Position numbers and translations under genes: made by a program. The notes under the pieces were generated by a model, which was not told the DNA's origin, made no database searches, and saw nothing but the letters and a program-made list of their open reading frames with translations. DNA of 64,000 nucleotides from Liolophura sinensis (lineage: Eukaryota; Mollusca; Polyplacophora; Chitonida; Chitonidae): contig NC_088297.1 of NCBI RefSeq assembly GCF_032854445.1, positions 7,923,375 through 7,987,374 of the forward strand. The letters run 5' to 3'. Of the stretch, positions 1 through 64,000 are shown in pieces. How positions within the stretch are numbered: the stretch's first letter is position 1; each line of letters opens with the position of its first letter.

Positions 1-734
1 TTTCATCCATCATCTACAGATCATCTGCAGATCATCTGCAGATCCTCAACATGATCAGAGGTCTTGAATAAGAAATGGGCTGGGGGATGTGTCCCAATGT
101 CCAACTCCATCATACTAATGATTTATATAACTTACATACACCAAATCTAAACACTGGGTCATCATTCAAATATATTCATTGAGCATGTGGAAAAAATGGT
201 CTTATAGTAAAGTTTTTTTTGGGCTTTTGACTGTTTTTGACTTTTTATATTCCTCTCAATATTAATATCTTTAAATCATTATCTTGTTTCTTAGCCAGAA
301 GTAAAGATAATTTTTCTGATTTGGATGCATCAGGAAGAATTTTCGTAGGATTGCCTAACAAGTTCATTTTGTGAATTATTTAAACTACATACATGTATAT
401 CTACTTCTGTATGAACTAAATCTGAACCTTGATATTAAATGTTCGCCCTTGCTCTCAGCAAAATCAGATATACCAAGCAGAAACCCTGCCTATCGTATAC
501 TGACTTGTTACTTGATCTATGTAGATGATTGACACTTCTTTGATTGCTAAGGTCAAGCAGTAGAACCAGTCTGACTGTTAGAATTGTAATGTGAAGATGC
601 CATTAAATGAGTGAGCCAAAACTTGAAATCAGTTTTGGGTGTAACGTTTAGTTGAAAGGCTGAAATTAGGGCTACTGATAAATTTCCACATCTATTTAGC
701 GACAAGTTACATCTACATGAAACTTAGGCGTTCG

Positions 735-1110
735 TACCACTTCCTTGGCCAAATGGTTAGAGTGTCCACGTCAAAGTCGGGAGACCTAGGATCAAACCCG
801 GGTCTGGTCAGACGAAGGACTGTATAATCGTTCTTGTTGCTGCCGCGCTTACTTGGTGCTCAACACTGAGAGGTTTGAGCGAGGAAACAGGACTGGTTGA
901 CCCCGTGTCAGTATAATGTGACTGGGTGGGGTGTCATGTCTGGTGTCTTCAACATGATATTTCAGTGGCGGCAGCAGCCTGGAGGATTGGCCCTGCCACA
1001 AGAAGACACAATACATGTACACACACACATAATGACTCCTCGTCGTTATATGACTGAAAAATTGTTAAATACGATATTAAACCCCAAGCATTTGTTCCTT
1101 CCTTCATTCA
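735..1110 (+). repeat. SINE family 3 copy
   Basis: tRNA-like head (TTGGCCAAATGGTTAGAGTG, then GGATCAAACCC as B-box) and a tail with ATATGACTGAAAAATTGTTA and TTAAACCCCAAGCA. A second copy is at 42575-42905. Confidence 0.65.
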
Positions 1111-1406
1111 TAGGCTCTGGCTGATATAAAATAAGCAGAATTTTTGACTGGCAGTCTTTAGATTTTGTATAGTTAAAATAATTCATCCAACACATCTTAT
1201 GATGTAGAGATGATTTATTTATATGTTGTACAACTCTTAGCTAACTAACAACATATTAGACTTGTTAGATCACCTGTACATAACATAGGACTACATGTAT
1301 CTTATACCCTACCCTAAGCTTCGGGGTTGGGGTCCACATATGGTGGTGATAACAGGGAAGGTACTGTTAAGCTGTTAGGGGTGGTATTGTAAATAGTGCT
1401 GTATGT

Positions 1407-1772
1407 ATGGAGTGAGTGAGTGCTTGGGGTTTAACATCGTACTTTACAATTTTTCAGTCATATGACAACGAACGAATCCTTAAGAGTTCATGTAATGTGC
1501 CTTCTTGTTGCAGGACGGATTTCCTGCCTCTCTTTTATCTAGTGCTGCTTCACAGTGAGACGCATTACCGAAGGCAAGTAAGCCACCTCGCCCATATCAT
1601 TATACTGATACGGGTCAACCAGTTGTTGCACTCTCCCCTTCATGCTAAAGGTGAAGCGAGGAAGCTACAACTGCCTCTTTTAAGGTGTTAGGTGTGACTC
1701 GACCCAGGATTGACCCTGGATCTACCGCTCCCGAAGCCGATGCTCTGCCAACTGTGCTATCAGGGCCGGTCT
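1407..1772 (-). repeat. SINE family 2 copy
   Basis: Reverse-oriented, nearly full length. The head near 1770 reads, on -, as a tRNA-like A-box (ATAGCACAGTTGGCAGAGC). The tail contains CATATGACTGAAAAATTGTA. Confidence 0.75.
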
Positions 1773-1999
1773 GTATGCATTGAGCTGAAGTTTGAAGCAC
1801 AATGACACAACGGGGATGCTCCATCGTTGATATATGTACAGTAAATTCCCAACTACAGTACTTTGTATATACTGAGCTGACGTTTTGGTTTCACGTCTCC
1901 TCCAGGCAAACTCTGTGGTGGTCTAGCTACCAATTTTACATTACTTTTTTATGTAATGACCTTATTTTCCCATGTTGTATTTAACAGCTGAAGTTCTGT

Positions 2000-2563
2000 A
2001 TGACTCAGTGCCAGGAGGGACTGAAAAGTGAAACCAAAACCACGATGTCCAGGTCCAGTAAAAAGAATGGATATAAAAGTCCTGCCAAATCACCAACATC
2101 TCTCACTGAGAGTCAAATGGAGGAACAGATCAAGGAAGCCAAACTCCAGTGCAAGAATTTGATAAAAAACTACTCACCTAAAACTCACAGACATAATGAT
2201 GAAGTCAAAACCAGCATAACCAGGTTGAATAAAATTTACAATGTTTTCAAACCTCTGCCACCAGAAACAGCCACTAAATGCCGTCGTGCAATCGGGCTGT
2301 TTTTCGTCGACAACGATTTGGTGCCCATCCTTTGTGAGATTGTTATAGATTACCTGAAGACTGGCTGGTTAGATGCAGAAGGCAAGCAGGATGTCAGTCT
2401 TTTCAGCACCATGCACGAAGCTGTGTTGATATTGGTGAACTATTCCGACAGTTCTGTAGAGATCTCTGATTGCGAAGCTGATGTGCCTGGCTTCTTTGAA
2501 TGTGTCGGTGAACAGCTGAAGAATCTCCATGTCAAGCTCTCAACGGGAAAGCCTGCCACACTG
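2000..2563 (+). CDS. Gene A exon 1 (N-terminal tail and first helices)
   Basis: Preceded by an acceptor AG at 1986-1987, so the ATG lies 12 nt into an exon and an upstream 5' UTR exon is likely but was not found. The donor is CTG|GTAAGG (phase 0, 188 codons). It contains a block conserved with gene B: GLFFVDNDLVPILCEIV here against GTFFVDSGLVPILCEIV in B. Confidence 0.85.
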
Positions 2564-5500
2564 GTAAGGTAATTTAAGCCTGCCTCCATATTCATATTCC
2601 CTTGGTACTTTAGGCACTGTTAACATTCTCAGCCAACGTTGACCTATCTCCATGTACGTGTCTATACACGGGGATTTAAGTACATTGCAGAGCCTCCGTG
2701 GCCAAGGGGTTTAGCGTGCCAGCGCCGAGCAATGACCCAGGAACCTCTTACCGATGGGGTTGCTGTGAGTTGTTATGCTGGCTTCCTCTCCATCTGTATG
2801 TGGGAAAGCCTGTCAGCTACCTGCGGGTGGTCATGTCTTTTCCCCCGGGGTCTACTAGGTTTTCACCCACCATAGTGCTGGCTGCCGCCATATAAGTGAA
2901 AATTCTTGAGTGTGGCGTAAAACATCAATCAAATAAATAAATAATTGTTACATACATGTGACACTAGAATATTTGACTTATACGACGGCGACCAGCATTA
3001 TGGTGGGTGGAAACGGGGCAGAGCCCGGGGGAAACCCAAGACCATCCGCAGGTTGCTGACAGACCTTCCCACGACGGTTGGAGAGGAAGCCAGCATAAGC
3101 TGGACTTGAACTCACAGTGACCGCATTGGTGAGAGACTCCTGGGTCAGTACACTGTGCTAGCACGCTAACCGACTGAGCCACAGCGGCCCCGAAACCTGT
3201 ATTAAAACTAACAAATAACTTTAACAAATAAATATGATATCTAACCTATGAAAAGTTAAGTTAAAAACTCCTAGATATTATTATTTTTATTTGCATTGTA
3301 TAAAATTTCATTTACACACAATGACAATGTCACTTTGAAAGTTAAGGAACACAACCTTTAATTCTTTTTCAAGATATGGCCTTGATAGAGCACATACCCT
3401 CATATAAAAATGTTGACTCTTGCTTTGACATAGCATGTTCTGTGTACTTCATAGATATGGGAGGCCAGTCAGGTGCATGACAAAGAGCCAGTGGTTTCCT
3501 CTGGGCTGTCCGGTTTCCTCTGGGCTGTCCATTTTCCTCTGGGCTGTCCAGTTTCCTTTGTGCTATATGGTTTCATCCACCCATTAAGCTGATTGCTATT
3601 AACATGGTACTAGTGGGAAATTATTGAGTACTGGCATGGTGTTTAACACCAATCAAACAATCAGTCATCAAAAAAATTCTGAATTTATTGAACATTTACC
3701 ATACTGAATTCACTGAGCCCCAGACTGCAAGATGACTTTTACATCGGTAAGCACATGCGAAAAGATGGTTTTATTACATTTCAGTTGGACCAAAGGATGA
3801 CTGGTACGTTACTTGATATTTCCAACAACACCAGTAATGCAGACAAAGGCAGAAAAAAGCTTCGAGAGCTTGGCTTCATGCAAATTCTTAAGCCATTTCT
3901 ACAGTTGAAAGACGAGGGGCTAAAACTCACTGCATTTGTGTGTCTGGCCACTTTGGTGGATGAGAAGGAAAGCGGTATGTTACATGGCAGTGTGAGTCTG
4001 GTCAGCTTCCTGCTGAACGTTCTAAGCAAAGCGCTGAAACATCCGACACGAAGAAATCATGGCTGGTCTGCCAGAGAGCTGACACAAGGTGAGATAACAA
4101 TTAATGGAGTACACATGAAAGGCCTGAAGTAAAATTTGCCACAGTTTCTGTAAACGCACAAAAAAAACTCACTTGAGCTGGACAACAACAACAAGAAATG
4201 AAAGCGAAATTTGCTTGATGTGTTGTTTGGTGTTTTTTGTTATTCACCAGCCGAGCGTAAGATATGAATTAAACAACAAAGAGTTTTGATCCAGTCGCAG
4301 ACAAAATGATACATTTGTTATCATTATCCAGATGTAGACTTACAATGTAATTGTTGAAGGATACAATAATTTATTCTTTTTGATCACTTTTGAATAAAAA
4401 CTGAAAGAGAAATTTCCCGGATTTGTTCTAACTTATTCAAGGTCACATTTCATAAGAAGATCACAAAGTTGAAAAACAGCTGCTGGTACAGTAAAAACCT
4501 ATGGTAAAACTGGACACATTTTCTAACCATGTCTACAGGTGCAATGTGTATATATCATGTACGTACGTGGGAAGGTCTGGCAACAACCTGCGGATGGTCA
4601 TGGGTTTTCGCCGGGCTCTGCCCAGTTTCCTCCTACCATATTGCTGGCCGATGTCACATATGTGAAATATTCTTAAATACGGCGTAAAACACGAATCAAA
4701 TAAATAAATAAATAAATAAATATATCATGTACATATATACAATCAATGGTGTAAATACTGGAACAGACTTGCAAAATGTTCTGCAAGCCATGTACACAAA
4801 AGGATGTGTAATAACTTATTTTATCAATGATTGACATACCTACATTGTACAGTTACTTTGTTCATAGAGTGAAGTTTATGTGCGTAAATATATAATCTGA
4901 TTTTTTGTGTTTCTACGATGTGTTTATAAGCTGTTACCAAACTTGCCCGAAGTGACGTCAACAAGAAACTGTTGGTGAAGGAGGGTGCTCTCCCTTTGCT
5001 CCTGGAACTCTGTAATGCACAAAATAAAGAAGAACAAAGAGGTAAGTGAATTAGTGTTAACTTCAAGCCTAGCTGACCCGTCAAATGAGTTTTTGTGGAA
5101 GAAGATCATTCCATGAGGCCATCATTAAAAGCATGTTTGTTGGGCTCATAACCTGACCAGACCCCCAATACAAAGCACTGTTCCCCGCCCGGATAGCACA
5201 GTTGGTAGAGCGTCCGCTTCTGGAGCAGTAGATCCAGGATCAATCCTGGGTCGAGCCACACCTAAGACTTTAAAAGAAGAAGTTGTAACTTCCTCGCTTG
5301 GCGTTCAGCATTACATGTCGTCCACAGAGGTGCATTTTTAGAGGCAAATAAATGTCTAAAATTATTATTTTTGGTGCTGTAAGTACAATTTTCCCCCCCT
5401 TGCTTGGCGTTGGCGTTCAGCATGAAAGGGATAGTGCAACGACTGGTTGACCCGTATCAGTATATTGGCTTCGGCGGGGCGGCTTACATGCCTTCAGTGT

Positions 5501-8500
5501 CATCTCAGTGAAGCAGCACTAGATAAAAAAGCGTTGGAAATCCGTCCTGCGACAAGGAGGCACATTACATACACCCTAAGGATTCCCTCGTCGTCATATG
5601 ACTGAAAAATTGTTAAGTACAACGTAAAACCCCAAGCACTCACTCACTCACTCAAAACACCTCCCAAAAATCATTAGAACTCTCAGAATCAGGAAAAAAG
5701 TGAAGAAGATAGTCATGGACGAAATTTATGGTCACAGGGTTAATAAACCTGCGGATGGTCGTGGGTTTCCCCCAGGCTCTGCCCAGTTTCCATCCACCAT
5801 AATGCTGGTCGTCGTTGTATAAGTGAAATATTCTTGAGTATGGCGTAAAACACCAATCAAACAAATAAATAGAGCTCATTAGGTTATTAGACCATAGTAA
5901 GAGTTGATGTCTCATTGTTTTTACTTTCTTCATTACTCAGAGGCTGTGAATGCCTTGTGGGCCCTGTCATTTGATGATGAGAACAAGGAATTGATCATTC
6001 AGGAGCCTGGAATGATGAAGAGACTGATGGAGCTTGGCAAGTCGTCGGACGCAGACGTCAAGAAATCTGCACTGGGTATTATGTGGATATTAAGATATAA
6101 TCTGAGAGACAAGAAGGATTATCATGAATTAGGTGAGAAGATTATCAGGAATAAGGCCCTTGCAAGTTGTTCTTTAATAGTGTAGTAACACCAACTGATG
6201 ACTGATTGCAAATGTTTTCCGTCAAAGTCTTATCTCAAAGTTCTGCTGTTTTTTTTGTTTTTTTTATTTATTTTTTTTATTTGTATGCCAGCTTAGGATT
6301 TGTTTGTTTTCACCTTTTGTGGGGTCTTGGAGATTCATGTGAAAAAGTGATCAATTATGCTTGTGTGGCTTTTTGTGCTGTTGACCATTTGGAAAATAGC
6401 ACGATTTCTACCAATATGTTGTTCATTTCTGCATTTCACGTATGGGACATTTTGTCAGCAACTTGCCAATGGTTGGACCCAGACATGTCAAACTGCCCAG
6501 TTTCCTCCCCCTCCCCATCATATATCTGACTCCAGTGGTATGAATGGAAAATTCTTCGGTATGACATTAAACAAGACTGTGAAATCAACAACTGAGGCCT
6601 CCGTCTGGAAGTTTAATGGAGAATTTCTTTCAAATGACCATAAAATAAATTTATGTCAAATATGTTCACCCAGTTTATATACCTAATCAGAAAAAAAAAA
6701 AAACACTTTTGTTTTATTCAGGTAAAAACCTCATAGGGAAGAGGCTAAAGACATCTAAATCTCCCAGCAAAGAACCTGATAGTGGGGATTTTCAGCATGT
6801 AATGATCAGTTACCAATGGGACTCTCAGGACGTGTTACTGAAGGTACGAGACCAGCTAAGGACACAAGGCTACAATATCTGGATGGACGTAGACTGTATG
6901 GAAGGCTCAACACTTCAGGCTATGGCCGATGCTGTGGAGAACTCAGCTGCTGTGCTCATGTGTATGTCACGCAAGTACAAGGACAGCCCCAACTGTAGAG
7001 CAGGTAACATATGCACATTTATTGGAAGGGATAGGGTAGGGATGAGTGTGGGTGTGGAGGGTTTGTGAGGAGGAAATGTGAGTGTACAAGGTGCACCACC
7101 AGGCTTAGGCAAGTTACTGACAAAATTGTGTAATGTACAGATAAGCCACCACCGTATTTGTTAAAGAATGTTAGACTGTACAAATGGCTATATACAGGTA
7201 TTGTCAACCACTTAAGTGTGTTGTCACCAAGGCCGTATGACAGATATCAATAGAGAAAGTGAGTTCCCATCACTGGGACTGAACTCAATCCTGATTAAGG
7301 GATGAGGTCATCAGATTGAAAGATTGAGTGGTGAGAGTCATTCAGCAACTAGGCATGCTAGGATATACCAACATTTGCTTCAAACAAAGCCTCACAGTGC
7401 TAGGATATACCAACATTTGTTTCAGTCAAAGCCTCACAGTGTTAGGATACACCAACACTTGCTTCAATCAAAGCCTCACAGTGTTAGGACACACCAACAT
7501 TTGCTTCAATCAAAGCCTCACAGTTTTAGGATACACCAACATTTGCTTCAAACAAAGCCTCACAGTGTTAGGATACACCAACATTTGCTTCAATCAAAGC
7601 CTCGCAGTTTTAGGATACACCAACATTTGCTTCAATCAAAGCCTCACAGTTTTAGGATACACCAACATTTGCTTCAAACAAAGCCTCACAGTGTTAGGAT
7701 ACACCAACATTTGCTTCAAACAAAGCCTCACAGTTTTAGGATACACCAACATTTGCTTCAATCAAAGCCTCACAGTGTTAGGATACACCAACATTTGCTT
7801 CAATCAAAGCCTCACAGTGTTAGGATACACCAACTTGCTTCAAACAAAGCCTCACAGTTTTAGGATACACCAACATTTGCTTCAATCAAAGCCTCACAGT
7901 GTTAGGATACACCAACATTTGCTTCAGTCAAAGCCTCACAGTTTTAGGATACACCAACATTTGCTTCAATCAAAGCCTCACAGTGTTAGGATACACCAAC
8001 ATTTGCTTCAAACAAGGCCTCACAGTGTTAGGATACACCAACATTTGCTTCAAACAAAGCCTCACAGTGCTAGGATACACCAACATTTGCTTCAAATAAA
8101 GCCTCACAGTGCTAGGATACACAAACATTTGCTTCAATCAAAGCCTCACAGTGTTAGGTTTCACCAACATTTGCTGCAAACAAAGCCTCACAGTGCTAGG
8201 ATACACCAACATTTGCTTCAAACAAGGCCTCACAGTGCTAGGATACACCAACATTTTCTTCAGCCAAAGTCTCACAGACTGATTTCATGAGACATGTTTA
8301 ACATGGTTTTACATGACAAAGTTTTGTCTCGATAATTAGATGAAAAAAGTCCATAAATTCCCTCCCGGAAAAGAAGCACCTGCTCCAGTTGAAGCCCGTA
8401 CTTCAGATGGGCTCCACAGGGGCTTCAGAGACACTTCCAACAAGCTTAGAGTGTTTCTTCAGAAGCCCCGACTCTTATAAAGAGCTTCTCATGTGCTTCA

Positions 8501-11500
8501 TTTGAAGCGCCTGAGAACTGTAGGGACTTCAGAGACACTTCACAAACTTGAGCAATTTTTCCACTACCAGACAGACTAGCATGAGGGGCTTCAAGGGTGC
8601 TTCCCACTCTTAGACAAACTAGGAAAGAAATACATGTACAAGGGACTCATGTCCTTAATGCATATTGAACCTTCACTGTGCGAGTTGTGACTGACAATGC
8701 CGCTGGTAATTGCGATTTTAGGCGCACCAATCATTCAACCTATTTAGTCATTTTGAACAGTGGCATGCCTATCCATGAGGCAACACTATACATGTGATCA
8801 AATTAATATAGAAAGCGAAATTAAATCCCTAAATATAGGATAGAGGTCATTATGAAAAGTCTTCACGATTATGACGGGGGCGGAGCGAAGCATTTTAGAC
8901 GACTGAGTGGCTATTCCATGCAAAGCCACGCCCTCTCTTCCTGTCACTGGTCTGTCAGTGTGTCAACCCAACAGCCGTTGTTATATCACATGGTCGGTGA
9001 CCTGCCAATCAATGTCTGCTCACTCGGCGCACGGTTTCTTTGGCTCCGCCCCTGCTGTCTTCATGTGAAGACATTTTCTTCATCAATAAGTACTTTGGAA
9101 TTAAAGCCTGTGATTGGCTGAAAACACCATTGATAGCCAATCTGTCATCTAAGCAAACGATAACTATCTAGAAAATGAACAACCACATGACCTATGACCT
9201 ATGAACACATTATTTCATTTTACTTTATATGTTAAAATTTTTTTTTCTTCTCCTTTCAGAGGCTGAATACGCATTTCAGCGGCGAGTACCAATAATTCCT
9301 CTGCTGATGGAGGACGGGTATAAAGCAGACGGATGGCTGGGCATTTTACTTGGATCAAAGCTCTTCTTTGATTTCAGTGGTCGTTACAGTTTTGAGAGTC
9401 GATTTGACAGCTTGATAAAAGCACTGGGGGTCAAAGGTCAGACTGGAGAGCAAGGGGTCAAAGTCACGAGCCAATCAGATACGAGCAAGGGACAGGACAC
9501 TGCAGATAGTGCGGTAATCAAAGCTTATTATTTCATTTATCTAGAATCTTCAGCTTTTTATTTCTTTGTGGAATTTTCTTAACTATCCATATCAGGGTTA
9601 AATTTTAAGGAAAAAGGTTAGTAATACAATATACATGCAAAAGTTGTACACCAGGTGCACAGAGAATGATTTACATGTCCTGAAATTATTGACTCAGAAA
9701 TGCATGCAACTGAAGTCATTAGTCATTAGATATCCAAAAAGATGACCTGTCATCAGTAATCAGATTTATTGCTGTATAATTTATTCATTTATTTCTTTGA
9801 TCAGTGTTTTACGCCGTACTCAAGAATATTTCATTTATACAATGGCGGTAGGCATTATGGTGGGAGGAAACTGGGCAGAAAACCCACGACCATCTTCAGG
9901 TTGCAGGCAGACCTTCCCGAGGAATCGAGTGAGGAAGCCAGCATGAGCTGGACTTAAACTCACAGTGACCGCATTGGTGGGAGGCTTCTGGGTCATTATG
10001 CTGCACTAAGACGCTAACTAGCTGAGCCACGAGGCCCGACTACATAATTTAATATGAAGTGGATGAGCTTTTCGGAGGAACTGTACATGCACTCTGTTCA
10101 GCCTGTGCACGCGCTCAAAATTTTCCAATAAAATGGGTGCTTTGGTGCCTGTATGCTAGCCACACTTCAAACCCTGCATTGTATACTTTACTGTCCATAG
10201 CCACATCTGATTATTAGCTTGTGACTCACTGGAGACCGAGCGCATCAGCATTGCCTTGTAAAGATTTATTTATTTATTTGATTGGTGTTTTGCGCCGTAC
10301 TCAAGAATACTTCACTTCTACTACACGGGCAAGCTTTGTGGTGGGAGAAAACCGGGCAGAGCCCGTGAGAAACGTACGACTATCAGCAAGTTGTGGAGAG
10401 GAAGCCAGCATGAGCTGGGCTTGAACTCACAGGGACTGCATTGGTGAAAGGCTGCTGGGTCATTATGCTGGGCTAGTGCGCTAATCAACTAAGCCACGGA
10501 GGCCTCGCCTTGTAAACATGAAAGGTGGATGATGCATGTATGATTCAAATAGGGGGCATATTTATAGTTTTCCATATCTGTCACATACGGCCGGAGAGGA
10601 AGCCAGCATGAGCTGGACTTGAACTCACAGGGATCGCATTGGTGAGAGGCTCCTGGGGCTGTGCTAGCGCGCTAACCGACTGAGCCACGGAGGCCCCCCA
10701 AATTTGTAGTAAGGTTCATCACTCAGACAACTGAACTGTGGGTAAAAATACTTTTTATTTTTCAGATTTTATAAAGAGTGTTGAAAGGCATTCAAATATT
10801 TGAATACTATGGTGGGCTTTATGAGCCATACTGATGGTTTCTAGGAACTCACATCACATCACCTTTTTTTCCTGATGTTCAACAGAAGGAAGGAATTTTT
10901 GGGAACTTAATTTCAGTAATCTTTTACTCATGGGTAAAAGGAATTATTCCAACATTCGGTGCTGTGATTACAGTTGGAAAAGCATCTTGTGACATCCATA
11001 AAGTGGTCCATAAAGCCCACTTTACAATTCAAATGTTTGAATGCCTTTTCCCAAAAATCTGAAAAAATAAATGAAAGTATATTCATGCATAGTTTTAAGT
11101 GGTCGATTTTGTGATGCCTACTTTGATTTTTAGAAGCCTTCTTTAAAAAGTCAGTAGTCAGCAGGTCAAGGATTCCTGATTAGATGAAGAGACATCTGGG
11201 ACTGCTGGGTTCATTTGACTTACAGTATCGTAAAGAACTTATTTAAACATGTAATTGAAATTCTAAATGTTTGTCCATGCAATGAGGAAGATTTTACAGT
11301 TTGCATTTCAGTCATTATGTACAGCATGTAAACATATTTATGTTTTCAGGCAGGTAAAATTATTCCAGTGGTGAAAAGTAAAATTTTATCGGTGGCGCCC
11401 CCTGTGAGTGAAGAAAAGGCGAAAGTAGTTAAACTTTGGGGAAACAAAGAAATCACGTCTTGGCTCAAATCAAATAAACTTGACAGGTAAAGGAAAATAT

Positions 11501-13865
11501 GTATGTAGATTGACACAGTTTTGTTCTTGCCTGTAGATATTCACCTGTCCACAGTCTTACTTCATGTTAATTAAATTAACACCTCAGGGATGGCCAAAGT
11601 GAATATGATACTGTTGATGTTTCCCTCTATCTGTTGATTTTTTTTTCTGTGTATTCCTCTGTCTGTTGATGTGTCCCTCTGTCTGTTGATTTGTTCCTCT
11701 GTCTATTCCTATATCTGTTGATGTGTGGCTCCATCTGTCAATGTGTCCCTCTGTCTGTTGATGTGTTCATCTGTCTGTTGATGTGTTCATCTGTCTGTTG
11801 ATGTGCTCCTCTGTCTGTTGATGTGCTCCTCTGTCATTGTGTCCCTCTGTCTGTTGATGTGCTCCTCTGTCAATGTGTCCCTCTGTCTGTTGATGTGTCC
11901 CTCTGTCTGTTGATGTGTCCCTCTGTCTGTTGTTGTGTCCCTCTGTCTGTTTATGTGTTCCTCTGTCTGTTGATGTGTCCCTCTGTCTGTTGATGTGCTC
12001 CTCTATCTGTTGATGTGCTCCTCTGTCTGTTGATGTGTTCCTCTGTCTGTTGATGTGTGGCTCTATCTGTTGATGTTTCCCTCAGTCTGTTGATGTGTTC
12101 CTCTGTGTGTTGTTCTGTTTCTCTGTCTGTTGCTCTGGGTGTTGCTCTGTCTGTTCCTCTCTCTCTGTTCCCCTATCTGTTGCTCTGTTTGTTTGCCTGT
12201 TGCTATGGTCCTCTGTCTGTTGCTTTATTCCCCTGTCTATTCCCATCTGTTCCAGTATGTTGGTCTGTTTGTTTGCCTGTTGCTCTGTTGCTCTGTTGCT
12301 TTGTTCTTCTGCCTGTCCCGCTGTCTGTTCTTCTGTCTGTTCCTCTGTCTGTTGCTCTGTTCCTCTGTCCATTGCTCTGTGTCATCCTCTGTCTGTTCCT
12401 CTGTTGCTCTGTCTGTTCCTCTCGTTGTTGCTCTTTCTGTTCCTCTGTCTGTTGATCAGCCTCTTCCTCTGTCTGTTGCTGTGTGTGTTGCTTTGTCTGC
12501 TCCTCTGCCTGTTGCCCTGTCTCTTCCTCTGTTCGTTCCTCTGTCTGTTGATCAGCCTCTTCCTCTGTTGCTCTGTCTGTTGCTTCGTTTCCGTCTACAT
12601 GTTGTATATCGTTATGTTCATTTTCGGTTCCCTATATTTGTACCTGTAGCTCTGTCTGTCCACGTGGTCAGAATCTATCCATTTTTACAGCCTGTATTGT
12701 GTATCTCTTTATTCATGTATGTTTACCTGACATGTAAGTTGTTGAATGCTACTTTGTTTAATGACTGTGTCAGGTAGTTCTGTCTTTTCATCTAGGTCTA
12801 GAGATTGAATAATGTAAAAGACTGGTGTAATAAACTGGTTTAAATCAAATTTACAGATCATCAATGTCTACTTTGTCTGGAAAGCAGCTTGTCTTTCTGA
12901 GGAACCTTAAAGGAGAGGTGAGTGTGGCTCTTCATGTACTAAAGAGACTGTCATTCAATGTCAGAAAAGGTTAATGTCAGAAAGGGTTAATGCCGGACAT
13001 GTCACATTGGGTTAATATTAGAAAGGGTTAAGGGGGCCTCTGTGGCTCAGTCGGTTAAAGCGCTAGCGCAGCGTAATGACCCAAGAGTCTCTCACTAATG
13101 CGGTCGCTGTGAGTTCAATTCCAGCTCATGCTGGCTTCCTCTCCGGCCTTACGTGAGAAGGCCTGTCAGCAACCTGTGGATGGTCGTGGGTTTCCCCCAG
13201 GCTCTGCCACCCACAATAATGCTGGCTGCCGTCATATAAGTGAAATATTCTTGAGTACAGCATAAAACACCAATCAAATAAATAAATAAATGGAAAGAAA
13301 GGGTTAATGTCATAAATGGTTAATGCCAGAAAGTCTTAACGTGAGACATGTCAGAATGGGTTAAGTGTCAGAAGGAGTCAAAGTTACAAGACAGGACCTG
13401 TTTGACTGGATCGTAAAGTAAGTAAAATAAAAATAGGTTTTTCGCCCATAGTCCAAGTTACTTGAATCAGCTGACATGGTTAAGCAGTTTCATACACTCT
13501 GTATTGTCTGTTCAAATTCAAAATTTCAGGACACAGTTGGAATTTATAAAATAAAAGTGATGGCATATTTATCTATATTATTTTAAAAAAAAATTACTTG
13601 CCTTGTTAAAACTCCACCTAGTGGAACTGTCAGGTACATGTAGTTTAGATCAAAAATAAATTGAACCTAAGATTTTATATACTTTATAAATATACATATA
13701 TACATATATTCACACTTTATTTACTTTTATGGTGTGCAAGTAAATTTATCAATTTCTTTTTTTCAGTCTCCAGAAACCTTTTACGGATTGTTACAAAAGA
13801 ACTTGGCTTTGACGTCAATAGAAGACCTGATGAACTTTGTGGATGCTTTGACGGAACTCTTGTAA
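2000..13865 (+). CDS. Gene A: ARM-TIR-SAM-like cytosolic signalling protein (9 exons, 667 aa predicted)
   Basis: Coding exons: 2000-2563, 3785-4088, 4931-5041, 5941-6132, 6722-7003, 9260-9513, 11350-11486, 12857-12917 and 13767-13865. All introns are GT-AG, phases 0,1,1,1,1,0,2,0, and the joined frame is open (2004 nt with stop). Residues 1-45 are a Ser/Lys-rich tail. Residues about 45-390 are helical with ARM-like character (for example NALWALSFDDENKELI). Residues about 415-555 are a TIR domain: HVMISYQWDS, BB-loop region WMDVDCMEGS, then NCRAEAEYAF with Glu485 in the position of the catalytic Glu of TIR NADases, then VPIIPLLMED. Residues about 595-667 are SAM-like (EITSWLK, LSGKQLVFLRNL, SPETFYGLL). 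No signal peptide or membrane segment is seen, so it is probably cytosolic. NAD cleavage versus adaptor function is inference. The start could instead be the ATG at 2045, which has a better Kozak context. Exon calls rest on matching three paralogues, not on transcripts. Confidence 0.85.
2691..2944 (+). repeat. SINE family 1 copy
   Basis: tRNA-derived head (CTCCGTGGCCAAGGGGTTTA) to tail (GGCGTAAAACATCAATCAAA, then AAATA repeats), lying in intron 1 of gene A. Confidence 0.75.
2966..3191 (-). repeat. SINE family 1 copy
   Basis: Reverse copy immediately beside the previous one, ending in the head ACTGAGCCACAGCGGCCCC. The opposed pair could form a long hairpin in the gene A pre-mRNA. Confidence 0.75.
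3492..3566 (+). repeat. 19-bp tandem repeat (about 4 units)
   Basis: Unit GTTTCCTCTGGGCTGTCCG with small changes, in intron 1 of gene A. Confidence 0.7.
3785..4088 (+). CDS. Gene A exon 2 (ARM-like helices)
   Basis: Acceptor CATTTCAG at 3777-3784, donor AAG|GTGAGA (phase 1), 304 nt, the same length as exon 2 of gene B. Conserved features are a KKLRELGF helix and the ATLVDEKES segment, matched by ANLVDEEES in B. Confidence 0.85.
4560..4722 (+). repeat. SINE family 1, 5'-truncated
   Basis: Only the body and tail are present (CAACCTGCGGATGGTCATGG to the AAATA tail). Intron 2 of gene A. Confidence 0.7.
4931..5041 (+). CDS. Gene A exon 3 (ARM-like helix pair)
   Basis: 111 nt, exactly the length of exon 3 in B and C, phase 1 at both ends. 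Encodes VTKLARSDVNKKLLVKEG followed by ALPLLLEL, a typical armadillo-type helix pattern. The donor is G|GTAAGT. Confidence 0.85.
5188..5655 (+). repeat. SINE family 2 copy with a ~90-bp insertion
   Basis: Head GGATAGCACAGTTGGTAGAG and tail GCACTCACTCACTCACTC are present. About 90 bp at roughly 5307-5396 interrupts the body after GCGTTCAGCAT. Intron 3 of gene A. Confidence 0.7.
5745..5870 (+). repeat. SINE family 1, 5'-truncated
   Basis: Body and tail only, ending 70 nt before exon 4 of gene A. Confidence 0.7.
5941..6132 (+). CDS. Gene A exon 4 (last ARM-like repeat)
   Basis: 192 nt, phase 1 to phase 1, with acceptor CATTACTCAG and donor G|GTGAGA. Encodes EAVNALWALSFDDENKELII and LRYNLRDKKDYHEL, very close to exon 4 of gene B. 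Confidence 0.87.
6722..7003 (+). CDS. Gene A exon 5 (TIR domain, first part)
   Basis: Acceptor TTTATTCAG, donor G|GTAACA (phase 1). Encodes a short linker, then QHVMISYQWDSQDVLLKV, the BB-loop region and the stretch ending YKDSPNCRA. The following Glu codon is split by the intron. Confidence 0.9.
7352..8285 (+). repeat. 42-bp minisatellite in gene A intron 5 (about 22 units)
   Basis: Unit begins GTTAGGATACACCAACATTT and ends AAAGCCTCACAGT. One unit near 7831 lacks 3 bp. Because 42 is a multiple of 3 the array is open as a 14-residue peptide repeat, but it sits inside an intron splitting the TIR domain and has no splice support, so it is not called coding. Confidence 0.9.
8290..9230. other. 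Rest of gene A intron 5
   Basis: About 8380-8640 is rich in imperfect GAAGC / GCTTC inverted motifs. About 8875-9065 is bounded by opposite copies of GGGGCGGAGC, which may mark an old palindromic element. No gene is seen. Confidence 0.4.
9260..9513 (+). CDS. Gene A exon 6 (TIR domain, second part, and Gln/Ser-rich linker)
   Basis: Acceptor CTCCTTTCAG. Completes the split Glu codon and encodes AEYAFQRRVPIIPLLMEDG, DGWLGILLGSKLFFDF, then a low-complexity linker. The donor GCG|GTAATC is weaker than the others but is in phase 0, as in B and C. Confidence 0.82.
9773..10037 (-). repeat. SINE family 1 copy
   Basis: Reverse copy with tail GTTTTACGCCGTACTCAAGA and head TGAGCCACGAGGCCC. Gene A intron 6. 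Confidence 0.75.
10262..10507 (-). repeat. SINE family 1 copy
   Basis: Reverse copy from TTTATTTATTTGATTGGTGT to GCCACGGAGGCC, with a small internal deletion. Confidence 0.75.
10588..10700 (-). repeat. SINE family 1, head half only
   Basis: Reverse copy holding the tRNA-like half (GAACTCACAGGGATCGCATT, then ACTGAGCCACGGAGGCCCC). The tail half is missing. Confidence 0.7.
10740..11145. mobile_element. Palindromic MITE-like element, copy 1
   Basis: Long imperfect terminal inverted repeats: TTTTTCAGATTTTATAAAGA followed by AAGGCATTCAAATATTTGAA near 10760-10810 is mirrored by TTCAAATGTTTGAATGCCTT and ATCTGAAAAAATAAATGAAA near 11030-11080. The middle (TCTTTTACTCATGGGTAAAA) and the 3' flank match copy 2 at 18175-18590. 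No coding sequence. Gene A intron 6. Confidence 0.65.
11350..11486 (+). CDS. Gene A exon 7 (linker and start of SAM-like domain)
   Basis: Acceptor TATGTTTTCAG, 137 nt, donor AG|GTAAAG in phase 2. Encodes a Val/Lys/Pro-rich linker and LWGNKEITSWLKSNKLD. Length and phase equal exon 7 of gene B. Confidence 0.83.
11630..12590 (+). repeat. ~20-bp pyrimidine/TG minisatellite in gene A intron 7
   Basis: Unit CTCTGTCTGTTGATGTGTCC repeated about 47 times. The 3' half drifts to CTCTGTCTGTTGCTCTGTTC. Rich in TCTG, so open frames in it are composition artefacts. It ends about 270 nt before the 61-nt exon 8. Confidence 0.9.
12857..12917 (+). CDS. Gene A exon 8 (61-nt SAM-like micro-exon)
   Basis: Acceptor AAATTTACAG and donor GAG|GTGAGT. 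Encodes SSMSTLSGKQLVFLRNLKGE. Exon 8 is exactly 61 nt in all three genes, strong support for an exon too small to be seen alone. Confidence 0.85.
13031..13292 (+). repeat. SINE family 1 copy
   Basis: Full-length copy, GGGCCTCTGTGGCTCAGTCG to the AAATAAATAAAT tail, in gene A intron 8. Confidence 0.8.
13767..13865 (+). CDS. Gene A exon 9 (end of SAM-like domain, stop)
   Basis: Acceptor TTCTTTTTTTCAG. Encodes SPETFYGLLQKNLALTSI, then a helix ending in TELL and TAA at 13863-13865. 32 codons plus stop, the same as gene C. The last codons and stop are the first unit of the 52-bp array that follows. Confidence 0.86.
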   Translation, partial: SPETFYGLLQKNLALTSIEDLMNFVDALTELL

Positions 13866-14195
13866 TCATCATGTCATGATGGGGTGATTTGTTAATGCAT
13901 TGATGGAGCACTGGTAGTTATCATGTCATGACGGGGTGATTTGTGAATGCATTGATGGAGCTCTGGTAATTATCATGTCATGATGGGGTGATTTGTGAAT
14001 GCATTGATGGAGCTCTGGTAATTATCATGTCATGATGGGGTAATTTGTGAATGTATTGATGGAGCACTGGTAGTTAACATTCCATGATGGGGTGATTTGT
14101 GGATGTAGTGATGGAGATTTGGTAGTTAACATGCTATGATGGGTGATTTGTGGATGTATTGATGGAGCTCTTGCGGTGTCCATGTCATGACTACT
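13840..14195 (+). repeat. 52-bp minisatellite overlapping the stop codon of gene A (about 6-7 units)
   Basis: The unit, with ATGTCATGATGGGGTGATTT and ATTGATGGAGCTCTGGTAAT, restarts every 52 bp (13871, 13923, 13975, 14027). The coding end TTTGACGGAACTCTTGTAAT is the first, most diverged unit, so the array grew from the last codons, the stop and the start of the 3' UTR. Confidence 0.85.
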
Positions 14196-15106
14196 GTTAG
14201 GTCATTTGTGGAGGCTTGAATCTCGACTGCTATATAGTTTCAAAGTTATGGTGTAAGCATCATGGCATTTGTAAGAAACCATTTTGTAACAGAACCGAAG
14301 TGATAGATTTTTCATACGGGAAATCACGCATTTGTGGTGATTTTCATGTCATCAATGAAAGTCACAGTTACTGACATGATACTGATAGAAAAAATTCAGA
14401 ATCTGGTAAATATTTTAAAATTTTATGTACCATTTGTAAGGTGTATAAATATACCTGTAGTGAAACAGTTTATTTCCTACCAGAGCTCCTGAATCAGGAA
14501 ATTATGAGAATCGTACTTGAAGGTGAACAAAATATACCAAGTACTAATGTGTGTGGCAGGGAATTATTTTGTTTTTGAGGATTTGGCTTTATTTCACATC
14601 AATTCCATGATTTTTCTGACAAAAGGTTGGGTTTTTGGTTGTTACAGAAATATTTGTACCATTGTATATCCACACTGAAATAGGATATATGTTTGTATCT
14701 TGTATCTTTGATCACTTGTATTGTAAATCAAACCTCTGAGGTTTCAGAAATCAAGGCACAGTTCCATATGATCATCTTTTATGGCCAAAGCTCACTGTAG
14801 TTACCATGGCAACACACATATTAATATTGTGACGATAATAATTACAAGATAATTACATGATAATTACAAGTCAATTGCTTAGTAATCTGACTCATTATTC
14901 TATTTGATTATCGTGTTACATGTATTATTATAAGTGGAGAATTTGAGAATCTGGACACTTTGTCATGTTTGTTGTTTTTTTTTCTGTATGTCTTTTTCAG
15001 TCTTTGAGCATGGTTTTTGTATATGAGTGCAATCATTTATGTTATCCCTTCTTCCCCTGCCAGAAAACTATTTTTGAATTGTGTATTTCTAACAATTGAA
15101 ATTCAG
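14196..15106. other. Gene A 3' flank or 3' UTR, no further gene seen
   Basis: AT-rich sequence with no conserved open frame. A possible poly(A) signal AATAAA at 15728-15733, followed by a T-rich run, could end a long gene A transcript; this is weakly supported. Confidence 0.3.
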
Positions 15107-15374
15107 GGCCTCTGTGGCTCAGTTGGTTAGCGCGCTAGCACAGCGTATGACCTACGAGTCTCTCACCAATGGGGTCAATGTGAGTTCGTCCAGCTCATGC
15201 TGGCTTCCTCTCCAGGCGTACATGGGACAGTCTGGCACCAACCTGCGGCTGGTCGTGGGTTTCCCCCATGCTCTGCCCGGTTTCCACCCACCATAATGCT
15301 GGCCACCGTCGTATAAGTGCAATATTCTTGAGTACGGCGCAAAACACCAATCAAATAAATAAATAAATAAACAA
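15107..15374 (+). repeat. SINE family 1 copy
   Basis: Full-length copy, GGCCTCTGTGGCTCAGTTGG to GGCGCAAAACACCAATCAAA. Confidence 0.8.
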
Positions 15375-15429
15375 TTGAAATTCACAAAATTTAAACATTA
15401 TGAATGATGATTGTGGCAAAAAATATTCA

Positions 15430-15572
15430 CCGCCTTGTAGACTGTAGGTAGGCCTTGTAGACTGTATTTAGGCCTTGTAGACTGTAGGTAGGCCTTGTAG
15501 ACTGTATTTAGGCCTTGTAGACTGTAGGTAGGCCTTGTAGACTGTAGGTAGGCCTTGTAGACTGTAGGTAGA
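15430..15572 (+). repeat. 20-bp tandem repeat (7 units)
   Basis: Unit GGCCTTGTAGACTGTAGGTA alternating with a GTATTTA variant. Confidence 0.85.
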
Positions 15573-16054
15573 TACAGTGTTGTAAATTTCTCTCATCAAA
15601 TTACTCTACGGTAACTATAATTATGAATCTTATATACATATAGCGGGCTTTTTTTTGATGTCTATTTACAAGGATTTTATTTTTAGTTGACATTTATTGC
15701 ATACGATTGAGGAACATACATTTTATTAATAAAGATATATTTTTTTTTTTCTGGATGTTGAACATCATTTTTATGCTGACAAATTTGCTGCAATGTGTAT
15801 ATGTAAGGTACATGTCGTATTTTTCTGTATTTTTATACTGTTAAAAGTTTGTGTATTTTTCTATTTCAAAGTATATTCATGTAGGTATAAGATGTGTTGA
15901 GTGTACACATTAATATTCGTTTCATTTCCTTCTCTGCTGGTACTTGTGAAATACATTTATAGACAGACCTGTAGTTGTGATGCAATTGAAGAACAGATAC
16001 TCAGAACTGACAGATAACTCATATTTACCTATATTGTTTATATAAAACATTTTC

Positions 16055-16220
16055 ATGCTGGCTTCCCTGCAGCCGTAAATAGGAAGATCAGCAGCAACCT
16101 GCGGCTGGTTGTGGGTTCCCTCTGGGCTCTGCCCGGTTTCCTGCCACCATAATGCTGGCCGCCATCTTGAGAAATATTCTTGAGTACGGCGTAAAACACC
16201 AATCAAATAAATGAAATAAA
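16055..16220 (+). repeat. SINE family 1, 5'-truncated
   Basis: Starts at CATGCTGGCTTCCCTGCAGC and ends with the AAATAAAT tail. Confidence 0.7.
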
Positions 16221-17630
16221 TATGTAAAACATTTCAGCTTTTGGGCAAAGGTTTATTTGTCATCCTGACAGGAGAGTCGTCAAATTCCCAGTTTATTTAT
16301 AGTGTCTATGCTGTTGCATTAGTCAAAGTTTATTAGTGGATCAGCAAGATGGACATCGACCAGCTCACCTTGACAGTATGTAGACATATTAGACCACATT
16401 TTGTACTAGAATACATGTGTGTAGCGTACATTACATGTGCATTAGCAAGGTCATCCCCGTAGTAGCATACTGGCCTGTCTTTTGTGTGCCCTTTCTGTAG
16501 ATGTTTGCGCATTTATTGATGGATACATCTATCAGTCGATGAAGGCTATTAGAAGAACAGTGGATGGCTAAAAGACTGATAAGCGTGTGCTATGAGTGAA
16601 CTAGTAGCATGCCTGTGTCGAGTCTTGAATGGTGGTGTTGGTGTAACTGTACATACTCATTAACTGAAGGGCTTTTAGAGTGGTAGTGGTCTGCTAGAAG
16701 CCTGCCATATGTGTACTAGAGGTCAACTGGTGGTGCTTGCCAGTGGTGTGAAATTAGCTAGTGAGCCTGTGGTATGACGTACATGTGCTTGTGTTGAGTC
16801 TCTTTAGTGGATGTGGATGATTCTGTGATTTCATAGAATAAGATACCAATACCCTACGTAGATGAAGGTCAACAAAAACGTACTAAAGGCCAGCTAGTGG
16901 CTCAGCTTTGCGAACTTTTATCTTGTCTGCTATTGTAGTTTGATCGATATTCTCTACCCGTTAATAAACGTGATAAAATACTTCTATTTCTACATTCCAT
17001 ATACTGGTATTTATGTGTGACACTGACATTTGCATTGCATGATAACATTACGGTGGTTGGTGGGATTTGAGGTGTAAAAGTAGCATGTAAAGTTTGGCAT
17101 CTGCTTACAAAAATATGGAGTTTCATATATTTTGTATAAACAAATGTATGTCATTTTGTGTAGGTTTACGTGTATGTCATGATTTATGCAGTTTATACGT
17201 GTACATATACGAAGGTTTGTGAAAGGTTTACGTATTATATGAATATAATATTCATATTATTATAAATTGTATATGTGAATTATTTGTGAAAGGTTATTTG
17301 TGAAATTATATCAGAGGTTTTGTACATTCTGTACGGTAACATCATTGGTGAAGTTTACATGTATGAAGATTTGTGAGATGTTTGCATATGAGTGGTTTTT
17401 TTTTTGTTGTTGTTTTTTTTGGACGTGAACAATATTATGTAACATTAATGTGACGTTTTCCACACTTTTATGGCAATGGTTTCCTGTCAATCTCATTGTT
17501 GACTTCGTGATATATAAATGCTGTTTTGTTTCAAGAAAACGTAGTTTTTGTTGTTTGTGGTTTGTATGTACAGCTGATGTTGACTTATCTAATGATGGAG
17601 TTGAGTAGTTAGACCATATTGCGTCGCGGA
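16221..17630. other. Intergenic, no gene seen
   Basis: AT-rich sequence with TTTGTGAAAGGTT-type short repeats around 17217-17320. Open frames are short and carry no recognisable domain. Confidence 0.3.
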
Positions 17631-17810
17631 AGGGCCTCCGTTGCCGAGGCACATGTAGCGCAACACAATTACCACTGGAGCCTCAATATCACCAATGCGG
17701 TCACTGTGAGTTCAAGTCCAGCTTATGCTGGCTTCCTCTCCGACTGTACATGGGAAAGTCTGTCAGTAACATGCGGATGGTCATGGGTTTTCTCCGGGAC
17801 CCATTCCATC
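17630..17810 (+). repeat. SINE family 1, degraded and 3'-truncated
   Basis: Head and body recognisable (TGTGAGTTCAAGTCCAGCTT, ATGCGGATGGTCATGGGTTT). The tail is lost. Confidence 0.6.
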
Positions 17811-18108
17811 ATACAAAATACAAGCCGACCTAATACAAATAATTAACTTTCAGTACAATTATTAGATGCTAACCGAATATAATTATACAGGTAAAAACTA
17901 TATAAAAAAGGAGATATAGACACAGACATGGTTACCCTGATACTCGATCATGTGATCAAATCTTAACGTTTGAGACTTTCATGCATTAAAAAAAGTGCCT
18001 TTGCTGGTTTGTTCAACGATATACCAACACATAGATTATCCCACTTACACACTGGTGGTCTACTACAAAAAAGTTAAAGTAAGAGTCCTTGGGATTTAAC
18101 GTCTGACT

Positions 18109-18111
<3 letters not shown>

Positions 18112-18162
<51 letters not shown>
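18112..18162. repeat. (AT)n microsatellite
   Basis: About 50 bp of uninterrupted AT dinucleotides at the edge of the palindromic element that follows. Confidence 0.95.
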
Positions 18163-18164
<2 letters not shown>

Positions 18165-18174
18165 GTGGGTCTTA

Positions 18175-18590
18175 AGACACCTGAAAACTATTATTTTTCA
18201 GGGTTTTTTTGGAATAGTGTTGAAAGCCATTCGAATATTTGAAAACTGTGGTGGGCTAAATGAGCCATACTGACAGCATCTAGGAACTCTGACATAACAT
18301 CACCTTTTTTCCTGGTGATCACCAGAAGGAAGGGATTTTTGGGAACATTATTTCAGCAATCTTTTACTCATGGGTTAAAAGGGTTGTTCCGATATTCATT
18401 GTCGTGATTAAAGTTGCATAAAGTCAGAATTCCTAACCTCTGGTAGGATGGTCTATAAAGTACACCTTAGAAATTAGATCTGTGAACTCTTTTCACAAAA
18501 ATCACTAAAAAATAAATGAAAGTATATTTTTGTGTAGATTTAAGTGGTCTATTTAGTGACGCCTAATTCGATTTTTAGAGATCTTTTCCT
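18175..18590. mobile_element. Palindromic MITE-like element, copy 2
   Basis: Shares the body and 3' flank with 10740-11145 (AGAAGGAAGGGATTTTTGGG; TCTTTTACTCATGGGTTAAA). Its inverted ends (TTGAAAGCCATTCGAATATT near 18220) are more decayed. Confidence 0.6.
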
Positions 18591-19032
18591 TTAAAGCATG
18601 TCCGTGTACTCGTCTACATTCATACACGTAAGCTATATATAGTGCAATGTTGCAACACCAGCTTCTAGAGGTGCACCGTGAATTCTGCCGTCTAGACATT
18701 GATAATACAAGTGTATTTGCAGAAAATGGCAACGGAAAAACGTTTACAAATACGCTGTACAGTAATTTATAGATCGATTCGATTTGCAACTTATGGAATT
18801 AGAAGAGAATCTTCAGGGGATCATCCGCCCCTTCCAGTCTGGTTTCCGAAAGCTTAAAAGAGTTTCTGGAGGCGAATGATCTCAAACCAAATCTACAGAC
18901 GCCGTATCCTGGAAGGAGACGATGACAGATCGGTTGCTCCTTATGTCTATTGTGAGCAGGTTTTAATCTGTCCTCAAGAGTAAATTGTGTACAAACATGT
19001 AGATACATGTACGTGCACATGGTCGTTGTCTG

Positions 19033-20640
19033 ATGTGCTTGAGAAGAGGGGACTTGTCCATTGCATTCTTTGTTGTTTATTCTCCGTTGTCTACCGTGTC
19101 ATGTTCATTGCATTCTTTGTTGTTTATTCTCCGTTGTCTACCGTGTCATGTTCATTGCATCCTTTGTTGTTTATTCTCCGTTGTCTACCGTATCATGTTC
19201 ATTGCATTCTTTGTTGTTTATTCTGCGTTGTCTACCGTGTCATGTGCATTGCATTCTTTGTTGTTTATTCTCCGTTGTCTACCGTGTCATGTTCATTGCA
19301 TCCTTTGTTGTTTATTCCCTCGTTGTCTACCATCCCATGGCCATTGCATTCTTTGTTGTTTATTCTCCGTTGTCTACCGTATCATGTTCATTGCATTCTT
19401 TGTTGTTTATTCTGCGTTGTCTACCGTGTCATGTGCATTGCATTCTTTGTTGTTTATTCCCTCGTTGTCTACCATCCCACGGCCATTGCATTCTTTGTTG
19501 TTTATTCTCCGTTGTCTACCGTGTCATGTTCATCGCATTCTTTGTTGTTTATTCTCCGGTGTCTACCATCCCATGTCCATTGCATTCTTCGTTGTTTATT
19601 CTCCGTTGTCTACCACCCCATGGCCATTGCATTCTTTGTTGTTTATTCTCCGTTGTCTACCATCCCATGTTCATTGCATTCTTTATTGTTTGTTCTGTGT
19701 TGCCTACATTCCTATGTTCATTGCATTCTTTGTTGTTTATTCACTCGTTGTCTACCATCCCATCTTCATTGCATTCTTTGTTGTTTATTCTCCGTTGTCT
19801 ACATCCCATGTCCATTGCATTCTTCGTTGTTTATTCTCCGTTGTCTACCATCCCATGTCCATTGCATTCTTCGTTGTTTATTCTCCGTTGTCTACCATTC
19901 CATGTCCATTGCATTCTTCGTTGTTTATTCTCTGTTGTCTACCATCCCATGTCAATTGCATTATTCGTTGTTTATTCTCCATTGTCTACCATTCTATATT
20001 CATTGCATTCTTTGCTGTTTATTCTCCGTTGTCTGCCAACCCATGTACAGTGCATTCTTTGTTGTTTATTCCCTCGTTGTCTACCATCCCATGCCCACTG
20101 CATTCTTTGTTGTTTATTCTGCGTTGTCTACCACCCCATGTCCATTACATTCTTTGTTATTTTTTCTGCATTGTCTACTGTGTCACATGTCCATTGCATT
20201 CTTTGTTGTTTATTCGCCATAGTCTATTGTCCCATGTCCATTGTACTCATTGCTTTTCTCCATTGTCTATTGTCCCATGTCCATTGTACTCATTGCTTTT
20301 CTCCATTGTCTATTGTCCCATGTCCATTGTACTCACTGATATTCTCCTTGTGTCTATCACCTTATATAGTTTATTCCCCATTGTCTATCACACACTGCCC
20401 TTTACACTATATTCATTCTCCTTTGTGTTGCTATCAGACTATACCAGTGCTTTGTTGTTCGTTCTCCATCAAGCCCATTGTCTATTACCGAATGTTTCTT
20501 AGATTACTTTTTGTTTATTCTCCATTGTCTACCATCACGTGTCCATTGCATTTTCCCCCTTGTTTATCATCCCATGCCCTTTCTCTTTTTCTCCTAATAT
20601 CCTTTGCTTTCTTTGTTTTTTACTCTCGATTGCCTATCAC
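19033..20640 (+). repeat. 47-bp minisatellite between genes A and B (about 34 units)
   Basis: Unit starts TTCATTGCATTCTTTGTTGT and continues TTATTCTCCGTTGTCTACCG, with GTGTCATG or ATCCCATG ends. The 5' two thirds is regular; the 3' third (after 20220) is shortened and decayed. All three + frames stay open for 400-550 codons because the unit lacks stops and 47 is not a multiple of 3. Confidence 0.92.
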
Positions 20641-20729
20641 ACCCTTAACCCGTGCAACAATTCTAGCTAACGGGTGTTTGTTTGGGCAGTACGCAATGAC
20701 TTCTTTCCGTTTATTCAACTTTTGGATAA

Positions 20730-22360
20730 TCTGAGGGTGACAGTTTACAAAATGTAAGGTTCTTTTATTGAAAAGAAACTTATACCGTTACACTGAGGAA
20801 AACATATTTAATTCCATTTGTGGTGTAAAAATTAGTATTTTACACGTAAAGATTAGTATTTTACAACTTATTCACTAATTAAAAATCTTTCGATATCAGT
20901 TAGAAAACTGGGAACATATGCAATCGCGGCCTCTATCAGAGCTTACCTAGTTCTATCAAATATTTTCCAAAACAATCTGGCGTGGTGTCTAGGCCTAAAG
21001 AACGAGTCTAGAGATTCTTCGACTGGCCTTGAACTACAGATGTATGAACAACATATATCATCTGCAAAGCCAATTACTCCCATTTATATGTAGGTATAAA
21101 ACCTTAAATCGATCACGCCCTGTACACAAAAAAATATTTGTCAGTTTACCGCTGATTTATTTAATTTTAGTTGATGCGGAATTTTATTTGAGGAAAAACA
21201 ATGGGACAACAAAAAAAGGTAGAAAGGTAAAATGTATAATCTATGTGTTACAAGTAGCCTATAGCTAGCTATATATCAGCCTACGGTAGGCCTATAGTAG
21301 TTATAAACATACATGTAGCACCACAGAACTACGCATGCCTTAGCTCTGTATCCCTTTATGCCCTCATGTATTGGCCCTATATACGGCATATTTCCAAAAT
21401 TGAAACTTAAAGAAATACCTTTCCAGGACTGTATCTATTCATGCATACTACCTGCCAATTTGCATTTTAATCTCGCTCAGACTGAAGACAATATGTCAAC
21501 AGGGATGCCAACATATGAAAGTCTAAAAAAAGTATAATTTTGTACACTGCATATTACATAGGAGCTCTCCAGCTCTCGGAGGCAAAAAAGACGATCCGTT
21601 GCCAAAACAGTTCTCGTTGGACAGAAAAAACACACACATGGAAATGTGTTTAAAGCAGCTCAGATGACAAAAGTTACAGACTACGAAGAGGTTTGCAAAC
21701 CAACTCAGTAATTCTTATCTGTCTTTTTCAACGGTTTTCACAAGGGACACTGCTGCTAAAATCGTGTTCAGTCTTGCTTAGATGCTCGTTACAACAACAA
21801 CAAAGTAAAAAAAGAAATATCAGATGGTGTCTCGGTTACCCTTATTAAACACATACACAGAGCCAGATGGTCTATTTCTTTTTATCTTCAGCAAGGGTAA
21901 AACAGGGTAGTGTTCCTTAATATTGTCTGATGATAAAGGCTAGGAGGAAAATGCTGATAAATGTTCTGATATTGAAGAATCTGATTTCGAGTACATTTCC
22001 GTGATACCTGTACGGGCATATTCTTTATACTACATATCCGTGGCTTTGCTCTGCTATTTTATGTTGGCTGTGCCATACAGCGTTGCATTTAGTTTTATTG
22101 TTAGTAGTGGTGTCACCACAGTTCTGCAGCCAGTCAAGAAGGAAACTGATATCAGAGTAATTTTTGCTCGCTTATGTGAATATCTCACTTTTCCAACCTT
22201 CTGTAGGCCATGTTAGTTACCTTTCCGTACAAGGGAGTCTATTTGATGCAGGGTAGCAGACAGCTCAGCCTGAACCTCTGACCTGGCTTACTACATACAT
22301 TTTCGTTAGACTTACAGAGCATGCGCCGCTCTTTATGCTTTGGATCACTGCAACGACCAG
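20730..22360. other. Intergenic, no gene recognised
   Basis: Open frames are short. The longest hydrophobic one (22001-22216) has no recognisable domain and no splice context, so it is not called. Confidence 0.3.
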
Positions 22361-22365
22361 AAAAT

Positions 22366-22472
22366 CTTGGATTTATTTGGATGGTTGGAAACAGGGCAGA
22401 GCCCGGGGAAACCCACGATCATTCGCAGGTTGTTGTCAGACCTTCCAACGTACGGCCGGAGAGGAAGCCAGC
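22366..22472 (-). repeat. SINE family 1 internal fragment
   Basis: Reverse fragment with GGAAACAGGGCAGAGCCCGG and ACGGCCGGAGAGGAAGCCAG; both ends missing. Confidence 0.65.
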
Positions 22473-22810
22473 GCAAAACTTTTACAGAAACCACAAACAA
22501 TATGTTTCAACGTTTGTTTCAAATAATACTCTGGTACTTTACACACATGCATTCTTTTTATCTAAAATATGCACAACCAACAACTGAAACAATGCTATTA
22601 ATCAGTGCTGGTTAAATTCTTTCGCATGAGGACACTAGTGTGGAGGCCAAGCCTAAACAAGCTTACATGTGTTGCAGAGGCTGCAAAGGTCAGGCTTGTC
22701 TAGTGATGTGATGTAAAGCAAGAGAGTCTGAGTGGCACGTAAGCTGTGAGGAGTGTGTACTATACCTGTTACATGCATACTCCACTAGCCATGCAAGTGA
22801 TATGAACTGG

Positions 22811-23072
22811 GAGCCTCTGTGACCAAGTGGTTAGCGTAATAGTGCAGCGTAATTACCCAGGAGCCTCTCACCAGTGCATTCACTGTGAGTTCCGTTACAG
22901 TCCATGCTGTTTTACTCTCCAGTCATATGTGAGAAGGTCAGCCAGCAACGTGCAGATGGAAATGGGTTTCCATATGGTTTCCTACCACAATAATGTTGAT
23001 CGCCACTGTATATGTGAAATATCCTTGAGTACCACAGAAAACTACATAAAAAATCAAAGAAATAAATGAATA
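22811..23072 (+). repeat. SINE family 1 copy, diverged
   Basis: Head GAGCCTCTGTGACCAAGTGG and body GTGCAGATGGAAATGGGTTT recognisable; clearly older than the other copies. Confidence 0.65.
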
Positions 23073-23719
23073 AACTAGAGATATAATCTTAGAACTGTTC
23101 ATTTTTTTTGGACTATTTTGCCAGAGTTCTGCTCTCTCGTACCTGAGAAATTTCAGCCTGGCCTTTATACTTTAGCAGCCTGCTGGTCTCAAAGATCATC
23201 AATCCATGTTAAAACAAAACCAACCTGTAATGGTGGCTGTGGTGAACATAAACAATTTACCATTGACTTTCCGCAGAAGCTACACTTGGAACTGCCATTT
23301 TGAAGCCTTCACCTGCTGCAATGTTTCACTGACACAGATGTGAGTTTTGCAGTGATTTAGATAGTGCCAAATGCTGGTAACGTTCAGGAGTGGGATCACC
23401 TTGTTTATGTGAAGGATGTGTTCACCATTACTGGGTGGTTTCATCAACATGGGACAATGATCTTCGTAGCTGGCAGGCTGCTAAGGGAAGGTGACGCTGC
23501 CAAATTATAGTCAACATATCTGTGCAAATTTGTACGTTTGCAAGAGACTTATGATAAGTATGAGAGGTGCAAGGTGGTAGAACTGCAGAACTGCTCTGAG
23601 AAAGTAAAAAGAAGATCTTGAACTGGAATGACGGTGAAGTCCTGTAAGATATAGTACACTTTTACTTGGTCCTAAAGCTTTCATTTCATATCTCCGTTGT
23701 AGGTGATAGTATCTGTATG

Positions 23720-24565
23720 ATGGGATCAAATTCAGCTAAAGCACGGGCTGTGCCCTGTCACATAGATGCTGAAGTGGAAGCAGGAATAGATCAAAGACTA
23801 CCCTCAAGCGGAAATATACAAACTGGTGTAGGCACTCCAGGCCAAACAGCTTCTACAGCACATGGAGCTGAAGGAAACGAACCTAGTAACTCTATTGTCA
23901 ACAGTGGGAGTGGAGTACCTGAACGTGACACATCATGTCAAGGGACAGTGAACCAAACCAAGCCAACAGAGCAAGATGCACAGAACAGTAAAGTATCGGC
24001 AAAAACTGACTTGACTAACAGTAATCCTCAACGTTCACAGAGTGCCACGAACATTACCATCAAGACAGAGGAAGAAAATGGTGGAGAGAATGGATCTAAA
24101 GAGGTGTCGGAAGAAAAGATTCAGGCAAAAATTGAAGAAGGCAAGCTTCTTGCGAAAGAAGTTGTTGAGAACTACACTTTTGATACGCACAGAGATAATC
24201 CGGTGGTGAGGAAAAATTTGCTTGAATTGAAGAAAATTTACTTCAGTTTCAGCCGTCTCTCTCCAGAAAAGGCTACCAAAAGCCGACGAGAACTGGGGAC
24301 GTTTTTTGTCGACAGTGGTTTAGTACCTATTCTCTGTGAGATAGTTAGGGATTACTTAACAACCGGCTGGCTGAATGATGATGGCAAACAGGATATGAAA
24401 ATATTTTACAGATTGTATAATGCTTTTATCATCCTGTTCAACTATTCTGACAGTACACCAGCCATTCCAGAGGCTTGTTCAGCCGTTCCGGGTTTCTTTG
24501 AGTTCATCAGAGAACAGCTGGTGACATTCCACAAGAAACTAACATCTGATGAAACCTTTCCCAAG
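23720..24565 (+). CDS. Gene B exon 1 (long disordered tail and first helices)
   Basis: An acceptor TAG at 23701-23703 precedes the exon, implying an upstream untranslated exon. Donor AAG|GTAAGA, phase 0. Helical part includes GTFFVDSGLVPILCEIV and WLNDDGKQDMKIFYRL, aligned with gene A. Confidence 0.85.
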
Positions 24566-24835
24566 GTAAGATTATATGTACATGTATAAAGGCCATTCTT
24601 TGATAGCAAATGCATTTTTTGTATGCCCATTTCCGAGGTTGTCATGGTTACCAGATCACCAGTTTCCCTGTATATACATGTACTTTATAAATAGATATGA
24701 TTTCGTGTTCGGGCTGTAACTCCAAATGTTTTCCGCCTAGTTTTCATTTTTGGTGGATACATAAATAAACAGATGATGTGTCACAACTCACATTTGTCCA
24801 TTTCTGCAGTTGTCATGGTTACCAGATTGCCATTG

Positions 24836-24882
<47 letters not shown>

Positions 24883-27800
24883 AATAGATAAGATTTTTTG
24901 CTGGGGCTATAACTCAAACTGTTTTTCATGGACAGTTTTAATTTTTGGTTGATACATACATACACAAATGATGATCTGTCACGACTCACAATTGCTTGTT
25001 TCCTCGGTTGTCATGGTTACCAGATTGCCATGACCCTATGTATACTTCATAAATAGATATGATTTCATCTCTGGGCTATAACTTCAACAATTTTCCACAC
25101 AGAGTTTTAATTTTTGGTGGACCCATAGATACACAGATGGTGATGTGTCACAGCTCACATTTGTCCATTTTTGTGGTTTTCATGGTAACCGGATAGTCAT
25201 TTTCCTTACCTATACATGTACTACGTCAATAGATATGATTTTGAGTCCAGACTTCAATTCCAACTGTTTTCCACACAGAGTTTGAATTTTTGGTGGAAAC
25301 ATACATGTACATGTTGATACACAGATGACGATGCGTCATGACTCGAATTTATCCATTTTCCGGGTTGTCATGGTAACCAGATAGCCATTTATATGTACTA
25401 TATAGATAGAAATGATTTTGTGTCCGTGCTAGAACTCCAACAGTTTTCCGCATACAGTTTTCGTTTGCTGTGGACACATCTATTCACTTGCGTTGTTGTC
25501 ATGGTAACTACATACCTATCATCAACGCCCATGATGATTCCTCTCAGGGCTTATGCTCACCACAAAGCTGCTGGTATTCTTTTATACATTTCGTACAAGT
25601 GCATTTATTGTGGCATATGTTGTGTTCACCTGAACTCTTGTTTGGAAATAATTAGCCTTGAATGAATATCTTTATTAAATGTATGACGTATCTTTCAGTG
25701 GAAAGCAGCCCTCTCTTTCCCCTGTGAAATGTTTCAGAATACATGTGTTATTAATATTTATATATTTATTCCTTTGATTATTGTTTAATTAAGGCTGTAC
25801 TCCACAGAATTTTTCACTGATAAAGAGCCAGAAATAAGACCGCATCAAATTACCCCCGTTGAGGTCACCCTCCCATGTAAATGGCACATTTTGAGGAGTG
25901 CATAGCTTTGGTCAGGTCACATAAGGTTAGATCTGGTGGAAATTTGTTACCTTGACTTTATTTAGAAAAGTAGGTTTTTTCTAATTTTCATGTTTCTCAT
26001 TAGATAATTAATAACTGGAACTCCCACCCAGGGCTGGATCCTAGATTTACACTGCACATGTGGGTACAAATATGTAAGGGAGAGTTATTCAGTTGCTTGC
26101 CAAAGGCCAGTGGTTTTCACCTTTCTTGTACATAGACTGATGACACGATGACTAGGAACCTGCTGGGTTTCACACACAACAGTAGTTCTGTGGACTCAGC
26201 CTACAAGAGACTGCGTGAACTGGACTACACCACCATCCTGCTGCCCTACCTCACCGTGGATGTGGACAGATTCAAAATGTCCTCCATCCTATCCCTGGCA
26301 AACTTGGTGGATGAAGAGGAGAGTGCTCTGATAAATACCAGCGTGGAAGCCGTCAAATTCTTGCTTGTCAGGCTGGGGAAAGCTCTGCAGGATTCTGGGA
26401 GGAGAAATATGGGATGGTCAGCTAAGGAATTAGCACATGGTGAGCAGACAATTTACCTTAATACTAAGTGAGTTTGTGTGTGCGTGTCAACTTAAGATTG
26501 TATTGGGCGGTATGTGAGAGTGAGTGCTTGGGGTTTAACGTCGTTCTCAACAATTTTTCAGTCATATGACGACGAAGGAATCATTAGGGTGCATGTACGT
26601 GTAATGTGCCTCCTTGTTGCAGGACAGATTTCCACCGCTCTTTTATTTAGTGCTGCCTCACTGAGACGACTTACCGAAGGCAAGCAAGCCGCCCCGCCCG
26701 AGCCATTATACTGATACGGGTCAACCAGTCGTTGCACTATCCCCTTCATGCTGAACGCCAAGCGAGGAAGTTACAACTTCCTCTTTTAAAGTCTTAGGTG
26801 TGACTCGATCAAGGATTGATCCTGGATCTACCGGTCCCGAAGCGGATGCTCTACCAACTGTGCTATCCGGGCCGGTAGGGGGGTATGTGAGATGACATAC
26901 GTAATGTGTATGTATGTCAAAGTTTGTTTAGAGAAATCGCTGGTTCAATCCTGGCCTTAAACTGGGGATTATCATGATTGTTCTCATGGTCTGGGTTGCA
27001 AGAAGCTGTTGATTATCATTTGCCATGTAGTCTTACATGAATTTCGTGGGAGAACACTTGCCTTATACCATATACATGTACTTGTATACTGTATATGATG
27101 TATCCCACTTTGAAAAGTTGAGGCAGCATTAAACAAACAGGTACTAAAAGTTGTTGCTTCTAGAATGTAATACCTGTTTCCTCCAAGAAATCTGGTTTCC
27201 TCCAAGAAATCTGGTTTCCTCCACTCATAATATACTGGCCACCATCAAAAAGGTAAAAGTAAAAAAATCTTGAGAATGGTGATAAAACAACCATGAAATA
27301 AAAAAAAACCTCTACATGCTTGGTAGATTCGAGCTAGTGCAATACTAACATTGCGATAGAGGTGTTGCAGTGATGAGCTGGCGGCATGCCAATCCGAACC
27401 TTTAGCAGGTTTAGACAGGTTTGGTGGTATTACCCTTAACGTTGAAAATGTATCGAGAGAAATATCTTAAGAAAATATTTAAATACTGTAAGAATTTCTT
27501 CTCTACAACTATTCATTCTAATAAGCTATTTTACGTTGTTTAGTATTCAGTGCTGTCTCAGCATACATCTACCTCTAGGCTACAATTTATGTCTTTTCTC
27601 CCTCCTTTTGCATTCACATTTCATAGGGGTTGCAAAATTGGCAACAAACGACAACAACAAGAAAATGCTGGTAAGGGAAGGTGCTCTCCCTTTGTTGTTG
27701 AAACTCTCATATGTTGAAAATGAGGAAGAGCAGCAAGGTAAGTCAAATTCTTCCTGTACTCTAATAGTAAATGATTGAAAAACTCTCATGGATATTGAAA

Positions 27801-30800
27801 GTTTGGAATCAGTGAAACAAGTTCAGAATGTGAACCACTTTGAAATGAAGCTACAAGTGATGTAATATAAAAGCAATTTCCCTTATGATTTAGTGGCATT
27901 ACATATATCACCATCTTTCCAATATTGTATTATGCTGACTGAGAAATGCCTGGAGCTAAACGTAAATAAGGAGGTGTATCATAATGAAGTGGAGACATCA
28001 CTTCACACATCTGGTAAAAAGCTCAAAGGTTTCACAAGCTTTCGATCCACTTGCCGGGATCTTTCATGTCTTTGGCAAGTAGCTTGCATGTTTGTGAAAC
28101 CTTTATTACATTTTACCTTGTGATGTCTCGACTTCATTCTTATCATTGAACCCACGTATGACTATTCAGTCTAAAGTTTATGGTAATAAACTCGTGTAAT
28201 CACAAGCCCTTTAATAAACATTCATTTGGTTAAAAAATAGAGCAAAGTCTACCATTTCAGTATCTTGACGCCCACTAAGCTGTCGGCACAGTATAAATCT
28301 GATAGAAAGTGCATACAAGTACAGTACATGTGGCATATATGACATTCATGTAGCAGTGGCCATACAATTACTGTACATGTGGCATATATGACATACATGT
28401 AGAAGTGGCCATACAAGTACAGTACATGTGGCATATTTGACATATATGTAGAAGTGGCCATACAAGTACAGTACATGTGGCATATTTGACATACATGTAG
28501 AAGTGACCATACAAGTACAGTACATGTGGCATATATGACGTACATGTACCAGTGGCCATACAAGTACAGTACATGTGGCATATATGACATACATGTAGGA
28601 GTGGCCATACAAGTACAGTACATGTGGCATATTTGACATACATGTAGAAGTGGCCATACAAGTACAGTACAAGGCATATATGACATACATGTAGGAGTGG
28701 CCATACAAGTACAGTACGAGGCATACATGACATACATTGTAGGAGTGGCCATACAAGTACAGTACATGAGGCATACATGACATACATGTAGGAGTGGCCA
28801 TACAATTACAGTATATGTGGCATATATGACATACATGTAGCACAGCATCTAGTTTGATGATGCCCTTAGAAAATCACCATAACTCAGGGTTTAGGTTCAG
28901 CCTTGTGCATGTAGAAGGCAGTTTCATTAACAGCATATTTTAAAATTGACAACGGTGAAGCCTTAAAAATGACATGAAATGATACTATAACACAAAGAGT
29001 ATGGTTTTATATACAGGAAAATGAAGAAAGATGTGCCAAAACGGTGAGATAAAATTTTTCATTTTTGAGGCATGTTTTATATTTCTTAATAAACCTTAAA
29101 GAATATTCAGACCTGATGTTATCGATGAGCACACTTGAAATGAGGGAACAAGCCAGCGCCCCCAGTTCGGGTCCGCCTTCCAAAGCTGTTTTGCCAGCTA
29201 TCACCATTGACGTCATTTCTTGTACCGTTGTAGGTTAGGTCAAATTCTAAACTCCGTATAAAGAAGTGAAAACGAAAGGTGTCTTGTACTTTAAAGCATT
29301 ATCTGGCCTCAACCCATGGAACCCGAATGCTGTTCTCACACTTAGATATGACAGAGTTTTTGTTTGTTTTTTTTTTGTCATAATTTACAGAAGCTGTTAA
29401 GGCATTATGGGCATTGTCCTTTGATGATGAGAACAAGGATTTAATCATACAGGAACCAGGGTTGATTGACAGGTTGGTACAGCTGGAGAAGTCTCCTGGC
29501 GTGGAGGTGAGAAAAGCAGCACAGGGAGTTTTGTGGACTCTGCGATACAAGCTAAGAGACAAACAAGATTACCATAATATTGGTGAGTGCTTTCCAGGGA
29601 AGAAATTTTAATACTGTTGGGTCAGTTGTTCAAAAGTGTGCTAAAACCTAATCAGCCAGGATTAAATCTTAATACCGGTCTTGTTCTAATACAAGATCAA
29701 TTAAACTTATTACTGACATGACTGGTTGAAGTAAGTCCCAGGCTTAGCTGTTGGGCCCAGTTGTTCAAAAATTAGCTAATATTGGTTTTAGTTCACATTT
29801 TGTGTTTAAGATTTTAGCCAAATTCAGAAACCAATGCAGTTCCCCATTAATGGTAAGCCATTATTTTGGGGCTTACCATTAATGGGAAACTGCATTGGCA
29901 TTTTGGGAATAGATATACATCAAAAACCAGATTCATTAGAAAAAGAAAATCCTGTGATCAGTGAGGTTTTTTACACCTGTATGGTTGACATAGACTATTG
30001 GTCTGCATTGTCTCCATTGAACCCCTTTTATCCTGTCCAGATGATGTAAAATGGTTTTTTTGCAAGAACTGGAGAAAAAATTGTGACCTGTTGCCTTTGT
30101 AGAATTTGATTTGTCGTAAAATAATGTATTCAAACGCAAAGTAACAACAAATCTCCCAAACTTGACATTTGTTTGAGGGGATGTGACGTTTGTCAGGGCA
30201 GATAATCACACTTTCAAGGGAGGTAAATGCGCATTGCTCCCTTTGACGCATATACCTCTTATTGAAGACGACTTTGAAGGAGAAAAAAAGATAAGCGTTG
30301 GTCCAAAATATCTAGGGATGGACGGCTAACTTGAAACCAAAAGATAATTTCCTCTTGTCGGTTAAATGCATGAATGGTTTAAAAATTTTCTGGTCTTTTT
30401 ATGCCAGACTGAACAGGCGACAATGAGTGAACAAATTGAGATTACAAATTTGACAATCCGTTAGAACTTTATAGGCATGAGTACAACATACATGTATGTA
30501 TGTACCAGTCAGACAGGCAAATAAATAAATGCACTATTTCAACTCATTGCCCAATGGCCGCAATTATAATAGAGCAGATGACCACAGCAAAGTGGAAGGG
30601 TGACCACAGGAGGTCATGTAACAAGCAAGATCTGTATCAGATGAAGAATGGATTGATTCCACTGACTGTGTGTGATTACTCCGAACAAACAACTCTTTTA
30701 TTTTTGGCCTGTATTTGTAAGAGGTCAGGAGTTGATAGTAGTCCATCCTGATGGTTCTGTTGAGGATTCAAGTGGATACTTGTAGATTTTCCCCAAACAA

Positions 30801-33800
30801 ACAACTTTTTTATTTTTTGGCCTGTTTTTGTAAGAGGTCAGGAGTTGATATTAGTCCACCCTGATCATTCTGTTGAGGATTCAAGTGGATACATGTAGAG
30901 TTTCCCCAAAGAAACAACTTTTTCATTTTTTGCCTAAACTGTCTGTATTTGTATCAGGTGAGGAGTTGATAGAAGTCCACCCTGATCATTCTGTTGAGGA
31001 TTCAAGTGGATACATGTAGATTTTCCCCAAACAAACAACTTTGTCATTTTTGCCTAAACTGTCTGTGTTTGTATCAAATGAGGAATTGATCATTCTGTTG
31101 AGGGTTCAAGTGGATACATGTAGAGTTAGCCCAAACAAACAACTTTCTTATTTTTGCCTAAACTGTCTGTATTTGTATCAGGTGAGGAATTGATCATTCT
31201 GTTGAGGATTCAAGCAGATACATGTAGAGTTACCCCAAACAAACAACTTTCTTATTTTTGCCTAAACTGTCTGTATTTGTATCAGGTGAGGAATTGATCA
31301 TTCTGTTGAGGATTCAAGCAGATACATGTAGAGTTACCCCAAACAAACAACTTTCTTATTTTTGCCTAAACTGTCTGTATTTGTATCAGGTGAGGAATTG
31401 ATCATTCTGTTGAGAATTCAAGTGGATACATGTAGAGTTTCCCCAATGAAACAACTTTTTCATTTTTTGCCTAAACTGTCTGTATTTGTATCAGGTGAGG
31501 AGTTGATAGAAGTTCACCCTGATAATTCTGTTGAGGATTCAAGTGGATACATGTAGATTTTCCCCAAACAAACAACTTTGTCATTTTTGCCTAAACTGTC
31601 TGTGTTTGTATCAAATGAGGAATTGATCATTCTGTTGAGGGTTCAAGTGGATACATGTAGAGTTAGCCCAAACAAACAACTTTCTTATTTTTGCCTAAAC
31701 TGTCTGTATTTGTATCAGGTGAGGAATTGATCATTCTGTTGAGGATTCAAGCAGATACATGTAGAGTTACCCCAAACAAACAACTTTCTTATTTTTGCCT
31801 AAACTGTCTGTATTTGTATCAGGTGAGGAATTGATCATTCTGTTGAGGATTCAAGCAGATACATGTAGAGTTACCCCAAACAAACAACTTTCTTATTTTT
31901 GCCTAAACTGTCTGTATTTGTATCAGGTGAGGAATTGATCATTCTGTTGAGGATTCAAGTGGATACATGTAGAGTTTCCCCAAAGAAACAACTTTTTCAT
32001 TTTTTGCCTAAACTGTCTGTATTTGTATCAGGTGAGGAGTTGATAGAAGTCCACCCTGATCATTCTGTTGAGGATTCAAGTGGATACATGTAGATTTTCC
32101 CCAAACAAACAACTTTGTCATTTTTGCCTAAACTGTCTGTGTTTGTATCAAATGAGGAATTGATCATTCTGTTGAGGGTTCAAGTGGATACATGTAGAGT
32201 TAGCCCAAAGAAACAACTTTTTCATTTTTACCTAAACTGTCTGTGTTCGCATCAGGTGAGGAATTGATCATTCTGTTGAGGATTCAAGTGGATACATGTA
32301 GAGTTAGCCCAAAGAAACAACTTTTTCATTTTTTGCCTAAACTGTCTGTATTTGTGTCAGGTGAGGAGTTGATAGAAGTCCGCCCTGATCATTCTGTTGA
32401 GGATTCAAGCGGAGGAAAGGATGACGCAGAGGATGTCCAGCACGTGATGATCAGTTACCAGTGGGATTCGCAGGACGTCTTACTGAAGGTACGGGACCAG
32501 CTTAGGACACGAGGCTATAAAACCTGGATGGATGTGGACTACATGGGAGGCTCAACTCTGCAGGCAATGGCGGAGGCAGTGGAGAATTCCGCAGCTGTCC
32601 TCATCTGTATGTCACAGAGGTATAAGGACAGTCCCAACTGTAGGGCAGGTAGGTCAGAAAAGGTTGCCAGACAAAAGACTATAAGGTTTACAATGTCCTG
32701 GAAAATAGATTGATTCTTTTTGATAAAAACGGCGTAAAATATGTATCAAATATTGGATTCTTAGTCAGTGGATATCAGTGACGTCATATCTTGTTTCTTT
32801 GTAAAATCTGTTTTAAGACCAGTGAGGTCTGCATATATATTATATGCACTTGGAGTGAAGAACTTGGAGTGAAGAAGTCTAGCAGTATATTGTGTTTAGT
32901 GTCGGAAACCTGAATATCATCACTCATCATGATATGGTCAGAGCAAGCCACCATAAAATTTATTTATTTATTTATTTATTTATTTGATTGGTGTTTTACG
33001 CCGTACTCAAGAATATTTCACTTATACGACAGCAGCCAGCGTTATGGTGGGAGGAAACCGGGTAGGGCCCGAGGGAAACCCACGACCATCCACACGTTGC
33101 TGGCAGACCTTCCCACATACGGCGGGAGAGGAAGCCAGCATGAGCTGGGCTTGAGCTCACAGCGACCACATTGGTGAAAGGCTCCTGGGTCATTACACTG
33201 CGCTAGCTCGCTAACAGATCCATGGAGGCCCCCACCATAAAATTGGTTAAAAACATTCTACACATTAAAAAAAGTAAAGCAATTTCCCTGGATAGTGGTT
33301 ACCAATCTGCATCTTCATGTTAGTGTATTCTTTGTCTTCCTTTGTCCACTTTACTTGATCAGAGTATTTTGTGTCCTGCTCTGTTCACCTTTTGTTACTC
33401 ATGTTTATAGACCATCAACCTTGTGTGTACCTGGCCAGCTTGGAGCAGACCAGTTGTAACTAGTTACTGTTAAAAGGTTGGAAATGATAATCATACATGG
33501 ACATGGCCTCTCATCACTAAATGCATTCACAATCTTTAAAAAAAATAAGTCTGAAAAAGTTTATTCATGCATGATAACTCTTGACCATGAACGATTTTTC
33601 TTTTTTAAGCTTCTTCAAATTTATATAATGGCCATATACAACGTACGTGTATCGTTGAAAACACCAAATAATTACATACCAGTACCTTAATTCTTGTAAT
33701 TTTTGGAACACCTGGTCTGCTCTTTTTAAACAGTATACATGTTATTGTAGCAGGAATATTTAATTTATATCTTTCACGTGGCTAGTGCATCTAATGACCA

Positions 33801-36800
33801 ACATATTCAGGTCTTTACTTTCCAAAAAAGCTGAGAGAGAAATGTAATTCTTTAAGGGCCTCTGTGGCTCAGTTGGTTAGCATGCTAGTGCAGCGTAATG
33901 ACTGAGGAGCCTCTCACCAATGCTGTCGCTGTGAGTTCAAGTCCAGCTCATGCTGGTTTCCGCTCCTGCCGTATGTGGGAAGGTCTTCCAGCAACTTGCG
34001 GATGGTCATGGGTTTCCTCTGTGCTATGCCTGGTTTCCTCCCACTACAGTGCTGCCTGCTGTCGTATAAGTGAAATGTTCTTGAGTACGGGGTTAAACAC
34101 CAATGAAATAAAATAAATAAATGAATAATTTCTTGCTTTCAACACAACCTGTATCTGTCCTAAAAGTGAGAAGAAATAGGGTACATGTATTTTTGTTGTC
34201 ATGTTTTCCTTTTGTTTTTTCAGAGGCAGAATATGCCTTTCAGCGGCGAGTACCCATAATTCCTCTGCTGATGGAGGACAGCTACAGGCCAGACGGGTGG
34301 CTGGGCATTTTACTTGGGTCCAAGCTCTTCTTTGATTTCAGTGGGAAGTACAGTTTCGAATCAAAACTGGAAAGTTTACAAAAAGAATTAGGGCCAAAGG
34401 GCTTGACAGGAAAACAAGCGGTCAAAGGTGAAGGTCAAGCAGAGGTCAAAGGTCAAGGAAAACAAGAGGTCAATAAACCTAGAGATGAAGTGGACACAGG
34501 AGTGAGTGTAGTGTCATGGTTTTTTTTGATTATTTATTTATTTGAATGATGCTATACGCCGCACTCAAAAATATTTCATTTATACGATGAGGGCCAGCAT
34601 TATGGTGAGAGGAAACCAGGCAGAGCCCGGGTAAACCCACGACCATTCGCAGGTTGCTAACAGACTGTCCCACGTACAGCAGCAGAGGAAGTCAGCATGA
34701 GCTGGACTTGAACTCACAATGACTGCATTGGTAAGAGGCTCCTAGGACATTACGCTGTGCTAGTGCGCTAACCACCGAGCCACGGAGACACCTTGGTAAT
34801 TTATACATGTACATTTGCACCTGTATTTATATTAACTGAAGGGTCATGTCTAGCTTTCACAGTTTGTACAGAGCCTTGAAAACCTTGAAAAACCAGGAAA
34901 TTGGCATGACTTTTCCAGGCCATGCAAACCTGGAAAGTCAAGGGGGTTTGCAGCTGGCCTTAGCACATAAAGTTATCTCCCTTTGCTACCATACAGTATG
35001 AAAAAATATGGCTTTCCAGGATCCCATAGCTCCAAGTACAGGACGGTCACCTAGTACAATCCGACTTCATTGGACCTCATTTATAGTTATATAATAAAAT
35101 GTGCAGATTGGTATCACACATGGCAAAGTGTGTCAGTAACTTGCCAAATGTTGGCTGTTTAGCCCGGGCACTGGTTTCCTCTACCTGTAAGTGTGACGCG
35201 ATAATTGGAGTGAAGGCGTTTGATGGAATGACCTTGACATGTTAGTTTCTGCAGTGATAACTTCTGACGTTGATTGAAAACGTCACACAACAAACAGAGT
35301 TCAACAAAAGCTACATGGCAAGATATGTACACCCCATATGCATAACCCTTTAGTATATTGCTGTCCAAATAAAGATAATTTACAGTGTCAGTATTGAAAA
35401 TATCCCTCTGTATGATCAAGGTAAAACATTTCATTGATACTTTGTACAGATTTATTTATTTATTTATTTGATTGATGTTTTACTCTGCACTAGCGCGCTG
35501 AACAACTGAATCACGGAGACCCCCTGTACAGATATGATGTACAACAGTGCTTTGTATGTGTCAGTGTTGCTACATTTTGCAACACCATTTTCTATATAAA
35601 ATGATTGATTGATTGGTATTTTAAATCGTACTCATATGTTTTCATTTACACATGTAAGGGGGTCTCCGTGGCTCAGTGGGTTAGCGCACTAGTGCAGCGT
35701 AATGACCCAGAGGCCTCTCACCAATGCGGTCGCTGTGAGTTCAAGTCCAGCTCATGCTGGTTTCCTATCCAGCCATAAGTGAGAAGGTCTGTCAGCAACG
35801 TGCGGATGGTCATTGCTTTCCCCCGGGCTCTGCCTGGTTTCCTCCCTCCATAATGCTGGCCGCCGTCGTATGAGTGAAATATCCTTGAGCACGGTGTAAA
35901 ACACCAATAAAATACACATGTAAGACGGCAGTCGGGTTCACGGGTGGATAAAAGCAGAGGCCCAGAGTGAGCTATGTATCTCCGACAAACCTCTTGACTT
36001 GAAGTTGCATCCAAAATATTGAGAGCTGCCTTTTAAATATGCAACCCAATCATGCTCATTGGCCAAGGGCTGGGCAGTCATAGTGAACCAGAGTTTTAAT
36101 CATTCTGTGCCTTCAGTACCCCTCTGTATATATAGGAGATATGTGTCTTTATACATTTGTCTCTCAGCAATCACTAAGTAATCTCTCATGCTTATAATGT
36201 ACAACTCTGTTTCAGCCGGTAGCCGTCATACCTCCTGTGCAGAGTGGTGTTGTTGCTGCAGCTCCCCCTAGAGGATCTCTCAAAAGAAGGGAGGTAATCA
36301 AATGGGGAAAGAAGGAAGTTACAGCATGGCTGAAGGAAAAAAGCATAGAGAAGTGAGATGCCTTTCATGTTTAGCTTGTGGCAAAAAAAATTGTGGGAAA
36401 GTGCTGATGTACATGTATATGTGGTTAGTGAGCTGTTTTTTTAAACACTTTACCCCTCTCGTCCGTACGTGGACGTATCCAACCTGTGAATGGTCGTGAG
36501 TTTCTTGCTGTGTTTAGTACACATTTTTGGTTGTCAGCCTGTAAATTGGTTGGTTAGACTTTTTATTTAGCATATTCCTGTTGTTTTTCAGGCAACTCTG
36601 TATAAAACCGTGAGGGTCTTTCATAAGCATAACCATTGTTGAACTCTGCAAATCAATTTTTAATCTGGATTGCTTATGACGTCCTGGGAGGCGCCGTGTT
36701 AGAAAGAGGCGTCATTAGCATCCCACTCTTATATGGTTAAAAGATGAGAACAGATTTGATTGATGTTAGCGGAAATATGAGCGTTCTTAGATAGAAATAA

Positions 36801-38262
36801 TTCACATCTAATTGGTTAAAATTGATGACATGGCGTCGCCTTCGATTTTCCTAATGTGCGGGATTTTACTTAGTACTTTGAACTAAGATGTCTCTGTCCT
36901 GCAACATCACAGTTATAAAAAGTTATGCCTTTTAAACTTTCTTTCATACACTTGGTGTAGTGTTGTCTTTTCTCTAAAATAATTTACCAGGAAAATAGGG
37001 CATTCTCTGTTGATAGGTTAAGTGTACATGCATTTTAACACTGACTTCATCACCCATTTTAACGGCCCGGGTAGCACAGTTGGTAGAGCGTCCACTTTGG
37101 GAGAGATAGATCCAGGATCAATCCTGAGTCGAGTCACACCTAAGACTTTAAAAGAGGAAGCTGTAACTTTCTCGCTTGACGTTCAGCATGAAGGGGATAG
37201 TGCAACGACTGGTTGACCCATATCAGTATAATGGCTCGGGCTGGGCAGCTTACCTGCCTTGGGCAAGCCGTCTCAGTGAAGCAGCACTAGATAAAAGAGC
37301 AGTAGAAATCCGTCCTGCAACAAGGAGGTACATTACAAACACCCTAAGGATTCCTTCATTGTCATATGACTGAAAAATTATTGAGCACAACGTTAAACCC
37401 CAAGCACTCATTCCTTCACTCACTCACTCACTCACTCACTCATCAGCCATTTCATGTCATAGGGAATCTCTCATTTTCAGGCCATCGCTGACATCTTTAT
37501 CTGGTGAAGAGTTATTGTTCCTGAAGGAGCTCAGAAGGGAGGTAAGTCTGTCAGTAAGCTTATGGTGCTAGCTGATTGCTTTTGTTTAACATTTGTTTGA
37601 TTGGTGTTTGCCCCACACCCAAGATTATTTCACTAACACAACAGCTATCAGCATTATGGTGGGAGGAAACTAGACAGAGGCCAGGGCCAACCCACAACCA
37701 TCTGCATGATCCAGGCAGACCTGCCCATATACAACTGAAGAGGAACCAGCATTAGCTGGATTTGAACTCACGGCCTGCGTGTGAGAGGCTCCTGATTTCT
37801 GTGTACATGGTGGTTTTATAGGATATATGTACTTAGTTAATTAGCTAAAAAAAATTATTAGCTAAAAAAATTAATATTAGTGAAAAATTTAACATGTTAT
37901 CTACGAATTGCAAAATCTCTCAAGATGGATTTAACACTGGAAGTTCAACCATAGTTGCTGACAGGCCTTCCCACGTACAGCCGCGGAGAGGAAGCCAGCA
38001 TAAGCTGTACTTGAACTCACAGCGACCGCGTTGGTGAGACTCATGGGTCATTACGCTGCGCTAGGGCGCTAACCAACTGAGCCACGGAGGCCCAACCAAA
38101 TTTGAGTTTGCCATGAATTAGTGTATCTATACATACATGTAGATCTATTCATTTTCTCTTCTGCAGGCTCCGGAGACTTTTTACAGCCTGCTGAGGAAAA
38201 ACCTGGATCTAACTTCAATCCAAGACATGATGAAATTTGTCAGAGCTTTGATGGATCTGTAG
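23720..38262 (+). CDS. Gene B: ARM-TIR-SAM-like cytosolic signalling protein (9 exons, 770 aa predicted)
   Basis: Coding exons: 23720-24565, 26136-26439, 27627-27737, 29391-29582, 32361-32648, 34224-34501, 36216-36352, 37481-37541 and 38167-38262. All are GT-AG with the same phases as gene A, and the frame is open (2313 nt with stop). The N-terminal tail is about 130 residues, Ser/Thr/Gln/Glu-rich and probably disordered, much longer than in A. ARM-like helices run to about residue 484; the TIR domain is about 511-650 (VMISYQWDSQD, WMDVDYMGGS, NCRAEAEYAF with Glu581 as candidate catalytic residue); the SAM-like domain ends at the C-terminus. The tandem ATGs at 23717 and 23720 favour the second (A at -3, G at +4), giving MGSNSAKA, a plausible but non-ideal N-myristoylation start. 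The intron before the TIR exon carries a large array of that exon's own 5' end, which may affect splicing. Very similar to gene A, so a probable tandem duplicate. Confidence 0.86.
24600..25530 (+). repeat. Degenerate ~170-190 bp tandem repeat in gene B intron 1 (5-6 units)
   Basis: GTTGTCATGGTTACCAGAT or close variants recur near 24638, 24811, 25007, 25175, 25365 and 25495, each followed by a shared block (ATAGATATGATTT, CAACTGTTTTCCACACAG). A TA microsatellite sits within at about 24840-24876. It starts about 35 nt after the exon 1 donor. Confidence 0.8.
26136..26439 (+). CDS. Gene B exon 2 (ARM-like helices)
   Basis: Acceptor TTGTACATAG, donor G|GTGAGC, 304 nt. Encodes TDDTMTRNLLGFTHNSSS at its start and RRNMGWSAKELAH at its end, collinear with exon 2 of gene A. 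Confidence 0.86.
26512..26875 (-). repeat. SINE family 2 copy
   Basis: Reverse, nearly full length: GAGTGCTTGGGGTTTAACGT tail through CTGTGCTATCCGGGCCGG head. Begins about 70 nt after the exon 2 donor of gene B. Confidence 0.8.
26880..27620. other. Rest of gene B intron 2
   Basis: No gene or clear repeat apart from short TTTCCTCCAAGAAATCTGG repeats near 27178-27220. Confidence 0.3.
27627..27737 (+). CDS. Gene B exon 3 (ARM-like helix pair)
   Basis: 111 nt, acceptor CACATTTCATAG, donor G|GTAAGT. Encodes VAKLATNDNNKKMLVREG and ALPLLLKL. Confidence 0.86.
27983..28142. mobile_element. Small inverted-repeat element (MITE-like) in gene B intron 3
   Basis: AATGAAGTGGAGACATCAC at the left is mirrored by GTGATGTCTCGACTTCATT at the right, and inside AAAGGTTTCACAAGC is mirrored by GTTTGTGAAACCTTT. 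The fold is about 160 nt with no open frame. Confidence 0.65.
28310..28845 (-). repeat. 49-bp minisatellite in gene B intron 3 (about 11 units)
   Basis: Unit includes CATGTAGAAGTGGCCATACA and AGTACAGTACATGTGGCATA, restarting at 28347, 28396 and so on. Two units near 28670-28720 have small deletions. Apparent Cys/Met/Tyr-rich frames on - are artefacts of the repeat. Confidence 0.9.
29391..29582 (+). CDS. Gene B exon 4 (last ARM-like repeat)
   Basis: 192 nt, acceptor ATAATTTACAG, donor G|GTGAGT. Encodes EAVKALWALSFDDENKDLII and WTLRYKLRDKQDYHNI. Confidence 0.88.
29831..29898. repeat. 29-bp near-perfect inverted repeat (hairpin) in gene B intron 4
   Basis: Left arm 29831-29859 and right arm 29870-29898 pair at 28 of 29 positions around a 10-nt loop. 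Arm key sequence CCATTAATGGTAAGCC. It may be a recent inverted duplication or a small RNA precursor. Confidence 0.85.
30720..32360 (+). repeat. Exon-derived higher-order array before the TIR exon of gene B
   Basis: Units of about 105-120 bp each hold a pyrimidine tract, CTGTCTGTATTTGTATCAG, and the first codons of exon 5 (GTGAGGAGTTGATAGAAGTC), ending TGGATACATGTAG. Unit junctions fall at 30958, 31078, 31182, 31286, 31390, 31495, 31615, 31719, 31823, 31927, 32032, 32152 and 32256, then the true exon at 32361. Two decayed units precede 30958. Long units recur at 30958, 31495 and 32032, a 537-bp higher-order period. In three units (31078, 31615, 32152) the AG is changed to ATCAAATG. Spliced in the normal phase, a long unit would encode EELIEVHPDHSVEDSSGYM and stop. 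Confidence 0.93.
32361..32648 (+). CDS. Gene B exon 5 (TIR domain, first part)
   Basis: Acceptor GTATTTGTGTCAG at the last unit of the upstream array, donor G|GTAGGT. The exon starts EELIEVRPDHSVEDSSGG, the same peptide that the array units encode before a stop, then DVQHVMISYQWDSQDVLL and the BB-loop region. Only this last unit continues into a TIR domain. Confidence 0.87.
32957..33231 (-). repeat. SINE family 1 copy
   Basis: Full-length reverse copy with a long TTTA tail, in gene B intron 5. Confidence 0.8.
33856..34124 (+). repeat. SINE family 1 copy
   Basis: Full-length forward copy (GGGCCTCTGTGGCTCAGTTG) ending about 100 nt before exon 6 of gene B. Confidence 0.8.
34224..34501 (+). CDS. 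Gene B exon 6 (TIR domain, second part, and Lys/Gly/Gln repeat linker)
   Basis: Acceptor TTGTTTTTTCAG, donor GGA|GTGAGT (phase 0). Completes Glu581, then AEYAFQRRVPIIPLLMED and LGSKLFFDFSGKYSF. The linker has short repeats around VKGEGQAEVKGQGKQEV. Confidence 0.86.
34526..34791 (-). repeat. SINE family 1 copy
   Basis: Reverse copy beginning about 25 nt after the exon 6 donor of gene B. Confidence 0.8.
34795..35645. other. Gene B intron 6, first part
   Basis: A SINE family 1 remnant at 35450-35522 joins tail (TTTGATTGATGTTTTACTCT) directly to head (GCACTAGCGCGCTGAACAAC), an internal deletion. Nothing else is recognised. Confidence 0.5.
35647..35922 (+). repeat. SINE family 1 copy
   Basis: Full-length forward copy in gene B intron 6. 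Confidence 0.8.
36216..36352 (+). CDS. Gene B exon 7 (linker and start of SAM-like domain)
   Basis: 137 nt, acceptor CTCTGTTTCAG, donor AA|GTGAGA (phase 2). Encodes a Pro/Ala/Val linker and IKWGKKEVTAWLKEKSIE. Confidence 0.84.
37063..37445 (+). repeat. SINE family 2 copy
   Basis: Full-length: CCCGGGTAGCACAGTTGGTA head to CACTCACTCACTCACTCACT tail, ending about 35 nt before exon 8 of gene B. Confidence 0.82.
37481..37541 (+). CDS. Gene B exon 8 (61-nt SAM-like micro-exon)
   Basis: Acceptor TCTCATTTTCAG, donor GAG|GTAAGT. Encodes PSLTSLSGEELLFLKELRRE. Confidence 0.85.
37595..37800 (-). repeat. SINE family 1 copy, diverged
   Basis: TTTGATTGGTGTTTGCCCCA tail to a decayed head, in gene B intron 8. 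Confidence 0.6.
37958..38093 (-). repeat. SINE family 1, head half
   Basis: GACAGGCCTTCCCACGTACA to GAGCCACGGAGGCCC; tail missing. Ends about 75 nt before exon 9 of gene B. Confidence 0.7.
38167..38262 (+). CDS. Gene B exon 9 (end of SAM-like domain, stop)
   Basis: Acceptor TTTTCTCTTCTGCAG. Encodes APETFYSLLRKNLDLTSI, then a helix ending LMDL and TAG at 38260-38262. Confidence 0.86.
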   Translation, partial: APETFYSLLRKNLDLTSIQDMMKFVRALMDL

Positions 38263-38514
38263 ACCAGGCTATCTCTCCTGTAGTGGGTGACTCAATCAAA
38301 GAAATGCAGATGTCAGTTTTGCTGTTTGGTTTCATTGTTATTGCTACGGGGAATTTTACCTTTCCCTTTTGTAAATGTGTCAGCCACTGGTGGTGTGACC
38401 ATGTGGCTCTGAAGAAGATGGAGATGGGGAGATTTAACCGCGAAAATGTGTTATGCAATGTTTGGTAACATTGGTGTGATGCAGTTGTTGTTACATGTAC
38501 ATTCATGTATATAA

Positions 38515-39112
38515 ATCATATACAGACAAGCTCAGGTATATGAAACATTCATGTATATAAATCCTACAAAATCATATACAGACAAGCTCAGGTATATGAA
38601 ACATTCATGTATATTAATCCTACAAAATCATATACAGACAAGCTCAGGTATATGAAACATTCATGTATATAAATCCTACAAAATCATATACAGACAAGCT
38701 CAGGTATATGAAACATTCATGTATATTAATCCTACAAAATCATATACAGACAAGCTCAGGTATATGAAACATTCATGTATATAAATCCTATAAAATCATA
38801 TACAGACAAGCTCAGGTATATGAAACATTCATGTATATAAATCCTACAAAATCATATACAGACAAGCTCAGGTATATGAAACATTCATGTATATAAATCC
38901 TACAAAATCATATACAGACAAGCTCGGCTATATGAAACATTCATGTATATAAATCCTACAAAATCATATACAGACAAGCTCAGGTATATGAAACATTCAT
39001 GTATATAAATCCTACAAAATCATATACAGACAAGCTCAGGTATATGAAACATTCATGTATATAAATCATACAAAATCATATACAGACAAGCTCGGCTATA
39101 TGAAGGATGTGG
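38515..39112 (+). repeat. 56-bp minisatellite 3' of gene B (about 10-11 units)
   Basis: Unit TACAGACAAGCTCAGGTATA, then TGAAACATTCATGTATATAA, restarting at 38521, 38577 and 38633. It lies about 250 nt after the stop, so probably in the 3' UTR or immediate flank. Confidence 0.92.
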
Positions 39113-39375
39113 AATTCAGAATGTTGTAGTATGCATTCTATTTTGTACATGAACAGTAATTTTTACCATTTAATACAATTGTTGCCATTTCTGTCCTTTG
39201 CTGTTTGTAACACCAGAGCTTTGATGTACAGCTTGCATTTCTGATTCTTAGTACCAGTTGGAAGCTGAACAGAAATAAAACAAGAAGCCATTGTATCGTG
39301 TCTGAGGAATCAGGTGAAAATGAATCCATTTGTGGCTCTTAGACTCTTAGACACGCTATTGTGAGTACACGTTGG

Positions 39376-39645
39376 ATTTATTTATTCATTTATTTGATTG
39401 GTGTTTTATGCCGTACTCAAGAATATTTCACTTATACGACGGCGGCCAGCATTATGGTGGGCGGAAATCAGGCAGAGCCTGGGGAAACCCACGACCATCT
39501 GTAGGTTGCTGGCAGACCTTCTCACTTACAGCTGGAGAGGAAGCCAGCATGAGGTGGACTCGAACTTATAACGACTGCATTGGTGAGAGGCTCCTGGGTC
39601 ATTACACTGTGCCAGCGCGCTAACCAACTGAGCCATGGAGGCCCC
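39376..39645 (-). repeat. SINE family 1 copy
   Basis: Full-length reverse copy (GTTTTATGCCGTACTCAAGA to GAGCCATGGAGGCCC). Confidence 0.8.
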
Positions 39646-40074
39646 TCCAGGCTTTGGATGGATACAGTTAACCTAGACTCTTATCCAGTTTACCGTGTTT
39701 ACCTGGGTAAACTTGTTTGATGTTTAATCAGCAAACTGGCTTTTTGCCCATGCTCCAGCTGTTCAGAAAGGTATTAAAAATTAAACCAGACTTAAACCTT
39801 AATATCAGTCTTGGCATAATACTACACTAATGACCCTTTAGTCCAGACTAAAATAAATACAAGGCTTAACTGCCAATGCACATTTAACAAAGTAATTAAT
39901 ATCATTTTCTGACAACCCCTAATTTTTGCAAGCCTTGTTTGCACGATCTTGTTTGAATGCGATTTTCTTATTAAATTAAACTATGGAATTGACCAGGAAA
40001 CGTCATTTGTTGCTGAAAAGAGATAGCTTCAGTGTATAAAGCATTATGACCAGTCCAGAAAAGCATATATTCAT

Positions 40075-40320
40075 CTCTTCTGTGTCAATTAGTCGTATGT
40101 TCTACTTCTCACTCTGATCAGCAACTTCAGTTTAATAATACTTGTTGATTTCACTACTTCATCTGCTCGGTGTCAACTAGTCTGTGTTCTACTTCTCAAC
40201 TCTGACATCTCTAATCAACACCTTCAGTTTAATAATACTTGTTGATTTCACTACTTCATCTCTTCTGTGTCAACTAGTCTGTGTTCTACTTCTCAACATT
40301 GACATCTCTAATCAGCAACA
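40075..40320 (+). repeat. ~105-bp tandem repeat (about 2.3 units)
   Basis: Shared block TTCAGTTTAATAATACTTGT, then TGATTTCACTACTTCATCT, then CTAGTCTGTGTTCTACTTCT. Confidence 0.8.
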
Positions 40321-41750
40321 CTAATCTTACTAAAGTGTAAGAAAACAATTCATATCAGAGTTTGATATTGTTTTTTTTTCTTACATTTTGTAACTGCGTT
40401 TTGATTCAATGAATAAATGTAGTTTTGGATATGCTTTTTAATCGTATTTCAACTGACCTTTATAATATACATGTAGATATGTGTTTGTTTTACTTTAAGC
40501 ATGTTTGAATTATGCATATTGTGATGTTAAAGATGATCTGTGATATTGAGCTCACCTGTGCTATCTACACGTAACAACATTCTGTATCCGTGTACCTGTG
40601 TTTTATGTAGATTTACGTACGTGGTTGTTTATCATATTTATGTTCACTTTATGTAATTAGAACCTCTTTTGAGGTCTATGGTGATGTACATGTGTTAACG
40701 TTTGTTCCTGGGATCCCCCCCACCCAAACAGGATATATTCCTGCATTTTCCTAATTTTTCATGCTAAATTTACATGTCGGCTTACTGTAAGTGTTAAAAG
40801 AATAAAAATGTGTGTTCGTTTCTAAGATGACTTTAACGACATATTGTGAACTATCTGTTTCTCAGTATTGACAAAATGGAAAACCGTCCATAGTAATTTT
40901 GGTGCACACATGTCCACAGGGAGTGACCGGAGATGAGAGTGGTGGTGTGAAGGTGAGGAAGTGGTTTGGTGGGGTGGTGGAGATGAGGAAGTGGCTTGCT
41001 AGGGGGTGGGGTTGAGGTGAGGAAGTGGCTCAGTGGAGGAAGGGGGTGACTTGATTGCTTGTCTTGTTGGGATGGCGGTGGGGATTGGCAGAGTGGCGGG
41101 GTGATGGTGAGTTTAAAAAGCTGGGATTTGGGCTCGGGGGTTGGGACTGGCAGAGGGGCGAGGCATAGGAGCCGAGCGGGGTGGATCTTGAAATTACATA
41201 TACAGAGATAAGATGCTTTCTGGCGTTTGATTTACAGAATTATCCTTGTGAGTGGGCTACGAAAGCTGTCAGACTATGGTCCTAAACAGTGGTCATCTTC
41301 TGTAAAGAAGATACATGATTGAACTGTACAGTTTTTGAATTTTCATTTATTTTCTTATTTAAGTATTTACTGTTTATATCTTTATACATAGTGGTTTAGC
41401 ATTAGCCACGGATGATGTTACATGCACCAATATCCAGTGATGATATATTCAAGGCCAGATTTACTGAATCAACTTTGTTGTTGCATTGACCTTTATCTTC
41501 TATACGTGTTTTTTGGACCCTGATGGGGCAAAAACAATAACATTTTTGACAAGGTTGAAATATATTACCTATTTACTGACAAAATAATGCGGTTTAGTTA
41601 TAAAATGCAGATGTTTTTATTCAGGCTTGATGTAAATTTTATGTTATGTTTTTGCAAACATTTTTATATATCTTTCATATATTTTTATATCTTGTACGTG
41701 ATTTTTATCTGTTAAAATATTACCATTGTTATACTACTGCTGTCGTTAAT
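40320..41750. other. Intergenic between convergent genes B and C
   Basis: No gene is recognised. The stretch 40915-41190 is strongly G-rich on + (many GGGG and GGTGG runs), out of line with the AT-rich surroundings. Confidence 0.4.
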
Positions 41751-41756
41751 TGTCTA

Positions 41757-42046
41757 TTTATTCGTTTCTCGATGTTTTACACCGTTCTCCAGAATACTTC
41801 CCTTGTAATGAGGTAGCTAGCATTATGTTGAGAGGAATACGGGCAGAGTGTGTCGTTAGTAAGGGTTGAGATACACACTAGGCCAGTCGTATGTGGGAAG
41901 GTCTGCCAGCAGCCTGCGGATGGTCGTGGGTTTTCCCCGGGCTCTGCCGAGTTTCCTCCCACCACAATGCTGGCCGCCGTCGTATAAGTGAAATATTCTT
42001 GAGTAGGGGCACAAAACACTAACCAAATAAATAAAGAAATAAACTA
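41757..42046. repeat. Two SINE family 1 fragments in opposite orientation
   Basis: A reverse tail fragment (41757-41850) and a forward 5'-truncated copy (41878-42046, from GTATGTGGGAAGGTCTGCCA to an AAATAAATAAAG tail). Confidence 0.65.
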
Positions 42047-42574
42047 GGCCAGTCATAGATAAATTACTGTATTTGATTGCAGCATTTGTTTTATTATTGC
42101 TCCTGGTGACATTGCATTTCTCATCCTCCGTATCATCAAATTATTAACATTGGCTTAACTTGTGACTGGCGTTAGGCCTAAATTCCGTCAAAATAAATCG
42201 TTTATTTTATTTTATTTTATTTTTGTTGGTTGATTCCGATTGTAATGTATTTGGACAGTCATTTCATATTTGGAAGCGGGATCCACGTTTCTTTACTCCC
42301 ATTCGTACAGATGTTTAAAAATCTGTATTATTTATTGTTTAGAATGCGCCGTCATTTATTGTTATAAAATGTGAAACATTGCACAATATGTCGATATGTC
42401 TGGATGGCGTTGTAAATATGATGATAAAATGATAAATATGATAATTTCTCAATAAAGTCTTCAGGCACTGTTGTTGAAAAATGTCTGTTTCTCCAACCAA
42501 TGTTTTAAAATCGTGTTTATCTTCAAATACTGCTGTAGATTACAGCATATCCACAGGAAACAAAATCTTCCTCA

Positions 42575-42905
42575 GAAAGACCGCTTCGGTTAGATCTTCC
42601 GCATCGAAGTCGGTAGACCCGGGACCATACCCTGGTCGGGTCATATCAAACACTTTGAAAATGTTAATTGTTACTGCCTCGCTTGGCACTCAGTACTGAG
42701 AAGTTAGTGCAAGGAAACGACTGGTTGGCCTGGTGTGAGCATACATGTAGTATGATTTGACGGGGTGTCATGTCTGGTGTTTTCAGCATGATACTTGAGT
42801 GCCAAAAGCATTGGCTGCATTGGCTCACTCTGCCACATAAAGACACAGTATATGTTCACGCACCTAATGACGCCTTGCCGTACAACGTTTAACCCAAGTA
42901 TACAT
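42575..42905 (+). repeat. SINE family 3 copy
   Basis: Body GGTGTCATGTCTGGTGTTTT and CTGCCTCGCTTGGCACTCAG match the copy at 735-1110. Confidence 0.65.
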
Positions 42906-43433
42906 GCCTTCTCAGAGACAACAACATCTGGGTTTATTTATCCATTTATTTATTTAGTTAGTTATTTGGGATTTGTCGCTCTCAAGAGCATATTTTGCTT
43001 TTATAATTTGTAATTACTAGCAAAATGCCCGTAATTTATTCTGGGTACTGATTGGCGTCATACGCTGAACAGTCCGGCATTATTTATGTACCAGTCAATA
43101 TTTCTGAAACCGATACAACTTACTGCACACCAGCATGAACAGTCTCGCCCAATAAAATGTACCACGCTGAGATGGTCTGGCAAAGGGTATTCAGAGGTAA
43201 GCAATATTAGGGTCATCACGCCCCTTTCCCAGGCTTCATTTGTTAGCTCGGAGAAATTTCGAGACAGTCCCACCTCTGACTAGGTCTAAGAACTAAATAA
43301 ATAACACTCTGTGGAGTAGGCACGGATGACAGCATCGGAACAACGTCCAGATGATCCTCAAACTACGTTATCTGTTGTATGAGGCCGAGTTTGGTCTGTC
43401 GTCAAGAATATACCGGTACCTTAAAAAGCTGAA

Positions 43434-43540
43434 CCATCATTGACATATAGAGGTCAAAGCGACCACGAACGGTGTCCGTTCCAGGACGTCTCTTGGATTC
43501 GGTCTTGTCTCCAAAAACACACAGGTACGTTTAGGCAATA
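43434..43540 (-). pseudogene. Decayed duplicate of gene C exon 9
   Basis: On -, GTTTTTGGAGACAAGACCGA through GTTCGTGGTCGCTTTGACCT resembles the true exon (TTTTCTGGAGACGAAGATTA; GTTTGTGGCCGCTTTGAGCT) at about 110 bp spacing. A weaker third copy may lie near 43385-43425. It is downstream of the stop codon, so noncoding. Confidence 0.6.
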
Positions 43541-43551
43541 GTCTACAGTTG

Positions 43552-43650
43552 TCAACGTATTGAGCTCAAAGCGGCCACAAACGCTGTCAGTTGGTCAATA
43601 TCACGGAGTTTAATCTTCGTCTCCAGAAAATAATAGAAATACTCTGGGGC
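43552..43650 (-). CDS. Gene C exon 9 (end of SAM-like domain, stop)
   Basis: Acceptor CGTTTTTCATTTTAG. Encodes APEYFYYFLETKIKLRDI, then a helix ending ALSSIR and TGA at 43554-43552. Same length as exon 9 of gene A (99 nt). Confidence 0.82.
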   Translation of the reverse strand, partial: APEYFYYFLETKIKLRDIDQLTAFVAALSSIR

Positions 43651-46600
43651 CTAAAATGAAAAACGAAAGTTATCTCCATACACGTGTTTATGTATTTACT
43701 TACAAAAATACAGATTAAAGTTAAATTTACGAATGTGGATTGCTAATAACTTCTGCAGACTTCTTCGTATAAAATTGGCCAAATACATGTATGTTCTTTG
43801 AAATGAAATATTTTTTATTATTTCAGAGCTGAAAAAAAACCCACCTCTTTCTTAAGCTGTTTGAGAAACATCAGTTGTTTGCCAGTAAAATTCTGCAGAG
43901 ACTTCCTATATAAAAAGACAAAAGACTTTGAGCACGATTTTATTCTTATAAGGAGATCCCCATGAAATAGTCCTGAGAGTCTATGCGAACGCATCTAACC
44001 AATCGTCCCGCCAAACAGAAAAAAACAACACATTTTGCAGTTACTGTGAGGCTTGTATATAAAGTCACCGTGCAACCAGCACGCATGCGCAAGTATGCCG
44101 CATCACAACAAAAGAACGAAACAAGGCGTAGAAGGCATGGCATTGACATCTTCAAGCAGGCCGGTAGATTTGGTTGAAAAAAAAAACAAGAAATATTTAT
44201 AAGCTATTTTGGCAGAAACCATGAAATGGGTTAAAATTAAGTGTATCAGAGATATACGCTCTTTAAGGAAAAGGTATTTACCCGTGACATTCGGTCTCGT
44301 GAAGCCACTGCCTGACACGCTTCTGTGTCCAGTTAGGAACGCCACTCACCGGTAAGCCACCATGACCACTCTGGCTATTCGAACCCGATAGCACTATGGG
44401 CTAAGGCAGATTAGAAAACGGAAAGAACAGTCATGAAAAAATGAGCCGCTAATATATGCACCCCTCGATCGAGGACATCGACACAAAGTATATATACAAT
44501 ACCCAACAGCGACAAAACATCGGCGCTGCCCTCCCAAAGAGCCTCTCATAGCAGCTAGCTTAAAGCAAATAACACATAAGCATGATTTTATTGGCAGCTG
44601 ATTCTACCATTGGTTAATAAATGAAGCTAACGTGTTTGGAGGAGTTTATTTGACCTGGAACTCATTCATGGGCTACGAATTTGAACTTTGATATGGAATT
44701 CATGCCCGGAATATCCACTGTCTGGTTGGCATCGTTGAAAACTGATGCCCGCTTCTCTCTTGTGTGTTACCGGCTTCATTTCCTATTTGTATAATTTCTT
44801 ACATACCTTTGTCTTTGGGAGCTAGTGTTAAACGTTGTTTTGGAAATGGATCTTGCGATTATCGATTTGGAACGCCCTTTACGGACTACGAATGGTATAC
44901 CAGTGTCGTACATGACGCTTTTATATATCTAAGCCTGACAAGCAGTATTGATGCATCCGAAAAGGAAGTACACTGTAGACTATTAGATTATTCCGGCGCC
45001 TGTCGGTAGCCTAAAAATTATTGGGCCTCTCATGACGAAACGATAATAAGATGACAACTGTGTCCATCCAGGGATTGGTTCATTCAAGAGCGTTAGGAAT
45101 AAAACATCGGCATCCCGGCAAGAAACTGACGAACTTTACCACAATATAGGCACACGGTTTTTATTCACGCCGAATGAGATCAATGTTCATGTCATATTGG
45201 TGATCACTATTGATCATTTATTGCTATCAAAACCTTAAGGACACGGAAGGGAAGAAAATGTTGAAAAAGACAACAAGGGCTGAAAACCAACCAACAGGCT
45301 AGATGAACGACCTAGGCGTACAGCATAAATGAACCTAGATAACCAGCCCTCGAGCAAAATGTGTTCAAGCTGGATAGTCAACCTTTACTTTTTGCTCTAA
45401 CTGTTCGTGTGTGGCTTGATGATGACAAACGGTTGACGGAGCGCGTATTATCGCGGTTTTTGCGTTCCTTGAAGGCCACTTGTCTTTTTATAGACGGCAT
45501 ATATATTTATAAGTCACAGGTGAGAAAGTTCATTAGTTTACCCTGGACACTCCGGCTACCCACAGCCATAAAAAGAATGACAGTCATTGTATAACCGATG
45601 AGTTGGTAGAGCGTCCGCTTTGGGAGCAGTAAATCCAGGGTCAATCCTGGGTCGAGTCACACCTAAGGCCTTAAAAAGAGGAAGTTTTTTCTCGCTTGGG
45701 GTTCAGCATGAAGGGGATAGTGCAACGACTGTTTGACCCGTATCAGTATAATTGCTCGGGCGGGGCGGCTTACTTGCCTTCGGTAAGTCGTCTCAGTGAA
45801 GCAGCACTAGATAAAAGAGCGGTGGAAATCCGTCCTGCGACAAGGAGGTACATTACATGCACTCTAAGTATTCCTTCGTCGTCATATGACTGAAAAATTG
45901 TCAAGTACGACGGTAAACCCCAAACACTAAAGCATTATAACCGAAGACGTGCCGGCGCGGCCTTTAAATAATAATAGTAAAAAAAATAAACAAATAAATC
46001 AATACAGAGGGAAATTGGAGATACGCCCGACTATGCAATGAAGAAAGCATACCTGGTTACTTTTTGCACCTTTTCCCTTTCCTCCTATCTCCTTCAGTAA
46101 ATCCTCAAACATGACATCGAAGAATTCTTCATCGCTAAAGTCATAGTGTTTCTTGAGTCCTTTGATCAAGCCGAGCCAACCATCAGCCACGTATTTGGAA
46201 TCCATCAAAATGGGTATGATGTGTTTTTTGTGAAAATACGCGTATTCCGCCTCTGTATGTGGATTAGCATAGTAATCTGCTTAAGCCATTGTGCTAGGGG
46301 GCGCATAATTTACTACTATTTAAGCATTTATATTATACATGAACAGTAAGGATAAAACCCCTTCTTGAAGTAAATTGTCAAGAGGCCGTATCGTATGTGA
46401 CAATTTGCCCATTATCACACTGACGTCGCTGCTCTGGTTTTGCTGTCTATTCTAGAAGCTTTATTATATTTGTAAGTTGACTGATTAATTCAAATCCAGA
46501 TATTGCTTTAATCATTGATTTATTGATTGACTGATTGATTTGAGTACTTTAATTGATTTCCCAAGAGCGCTATACAGGTATAAATCCGAGATCCAGTGAT

Positions 46601-49600
46601 TGTTTATATTATGTCCTTCTAAGTACGTGGGAAGGTATGGCAACAACCTGCGGATAGTCGTGGGTTTCACCCGGGCTCTGCCCGTTTTCCTTCCACGATA
46701 ATGCTGGCCGCCGTCGTACGGCGTAAAACACCAATCAGATAAAAAAATAAACAAATATGTCCCTCTAACGCTTCTGGATTCAAATACACATGGAAACTCA
46801 GTTAATAAAATAGACTGATTAAATGGGTAGAAATTCTATGAACAAAAAAAAACAAATTATTGACTGATATTCAATCACTGATTAGTAAAATGCTTGTTTT
46901 AAGTGAATTAGAAGGATAACATTCATAAACACTTTAAGGGTGAAAGAAGACTGCCATTTTATTCCTGTCATCACTCAGTCGAACATTTTGTGTAGTAATT
47001 ATCCATCACTTCTTGCAAATATGTGTATTATTAGAATATACTTTTACATGTAAATATCAATAGTATTTGCTACATGTAGAGGCTAGAAGCGCATTTAGTG
47101 AAAGGACATGCCAACTCACCCGCTCTACAATTGTCGCTCTGTTTGTAATTCTGGGAGATACACATTAGAAAGACGTCGGACTCCTCCACGGCCAAAGCCA
47201 TGGCATCCGTCATCGAGCCCTTCATCTCCTGTCTGTCAATCCAAACCCGGTAGCCATGCTCCTCCAGGGTCTCGTGTAGTCTGAAGATCACCTCCTTCTT
47301 CACAAGCCATTGGTAACTTATCATAATATGGCGTCCCGAGTCAGACGAGTCATTCTTCTCCTTTACAGGCTTCCGGCACAATTTCTCTCCTGAAAGGAGT
47401 ACGGTATGCCCTAAAATAGTATTCTCTCAGAAACTGATATTGAGATCCAATATTTGGAGTGCATTAATTGCATTAAGTTCATTCAGAACGGGAAGTGTAT
47501 TTGACGTTCTACATTTTGGGAAAGTGTAAACACCCAAAAACGAAGCAAAGCATTTCTTCATTTCCAGATCTAAATTTTCAAACGAGGAACTATTTTATCG
47601 AGGCTAAACAAAAGATTACAAACACATCATCCACTTCAGATCCGAGAGGAGCTGGCGAAACCAAATGAATGGGGCTCAGCATATTTGAAACCATATTTCA
47701 AAAGCATTTGCGACATGTAACACCGTTGATTGGGTATAAATGAAAACAAAACTTCTCATACATGTCCATCATACTCCTTATATCCATTTGAATGAGACAG
47801 AACTGGTAGCAGGTAAAGCAGTTATGCAGAAACAATGACTATAACGTTAGTACAGCGTTTTTAGTGGGTACACGTCAGCACCCAATGATCTAATGTTTTC
47901 TTGATTAACGCAACATCAGGCAAATCGGTAAGCAACAAAAAGTGTTTCCATATCGATTGTCCGAGACATGTAAAAGAGACACTGCGCTTTTTCTCGGGAT
48001 TACGAGGACGATTCAGATTATCTCAATGTCTTTATCTCTGGCTTCCTCACCTGCCGTGAGTCGGAAGGTCTGCCTGCAGATGGTCGTGGGTTTCCCCCGG
48101 GCTCTGCACGGTTTTCACCCACCATAATGCTGGCCGCCGTCGTATAAGTGAAATATTCTTGAGTACGGCGTAAGAAAACACCAATCAAATGAATAAAATC
48201 AAATCAAATCAATCTTTATTTTTTAAAACAATTTTAACCCAAAGGAGAAGAGGCTCGAGACGGAGAGGGTATGATGATTTTTACATGGATAAAACACACG
48301 AGGTATGGGTTCAAATCCTCTGCCGCCAACAAGAAATATCTACAGCATATGTGTTGTGCCACCCCAAAATGTTCGTGGGGCCTTGGTGACAATAAACTGT
48401 AGAGGAAGCTGACGTTCGTTAAAGAGCAGTTGTCTGCAATAATAATGGCGTACGTAACATCCCTAGTGGGGAAGTTTTATCAGCATATAACCAAACGTTA
48501 TCGGTGTACCACTGCCAGCGGACACGGGGAAATGTCTTAGGTATGGCCTTAAAAAAGATATACAAATTAAATACAAAATAACAAAAAAAATTAAGATGAA
48601 TACGGGTACATAAACTGAAATGCATTGATTAGAATATGGAAAGAGAGCACTTCTTAAAATGATAGACAAATATGTACTTACCGATGGCCTTAAAGTTGGG
48701 TACAGTTGAGGACCTGAGATCTTCACGGAGTGTCCAAAGTATGTTAGCAGCCTTTGTCCTCACTGCCTCATCTGGGGACTTCTTGAGGCTGATCAGAATG
48801 TCCACCAGGCCTTTCTGTGAAAGGATCGCTTCACGCACGTCTTTGTGGAACGCTAAAGTCCATATGGCGCTCAACCCTTCTGTAAGAGAAAGGATTCAGT
48901 CAGTATGTATTGCTTCCTCTCACTAAACCAATATTCCATAATGGCTCTCTACATAAATTCTCCTCATGTAGGGACATGTTTTTTTCGCTGTGATTTATTT
49001 ATTTATTTATTTGATTTGTAATTTACACCGTACTCAAGAATATTTCACTTATACGACGGCAGCCAGCATTATGGTGGGAGGAAACCGGCAAAAGCCCGTA
49101 GGAAACCCACGACGATCCGCGGGTTGCTTGAAGACCTTCCCACTTAGGGCTGGAGAGGACTTATTCGCTATGCTGCAGGTTATTTATTATGTTGTATTCC
49201 TACATAAACCAGGATTCTGCTGGTGGACTAACCATCCGTGAGACCTGGAGACTATTCCATAAAGCCATTTCTGATTTCAGTTAAAATTTGAAATACGATC
49301 TTAAAGCTTATGTTTCGGTTTTAGAAATCAAACTTTTATCCACTTCATCAATGTTATTGTAAGACAAATGTGTCCAAATTGCAACTTCCAGCACCAAAAA
49401 GTAAGCACTGTGAAGAGGTTTTAAATTTTGACATCATGGAATCAGCCTCTGGTACCTTTGCATTGTTTTAATGTTATTGTATGTTAACTGTGATGAGAGC
49501 ATTTTGCGTATTTCTGGACCACAAAAACAATGAATGACAACTAAGATGAATTGGTTAACCTAATCCTGCTTAAGCCACGTTGGAACAGGGCTTGTAATTT

Positions 49601-52600
49601 GCTACCATTTAAGCATTTACCTGAGCAGATAGACTAAAATCCTAACTGATGTAAACAGACAAGAAGCCGTATTTCACAGGTTACCTGTGACCATTTTGTC
49701 AGCTATTACGCCAGCTGTCGTCGCTACCATGGCTTCACGCTGTGTTTTATTATAATGCGTCCTTATTTTGGGAAAAAGAAGCCATGCTGTTTCATTTGTA
49801 AAATTCTGGAGTATGGCACAAACCAATACATAAATAAGTGAATAAATAAATAAATAAATAAATAAATGTTACCTTACCTGCCTGTTCCTCAACATCCCCC
49901 TTCTGACACAACTTCTGAAGGGGAACCAAGAAGCCGACATCAAGTAGAAGTTTTTTGCTGGAGTCACTGATCCCAAGTCGAGATGTAGCTACAGCGAGCA
50001 AAGAGTAATTGAGATTTAGTTATTTGGGTATTTGTATGCCAGTAACGTCTTATAAATTGCAATTTATATCACTGCATTTTTGCTTTATTTATTTATTTAA
50101 GCATTCTCATGAAAACCATGACAGTTGTAAGTTGACAAGGAGCCATATTTCGCCCGATTCAGGTGAATATATTCCAACTGTTACACTGTCGCTGTTGTTC
50201 TGGCTTTACTCTTCATTCTGCAAAATTAACAAATTAATTCTGCTCATTAATCAGTACTATCATATTCAATCATACACATGGCCGAGCTAAGTCAGATATA
50301 CATGATACAAGTCCACATGACATTTTAGGTCAGACGTCCGTATGACTCTAAGTATAGGGTTATACGCCTGGAATATACCTATGTATGCATATGTCCACAT
50401 GACACTTTAGGTCAGGCGTCTATATGAATCTAAGTATAGAGTTATACGCCTGGAATATACCTGTGTATGCATGTATGCTTGAGCTTTTTGACCTCACGCT
50501 TAACAATTTTTCAGTCATATGACGACAAGGAGTCATACCAGGCCTGTGCACATATACTGTATCTCCTTTTGGCTGGGCGATCCCATGCCGCCAAAGTGCT
50601 GCCGTCACTGAAGTATCATGCCGAAGTCACCCCACCCAGTCACATTACAGTGACACGGGATCAGCATTTTTCCCCCAGAAAAAAAACATTTGGGAAGCAT
50701 CTATGAATCAACTTTGACATTTTCAATTAAAAAGATGCACTTTTAAACTAATACATTTATGTTTAATGTTAACAGTGTCAATATACTTTACAATTTCTTT
50801 CCAAACCATGCTTAAATAATACCCCTAAAATAAAAGAACACCAAACTGGACAGTGAAACCACAGAAGGGACTACAGTGTGGAAACTCGCAAATGGTCACG
50901 TAAATGCTAACACAGTGGCTACTTATTCCTCGTCTGCACTTGCCCTCAGCCAACATCTACTCTCAGCCGACTTCATCTACCCTCAGCCAACAACACATGC
51001 CCTCAATCAACCGCAACTTCCCTTCATTACCTGTACCTACATTCCTCCAGCTCACCTACCCTTCTCTAACTGCATCTACCCTCCGCCAACTTAACCTACC
51101 CTCAGCCAACTTTACCTACCCTCAGCTGACTGCACCTACCCTCAACCAAGTACATGTGCCCTCATCCAAATGCATCTACCCTGCGTCATCACACCTACCC
51201 TCAGATAACTGCCTCTACCCTCTGCCAACTGCATCTATCCTCAACCAACTGAATCTACCCTCAGCCGACTGCACCTACCCTCAGCCAACTTTACCTACCC
51301 TCAGCCGACTGCACCTACCCTCAACCAAGTACATGTGCCCTCATCCAAATGCATCTACCCTGCGTCATCACACCTACCCTCAGATAACTGCCTCTACCCT
51401 CTGCCAACTGCATCTATCCTCAACCAACTGCACCTACCCTCAACCAACTGCCCCTACCCTCCGTCATCACACCTACCCTCAGATAACTGCCTCTACCCTC
51501 TGCCAACTGCCTCTACCCTCAACCAGCTGCCCCTACCCTCAGATAACTGCCTCTACCCTCTGCCAACTGCATCTACCCTCAACCAGCTGCACCTACCCTC
51601 AACCAACTGCCCCTACCCTCAACCAACCGCACCTACCTTCAACCATCTGCACCTACCATCCACCAACTGCACCTACCCTCAACCAACTGCCCCTACCCTC
51701 AACCAACTGCCCCTACCCTCAACCAACCGCACCTACCTTCAACCATCTGCACCTACCCTCAACCAACTGCACCTATCCTCAACCAACTGCCCCTACCCTC
51801 AACCAACTGCCCCTACCCTAAACCAACCGCACCTACTTTCAACCATTTGCACCTACCATCCACCAACTGCACCTACCCTCAACCAATCGCACCTATCTTC
51901 GACCATCTGCATCTACCACCCACCAACTGCACCTACCCTTAGCAAACTGCACATATCATCGGTCAACTTGATCAACCCTCGGCTAACTGCACCTACCCTC
52001 CACCAACTGAACCTACCCTCAGCCAAGTGCTTCCGCCAACTCCACCTACCTTCAGATATCTGCACATAAAATTCAAGTAGATCCAAATACCCTCAGCCAA
52101 CTGCATCTACTCTCCGCCAAACTGAACCTACCCTCAACCATCTGCACATACCTTCGACTAGTTGCCAATACCCCCGGCCAACTGCGCCTACTCTCAGCCA
52201 ACTGCACATATCCTTAACCAAATGCACTTGCCCCCAGACAATTGCGCCTACCCTCAACCAAGTACATGTGCCCTCATCCAAATGCATCTACCCTCAACCA
52301 ACCGCACCTACCTTCAACCATCTGCACCTACCATCCACCAACTGCACCTACCCTCAACTAATCGCACCTATCTTCGACCATCTGCATCTACCACCCACCA
52401 ACTGCACCTACCCTTAGCTAACTGCACATATCATCGGTCAACTTGACCAACCCTCGGCTAACTGCACCTACCCTCCACCAACTGAACCTACCCTCAGCCA
52501 AGTGCTTCCGCCAACTCCACCTACCTTCAGCTATCTGCAGATAAAATTCAAGTAGCTCCAAATACCCTCAGCCAACTGCATCTACTCTCCGCCAAACTGA

Positions 52601-54389
52601 ACCTACCCTCAACCATCTGCACATACCTTCAACTAGTTGCCAATACCCCCGGCCAACTGCGCCTACTCTCAGCCAACTGCACATATCCTTAACCAAATGC
52701 ACTTGCCCCCAGACAATTGCGCCTACCCTCAGCTAACCACACCTAACTTTAGCGAAATGCATCTACCCTCAGCAACTACCCCTAGCTAATTGCACCAACC
52801 ATCAGCCAACTGCACCTATCTTCAGCCCACTGCACCTACCTTCAGCCAACTCGTGAGAAGACAGTCCATTAAACCGGTGATCACTTGACATTAACGTCTG
52901 TTTGAAAAGCTGAAGCGTCACTCTAATGGCGCGGTCATCTGTTTGGAACAGTTTGCTTTCCTCATCAGTGAGGATGCCGGCTAAAGCCACGGACACAAGA
53001 AACAACTTCAGATTGTCGTCAATGAGGAGGAGACGACGTAACATCCACGTGAAGCCTATGCTCCTCAGTCTGTCTTTATTGGAAGGTCGTCGGCTGCAGT
53101 TGTAGATGATACCAATCAAGTTCTGAAAGACAAGGCGTACGTATCCCTGAAAGACGACTGATGCGCTTAACGTCAGGGGAGATATAGCAAATGTAGTCAT
53201 GTTTAAAAATTAACACCTATTTGTTACAAACTACATTTGAGTTTTTCGTAGAACGATTAATGAAAGTTTATGTTTAAAATATAGAAAACTACAGAATAAA
53301 GTATAAAACTAGAGCAGTGACCACAGTGTGATGGTTGGCGAATGGTCACACGTATTATCGTCGAAATCAGACCACTCAAATTAAATCAGTTAGGGGTTTA
53401 TTCTAACTCTTCGTGTAAATGCTTAAGATGTCCCAACTTGCACTTAAGCAGAATAAGGTGAAAATTATAGTGATGATAGCTGCAATTTATTAGACGTCAC
53501 TGGCCCAGAATTACACTCCAGTCGTAAGTGGAAAGCCCTGCAAAGAAGCTACGGATAGTAGAGGCACTCCCCGATTTCATCCCACTATAATATTTTTAAA
53601 TACTGCGTAAATTCCAATGAAATACATGTAAATAAATAAATCAAGATTAAATGTCTTTTCTTTTTCACAAAGACCTACATGAGCGCCTTCCCATGACGCC
53701 ATATCTCTGCAGACCATACACTCGGCCAGGGCTTCCAGCACGCCCTCCTTCTGACAGACTCTCTCCGACACATCTACCGATTCATCTGTCAGGTTCAGCA
53801 CATTCACCAAGGCTTCGTCTAGAATCTGGAACTCCTTGAGAGGGATGTCCTTGCCTCTGTTTGCCCTGTTCAGAATTCTTACACAGATGTCGCACATGAT
53901 GTCTATGGCGCCAACTCGCACCATCTCACTGCCAAGCTCGCGCTTACAAAATCGTTGCTTACGATCGTTTTTGTTCCCGAGTTTTGAGTACAGCACTGAA
54001 AATTGAAGAAGACATTCTAGCAACTCGTCAGCCTTTCCCGAGTCCCAATTCGAAAATGTCTCCTTTAGATTCTCCACTGAGTTTTGTCCAAAGTCTATTC
54101 CTTTTCTCCATTCGGATTTTTCTCGTTTCAGACACGAGATGTTATTTTCACGTTCTTGCTGCGTGTCAGTCTCGGTGTCTGAGGATTTGACTGATTGGCC
54201 GGCTGTACTGTGCTCCTTATCCAAAGCACTTTCAGCTTTGCCGGTGTCGGGGTCAGCTGTTGTTGTTGTTGCAGTGTTGTTGGTTTCACCGTTCTCCCCA
54301 TTTAAACTGTCCGATGTACTACCGGAAGTTCCAGAGAGCCTAATGACACGTGACTCACGAACAGCGGCTGTACTGGCGGCAGCACCCAT
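43552..54389 (-). CDS. Gene C: diverged ARM-TIR-SAM-like paralogue (9 exons, 691 aa predicted)
   Basis: Coding exons on -, in transcript order: 54389-53679, 53146-52840, 49988-49878, 48879-48682, 47389-47120, 46252-46053, 44400-44282, 43905-43845 and 43650-43552. All are GT-AG with phases identical to A and B; 2076 nt with stop, open throughout. It starts MGAAASTA, a good N-myristoylation motif (Gly2, Ser6), so the protein may be membrane-tethered. The tail to about residue 80 is Thr/Asp/Glu-rich. ARM-like helices follow, with SAIWTLAFHKDVREAI as the last repeat. The TIR domain is about 462-590 (HIMISYQWLVKKEVIF, WIDRQEMKGS, NCRAEAEYAYF with Glu533 as candidate catalytic residue). The SAM-like domain is about 614-691. 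Sequence is clearly diverged from A and B while the exon plan is conserved, pointing to an older duplication. Gene C faces gene B tail to tail. Confidence 0.85.
43845..43905 (-). CDS. Gene C exon 8 (61-nt SAM-like micro-exon)
   Basis: Acceptor CTTTTTATATAG, donor GAG|GTGGGT. Encodes KSLQNFTGKQLMFLKQLKKE, residue-for-residue collinear with exon 8 of gene A. Confidence 0.83.
44282..44400 (-). CDS. Gene C exon 7 (linker and start of SAM-like domain)
   Basis: Acceptor with a long pyrimidine tract ending CTAATCTGCCTTAG, 119 nt, donor GG|GTAAAT in phase 2. Encodes a Ser/Gly linker and NWTQKRVRQWLHETECH. The W-x2-K-x-V-x2-W-L spacing and the six residues after WL before the split codon match A and B. 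Confidence 0.78.
45597..45932 (+). repeat. SINE family 2 copy
   Basis: GATGAGTTGGTAGAGCGTCC head to TGACTGAAAAATTGTCAAGT tail; inside gene C intron 6, opposite to the gene. Confidence 0.78.
46053..46252 (-). CDS. Gene C exon 6 (TIR domain, second part)
   Basis: Acceptor CCACATACAG. Encodes AEYAYFHKKHIIPILMD and KYVADGWLGLIKGLKKHYDF, shorter than in A and B because the repeat linker is missing. Donor CAG|GTATGC, phase 0. Unspliced reading would add 17 residues before a stop; splicing is preferred because exon 7 continues the family in the right phase. Confidence 0.83.
46625..46750 (+). repeat. SINE family 1, 5'-truncated
   Basis: ACGTGGGAAGGTATGGCAAC to GGCGTAAAACACCAATCAGA; gene C intron 5. 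Confidence 0.7.
47120..47389 (-). CDS. Gene C exon 5 (TIR domain, first part)
   Basis: Acceptor TACTCCTTTCAG, donor G|GTGAGT. Encodes GRHIMISYQWLVKKEVIF, the BB-loop region YRVWIDRQEMKGS, and SQNYKQSDNCRA. Confidence 0.88.
47390..48030. other. Gene C intron 4, first part
   Basis: No gene or repeat recognised. Confidence 0.3.
48035..48205 (+). repeat. SINE family 1, 5'-truncated
   Basis: TGGCTTCCTCACCTGCCGTG to an AAATCAAATC-type tail, in gene C intron 4. Confidence 0.7.
48682..48879 (-). CDS. Gene C exon 4 (last ARM-like repeat)
   Basis: 198 nt, two codons longer than in A and B. Acceptor TTTCTCTTACAG, donor G|GTAAGT. Encodes GLSAIWTLAFHKDVREAI and KAANILWTLREDLRSS. Confidence 0.86.
48988..49160 (-). 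repeat. SINE family 1, head missing
   Basis: Reverse: TTTATTTATTTGATTTGTAA to AGGGCTGGAGAGGAC, gene C intron 3. Confidence 0.7.
49795..49868 (+). repeat. SINE family 1, tail only, beside gene C exon 3
   Basis: TTCTGGAGTATGGCACAAAC and an (AAAT)n run ending 10 nt from the exon 3 donor on the intron side. Confidence 0.6.
49878..49988 (-). CDS. Gene C exon 3 (ARM-like helix pair)
   Basis: 111 nt as in A and B. Acceptor GCTCGCTGTAG, donor G|GTAAGG. Encodes TSRLGISDSSKKLLLDVG. A SINE tail lies within 15 nt of the donor on the intron side. Confidence 0.84.
50310..50470 (+). repeat. 82-bp tandem duplication
   Basis: GTCCACATGACATTTTAGGT and GGTTATACGCCTGGAATATA repeat once with few changes, in gene C intron 2. 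Confidence 0.85.
50475..50670 (-). repeat. SINE family 3 partial copy
   Basis: Reverse fragment with TCAGTCATATGACGACAAGG and CCCACCCAGTCACATTACAG; head missing. Confidence 0.55.
50930..52850 (-). repeat. ~20-bp minisatellite derived from the exon 2 splice donor of gene C
   Basis: On -, the unit is GTTGGTTGAGGGTAGGTGCA, repeated roughly 95 times. The end of exon 2 plus donor reads GTTGGCTGAAG, then GTAGGTGCAGT, so the exon end is itself the terminal unit and most units rebuild a G|GTAGGT donor-like site. Segments are re-duplicated: a block at 51148 recurs at 51327 (179 bp), and a block at 52021 recurs at 52496 (about 475 bp). Confidence 0.93.
52840..53146 (-). CDS. Gene C exon 2 (ARM-like helices)
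   Basis: Acceptor CGTCTTTCAG, donor G|GTAGGT (phase 1), 307 nt, one codon longer than in A and B. Encodes NLIGIIYNCSRRPSNKDRL and GILTDEESKLF. Its last bases GTTGGCTGAAG and the donor are the first unit of the adjoining array. A second AG at the Gln codon 8 residues in could give a shorter form. Confidence 0.8.
53515..53645 (+). repeat. SINE family 1, degraded 3' part
   Basis: CAGTCGTAAGTGGAAAGCCC to an AAATAAATAAAT tail, in gene C intron 1, ending about 35 nt from exon 1. Confidence 0.55.
53679..54389 (-). CDS. Gene C exon 1 (acylation motif, tail, first helices)
   Basis: 237 codons, donor CAT|GTAGGT in phase 0. Starts MGAAASTAAVRESR and has a Thr-rich stretch and a charged helical region. 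The downstream helix ends EALAECMVCRDMASWEGAH. Confidence 0.84.
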
Positions 54390-54419
54390 TATCTCTTAGT
54401 CATGTAGTAATCCGTGTAG

Positions 54420-54866
54420 CACTTTTTCTTCCTCTTTAGCACGTTGTCTCTTTTACCATCCCCGATGCGTAGCAACCTCAAGTATGTTTGCTCCTGTCAG
54501 ACTTTTCCTCTGAAGCGTGTTATGTCTTTAAACAACTCTGAAGCGTAGCAAAATGAAGCGCCTCTTTCCTCTGAATGAATGACTTTGGCTTGACGCCACA
54601 TCGACAGTATTTCAGTAATATCGTGGCGATTTATCCTCTGAAGCACATTGTCTCTTTTACCAACTGTGAAGCGTGACTTTGGCTTCACGCCACATCGGCA
54701 GTATTTCAGTAATATCGTGGCGATTTATCCTCTGAAGCACATTGTTTCTTTTACGAGCTGTGAAGCGTGACTTTGGCTTCACGCCACATCGGCAGTATTT
54801 CAGTAATATCGTGGCGATTTATCCTCTGAAGCACGTTGTCTCTTTTACCAACTGTGAAGCGTGACA
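54420..54866 (-). repeat. 94-bp repeats immediately upstream of gene C
   Basis: GACTTTGGCTTCACGCCACA starts at 54581, 54675 and 54769; each unit also has CAGTATTTCAGTAATATCGT and CTCTGAAGCACATTGTCTCT. Decayed partial units run down to about 54420, 30 nt from the ATG, so the array occupies the presumed 5' UTR or promoter. Each unit carries an inverted pair GTGAAGC/GCTTCAC. Confidence 0.88.
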
Positions 54867-54869
54867 GAA

Positions 54870-56590
54870 GCTTGGCAGAAGCACGGGCACCATTTAACTG
54901 ACACTTAACGCAGTCCTATCACTGATTATAAAGACTTAAGTCATAGGACAAGTCCATGGTACATGTAAATGGACGCCAGCGCATTACTGACATGACTACA
55001 TGTACACTATATAACGAACTATTCCCATGCGCCAGAACCGTACTAAGGGTTTGTGTCTGAAAAGACCAAAGACCAAGACATGTGTTGTCAAAAAACACAT
55101 TTACACTGTCTGTCCCAGACTCGTGAAAAACTAACGCTCTTTCTATATCATGAAAGCCGAAAAGCTACATGACCCTAACTCTGTGCGGATCGGGTTTACT
55201 GTTGTTCCCCTGTCCACGGATAACTTGCCGGTACATTGACAGGCGGTCGATAGGCCATGCGTGTAATAGGCTTTCCTATACACATGTATTCTATACATTT
55301 CCACCTCTAAAGCGCTGACCGTCAGATATTGCTGGGTTTGCATACATCGGTTGTCAAGGACGCCACGTACATTATTTAGGTCATGCTTCGATCTAGGTGT
55401 ATTGTGTATAGGCCTACTAGTATATGTTAACATCGGTTGTCCGGGGTATTTCACGATTCAATAGCGATTTGAAGTAGTAGTACTCTCAGGAGTAGAGAGA
55501 AGACGCCAAAATATCAGCTCGATGCTTGGATGTGACATGGCGATTATGTAACGACACTTGTTTTAATCTAAATTTTTATTCTGATTTAAAGAGAGTAATC
55601 TACGTCCCTCTGCTTTTTCCCCATATACCATGGACAATGACCCTTACTTATTGGGATTCGTTTTTCTTTCTGGTATTAAATTACACTGTAATTTTTTAAA
55701 ATAAAAACTGGAATTTGACCTTCATGTAACCTGATTTTGACTTAACTTGTAACCGTTGACATAAAATGTATGTGACCTAATATATCGAAATGTGAAGCTA
55801 CCAAGTACCCTTCATTCTCAACACACATTAAATACCTAACATATATGGTAATACTGCCCCTCACTTCGAGTTGTATTGGCCGAGTTGCATTGGCCGACTC
55901 GAAGATCGTATCGGTGTGTTGAACGCCGCATGAGCCCAGCTTACAAGCATAGTGGTCGCCTGGCCAGTTCCGAATCAATTTGATATTACTCGATTAATAA
56001 CATATAATAGCAGGAATCTTTTACAGTGAAACAAGTAAATAAATAGTTTATTGATGATGAAAGTTTGACGAAAAAAATTTGAATTCTTCGATAAAGGCGC
56101 ATTTATCTATCACATTTAAACATGTTTCATGTAAGTCGACAAATTATTTTCCTTGTAGTAAGTAAAATGAAAGGCTCCAATGTTCTTTCTACCTATTTTT
56201 ACGAATACGTGTTTTTTTTTCTGAACTTTTTTTCATTCATAAAGTTGTAGCAAACCTTAAATGTAGTGACGAGATAATGTAGTAGTTACAGTAGCGAGGA
56301 GACTGTACACTAGAAACTAAACTGACTTTGAAGAGACCTAACAAGTCTGTGACTTTACAGTTTATCATCATTTTTTATTCAGCTTAATATTTGTAAATAC
56401 AAGATATATTTTTATGGCTTTAGTTACATAAAATATTGCGTGAATGAATTTAACAAAAAATGCAGCCATTGGGATGGGAAAATGCACCCAATCATCAGAC
56501 TGGTGTGGTCCAGCAATATTTAACAGATTTTTCCTCAATTAAAGAAATGTGAGTAGACAGTTTCCATCTGATGAGCAAAACTTTTTGGCA
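54870..56590. other. Upstream of gene C, no gene recognised
   Basis: AT-rich, no conserved frame, no clear repeat. Confidence 0.3.
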
Positions 56591-56599
56591 TAAAAAAAT

Positions 56600-57965
56600 T
56601 GTCACCAAGCCGAATTCATACGAACAATCTGTCATTATGTAGAATTCATCAGTACAATTTATCATGCCGATTCCATCACAATTATTCGTCAATATGCCGA
56701 ATTGATCTGAACAGTTTGTCATCATGCCGAATTGATCTGAGCAGTTTGTCATCATGCCGAATTCATCTGAACAGTTTGTCATCATGCCGAATTCATCAGT
56801 AAACTTTATCATTTTGTCTAATTCATCGATTTGTTATAACGCTGAATTCTTCAGCACAGTTCGTTAGTATACTCAATTCATCACAGTTATCAGATATTAT
56901 GACGAATTCAGCAATGCGGTATGCTATTATGCTGAATTCATCAGAATTATTTGTTAGTTTTTCAAACATCAATTTGTTAGTATGCCGAGGTTATCGGTAC
57001 AATTTGTTACAGTATGCCGAATTGATCAGAATTCTTTGATATTATGTCGAATTCATCCGTACAATATATTAGTATGCGCATGCACCAATACATGTCATTT
57101 TGTGCCGAATTCATCAAACTATTCGTTAGTGGGCCGTGTTCATCATAATCATGTCTTAATGTGCCGAATTCTCCATTACATGCAGTTTGTTAGGATGCTA
57201 AATTTGAACTATCAGAACTATTTGTTGTTATGCCCAATTCACCACTACAATATATTAGTGTGCTTAATTCATCTGAAGAATTTGTTATCATGTGGAATTC
57301 ATCACAGCAATGCGTTAGTGTGCCGAATATATCATCACAATGTATTAGTATGCCGAATTCATCACTGCAATGTATTAGTACGCCGAATTCATCACTGCAA
57401 TGTATTAGTATGCCGAATTCATCACTGCAATGTATTAGTATTCCGAATTTATCACTGCAATGTATTAGTATTCCGAATTTATCACTGCAATGTATTAGTA
57501 TTCCGAATTCATCACTGCAATGTATTAGTATTCCGAATTCATCACTGCAATGTATTAGTATGCCGAATTCATCACTGCAATGTATTAGTATTCCGAATTT
57601 ATCACTGCAATGTATTAGTATTCCGAATTCATCAGTCCAATGCATTAGTATGTCGAATATATCATTACAATGTATCAGTATGCCGAATTCATCTCTGCAA
57701 TGTATTAGTATGCCGAAATCATCACTACAATGTATTAGTATGTCGAATATATAACTACAATGTATTAGTATGCCGAATTAATCAGTACATTGCGTTAGTA
57801 TGCCGAATTCATCACCGCAATGTATTAGTATGCCGAATTCATCAGTCCAATGCGTTAGTGTGCCGAATATATCAGTCCAATGCGTTAGTATGCCGAATTC
57901 ATCACTGCAATGTATTAGTATGCCGAATTTATCAGTACAATGTATTAGTATGCCGAATCCCAGTG
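56600..57965 (+). repeat. 30-bp minisatellite (about 45 units)
   Basis: Unit TGCCGAATTCATCACTGCAA then TGTATTAGTA. The 5' third is diverged, with units differing in length; the 3' part is regular from about 57290. Most units contain an EcoRI site (GAATTC). Long open frames on both strands (for example 359 codons on +) come from the 30-bp periodicity. Confidence 0.93.
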
Positions 57966-57969
57966 TTAT

Positions 57970-59380
57970 CTAAGATAGCTATTCTGGCAAGGAGACAAAG
58001 GGCATATTTCCTGATGATGGCATGCTCACTGTGTTCTTATCTGAGAAAAACTTCATTGTGATTAATTTCATCAAGATCTTCCAGGGCCTACGAAGACGAT
58101 GTTAAGTCAAGCTTATGGTTACCATCGCCACATATCTCTAATTTATGTGTCGCCATGACAGTTACGTTTGATATAACTTACACGCACTTTGTATAATGAA
58201 CGACATGTTATTCCCATCACATTTTGAAGAAGACTGATCCGAAGATCCGATCCAATATCTACAACACCTTATCCGTGCTCGAAAAGTAGCTAGCATTTTT
58301 ATTCGATATTATTTAGTCTCACAAGCGGTGCCATTACTTGACGGTATTTTTAACGTGCGTGTTTCACGTTCATTGTATACACTGTTAAAATTGTTTACTG
58401 TTTACTGAAATTAAAACTGTTTACTGAAAAAGCTGTAGTTGGGTTGCAGTCGATGTAGTAAAGTTTCATTTCACATAAAAGTATACGTTTACTTTTGTAA
58501 TATAAAGGTTAACATTTATCGTGGTAAATTTTTACCTGTCACGTGTAAACCTTTACTGAAACATGAACACGTAAACACGCGGACTAGATTTGTAGTCCTC
58601 CTAGGCCTATTGGCTCTGTGAAAGTAGTAATAATTAAAAAAAAAAAACCAAGCCTCTTGCACGATCATCTGTAAACGGTCAACTATTTTGTGGATATACT
58701 TGAATGTGTACATGTATGTTTATTCACCGATAATATCGCCATATAAAACGGTACTGTTTAAGGCAAAAACACCTTAGTTCATCTTGTAAATGTAAAGTGT
58801 TTACTGTATAAACATTTACATAGTATGTGGGAAACATACAGATTACTTGCTGAACGTTTACTTGAAATTTCAACTCTGTAAAATGAGGAGTTCCCCTGAG
58901 AGAATCACAGTAGTCAGTTAAGGCGTTTCTCAGGAATTTAACACAGACATTTACAGTCAGCCACTCTGCCACCTGATAAATATTCCGTGTGTCCGAAGAA
59001 GACAGTTTTCGCATCATTTCGTGAGCTTTCTGCGCTCTCCGTAGGCCTATACTCTTTGAGTCGGTGTTAATGCAGCTTTTATGTTGTTATCCATGCAGCT
59101 ATGACGCCCTTGAGGTTGTTAGAGCGGCTTTTATGTCTTCAGTGTGGATGTTGGCTCCGGATCTGGCACGGGACTGTCCGAATGAGGAAACGGGTAAAGC
59201 CTGGGCCCTCTCTCTGAAAAAGACATGGTGACATATTTTCTTATGAGCTGAATTTTTCTTTGATTTCTGCTTGACGCCATACGCAAAAAATGCACAACAT
59301 ATTGGTGGAAGACAAGTGGTCTCCAACAAAAAATATTTAAGAGACCACACTTCGCTCAGACCCAACAAAATGTTTTTTTT
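57970..59380. other. Unassigned region
   Basis: On -, 59017-58830 is open and has protein-like composition with a helical stretch (VAEWLTVNVCVKFLRNALTD) before a possible GTAAAC donor at about 58853, and 59213-59127 could be an exon end. No domain is recognised and no paralogue supports either, so no gene is called. Confidence 0.2.
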
Positions 59381-59384
59381 TTTT

Positions 59385-59603
59385 TCACTTATACGACGGC
59401 GGCCAGCATTATGGTGGGTGGAAACCGGGCACAGCCCGGGGGTAACCCACGACCATCCGCAGGTTGCTGGCAGACCTTCCCACTTACGGCCGGAGAGGAA
59501 GCCAGTATGAGCTGGACTTGAACTCACAGCGACCGCATTGGTGAGAGGCTCCTGGGTCATTACGCTGCGCTAGCGCGCTAACCGACTGAGCCACGGAGCC
59601 CCC
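59385..59603 (-). repeat. SINE family 1 copy followed by poly-C
   Basis: Reverse copy (TCACTTATACGACGGCGGCC to CTGAGCCACGGAGCC) ending in a run of about 24 C at 59599-59622. Poly-C here may be partly an assembly or sequencing artefact. Confidence 0.75.
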
Positions 59604-59658
59604 CCCCCCCCCCCCCCCCCCCCAACAAAATTAAGTTAACCGCTTATTTGCTACCATG

Positions 59659-59908
59659 GGGGCCGAAGTGGTTAGCGTGCTTGGACGGAGCAATGACCCA
59701 GGAGCCTCTCACCAATGCGGTTGCTGTGAGTCCAAGGCCAGCTCATGCTGGCTTCCTCTCGTGTCATATGTGAGTCTGCCATCAACCTGAGAATGGTCGT
59801 GGGGTCCCAAGGGTTCTGCCCGGTTTCCTCCCACCATAATGCAGGTCGCTGGCGTATAAGTAAAATATTCCTGATTACGGCATAAACGCGAATCAAATAG
59901 ATAAAAAT
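59659..59908 (+). repeat. SINE family 1 copy
   Basis: Forward copy, GGGGGCCGAAGTGGTTAGCG to AACGCGAATCAAATAGATAA, facing the previous copy. Confidence 0.7.
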
Positions 59909-60562
59909 TGCCACCATGTTTACTCATGTTCGAGGCTGCATTCTGTCCACATGTACCTTTTGTACATTCGGCTGAGTTCGTTTTATCATACAATAGCTTT
60001 TGATCTTCACGATGTATAAAACCTGTGACATAGATATGAATTTGACCATGTTGTATAACTAAATAAAAACAACGTTCACATGGTGCGATTGCCCTTATTG
60101 ACTCGTTGAATTCGACAAGTGGAATCAAAAGAGGGCAAGTCTATCTCGCAAGACCGCAAGCGGTTTGTTGAATGCTACAGTTGTATCAAATGACACATAC
60201 CCTTTTCTGATTTGACTAGTTGTATTCAACGGGTCGGCTGGACTCATTATGTGAACGCGGCTATACTTGAAGATGTGTAATTTGTTGAGAGGAAAAGAAA
60301 CTATACATGTCAAATTCGACCTGTTACGTATCATCTTCCAGCGTCTTTCTTCATGCTCTTGCACAGTGTAATTACTACATTTAAACTTAATTACCAAATA
60401 AAGGGAATGTATATGCTGAATATATCATATTCTGAAAAATAACCAATGTGGATTGACAGAGTATTGTTACAATGAAAACCACGTTCCCAATCTTTTGTCG
60501 TATGAAATAATAGACTTTTCCATTAATTGTTCCCTCCTGGATTTATACAAAGAATCATCCCA

Positions 60563-60690
60563 TTTATTTATTTATTTATTTGATTGGTGTTTTACGCCGT
60601 ACTCAAGAATATTCCACTTATACGACGGCGGCCAGCATTACGGTGGGTGGAAACCGGGCAGAGCCCGGGGGAAACCCACGACCATTCCAT
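60563..60690 (-). repeat. SINE family 1, head missing
   Basis: TTTATTTATTTGATTGGTGT to GGGGGAAACCCACGACCAT. Confidence 0.72.
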
Positions 60691-61336
60691 TTAAACGAAC
60701 TCTCCCTGTCTTAGCTTACAGGACAGCTCTGTACCCTTAAAACTGTTCAACTCGTCACTGTTGTTGTCCACAATTTAGTTGTAGGTAAACTAATTGGGCT
60801 TCTCGTCAACAGGATGATTCATACGTGTTCAGTATTACACACCTATAAGTATTGCACATTTTCCTTGTTCATTAAACAGTCGTGGTTTGAACAGAATTCA
60901 AGATACTCAAAATGTGAGTATTATATCTGATGATGAGAAGTGTCTTTCTCGAAACTCATGTCAATAACAACTCGTTCAGTGTTTATTGGTTTTAAATAGA
61001 TTTTATATCCCCGCAAAAGCTCTGTGTGTTTAGAGAAACATAACCTAGCCATTTAGCACAACTCAAGGAGATATGATTCTATTTAGCATATATAGTTTCT
61101 TTTGCTCCTCGGTATAGCAATAAACAACTTACCAATCGGCACGTAACATACTTGTGCTGCAACAAAAGATACATGATAAGTATAGCATTATGCGATGATC
61201 AATCAAAAACGAATACATGCAAGGGCAGATTCCACAATGCCATTTTTTACTTAAGTCTAAATCTGGAATATGATCTGAAATCGTAATTTTGGGCGTTAAA
61301 AATTAACACTTTCTTCCCTTCATCAATGTTATCTTA
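60691..61336. other. No gene seen
   Basis: AT-rich sequence without a supported frame or repeat. Confidence 0.3.
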
Positions 61337-61700
61337 AGAGTGAGTGAGTAAGTGCTTGTGGTTTAACGTCGTACTTAACAACTTCTCAGTCATATGACGA
61401 CACAAGAATCCTTAGAATGCATGCAATGTGCCTCCTTGTAGCAGGACGGATTTCCACCGCTCTTTTATCTAGTCCTGCTTCACTGAGGCGCCTTACCGAA
61501 GGCAAGTAAGTCGCCCCGCTCGAGCCAGTATACTGATACGGGTCGACCAGTCGTTGCACTATCCGCTTCATGCTGAACGCCAAGCGAGGAAACTGCAACT
61601 TTCTCTTTTAAAGTCTTAGGGGTGATTCGACCAAGGATTGACCCTGGATCTACTGCTTCCGAAGCGGACGCTCTACCAAATGTGCTAGCGGGACCGGTGT
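61337..61700 (-). repeat. SINE family 2 copy
   Basis: Reverse, near full length: GAGTGAGTAAGTGCTTGTGG to TGTGCTAGCGGGACCGG. Confidence 0.8.
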
Positions 61701-61926
61701 TATCTTAAGACAATTGCAGTTCAGCTCTATGCTTTAAGAGCTATATACATAAGGAATATTTAAACTAAATTAGGTGGATCAAATACAATTCGCTACGGAA
61801 TGGAAAAGGCAAATATAATGTGCAATGATTTTTGAAACCAAGTGTGCAAGGCTACATAGCCTTTGCTTTCAGTAATTAACCGGTTTGTGAAATGAGTTTG
61901 ATTCAACGAAAAGAACTAATACATAC

Positions 61927-62002
61927 CGTTTACGTTCACCGTTGCAGCAAAAAGTGACAATAAAAGAGCGGCTGTCAACACCACAATAAATGTACGAGCC
62001 AT
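61927..62002 (-). CDS. Possible first exon of a secreted protein (signal peptide)
   Basis: Reading -, an ATG at 62002 opens MARTFIVVLTAALLLSLFAA, a textbook signal peptide (basic n-region, long hydrophobic core, small residues), followed by TVNVN and a GTATGT donor in phase 1. The rest of the gene is not identified. A possible downstream exon on - starts at 59213 after CTTTTTCAG and would give a short Pro-rich end stopping at 59127 in the compatible phase, but the join is unsupported. The TIR genes have no such leader, so this is an unrelated gene if real. Confidence 0.35.
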
Positions 62003-62559
62003 TTAACAGAGCTGGGACGTGCGCACTTTATTTCTTGGATAGGCCTGCACAGGCTGTGGAAGGTATAACTGGTATCTACAGCTTGACTGCAACGGTGTAC
62101 TAATGGGCGCTGAAATCTTCACAAGCTGACCTGCACAGCGCACGGATGGACGCTGGTGTACACAGAGTCACTCCGGGTGATTTCATTTATTATGTTCTAG
62201 CGAGAAGAATCTAGACACGTAATTCCAAATGTGAAACAAAAACAAGAGACTGCTCGGTCCAAACACGGCGCGCAAAAATGCGTAACGCGACAAAGCCTTG
62301 TTTATGGTTTTCGCTGAAATGTTGACAAAACAACGTAATAGTCAGCGTCGATGGTATGCAAGGATTAAACATTGTCACGTGACCCTGATCACTGTCAATC
62401 GCCGTGGTCCTGACTACACAGGCCAATTCCAAGTTGTCGCATGGACATGCTATTTTCTACAGTTACGAAGCTGTGCTTGTGAAATACCTCTTTGTTCAAC
62501 GAGCATAACTATACAGAAGAAGTCAAGTATTACACAAAACAATAACAGGGTTCACTGGT

Positions 62560-62915
62560 TGGAGTGAGTTAGTGAGTGAGTGCTTGGGGTTTAGCGTCGT
62601 ACAATTTTTTAGTCACATGCCGACTAAGGAGTGCATTTAATGTGTCTCCTTGTTGCAAAACGGATTTCCAACGCTCTTTTATCTAGTGTTGCTTCAATGA
62701 GATGACTTACCGAAAGCAAGTAAGCCACCCCGCCTGAGCCATGATACTGATACGGGTCAACCAGTCGTTGCACTATCCCCTTAATGTCGAACGCCAAGCG
62801 AGGAAGTTACAATTTCCTCTTTCTAAGGTCTCAGGTGTGACCCGACTCAAACTTGACCTTGTATCTACTGTCCCCGAAGCGGACGTTCTAACAACTGAGC
62901 ATATCGGGGCCGGTA
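62560..62915 (-). repeat. SINE family 2 copy
   Basis: Reverse: TGAGTGAGTGCTTGGGGTTT to GAGCATATCGGGGCCGG. Confidence 0.8.
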
Positions 62916-63024
62916 TTTACGGCTTGGACCTACTTCCTTTGGCGTACCCTCTTCTCGCACCTATTTTGATCGATTTAACGCTCTGCTTGCGATGTTCTGA
63001 AGGTCAAATTCACCATACGCTTTT

Positions 63025-63200
63025 ATTTTGTTTTGTTTGTTTGATTGGGATTTAACGTAACTTTCAAAATTATTTTGGTCATATGTCTCCTGGCAATAGG
63101 CCGTACTCAATACCGACATGTTTATAGTGCTATCCGACTCCGAAGACACCAGACACTACGTCGCACCCAGTCACATTAAACCCGACACCGGCCCTATCCG
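63025..63200 (-). repeat. SINE family 3-like fragment
   Basis: TTTGATTGGGATTTAACGTA, TTTTGGTCATATGTCTCCTG and CGCACCCAGTCACATTAAAC resemble the tail and body of family 3. Confidence 0.45.
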
Positions 63201-63895
63201 CGCTTGGTCCATTAATTTTATACCGAGGGCCAAGAGAACTAGTTCCAAAATAACTGATGCTAAAGTCTTTGGTATATGACTTGCTTCTGGCTTGCATTCA
63301 GAGCCTATCATTTACAAGGCAAAGTTTTGGTGGTTAAGGCCTTAAACATGCGTTGGCAGACTTCTTTTTCGTCGTATAAAATATTACCACAAAAAATTTG
63401 CAGAGGCCATCGCTTTGTAAACTACCTTAAGGTCAATTAACTGATCATTAAATGCTGTCTTGGCGGTCACCTTAACGGGTATAAACTTCCAAAACCACAT
63501 GGGGGTAAAAATGCCCTTAAATGATGTTCAGCTTTAAAACATATGTATCGCTGTCGTACTTCAATTACAGCTATTGGTATCGCAATAACGCAAGAATGTG
63601 AACCTGCACATACGTACTGGTAGGTTACGCATGCGCAGTTCAGACAATTGGGTCGAACATTTGCCTCCGAACTGAAGTGAAGGAGCACTAATTGGGTAAT
63701 ACTGCCATACAGACATTTTAGGTTGTTGGTGTGGTATACATTTCTGCACAGCTAGTTTGCAACTGATTAAAATATATCAGAATTTTGTCTGTTTTGTATA
63801 GAACTGAACACTTTTTGGCCAGTGTTACTTCCTACCCAGCTCGAGGTTACCAAGGTAACAGAATGCTATGACTTCATTTCCAGTAACCACAGCCA
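63201..63895. other. No gene seen
   Basis: No supported frame, splice context or repeat. Confidence 0.3.
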
Positions 63896-63898
63896 AAG

Positions 63899-64000
63899 AA
63901 TTTATTTATTTATTTGATTGGTGTTTTACGCTGTACTCAAGAATATTTCACTTATACGATGGCGGTCAGCATTATGGTGGGTGGGAACCGGGCAGAGCCC
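63899..64000 (-). repeat. SINE family 1, cut by the window end
   Basis: TTTATTTATTTGATTGGTGT through GGAACCGGGCAGAGCCC. Confidence 0.75.

What the first reader, a model, noticed from the sequence alone, without database searches (positions are those of the whole stretch)
30720..32648. Minisatellite built from the 3' splice site and first codons of a TIR exon
Thirteen clear units plus two decayed ones before exon 5 of gene B repeat its pyrimidine tract, AG and first ~18 codons, and the real exon is the last unit. Long units are spaced 537 bp (30958, 31495, 32032), so the array grew as multi-unit blocks. Long units end in TAG soon after the copied codons: splicing to one would give an ARM-only product without TIR. 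This could be a population-variable switch of TIR inclusion.
Basis: partly seen in the sequence, partly recalled or inferred. Interest (0 to 1): 0.8.

Follow-up and report, generated by a model that had tools for sequence, protein, structure and literature searches.

The report
Repeated intron of splice-site copies
Just before one exon of an animal ARM-TIR gene, the end of the intron and the start of that exon have been copied into a tandem repeat, leaving ten extra places that each look like both a start and an end of an intron; most of this may be harmless, but it makes a clean natural test of how cells choose between near-identical splice sites.

Summary
The array is real: 13 clear and 2 decayed units precede exon 5 (32361-32648) of an ARM-TIR gene, and two 537-bp blocks differ at 4 of 537 bases. 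Corrections: only 3 of 13 clear units carry the whole exon start; 10 lack 16 bp and are frameshifted; 3 have lost the AG. On paper, excision from any of the ten to exon 5 leaves the same mRNA. If exon 4 joins a unit first, 11 of 12 upstream acceptors give a stop without TIR; 32256 stays open (+35 codons, TIR kept). Most likely this is a recent, largely tolerated minisatellite seeded by a splice boundary, in a window where 16.6% of 40-mers have a local copy; 2 of 35 boundaries examined lie in such copies, no excess. No RNA or population data were available, so a switch is neither shown nor excluded. Precedents: potato RdRp duplication, human UBC, IFI6. New variant of a known kind.

The parts
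23717..24565 (+). gene B exon 1 (first ATG-containing coding exon modelled)
   Evidence: open frame, donor AAG|GTAAGA
26136..26439 (+). gene B exon 2
   Evidence: like exon in gene A at 3785
27627..27737 (+). gene B exon 3
29391..29582 (+). gene B exon 4, donor TTG|GTGAGT
   Evidence: recalled-matrix donor score 4.52
30684..30957 (+). decayed 5' part of the array (units starting 30724 and 30837, AG|GTCAGG)
30958..31494 (+). 537-bp block 1: one long and four short units (30958, 31078, 31182, 31286, 31390)
31495..32031 (+). 537-bp block 2, 4 of 537 mismatches to block 1 (units 31495, 31615, 31719, 31823, 31927)
32032..32360 (+). partial third block: long 32032, short 32152 (AA|AT), short 32256; 32256 reads open and in frame into exon 5
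32361..32648 (+). gene B exon 5 (first half of TIR); its own start CAG|GTGAGG also matches a 5' splice site; 288 nt, phase 1-1
34224..34549 (+). gene B exon 6 (second half of TIR; 3' end uncertain)

Best explanation
A minisatellite was seeded by tandem duplication across the intron 4 / exon 5 boundary and then grew, lately by copying a 537-bp five-unit block. Because the exon starts with GTGAGG (the end of a split Gly codon and a Glu codon), each intact unit carries a match to both splice sites, CAG|GTGAGG (a dual-specific site). The array is most likely tolerated and not selected for: the mature mRNA is mainly the normal exon 4-exon 5 product, because exon 5 has its own downstream donor and coding body and because any excision from a unit's GT to exon 5's AG recreates an intact acceptor and the same mRNA (self-collapsing array). 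A minor share of transcripts probably joins a unit and becomes a truncated or 35-codon-extended product. Shown: anatomy, site identity, and the consequence of each junction on paper. Inferred: tolerance, dominance of the normal product, minor decoy use.
For: Anatomy. Exon start older than the array: paralogue exons A and C share the junction Gly and similar first residues and have no array at that boundary. Dual sites: 11 sites (10 units + exon) score at least 2.4 as acceptor and 6.8 as donor; 0 such sites elsewhere in the window on either strand (1 with donor 6.0, 3 with donor 4.5; matrices recalled, not trained on this species). Units' donor score 6.87 exceeds exon 4's 4.52 and exon 5's 6.23; acceptors 4.26 in nine units and 2.48 in 32256, against 4.14 for the real one. 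Silent collapse: 10 of 10 units. Background: 16.6% of 40-mers in the window have a local copy at 80% or more; four arbitrary 9-kb stretches give 7.8%; 2 of 35 homology-placed exon boundaries lie in such copies, so no excess at boundaries. Precedent: a potato RdRp tandem duplication across an intron-exon boundary gave a working new intron with its donor from the copied exon segment (PMC4974935, abstract and Results/Discussion section read); UBC dual-site tandem array (PMC10809524, abstract, passages and Discussion read).
Against: No transcript evidence exists here, so dominance of the normal mRNA is an assumption. The regenerated exon 4|unit junction TTG|GTGAGG scores only 3.29 against 6.87 for the next intact unit's donor, so once exon 4 has joined a unit, the donor-competition findings in flies (PMC8605326, passages) and repression of regenerated sites by the exon junction complex (PMC6224609, passages) predict inclusion, not silent removal. 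Upstream units are transcribed first and nine have acceptors as good as the real one. The matrix is crude: two AGs of intron 4 outside the array (30408, 6.9; 30041, 5.7) and one inside exon 5 (32618, 4.5) outscore the real acceptor, so scores alone cannot say which site is used. PMC10809524 reports dual sites to be under-represented among annotated splice sites (2.7- and 4.7-fold, abstract). Single-unit introns of 104-105 nt may be too short to be spliced (inference).
Confidence: 0.6

Rival explanations
1. Regulatory or population-variable switch: units compete with exon 5 and set the ratio of ARM-TIR to ARM-only protein, with array length varying between individuals.
For: 11 of 12 upstream acceptors give 505-540 aa products without TIR if read on unspliced; nine unit acceptors score as high as the real one; two blocks at 4/537 differences suggest recent, probably polymorphic growth. 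That an ARM part without TIR could act as an inhibitor, as in SARM1, is recalled.
Against: The array is absent at this boundary in paralogues A and C; three units have lost both AG and GT; ten units are frameshifted; silent routes exist; truncated messages may simply be degraded. The whole-genome DNA search showed no second copy of the array with which to test variation (that search skips some repeats).
Confidence: 0.08
2. Multi-step (recursive or nested) splicing: the ten dual sites are really used as stepping stones, so intron 4 is normally removed in pieces and the mRNA is unchanged. (Can hold together with the best explanation.)
For: The ten units and the exon start have the highest donor scores in and around intron 4; 10 of 10 excisions are silent on paper; dual sites are 3.1-fold enriched over expectation in human splice-junction data (PMC10809524, abstract).
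Against: Intron 4 is only 2.8 kb, not a long intron of the kind in which ratchet points are described (PMC8605326 passages); the regenerated donor after exon 4 joining is weak (3.29). The nested route does not need it, but is unproven.
Confidence: 0.25
3. Poison or in-frame cassette exons: acceptor of one unit and donor of a later one define cassettes of about 104-224 nt or more.
For: 78 acceptor-donor pairs tested; 3 (the 105-bp units 31390, 31927 and 32256) keep the frame and the TIR with 35 extra codons, 75 do not; exon-sized spacing with donors scoring above exon 5's own.
Against: No sign of selection on the units' coding sequence was found or can be claimed (few independent units); the extra 35 codons have no counterpart in the A and C exons.
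Confidence: 0.2
4. The reverse origin: exon 5 gained its first codons from a pre-existing intronic minisatellite.
For: Exon and units share 51 of 53 bases at best.
Against: Paralogues A and C have a like-placed junction Gly and similar first residues without any array there.
Confidence: 0.04
5. Assembly artefact that duplicated a short stretch.
For: The array is repetitive and no reads were available here.
Against: Units differ in ordered, block-specific ways (AA|AT, 16-bp gap, 104/105/120 bp).
Confidence: 0.03

Closest known systems
Potato RdRp gene PGSC0003DMG402000361, tandem duplication across an intron-exon boundary (PMC4974935; abstract and Results/Discussion section read)
   Same: Duplicated stretch spans intron 3' end and exon 5' end; branch site, pyrimidine tract and AG are copied; the new donor lies in the copied exon segment
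   Different: One boundary duplication there, 13-15 copies here; there RNA reads prove splicing and extra exonic sequence is kept; here the donor is at the very first exon base, so excision would leave nothing behind, and there is no RNA evidence
Human UBC polyubiquitin array of dual-specific AGGT splice sites (PMC10809524; abstract, passages and Discussion read)
   Same: Tandem units each with one AG|GT site able to act as 5' or 3' splice site
   Different: UBC units are in-frame coding monomers and usage is shown by RT-PCR; here the units are mostly intron, mostly out of frame, and usage is unknown
Human IFI6 (6-16) minisatellite with repeated splice donor sites (Turri et al. 1995; seen only as a cited title in PMC2572611 and PMC4526556 and one citing sentence in PMC4526556)
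   Same: Minisatellite that multiplies a splice site
   Different: Donor sites and, as recalled, a 12-bp unit there; acceptor/dual sites and 104-121-bp units here
Recursive-splicing exons and ratchet points (PMC6224609 and PMC8605326; passages read)
   Same: Exon 5 and each intact unit begin with a donor match directly after an acceptor
   Different: Those described in the passages are single sites in long introns or single exons; here ten copies sit in a 2.8-kb intron and the regenerated donor is weak

Membership tests
Dual-specific splice site array (UBC-like) | AG|GT in each tandem unit, matching both splice-site consensuses | tested here: met
   10 of 13 clear units plus the exon; 3 of 13 have lost it; the 2 decayed units have AG|GT with weak scores; matrices recalled
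[quoted passage not shown]
   no RNA data
Intron gain by tandem duplication across a boundary | Duplication includes 3' splice signals and exon start that supply a new donor | tested here: met
Intron gain by tandem duplication across a boundary | A new intron is spliced in mature mRNA | not testable with these tools
   no RNA data
Recursive-splicing exon (RS-exon) | Joining to the previous exon rebuilds a usable donor at the junction | tested here: inconclusive
   TTG|GTGAGG, score 3.29, below exon 5's donor 6.23; just above gene A's homology-placed donor at 7004, 3.22
Variable-number tandem repeat | Copy number differs between individuals | not testable with these tools
   one assembly only; no second copy of the array shown by the search
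ARM-TIR protein | Armadillo repeat and TIR domain in one gene | tested here: met
   PF00514 and PF13676 on the joined exon model of gene B; the joining is by homology and splice consensus, not by cDNA

The most novel reading that the evidence does not exclude
A natural array of ten near-identical dual-specific sites in front of a TIR exon is used in vivo: nested excisions collapse it silently (up to 2^10 routes to one mRNA), while escape events yield ARM-only or +35-codon TIR proteins at a rate that depends on array length, which varies between individuals.
Probability: 0.15. Interest if true: 0.8.

Novelty: new variant of a known kind. Interest (0 to 1): 0.45.

Why it matters
Splice-site choice among near-identical competitors is hard to study because natural sites differ. 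Here nine units share the same last 20 intron bases and the same donor match, a tenth has a slightly weaker acceptor, the units differ in distance from exon 4, in length and in frame, and three units are natural knock-outs (AA|AT) that serve as built-in controls. [quoted passage not shown] If unused, it shows how strongly exon context overrides near-identical 3' splice sites.

Tried and rejected
Whole-genome DNA search with the array: 4 rows, of which two are the array itself, one is gene A's TIR exon and one a distant TIR exon; no sister array or second haplotype was shown, but that search skips simple repeats and very common words. Survey for boundary arrays with kinase loci: 24 of the 30 loci cut out have open frames of at least 290 codons, so they served only for density (1.2%) and not for boundaries. 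PF13676 loci: 10 of the 14 cut out have open frames of at least 630 codons; only their tandem arrays were listed, one of which (L052, 481-641) holds a donor-like word on the strand opposite to its TIR and was not pursued. A solved-structure search with the TIR gave 0 matches at E <= 0.001. Paper searches for minisatellites that multiply acceptors (15 of 18, 8 of 8 and 2 of 2 papers listed) showed no matching case in the titles and abstract starts; these are word searches of an open-licence library, so absence from print is not claimed. Considered and rejected: inferring selection from the retained AG|GT, because units descend from few ancestors by block copying and so are not independent.

The 35 boundaries comprise 9 of gene A, 10 of gene B and 7 of gene C in the window (1 of 26 in local copies), and 9 from 8 of the 11 loci (1 of 9); the other 3 loci (L005, L006, L008) are genes B, A and C themselves. 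All were placed by homology and splice consensus, none by cDNA. An earlier pass with 19 boundaries of A and B, a few of them one base off, gave the same single hit. Half of each 40-mer is exon, so selection on coding sequence may itself lower this rate. The density for other TIR loci (8.9%) comes from 9 loci, some overlapping each other, and includes L016, which was fetched because it lies near L015; it is not a fair sample.
Full report
What was checked. The stretch in the finding was read directly, run through TRF and cut at the acceptor position. The array runs from about 30684 to 32360 and flows into exon 5 at 32361. There are 13 clear units (30958 to 32256) and 2 decayed ones (30724, 30837). 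The higher-order pattern is long-short-short-short-short, twice, then long-short-short-exon. The two full 537-bp blocks differ at 4 of 537 aligned bases; the long-plus-first-short part of the third block differs from theirs at 7 and 9 of 224.

Corrections to the observation. Only 3 of 13 clear units (30958, 31495, 32032) copy the whole exon start. The other 10 lack 16 bp and are frameshifted from the exon. Three clear units (31078, 31615, 32152) read AA|ATGAGG and have no acceptor AG. Ten clear units keep AG|GTGAGG.

The gene. Six exons of gene B were placed by reading frame, homology and splice consensus. The joined model is 689 residues with an armadillo repeat (PF00514, E 4.1e-10) and a TIR domain (PF13676, E 5.6e-24, residues 514-633). 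Exon 5 is 288 nt, phase 1 to phase 1, and carries about the first half of the TIR. Gene A (exons from 3785) and gene C (minus strand, exons modelled from about 49988 down to about 46050) are paralogues by sequence likeness; they were not scanned with Pfam. Their matching exons begin with the same split glycine codon and related residues (G-KNL in A, G-EKL in C, G-EEL in B) and have no array at that boundary. So the exon start is older than the array, and the array was built from it.

The missed feature. The exon starts GTGAGG, so nine intact units read TTTGTATCAG|GTGAGG and the tenth TTCGCATCAG|GTGAGG: an acceptor followed at once by a near-consensus donor. With generic matrices recalled from memory, the ten units score 6.87 as donors, above exon 4's own donor (4.52) and exon 5's donor (6.23); as acceptors nine score 4.26 and 32256 scores 2.48, against 4.14 for the real site. 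Homology-placed acceptors of genes A, B and C range from -1.0 to 13.3 in the same call, and two AGs of intron 4 outside the array (30408, 6.9; 30041, 5.7) plus one inside exon 5 (32618, 4.5) outscore the real one, so the matrix is crude and the real acceptor is only middling. Requiring acceptor 2.4 and donor 6.8 together, 11 sites are found in the array plus exon and 0 elsewhere in the window on both strands; with the donor at 6.0 there is 1 elsewhere, at 4.5 there are 3.

What each junction would do. If exon 4 joins a unit and reads on unspliced, 11 of 12 upstream acceptors (the 2 decayed ones counted) end in a stop without TIR (505, 523 or 540 residues), and one, 32256, stays open and adds 35 codons before the normal exon 5. 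Of 78 single-cassette combinations, 3 keep frame and TIR (the 105-bp units). Skipping exon 5 would stay in frame (593 residues of the model). Excision from any of the ten unit donors to exon 5's acceptor leaves that unit's acceptor directly before exon 5, so the final mRNA is unchanged: 10 of 10. This makes the array self-collapsing on paper. Any subset of the ten could be used as intermediates, that is up to 2^10 routes (arithmetic, not data). The order of events matters: the exon 4|unit junction TTG|GTGAGG scores only 3.29, so by the donor-competition results in flies (PMC8605326, passages) and the junction-complex repression reported for deuterostomes (PMC6224609, passages) an exon 4-unit joint made early would tend to include the unit.

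Is it more than chance? The array itself plainly is. Its position at an exon is not. In the window 16.6% of 40-mers have a local direct copy at 80% or more within 1.5 kb. Four arbitrary 9-kb stretches give 7.8% overall (0.0 to 20.1% each), 9 other TIR loci 8.9% and 30 kinase loci 1.2% (neither set is a fair sample). Of 35 homology-placed exon boundaries, 2 have such a copy: this one and a mirror case, L015, where the last codons and the donor of a death-domain exon (PF00531, E 7.3e-07) head an array of 86-bp units, with 5 of 6 units keeping GT. That is no excess over the window or the arbitrary stretches, so splice-boundary minisatellites look like a by-product of minisatellite-rich DNA. The sample is small, and coding selection may lower the boundary rate.

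Prior work. The closest case by geometry is a potato RdRp gene, where one duplication across an intron-exon boundary made a working intron whose donor came from the copied exon part (PMC4974935; abstract and Results/Discussion section read). The closest by logic is human UBC, a tandem array of dual-specific sites whose use was shown by RT-PCR (PMC10809524; abstract, passages and Discussion read); the same paper finds dual sites under-represented among annotated splice sites. IFI6 is a known minisatellite that multiplies donor sites (Turri et al. 1995, seen only as a cited title and one citing sentence). This case combines these in a form that I did not see in the papers listed: many copies, mostly intronic, with the dual site at the first exon base so that excision would leave no trace.

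Verdict. The array, its origin and its dual-site matches are well supported. Function is not. A tolerated, probably length-variable minisatellite with some splicing noise is most likely (0.6). Real stepwise use is plausible (0.25, overlapping). A selected switch is unlikely on present evidence (0.08). Results against a switch: no array at this boundary in paralogues A and C, mixed frames, three dead units, silent routes. Results against simple tolerance: donors scoring above exon 4's own, nine acceptors scoring as high as the real one, and a weak regenerated junction.

Noticed in passing
L015:342-799 (G000 contig C7, near 19563889): Mirror-image case: an 86-bp array made of the last codons and donor of a death-domain exon; the real exon end is taken to be the first of six copies (the last copy is partial) and 5 of 6 keep GT. 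A 40-bp array (842-1484) ends just before the next acceptor (1493).
   Followed up: partly
window, many places (e.g. 7359-8277, 19055-20329, 28312-28840, 38513-39104, 50957-52851, 57229-57958): The window is dense in minisatellites: 16.6% of its 40-mers have a local copy, against 7.8% in four arbitrary 9-kb stretches (one of which reaches 20.1%).
   Followed up: partly
window 3785-9500 (+) and about 49988-46050 (-): Two paralogous genes with ARM-like and TIR exons flank gene B, A on the same strand and C on the opposite one, with matching exon phases where checked.
   Followed up: partly
window 34224-34549: Gene B's last modelled exon runs into a SINE-like stretch before its stop, so its true 3' end is uncertain.
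   Followed up: no
G000, whole genome: PF13676 gives 117 TIR matches, dozens of them in open frames of more than 800 codons, which suggests a large expansion of TIR receptors.
   Followed up: no
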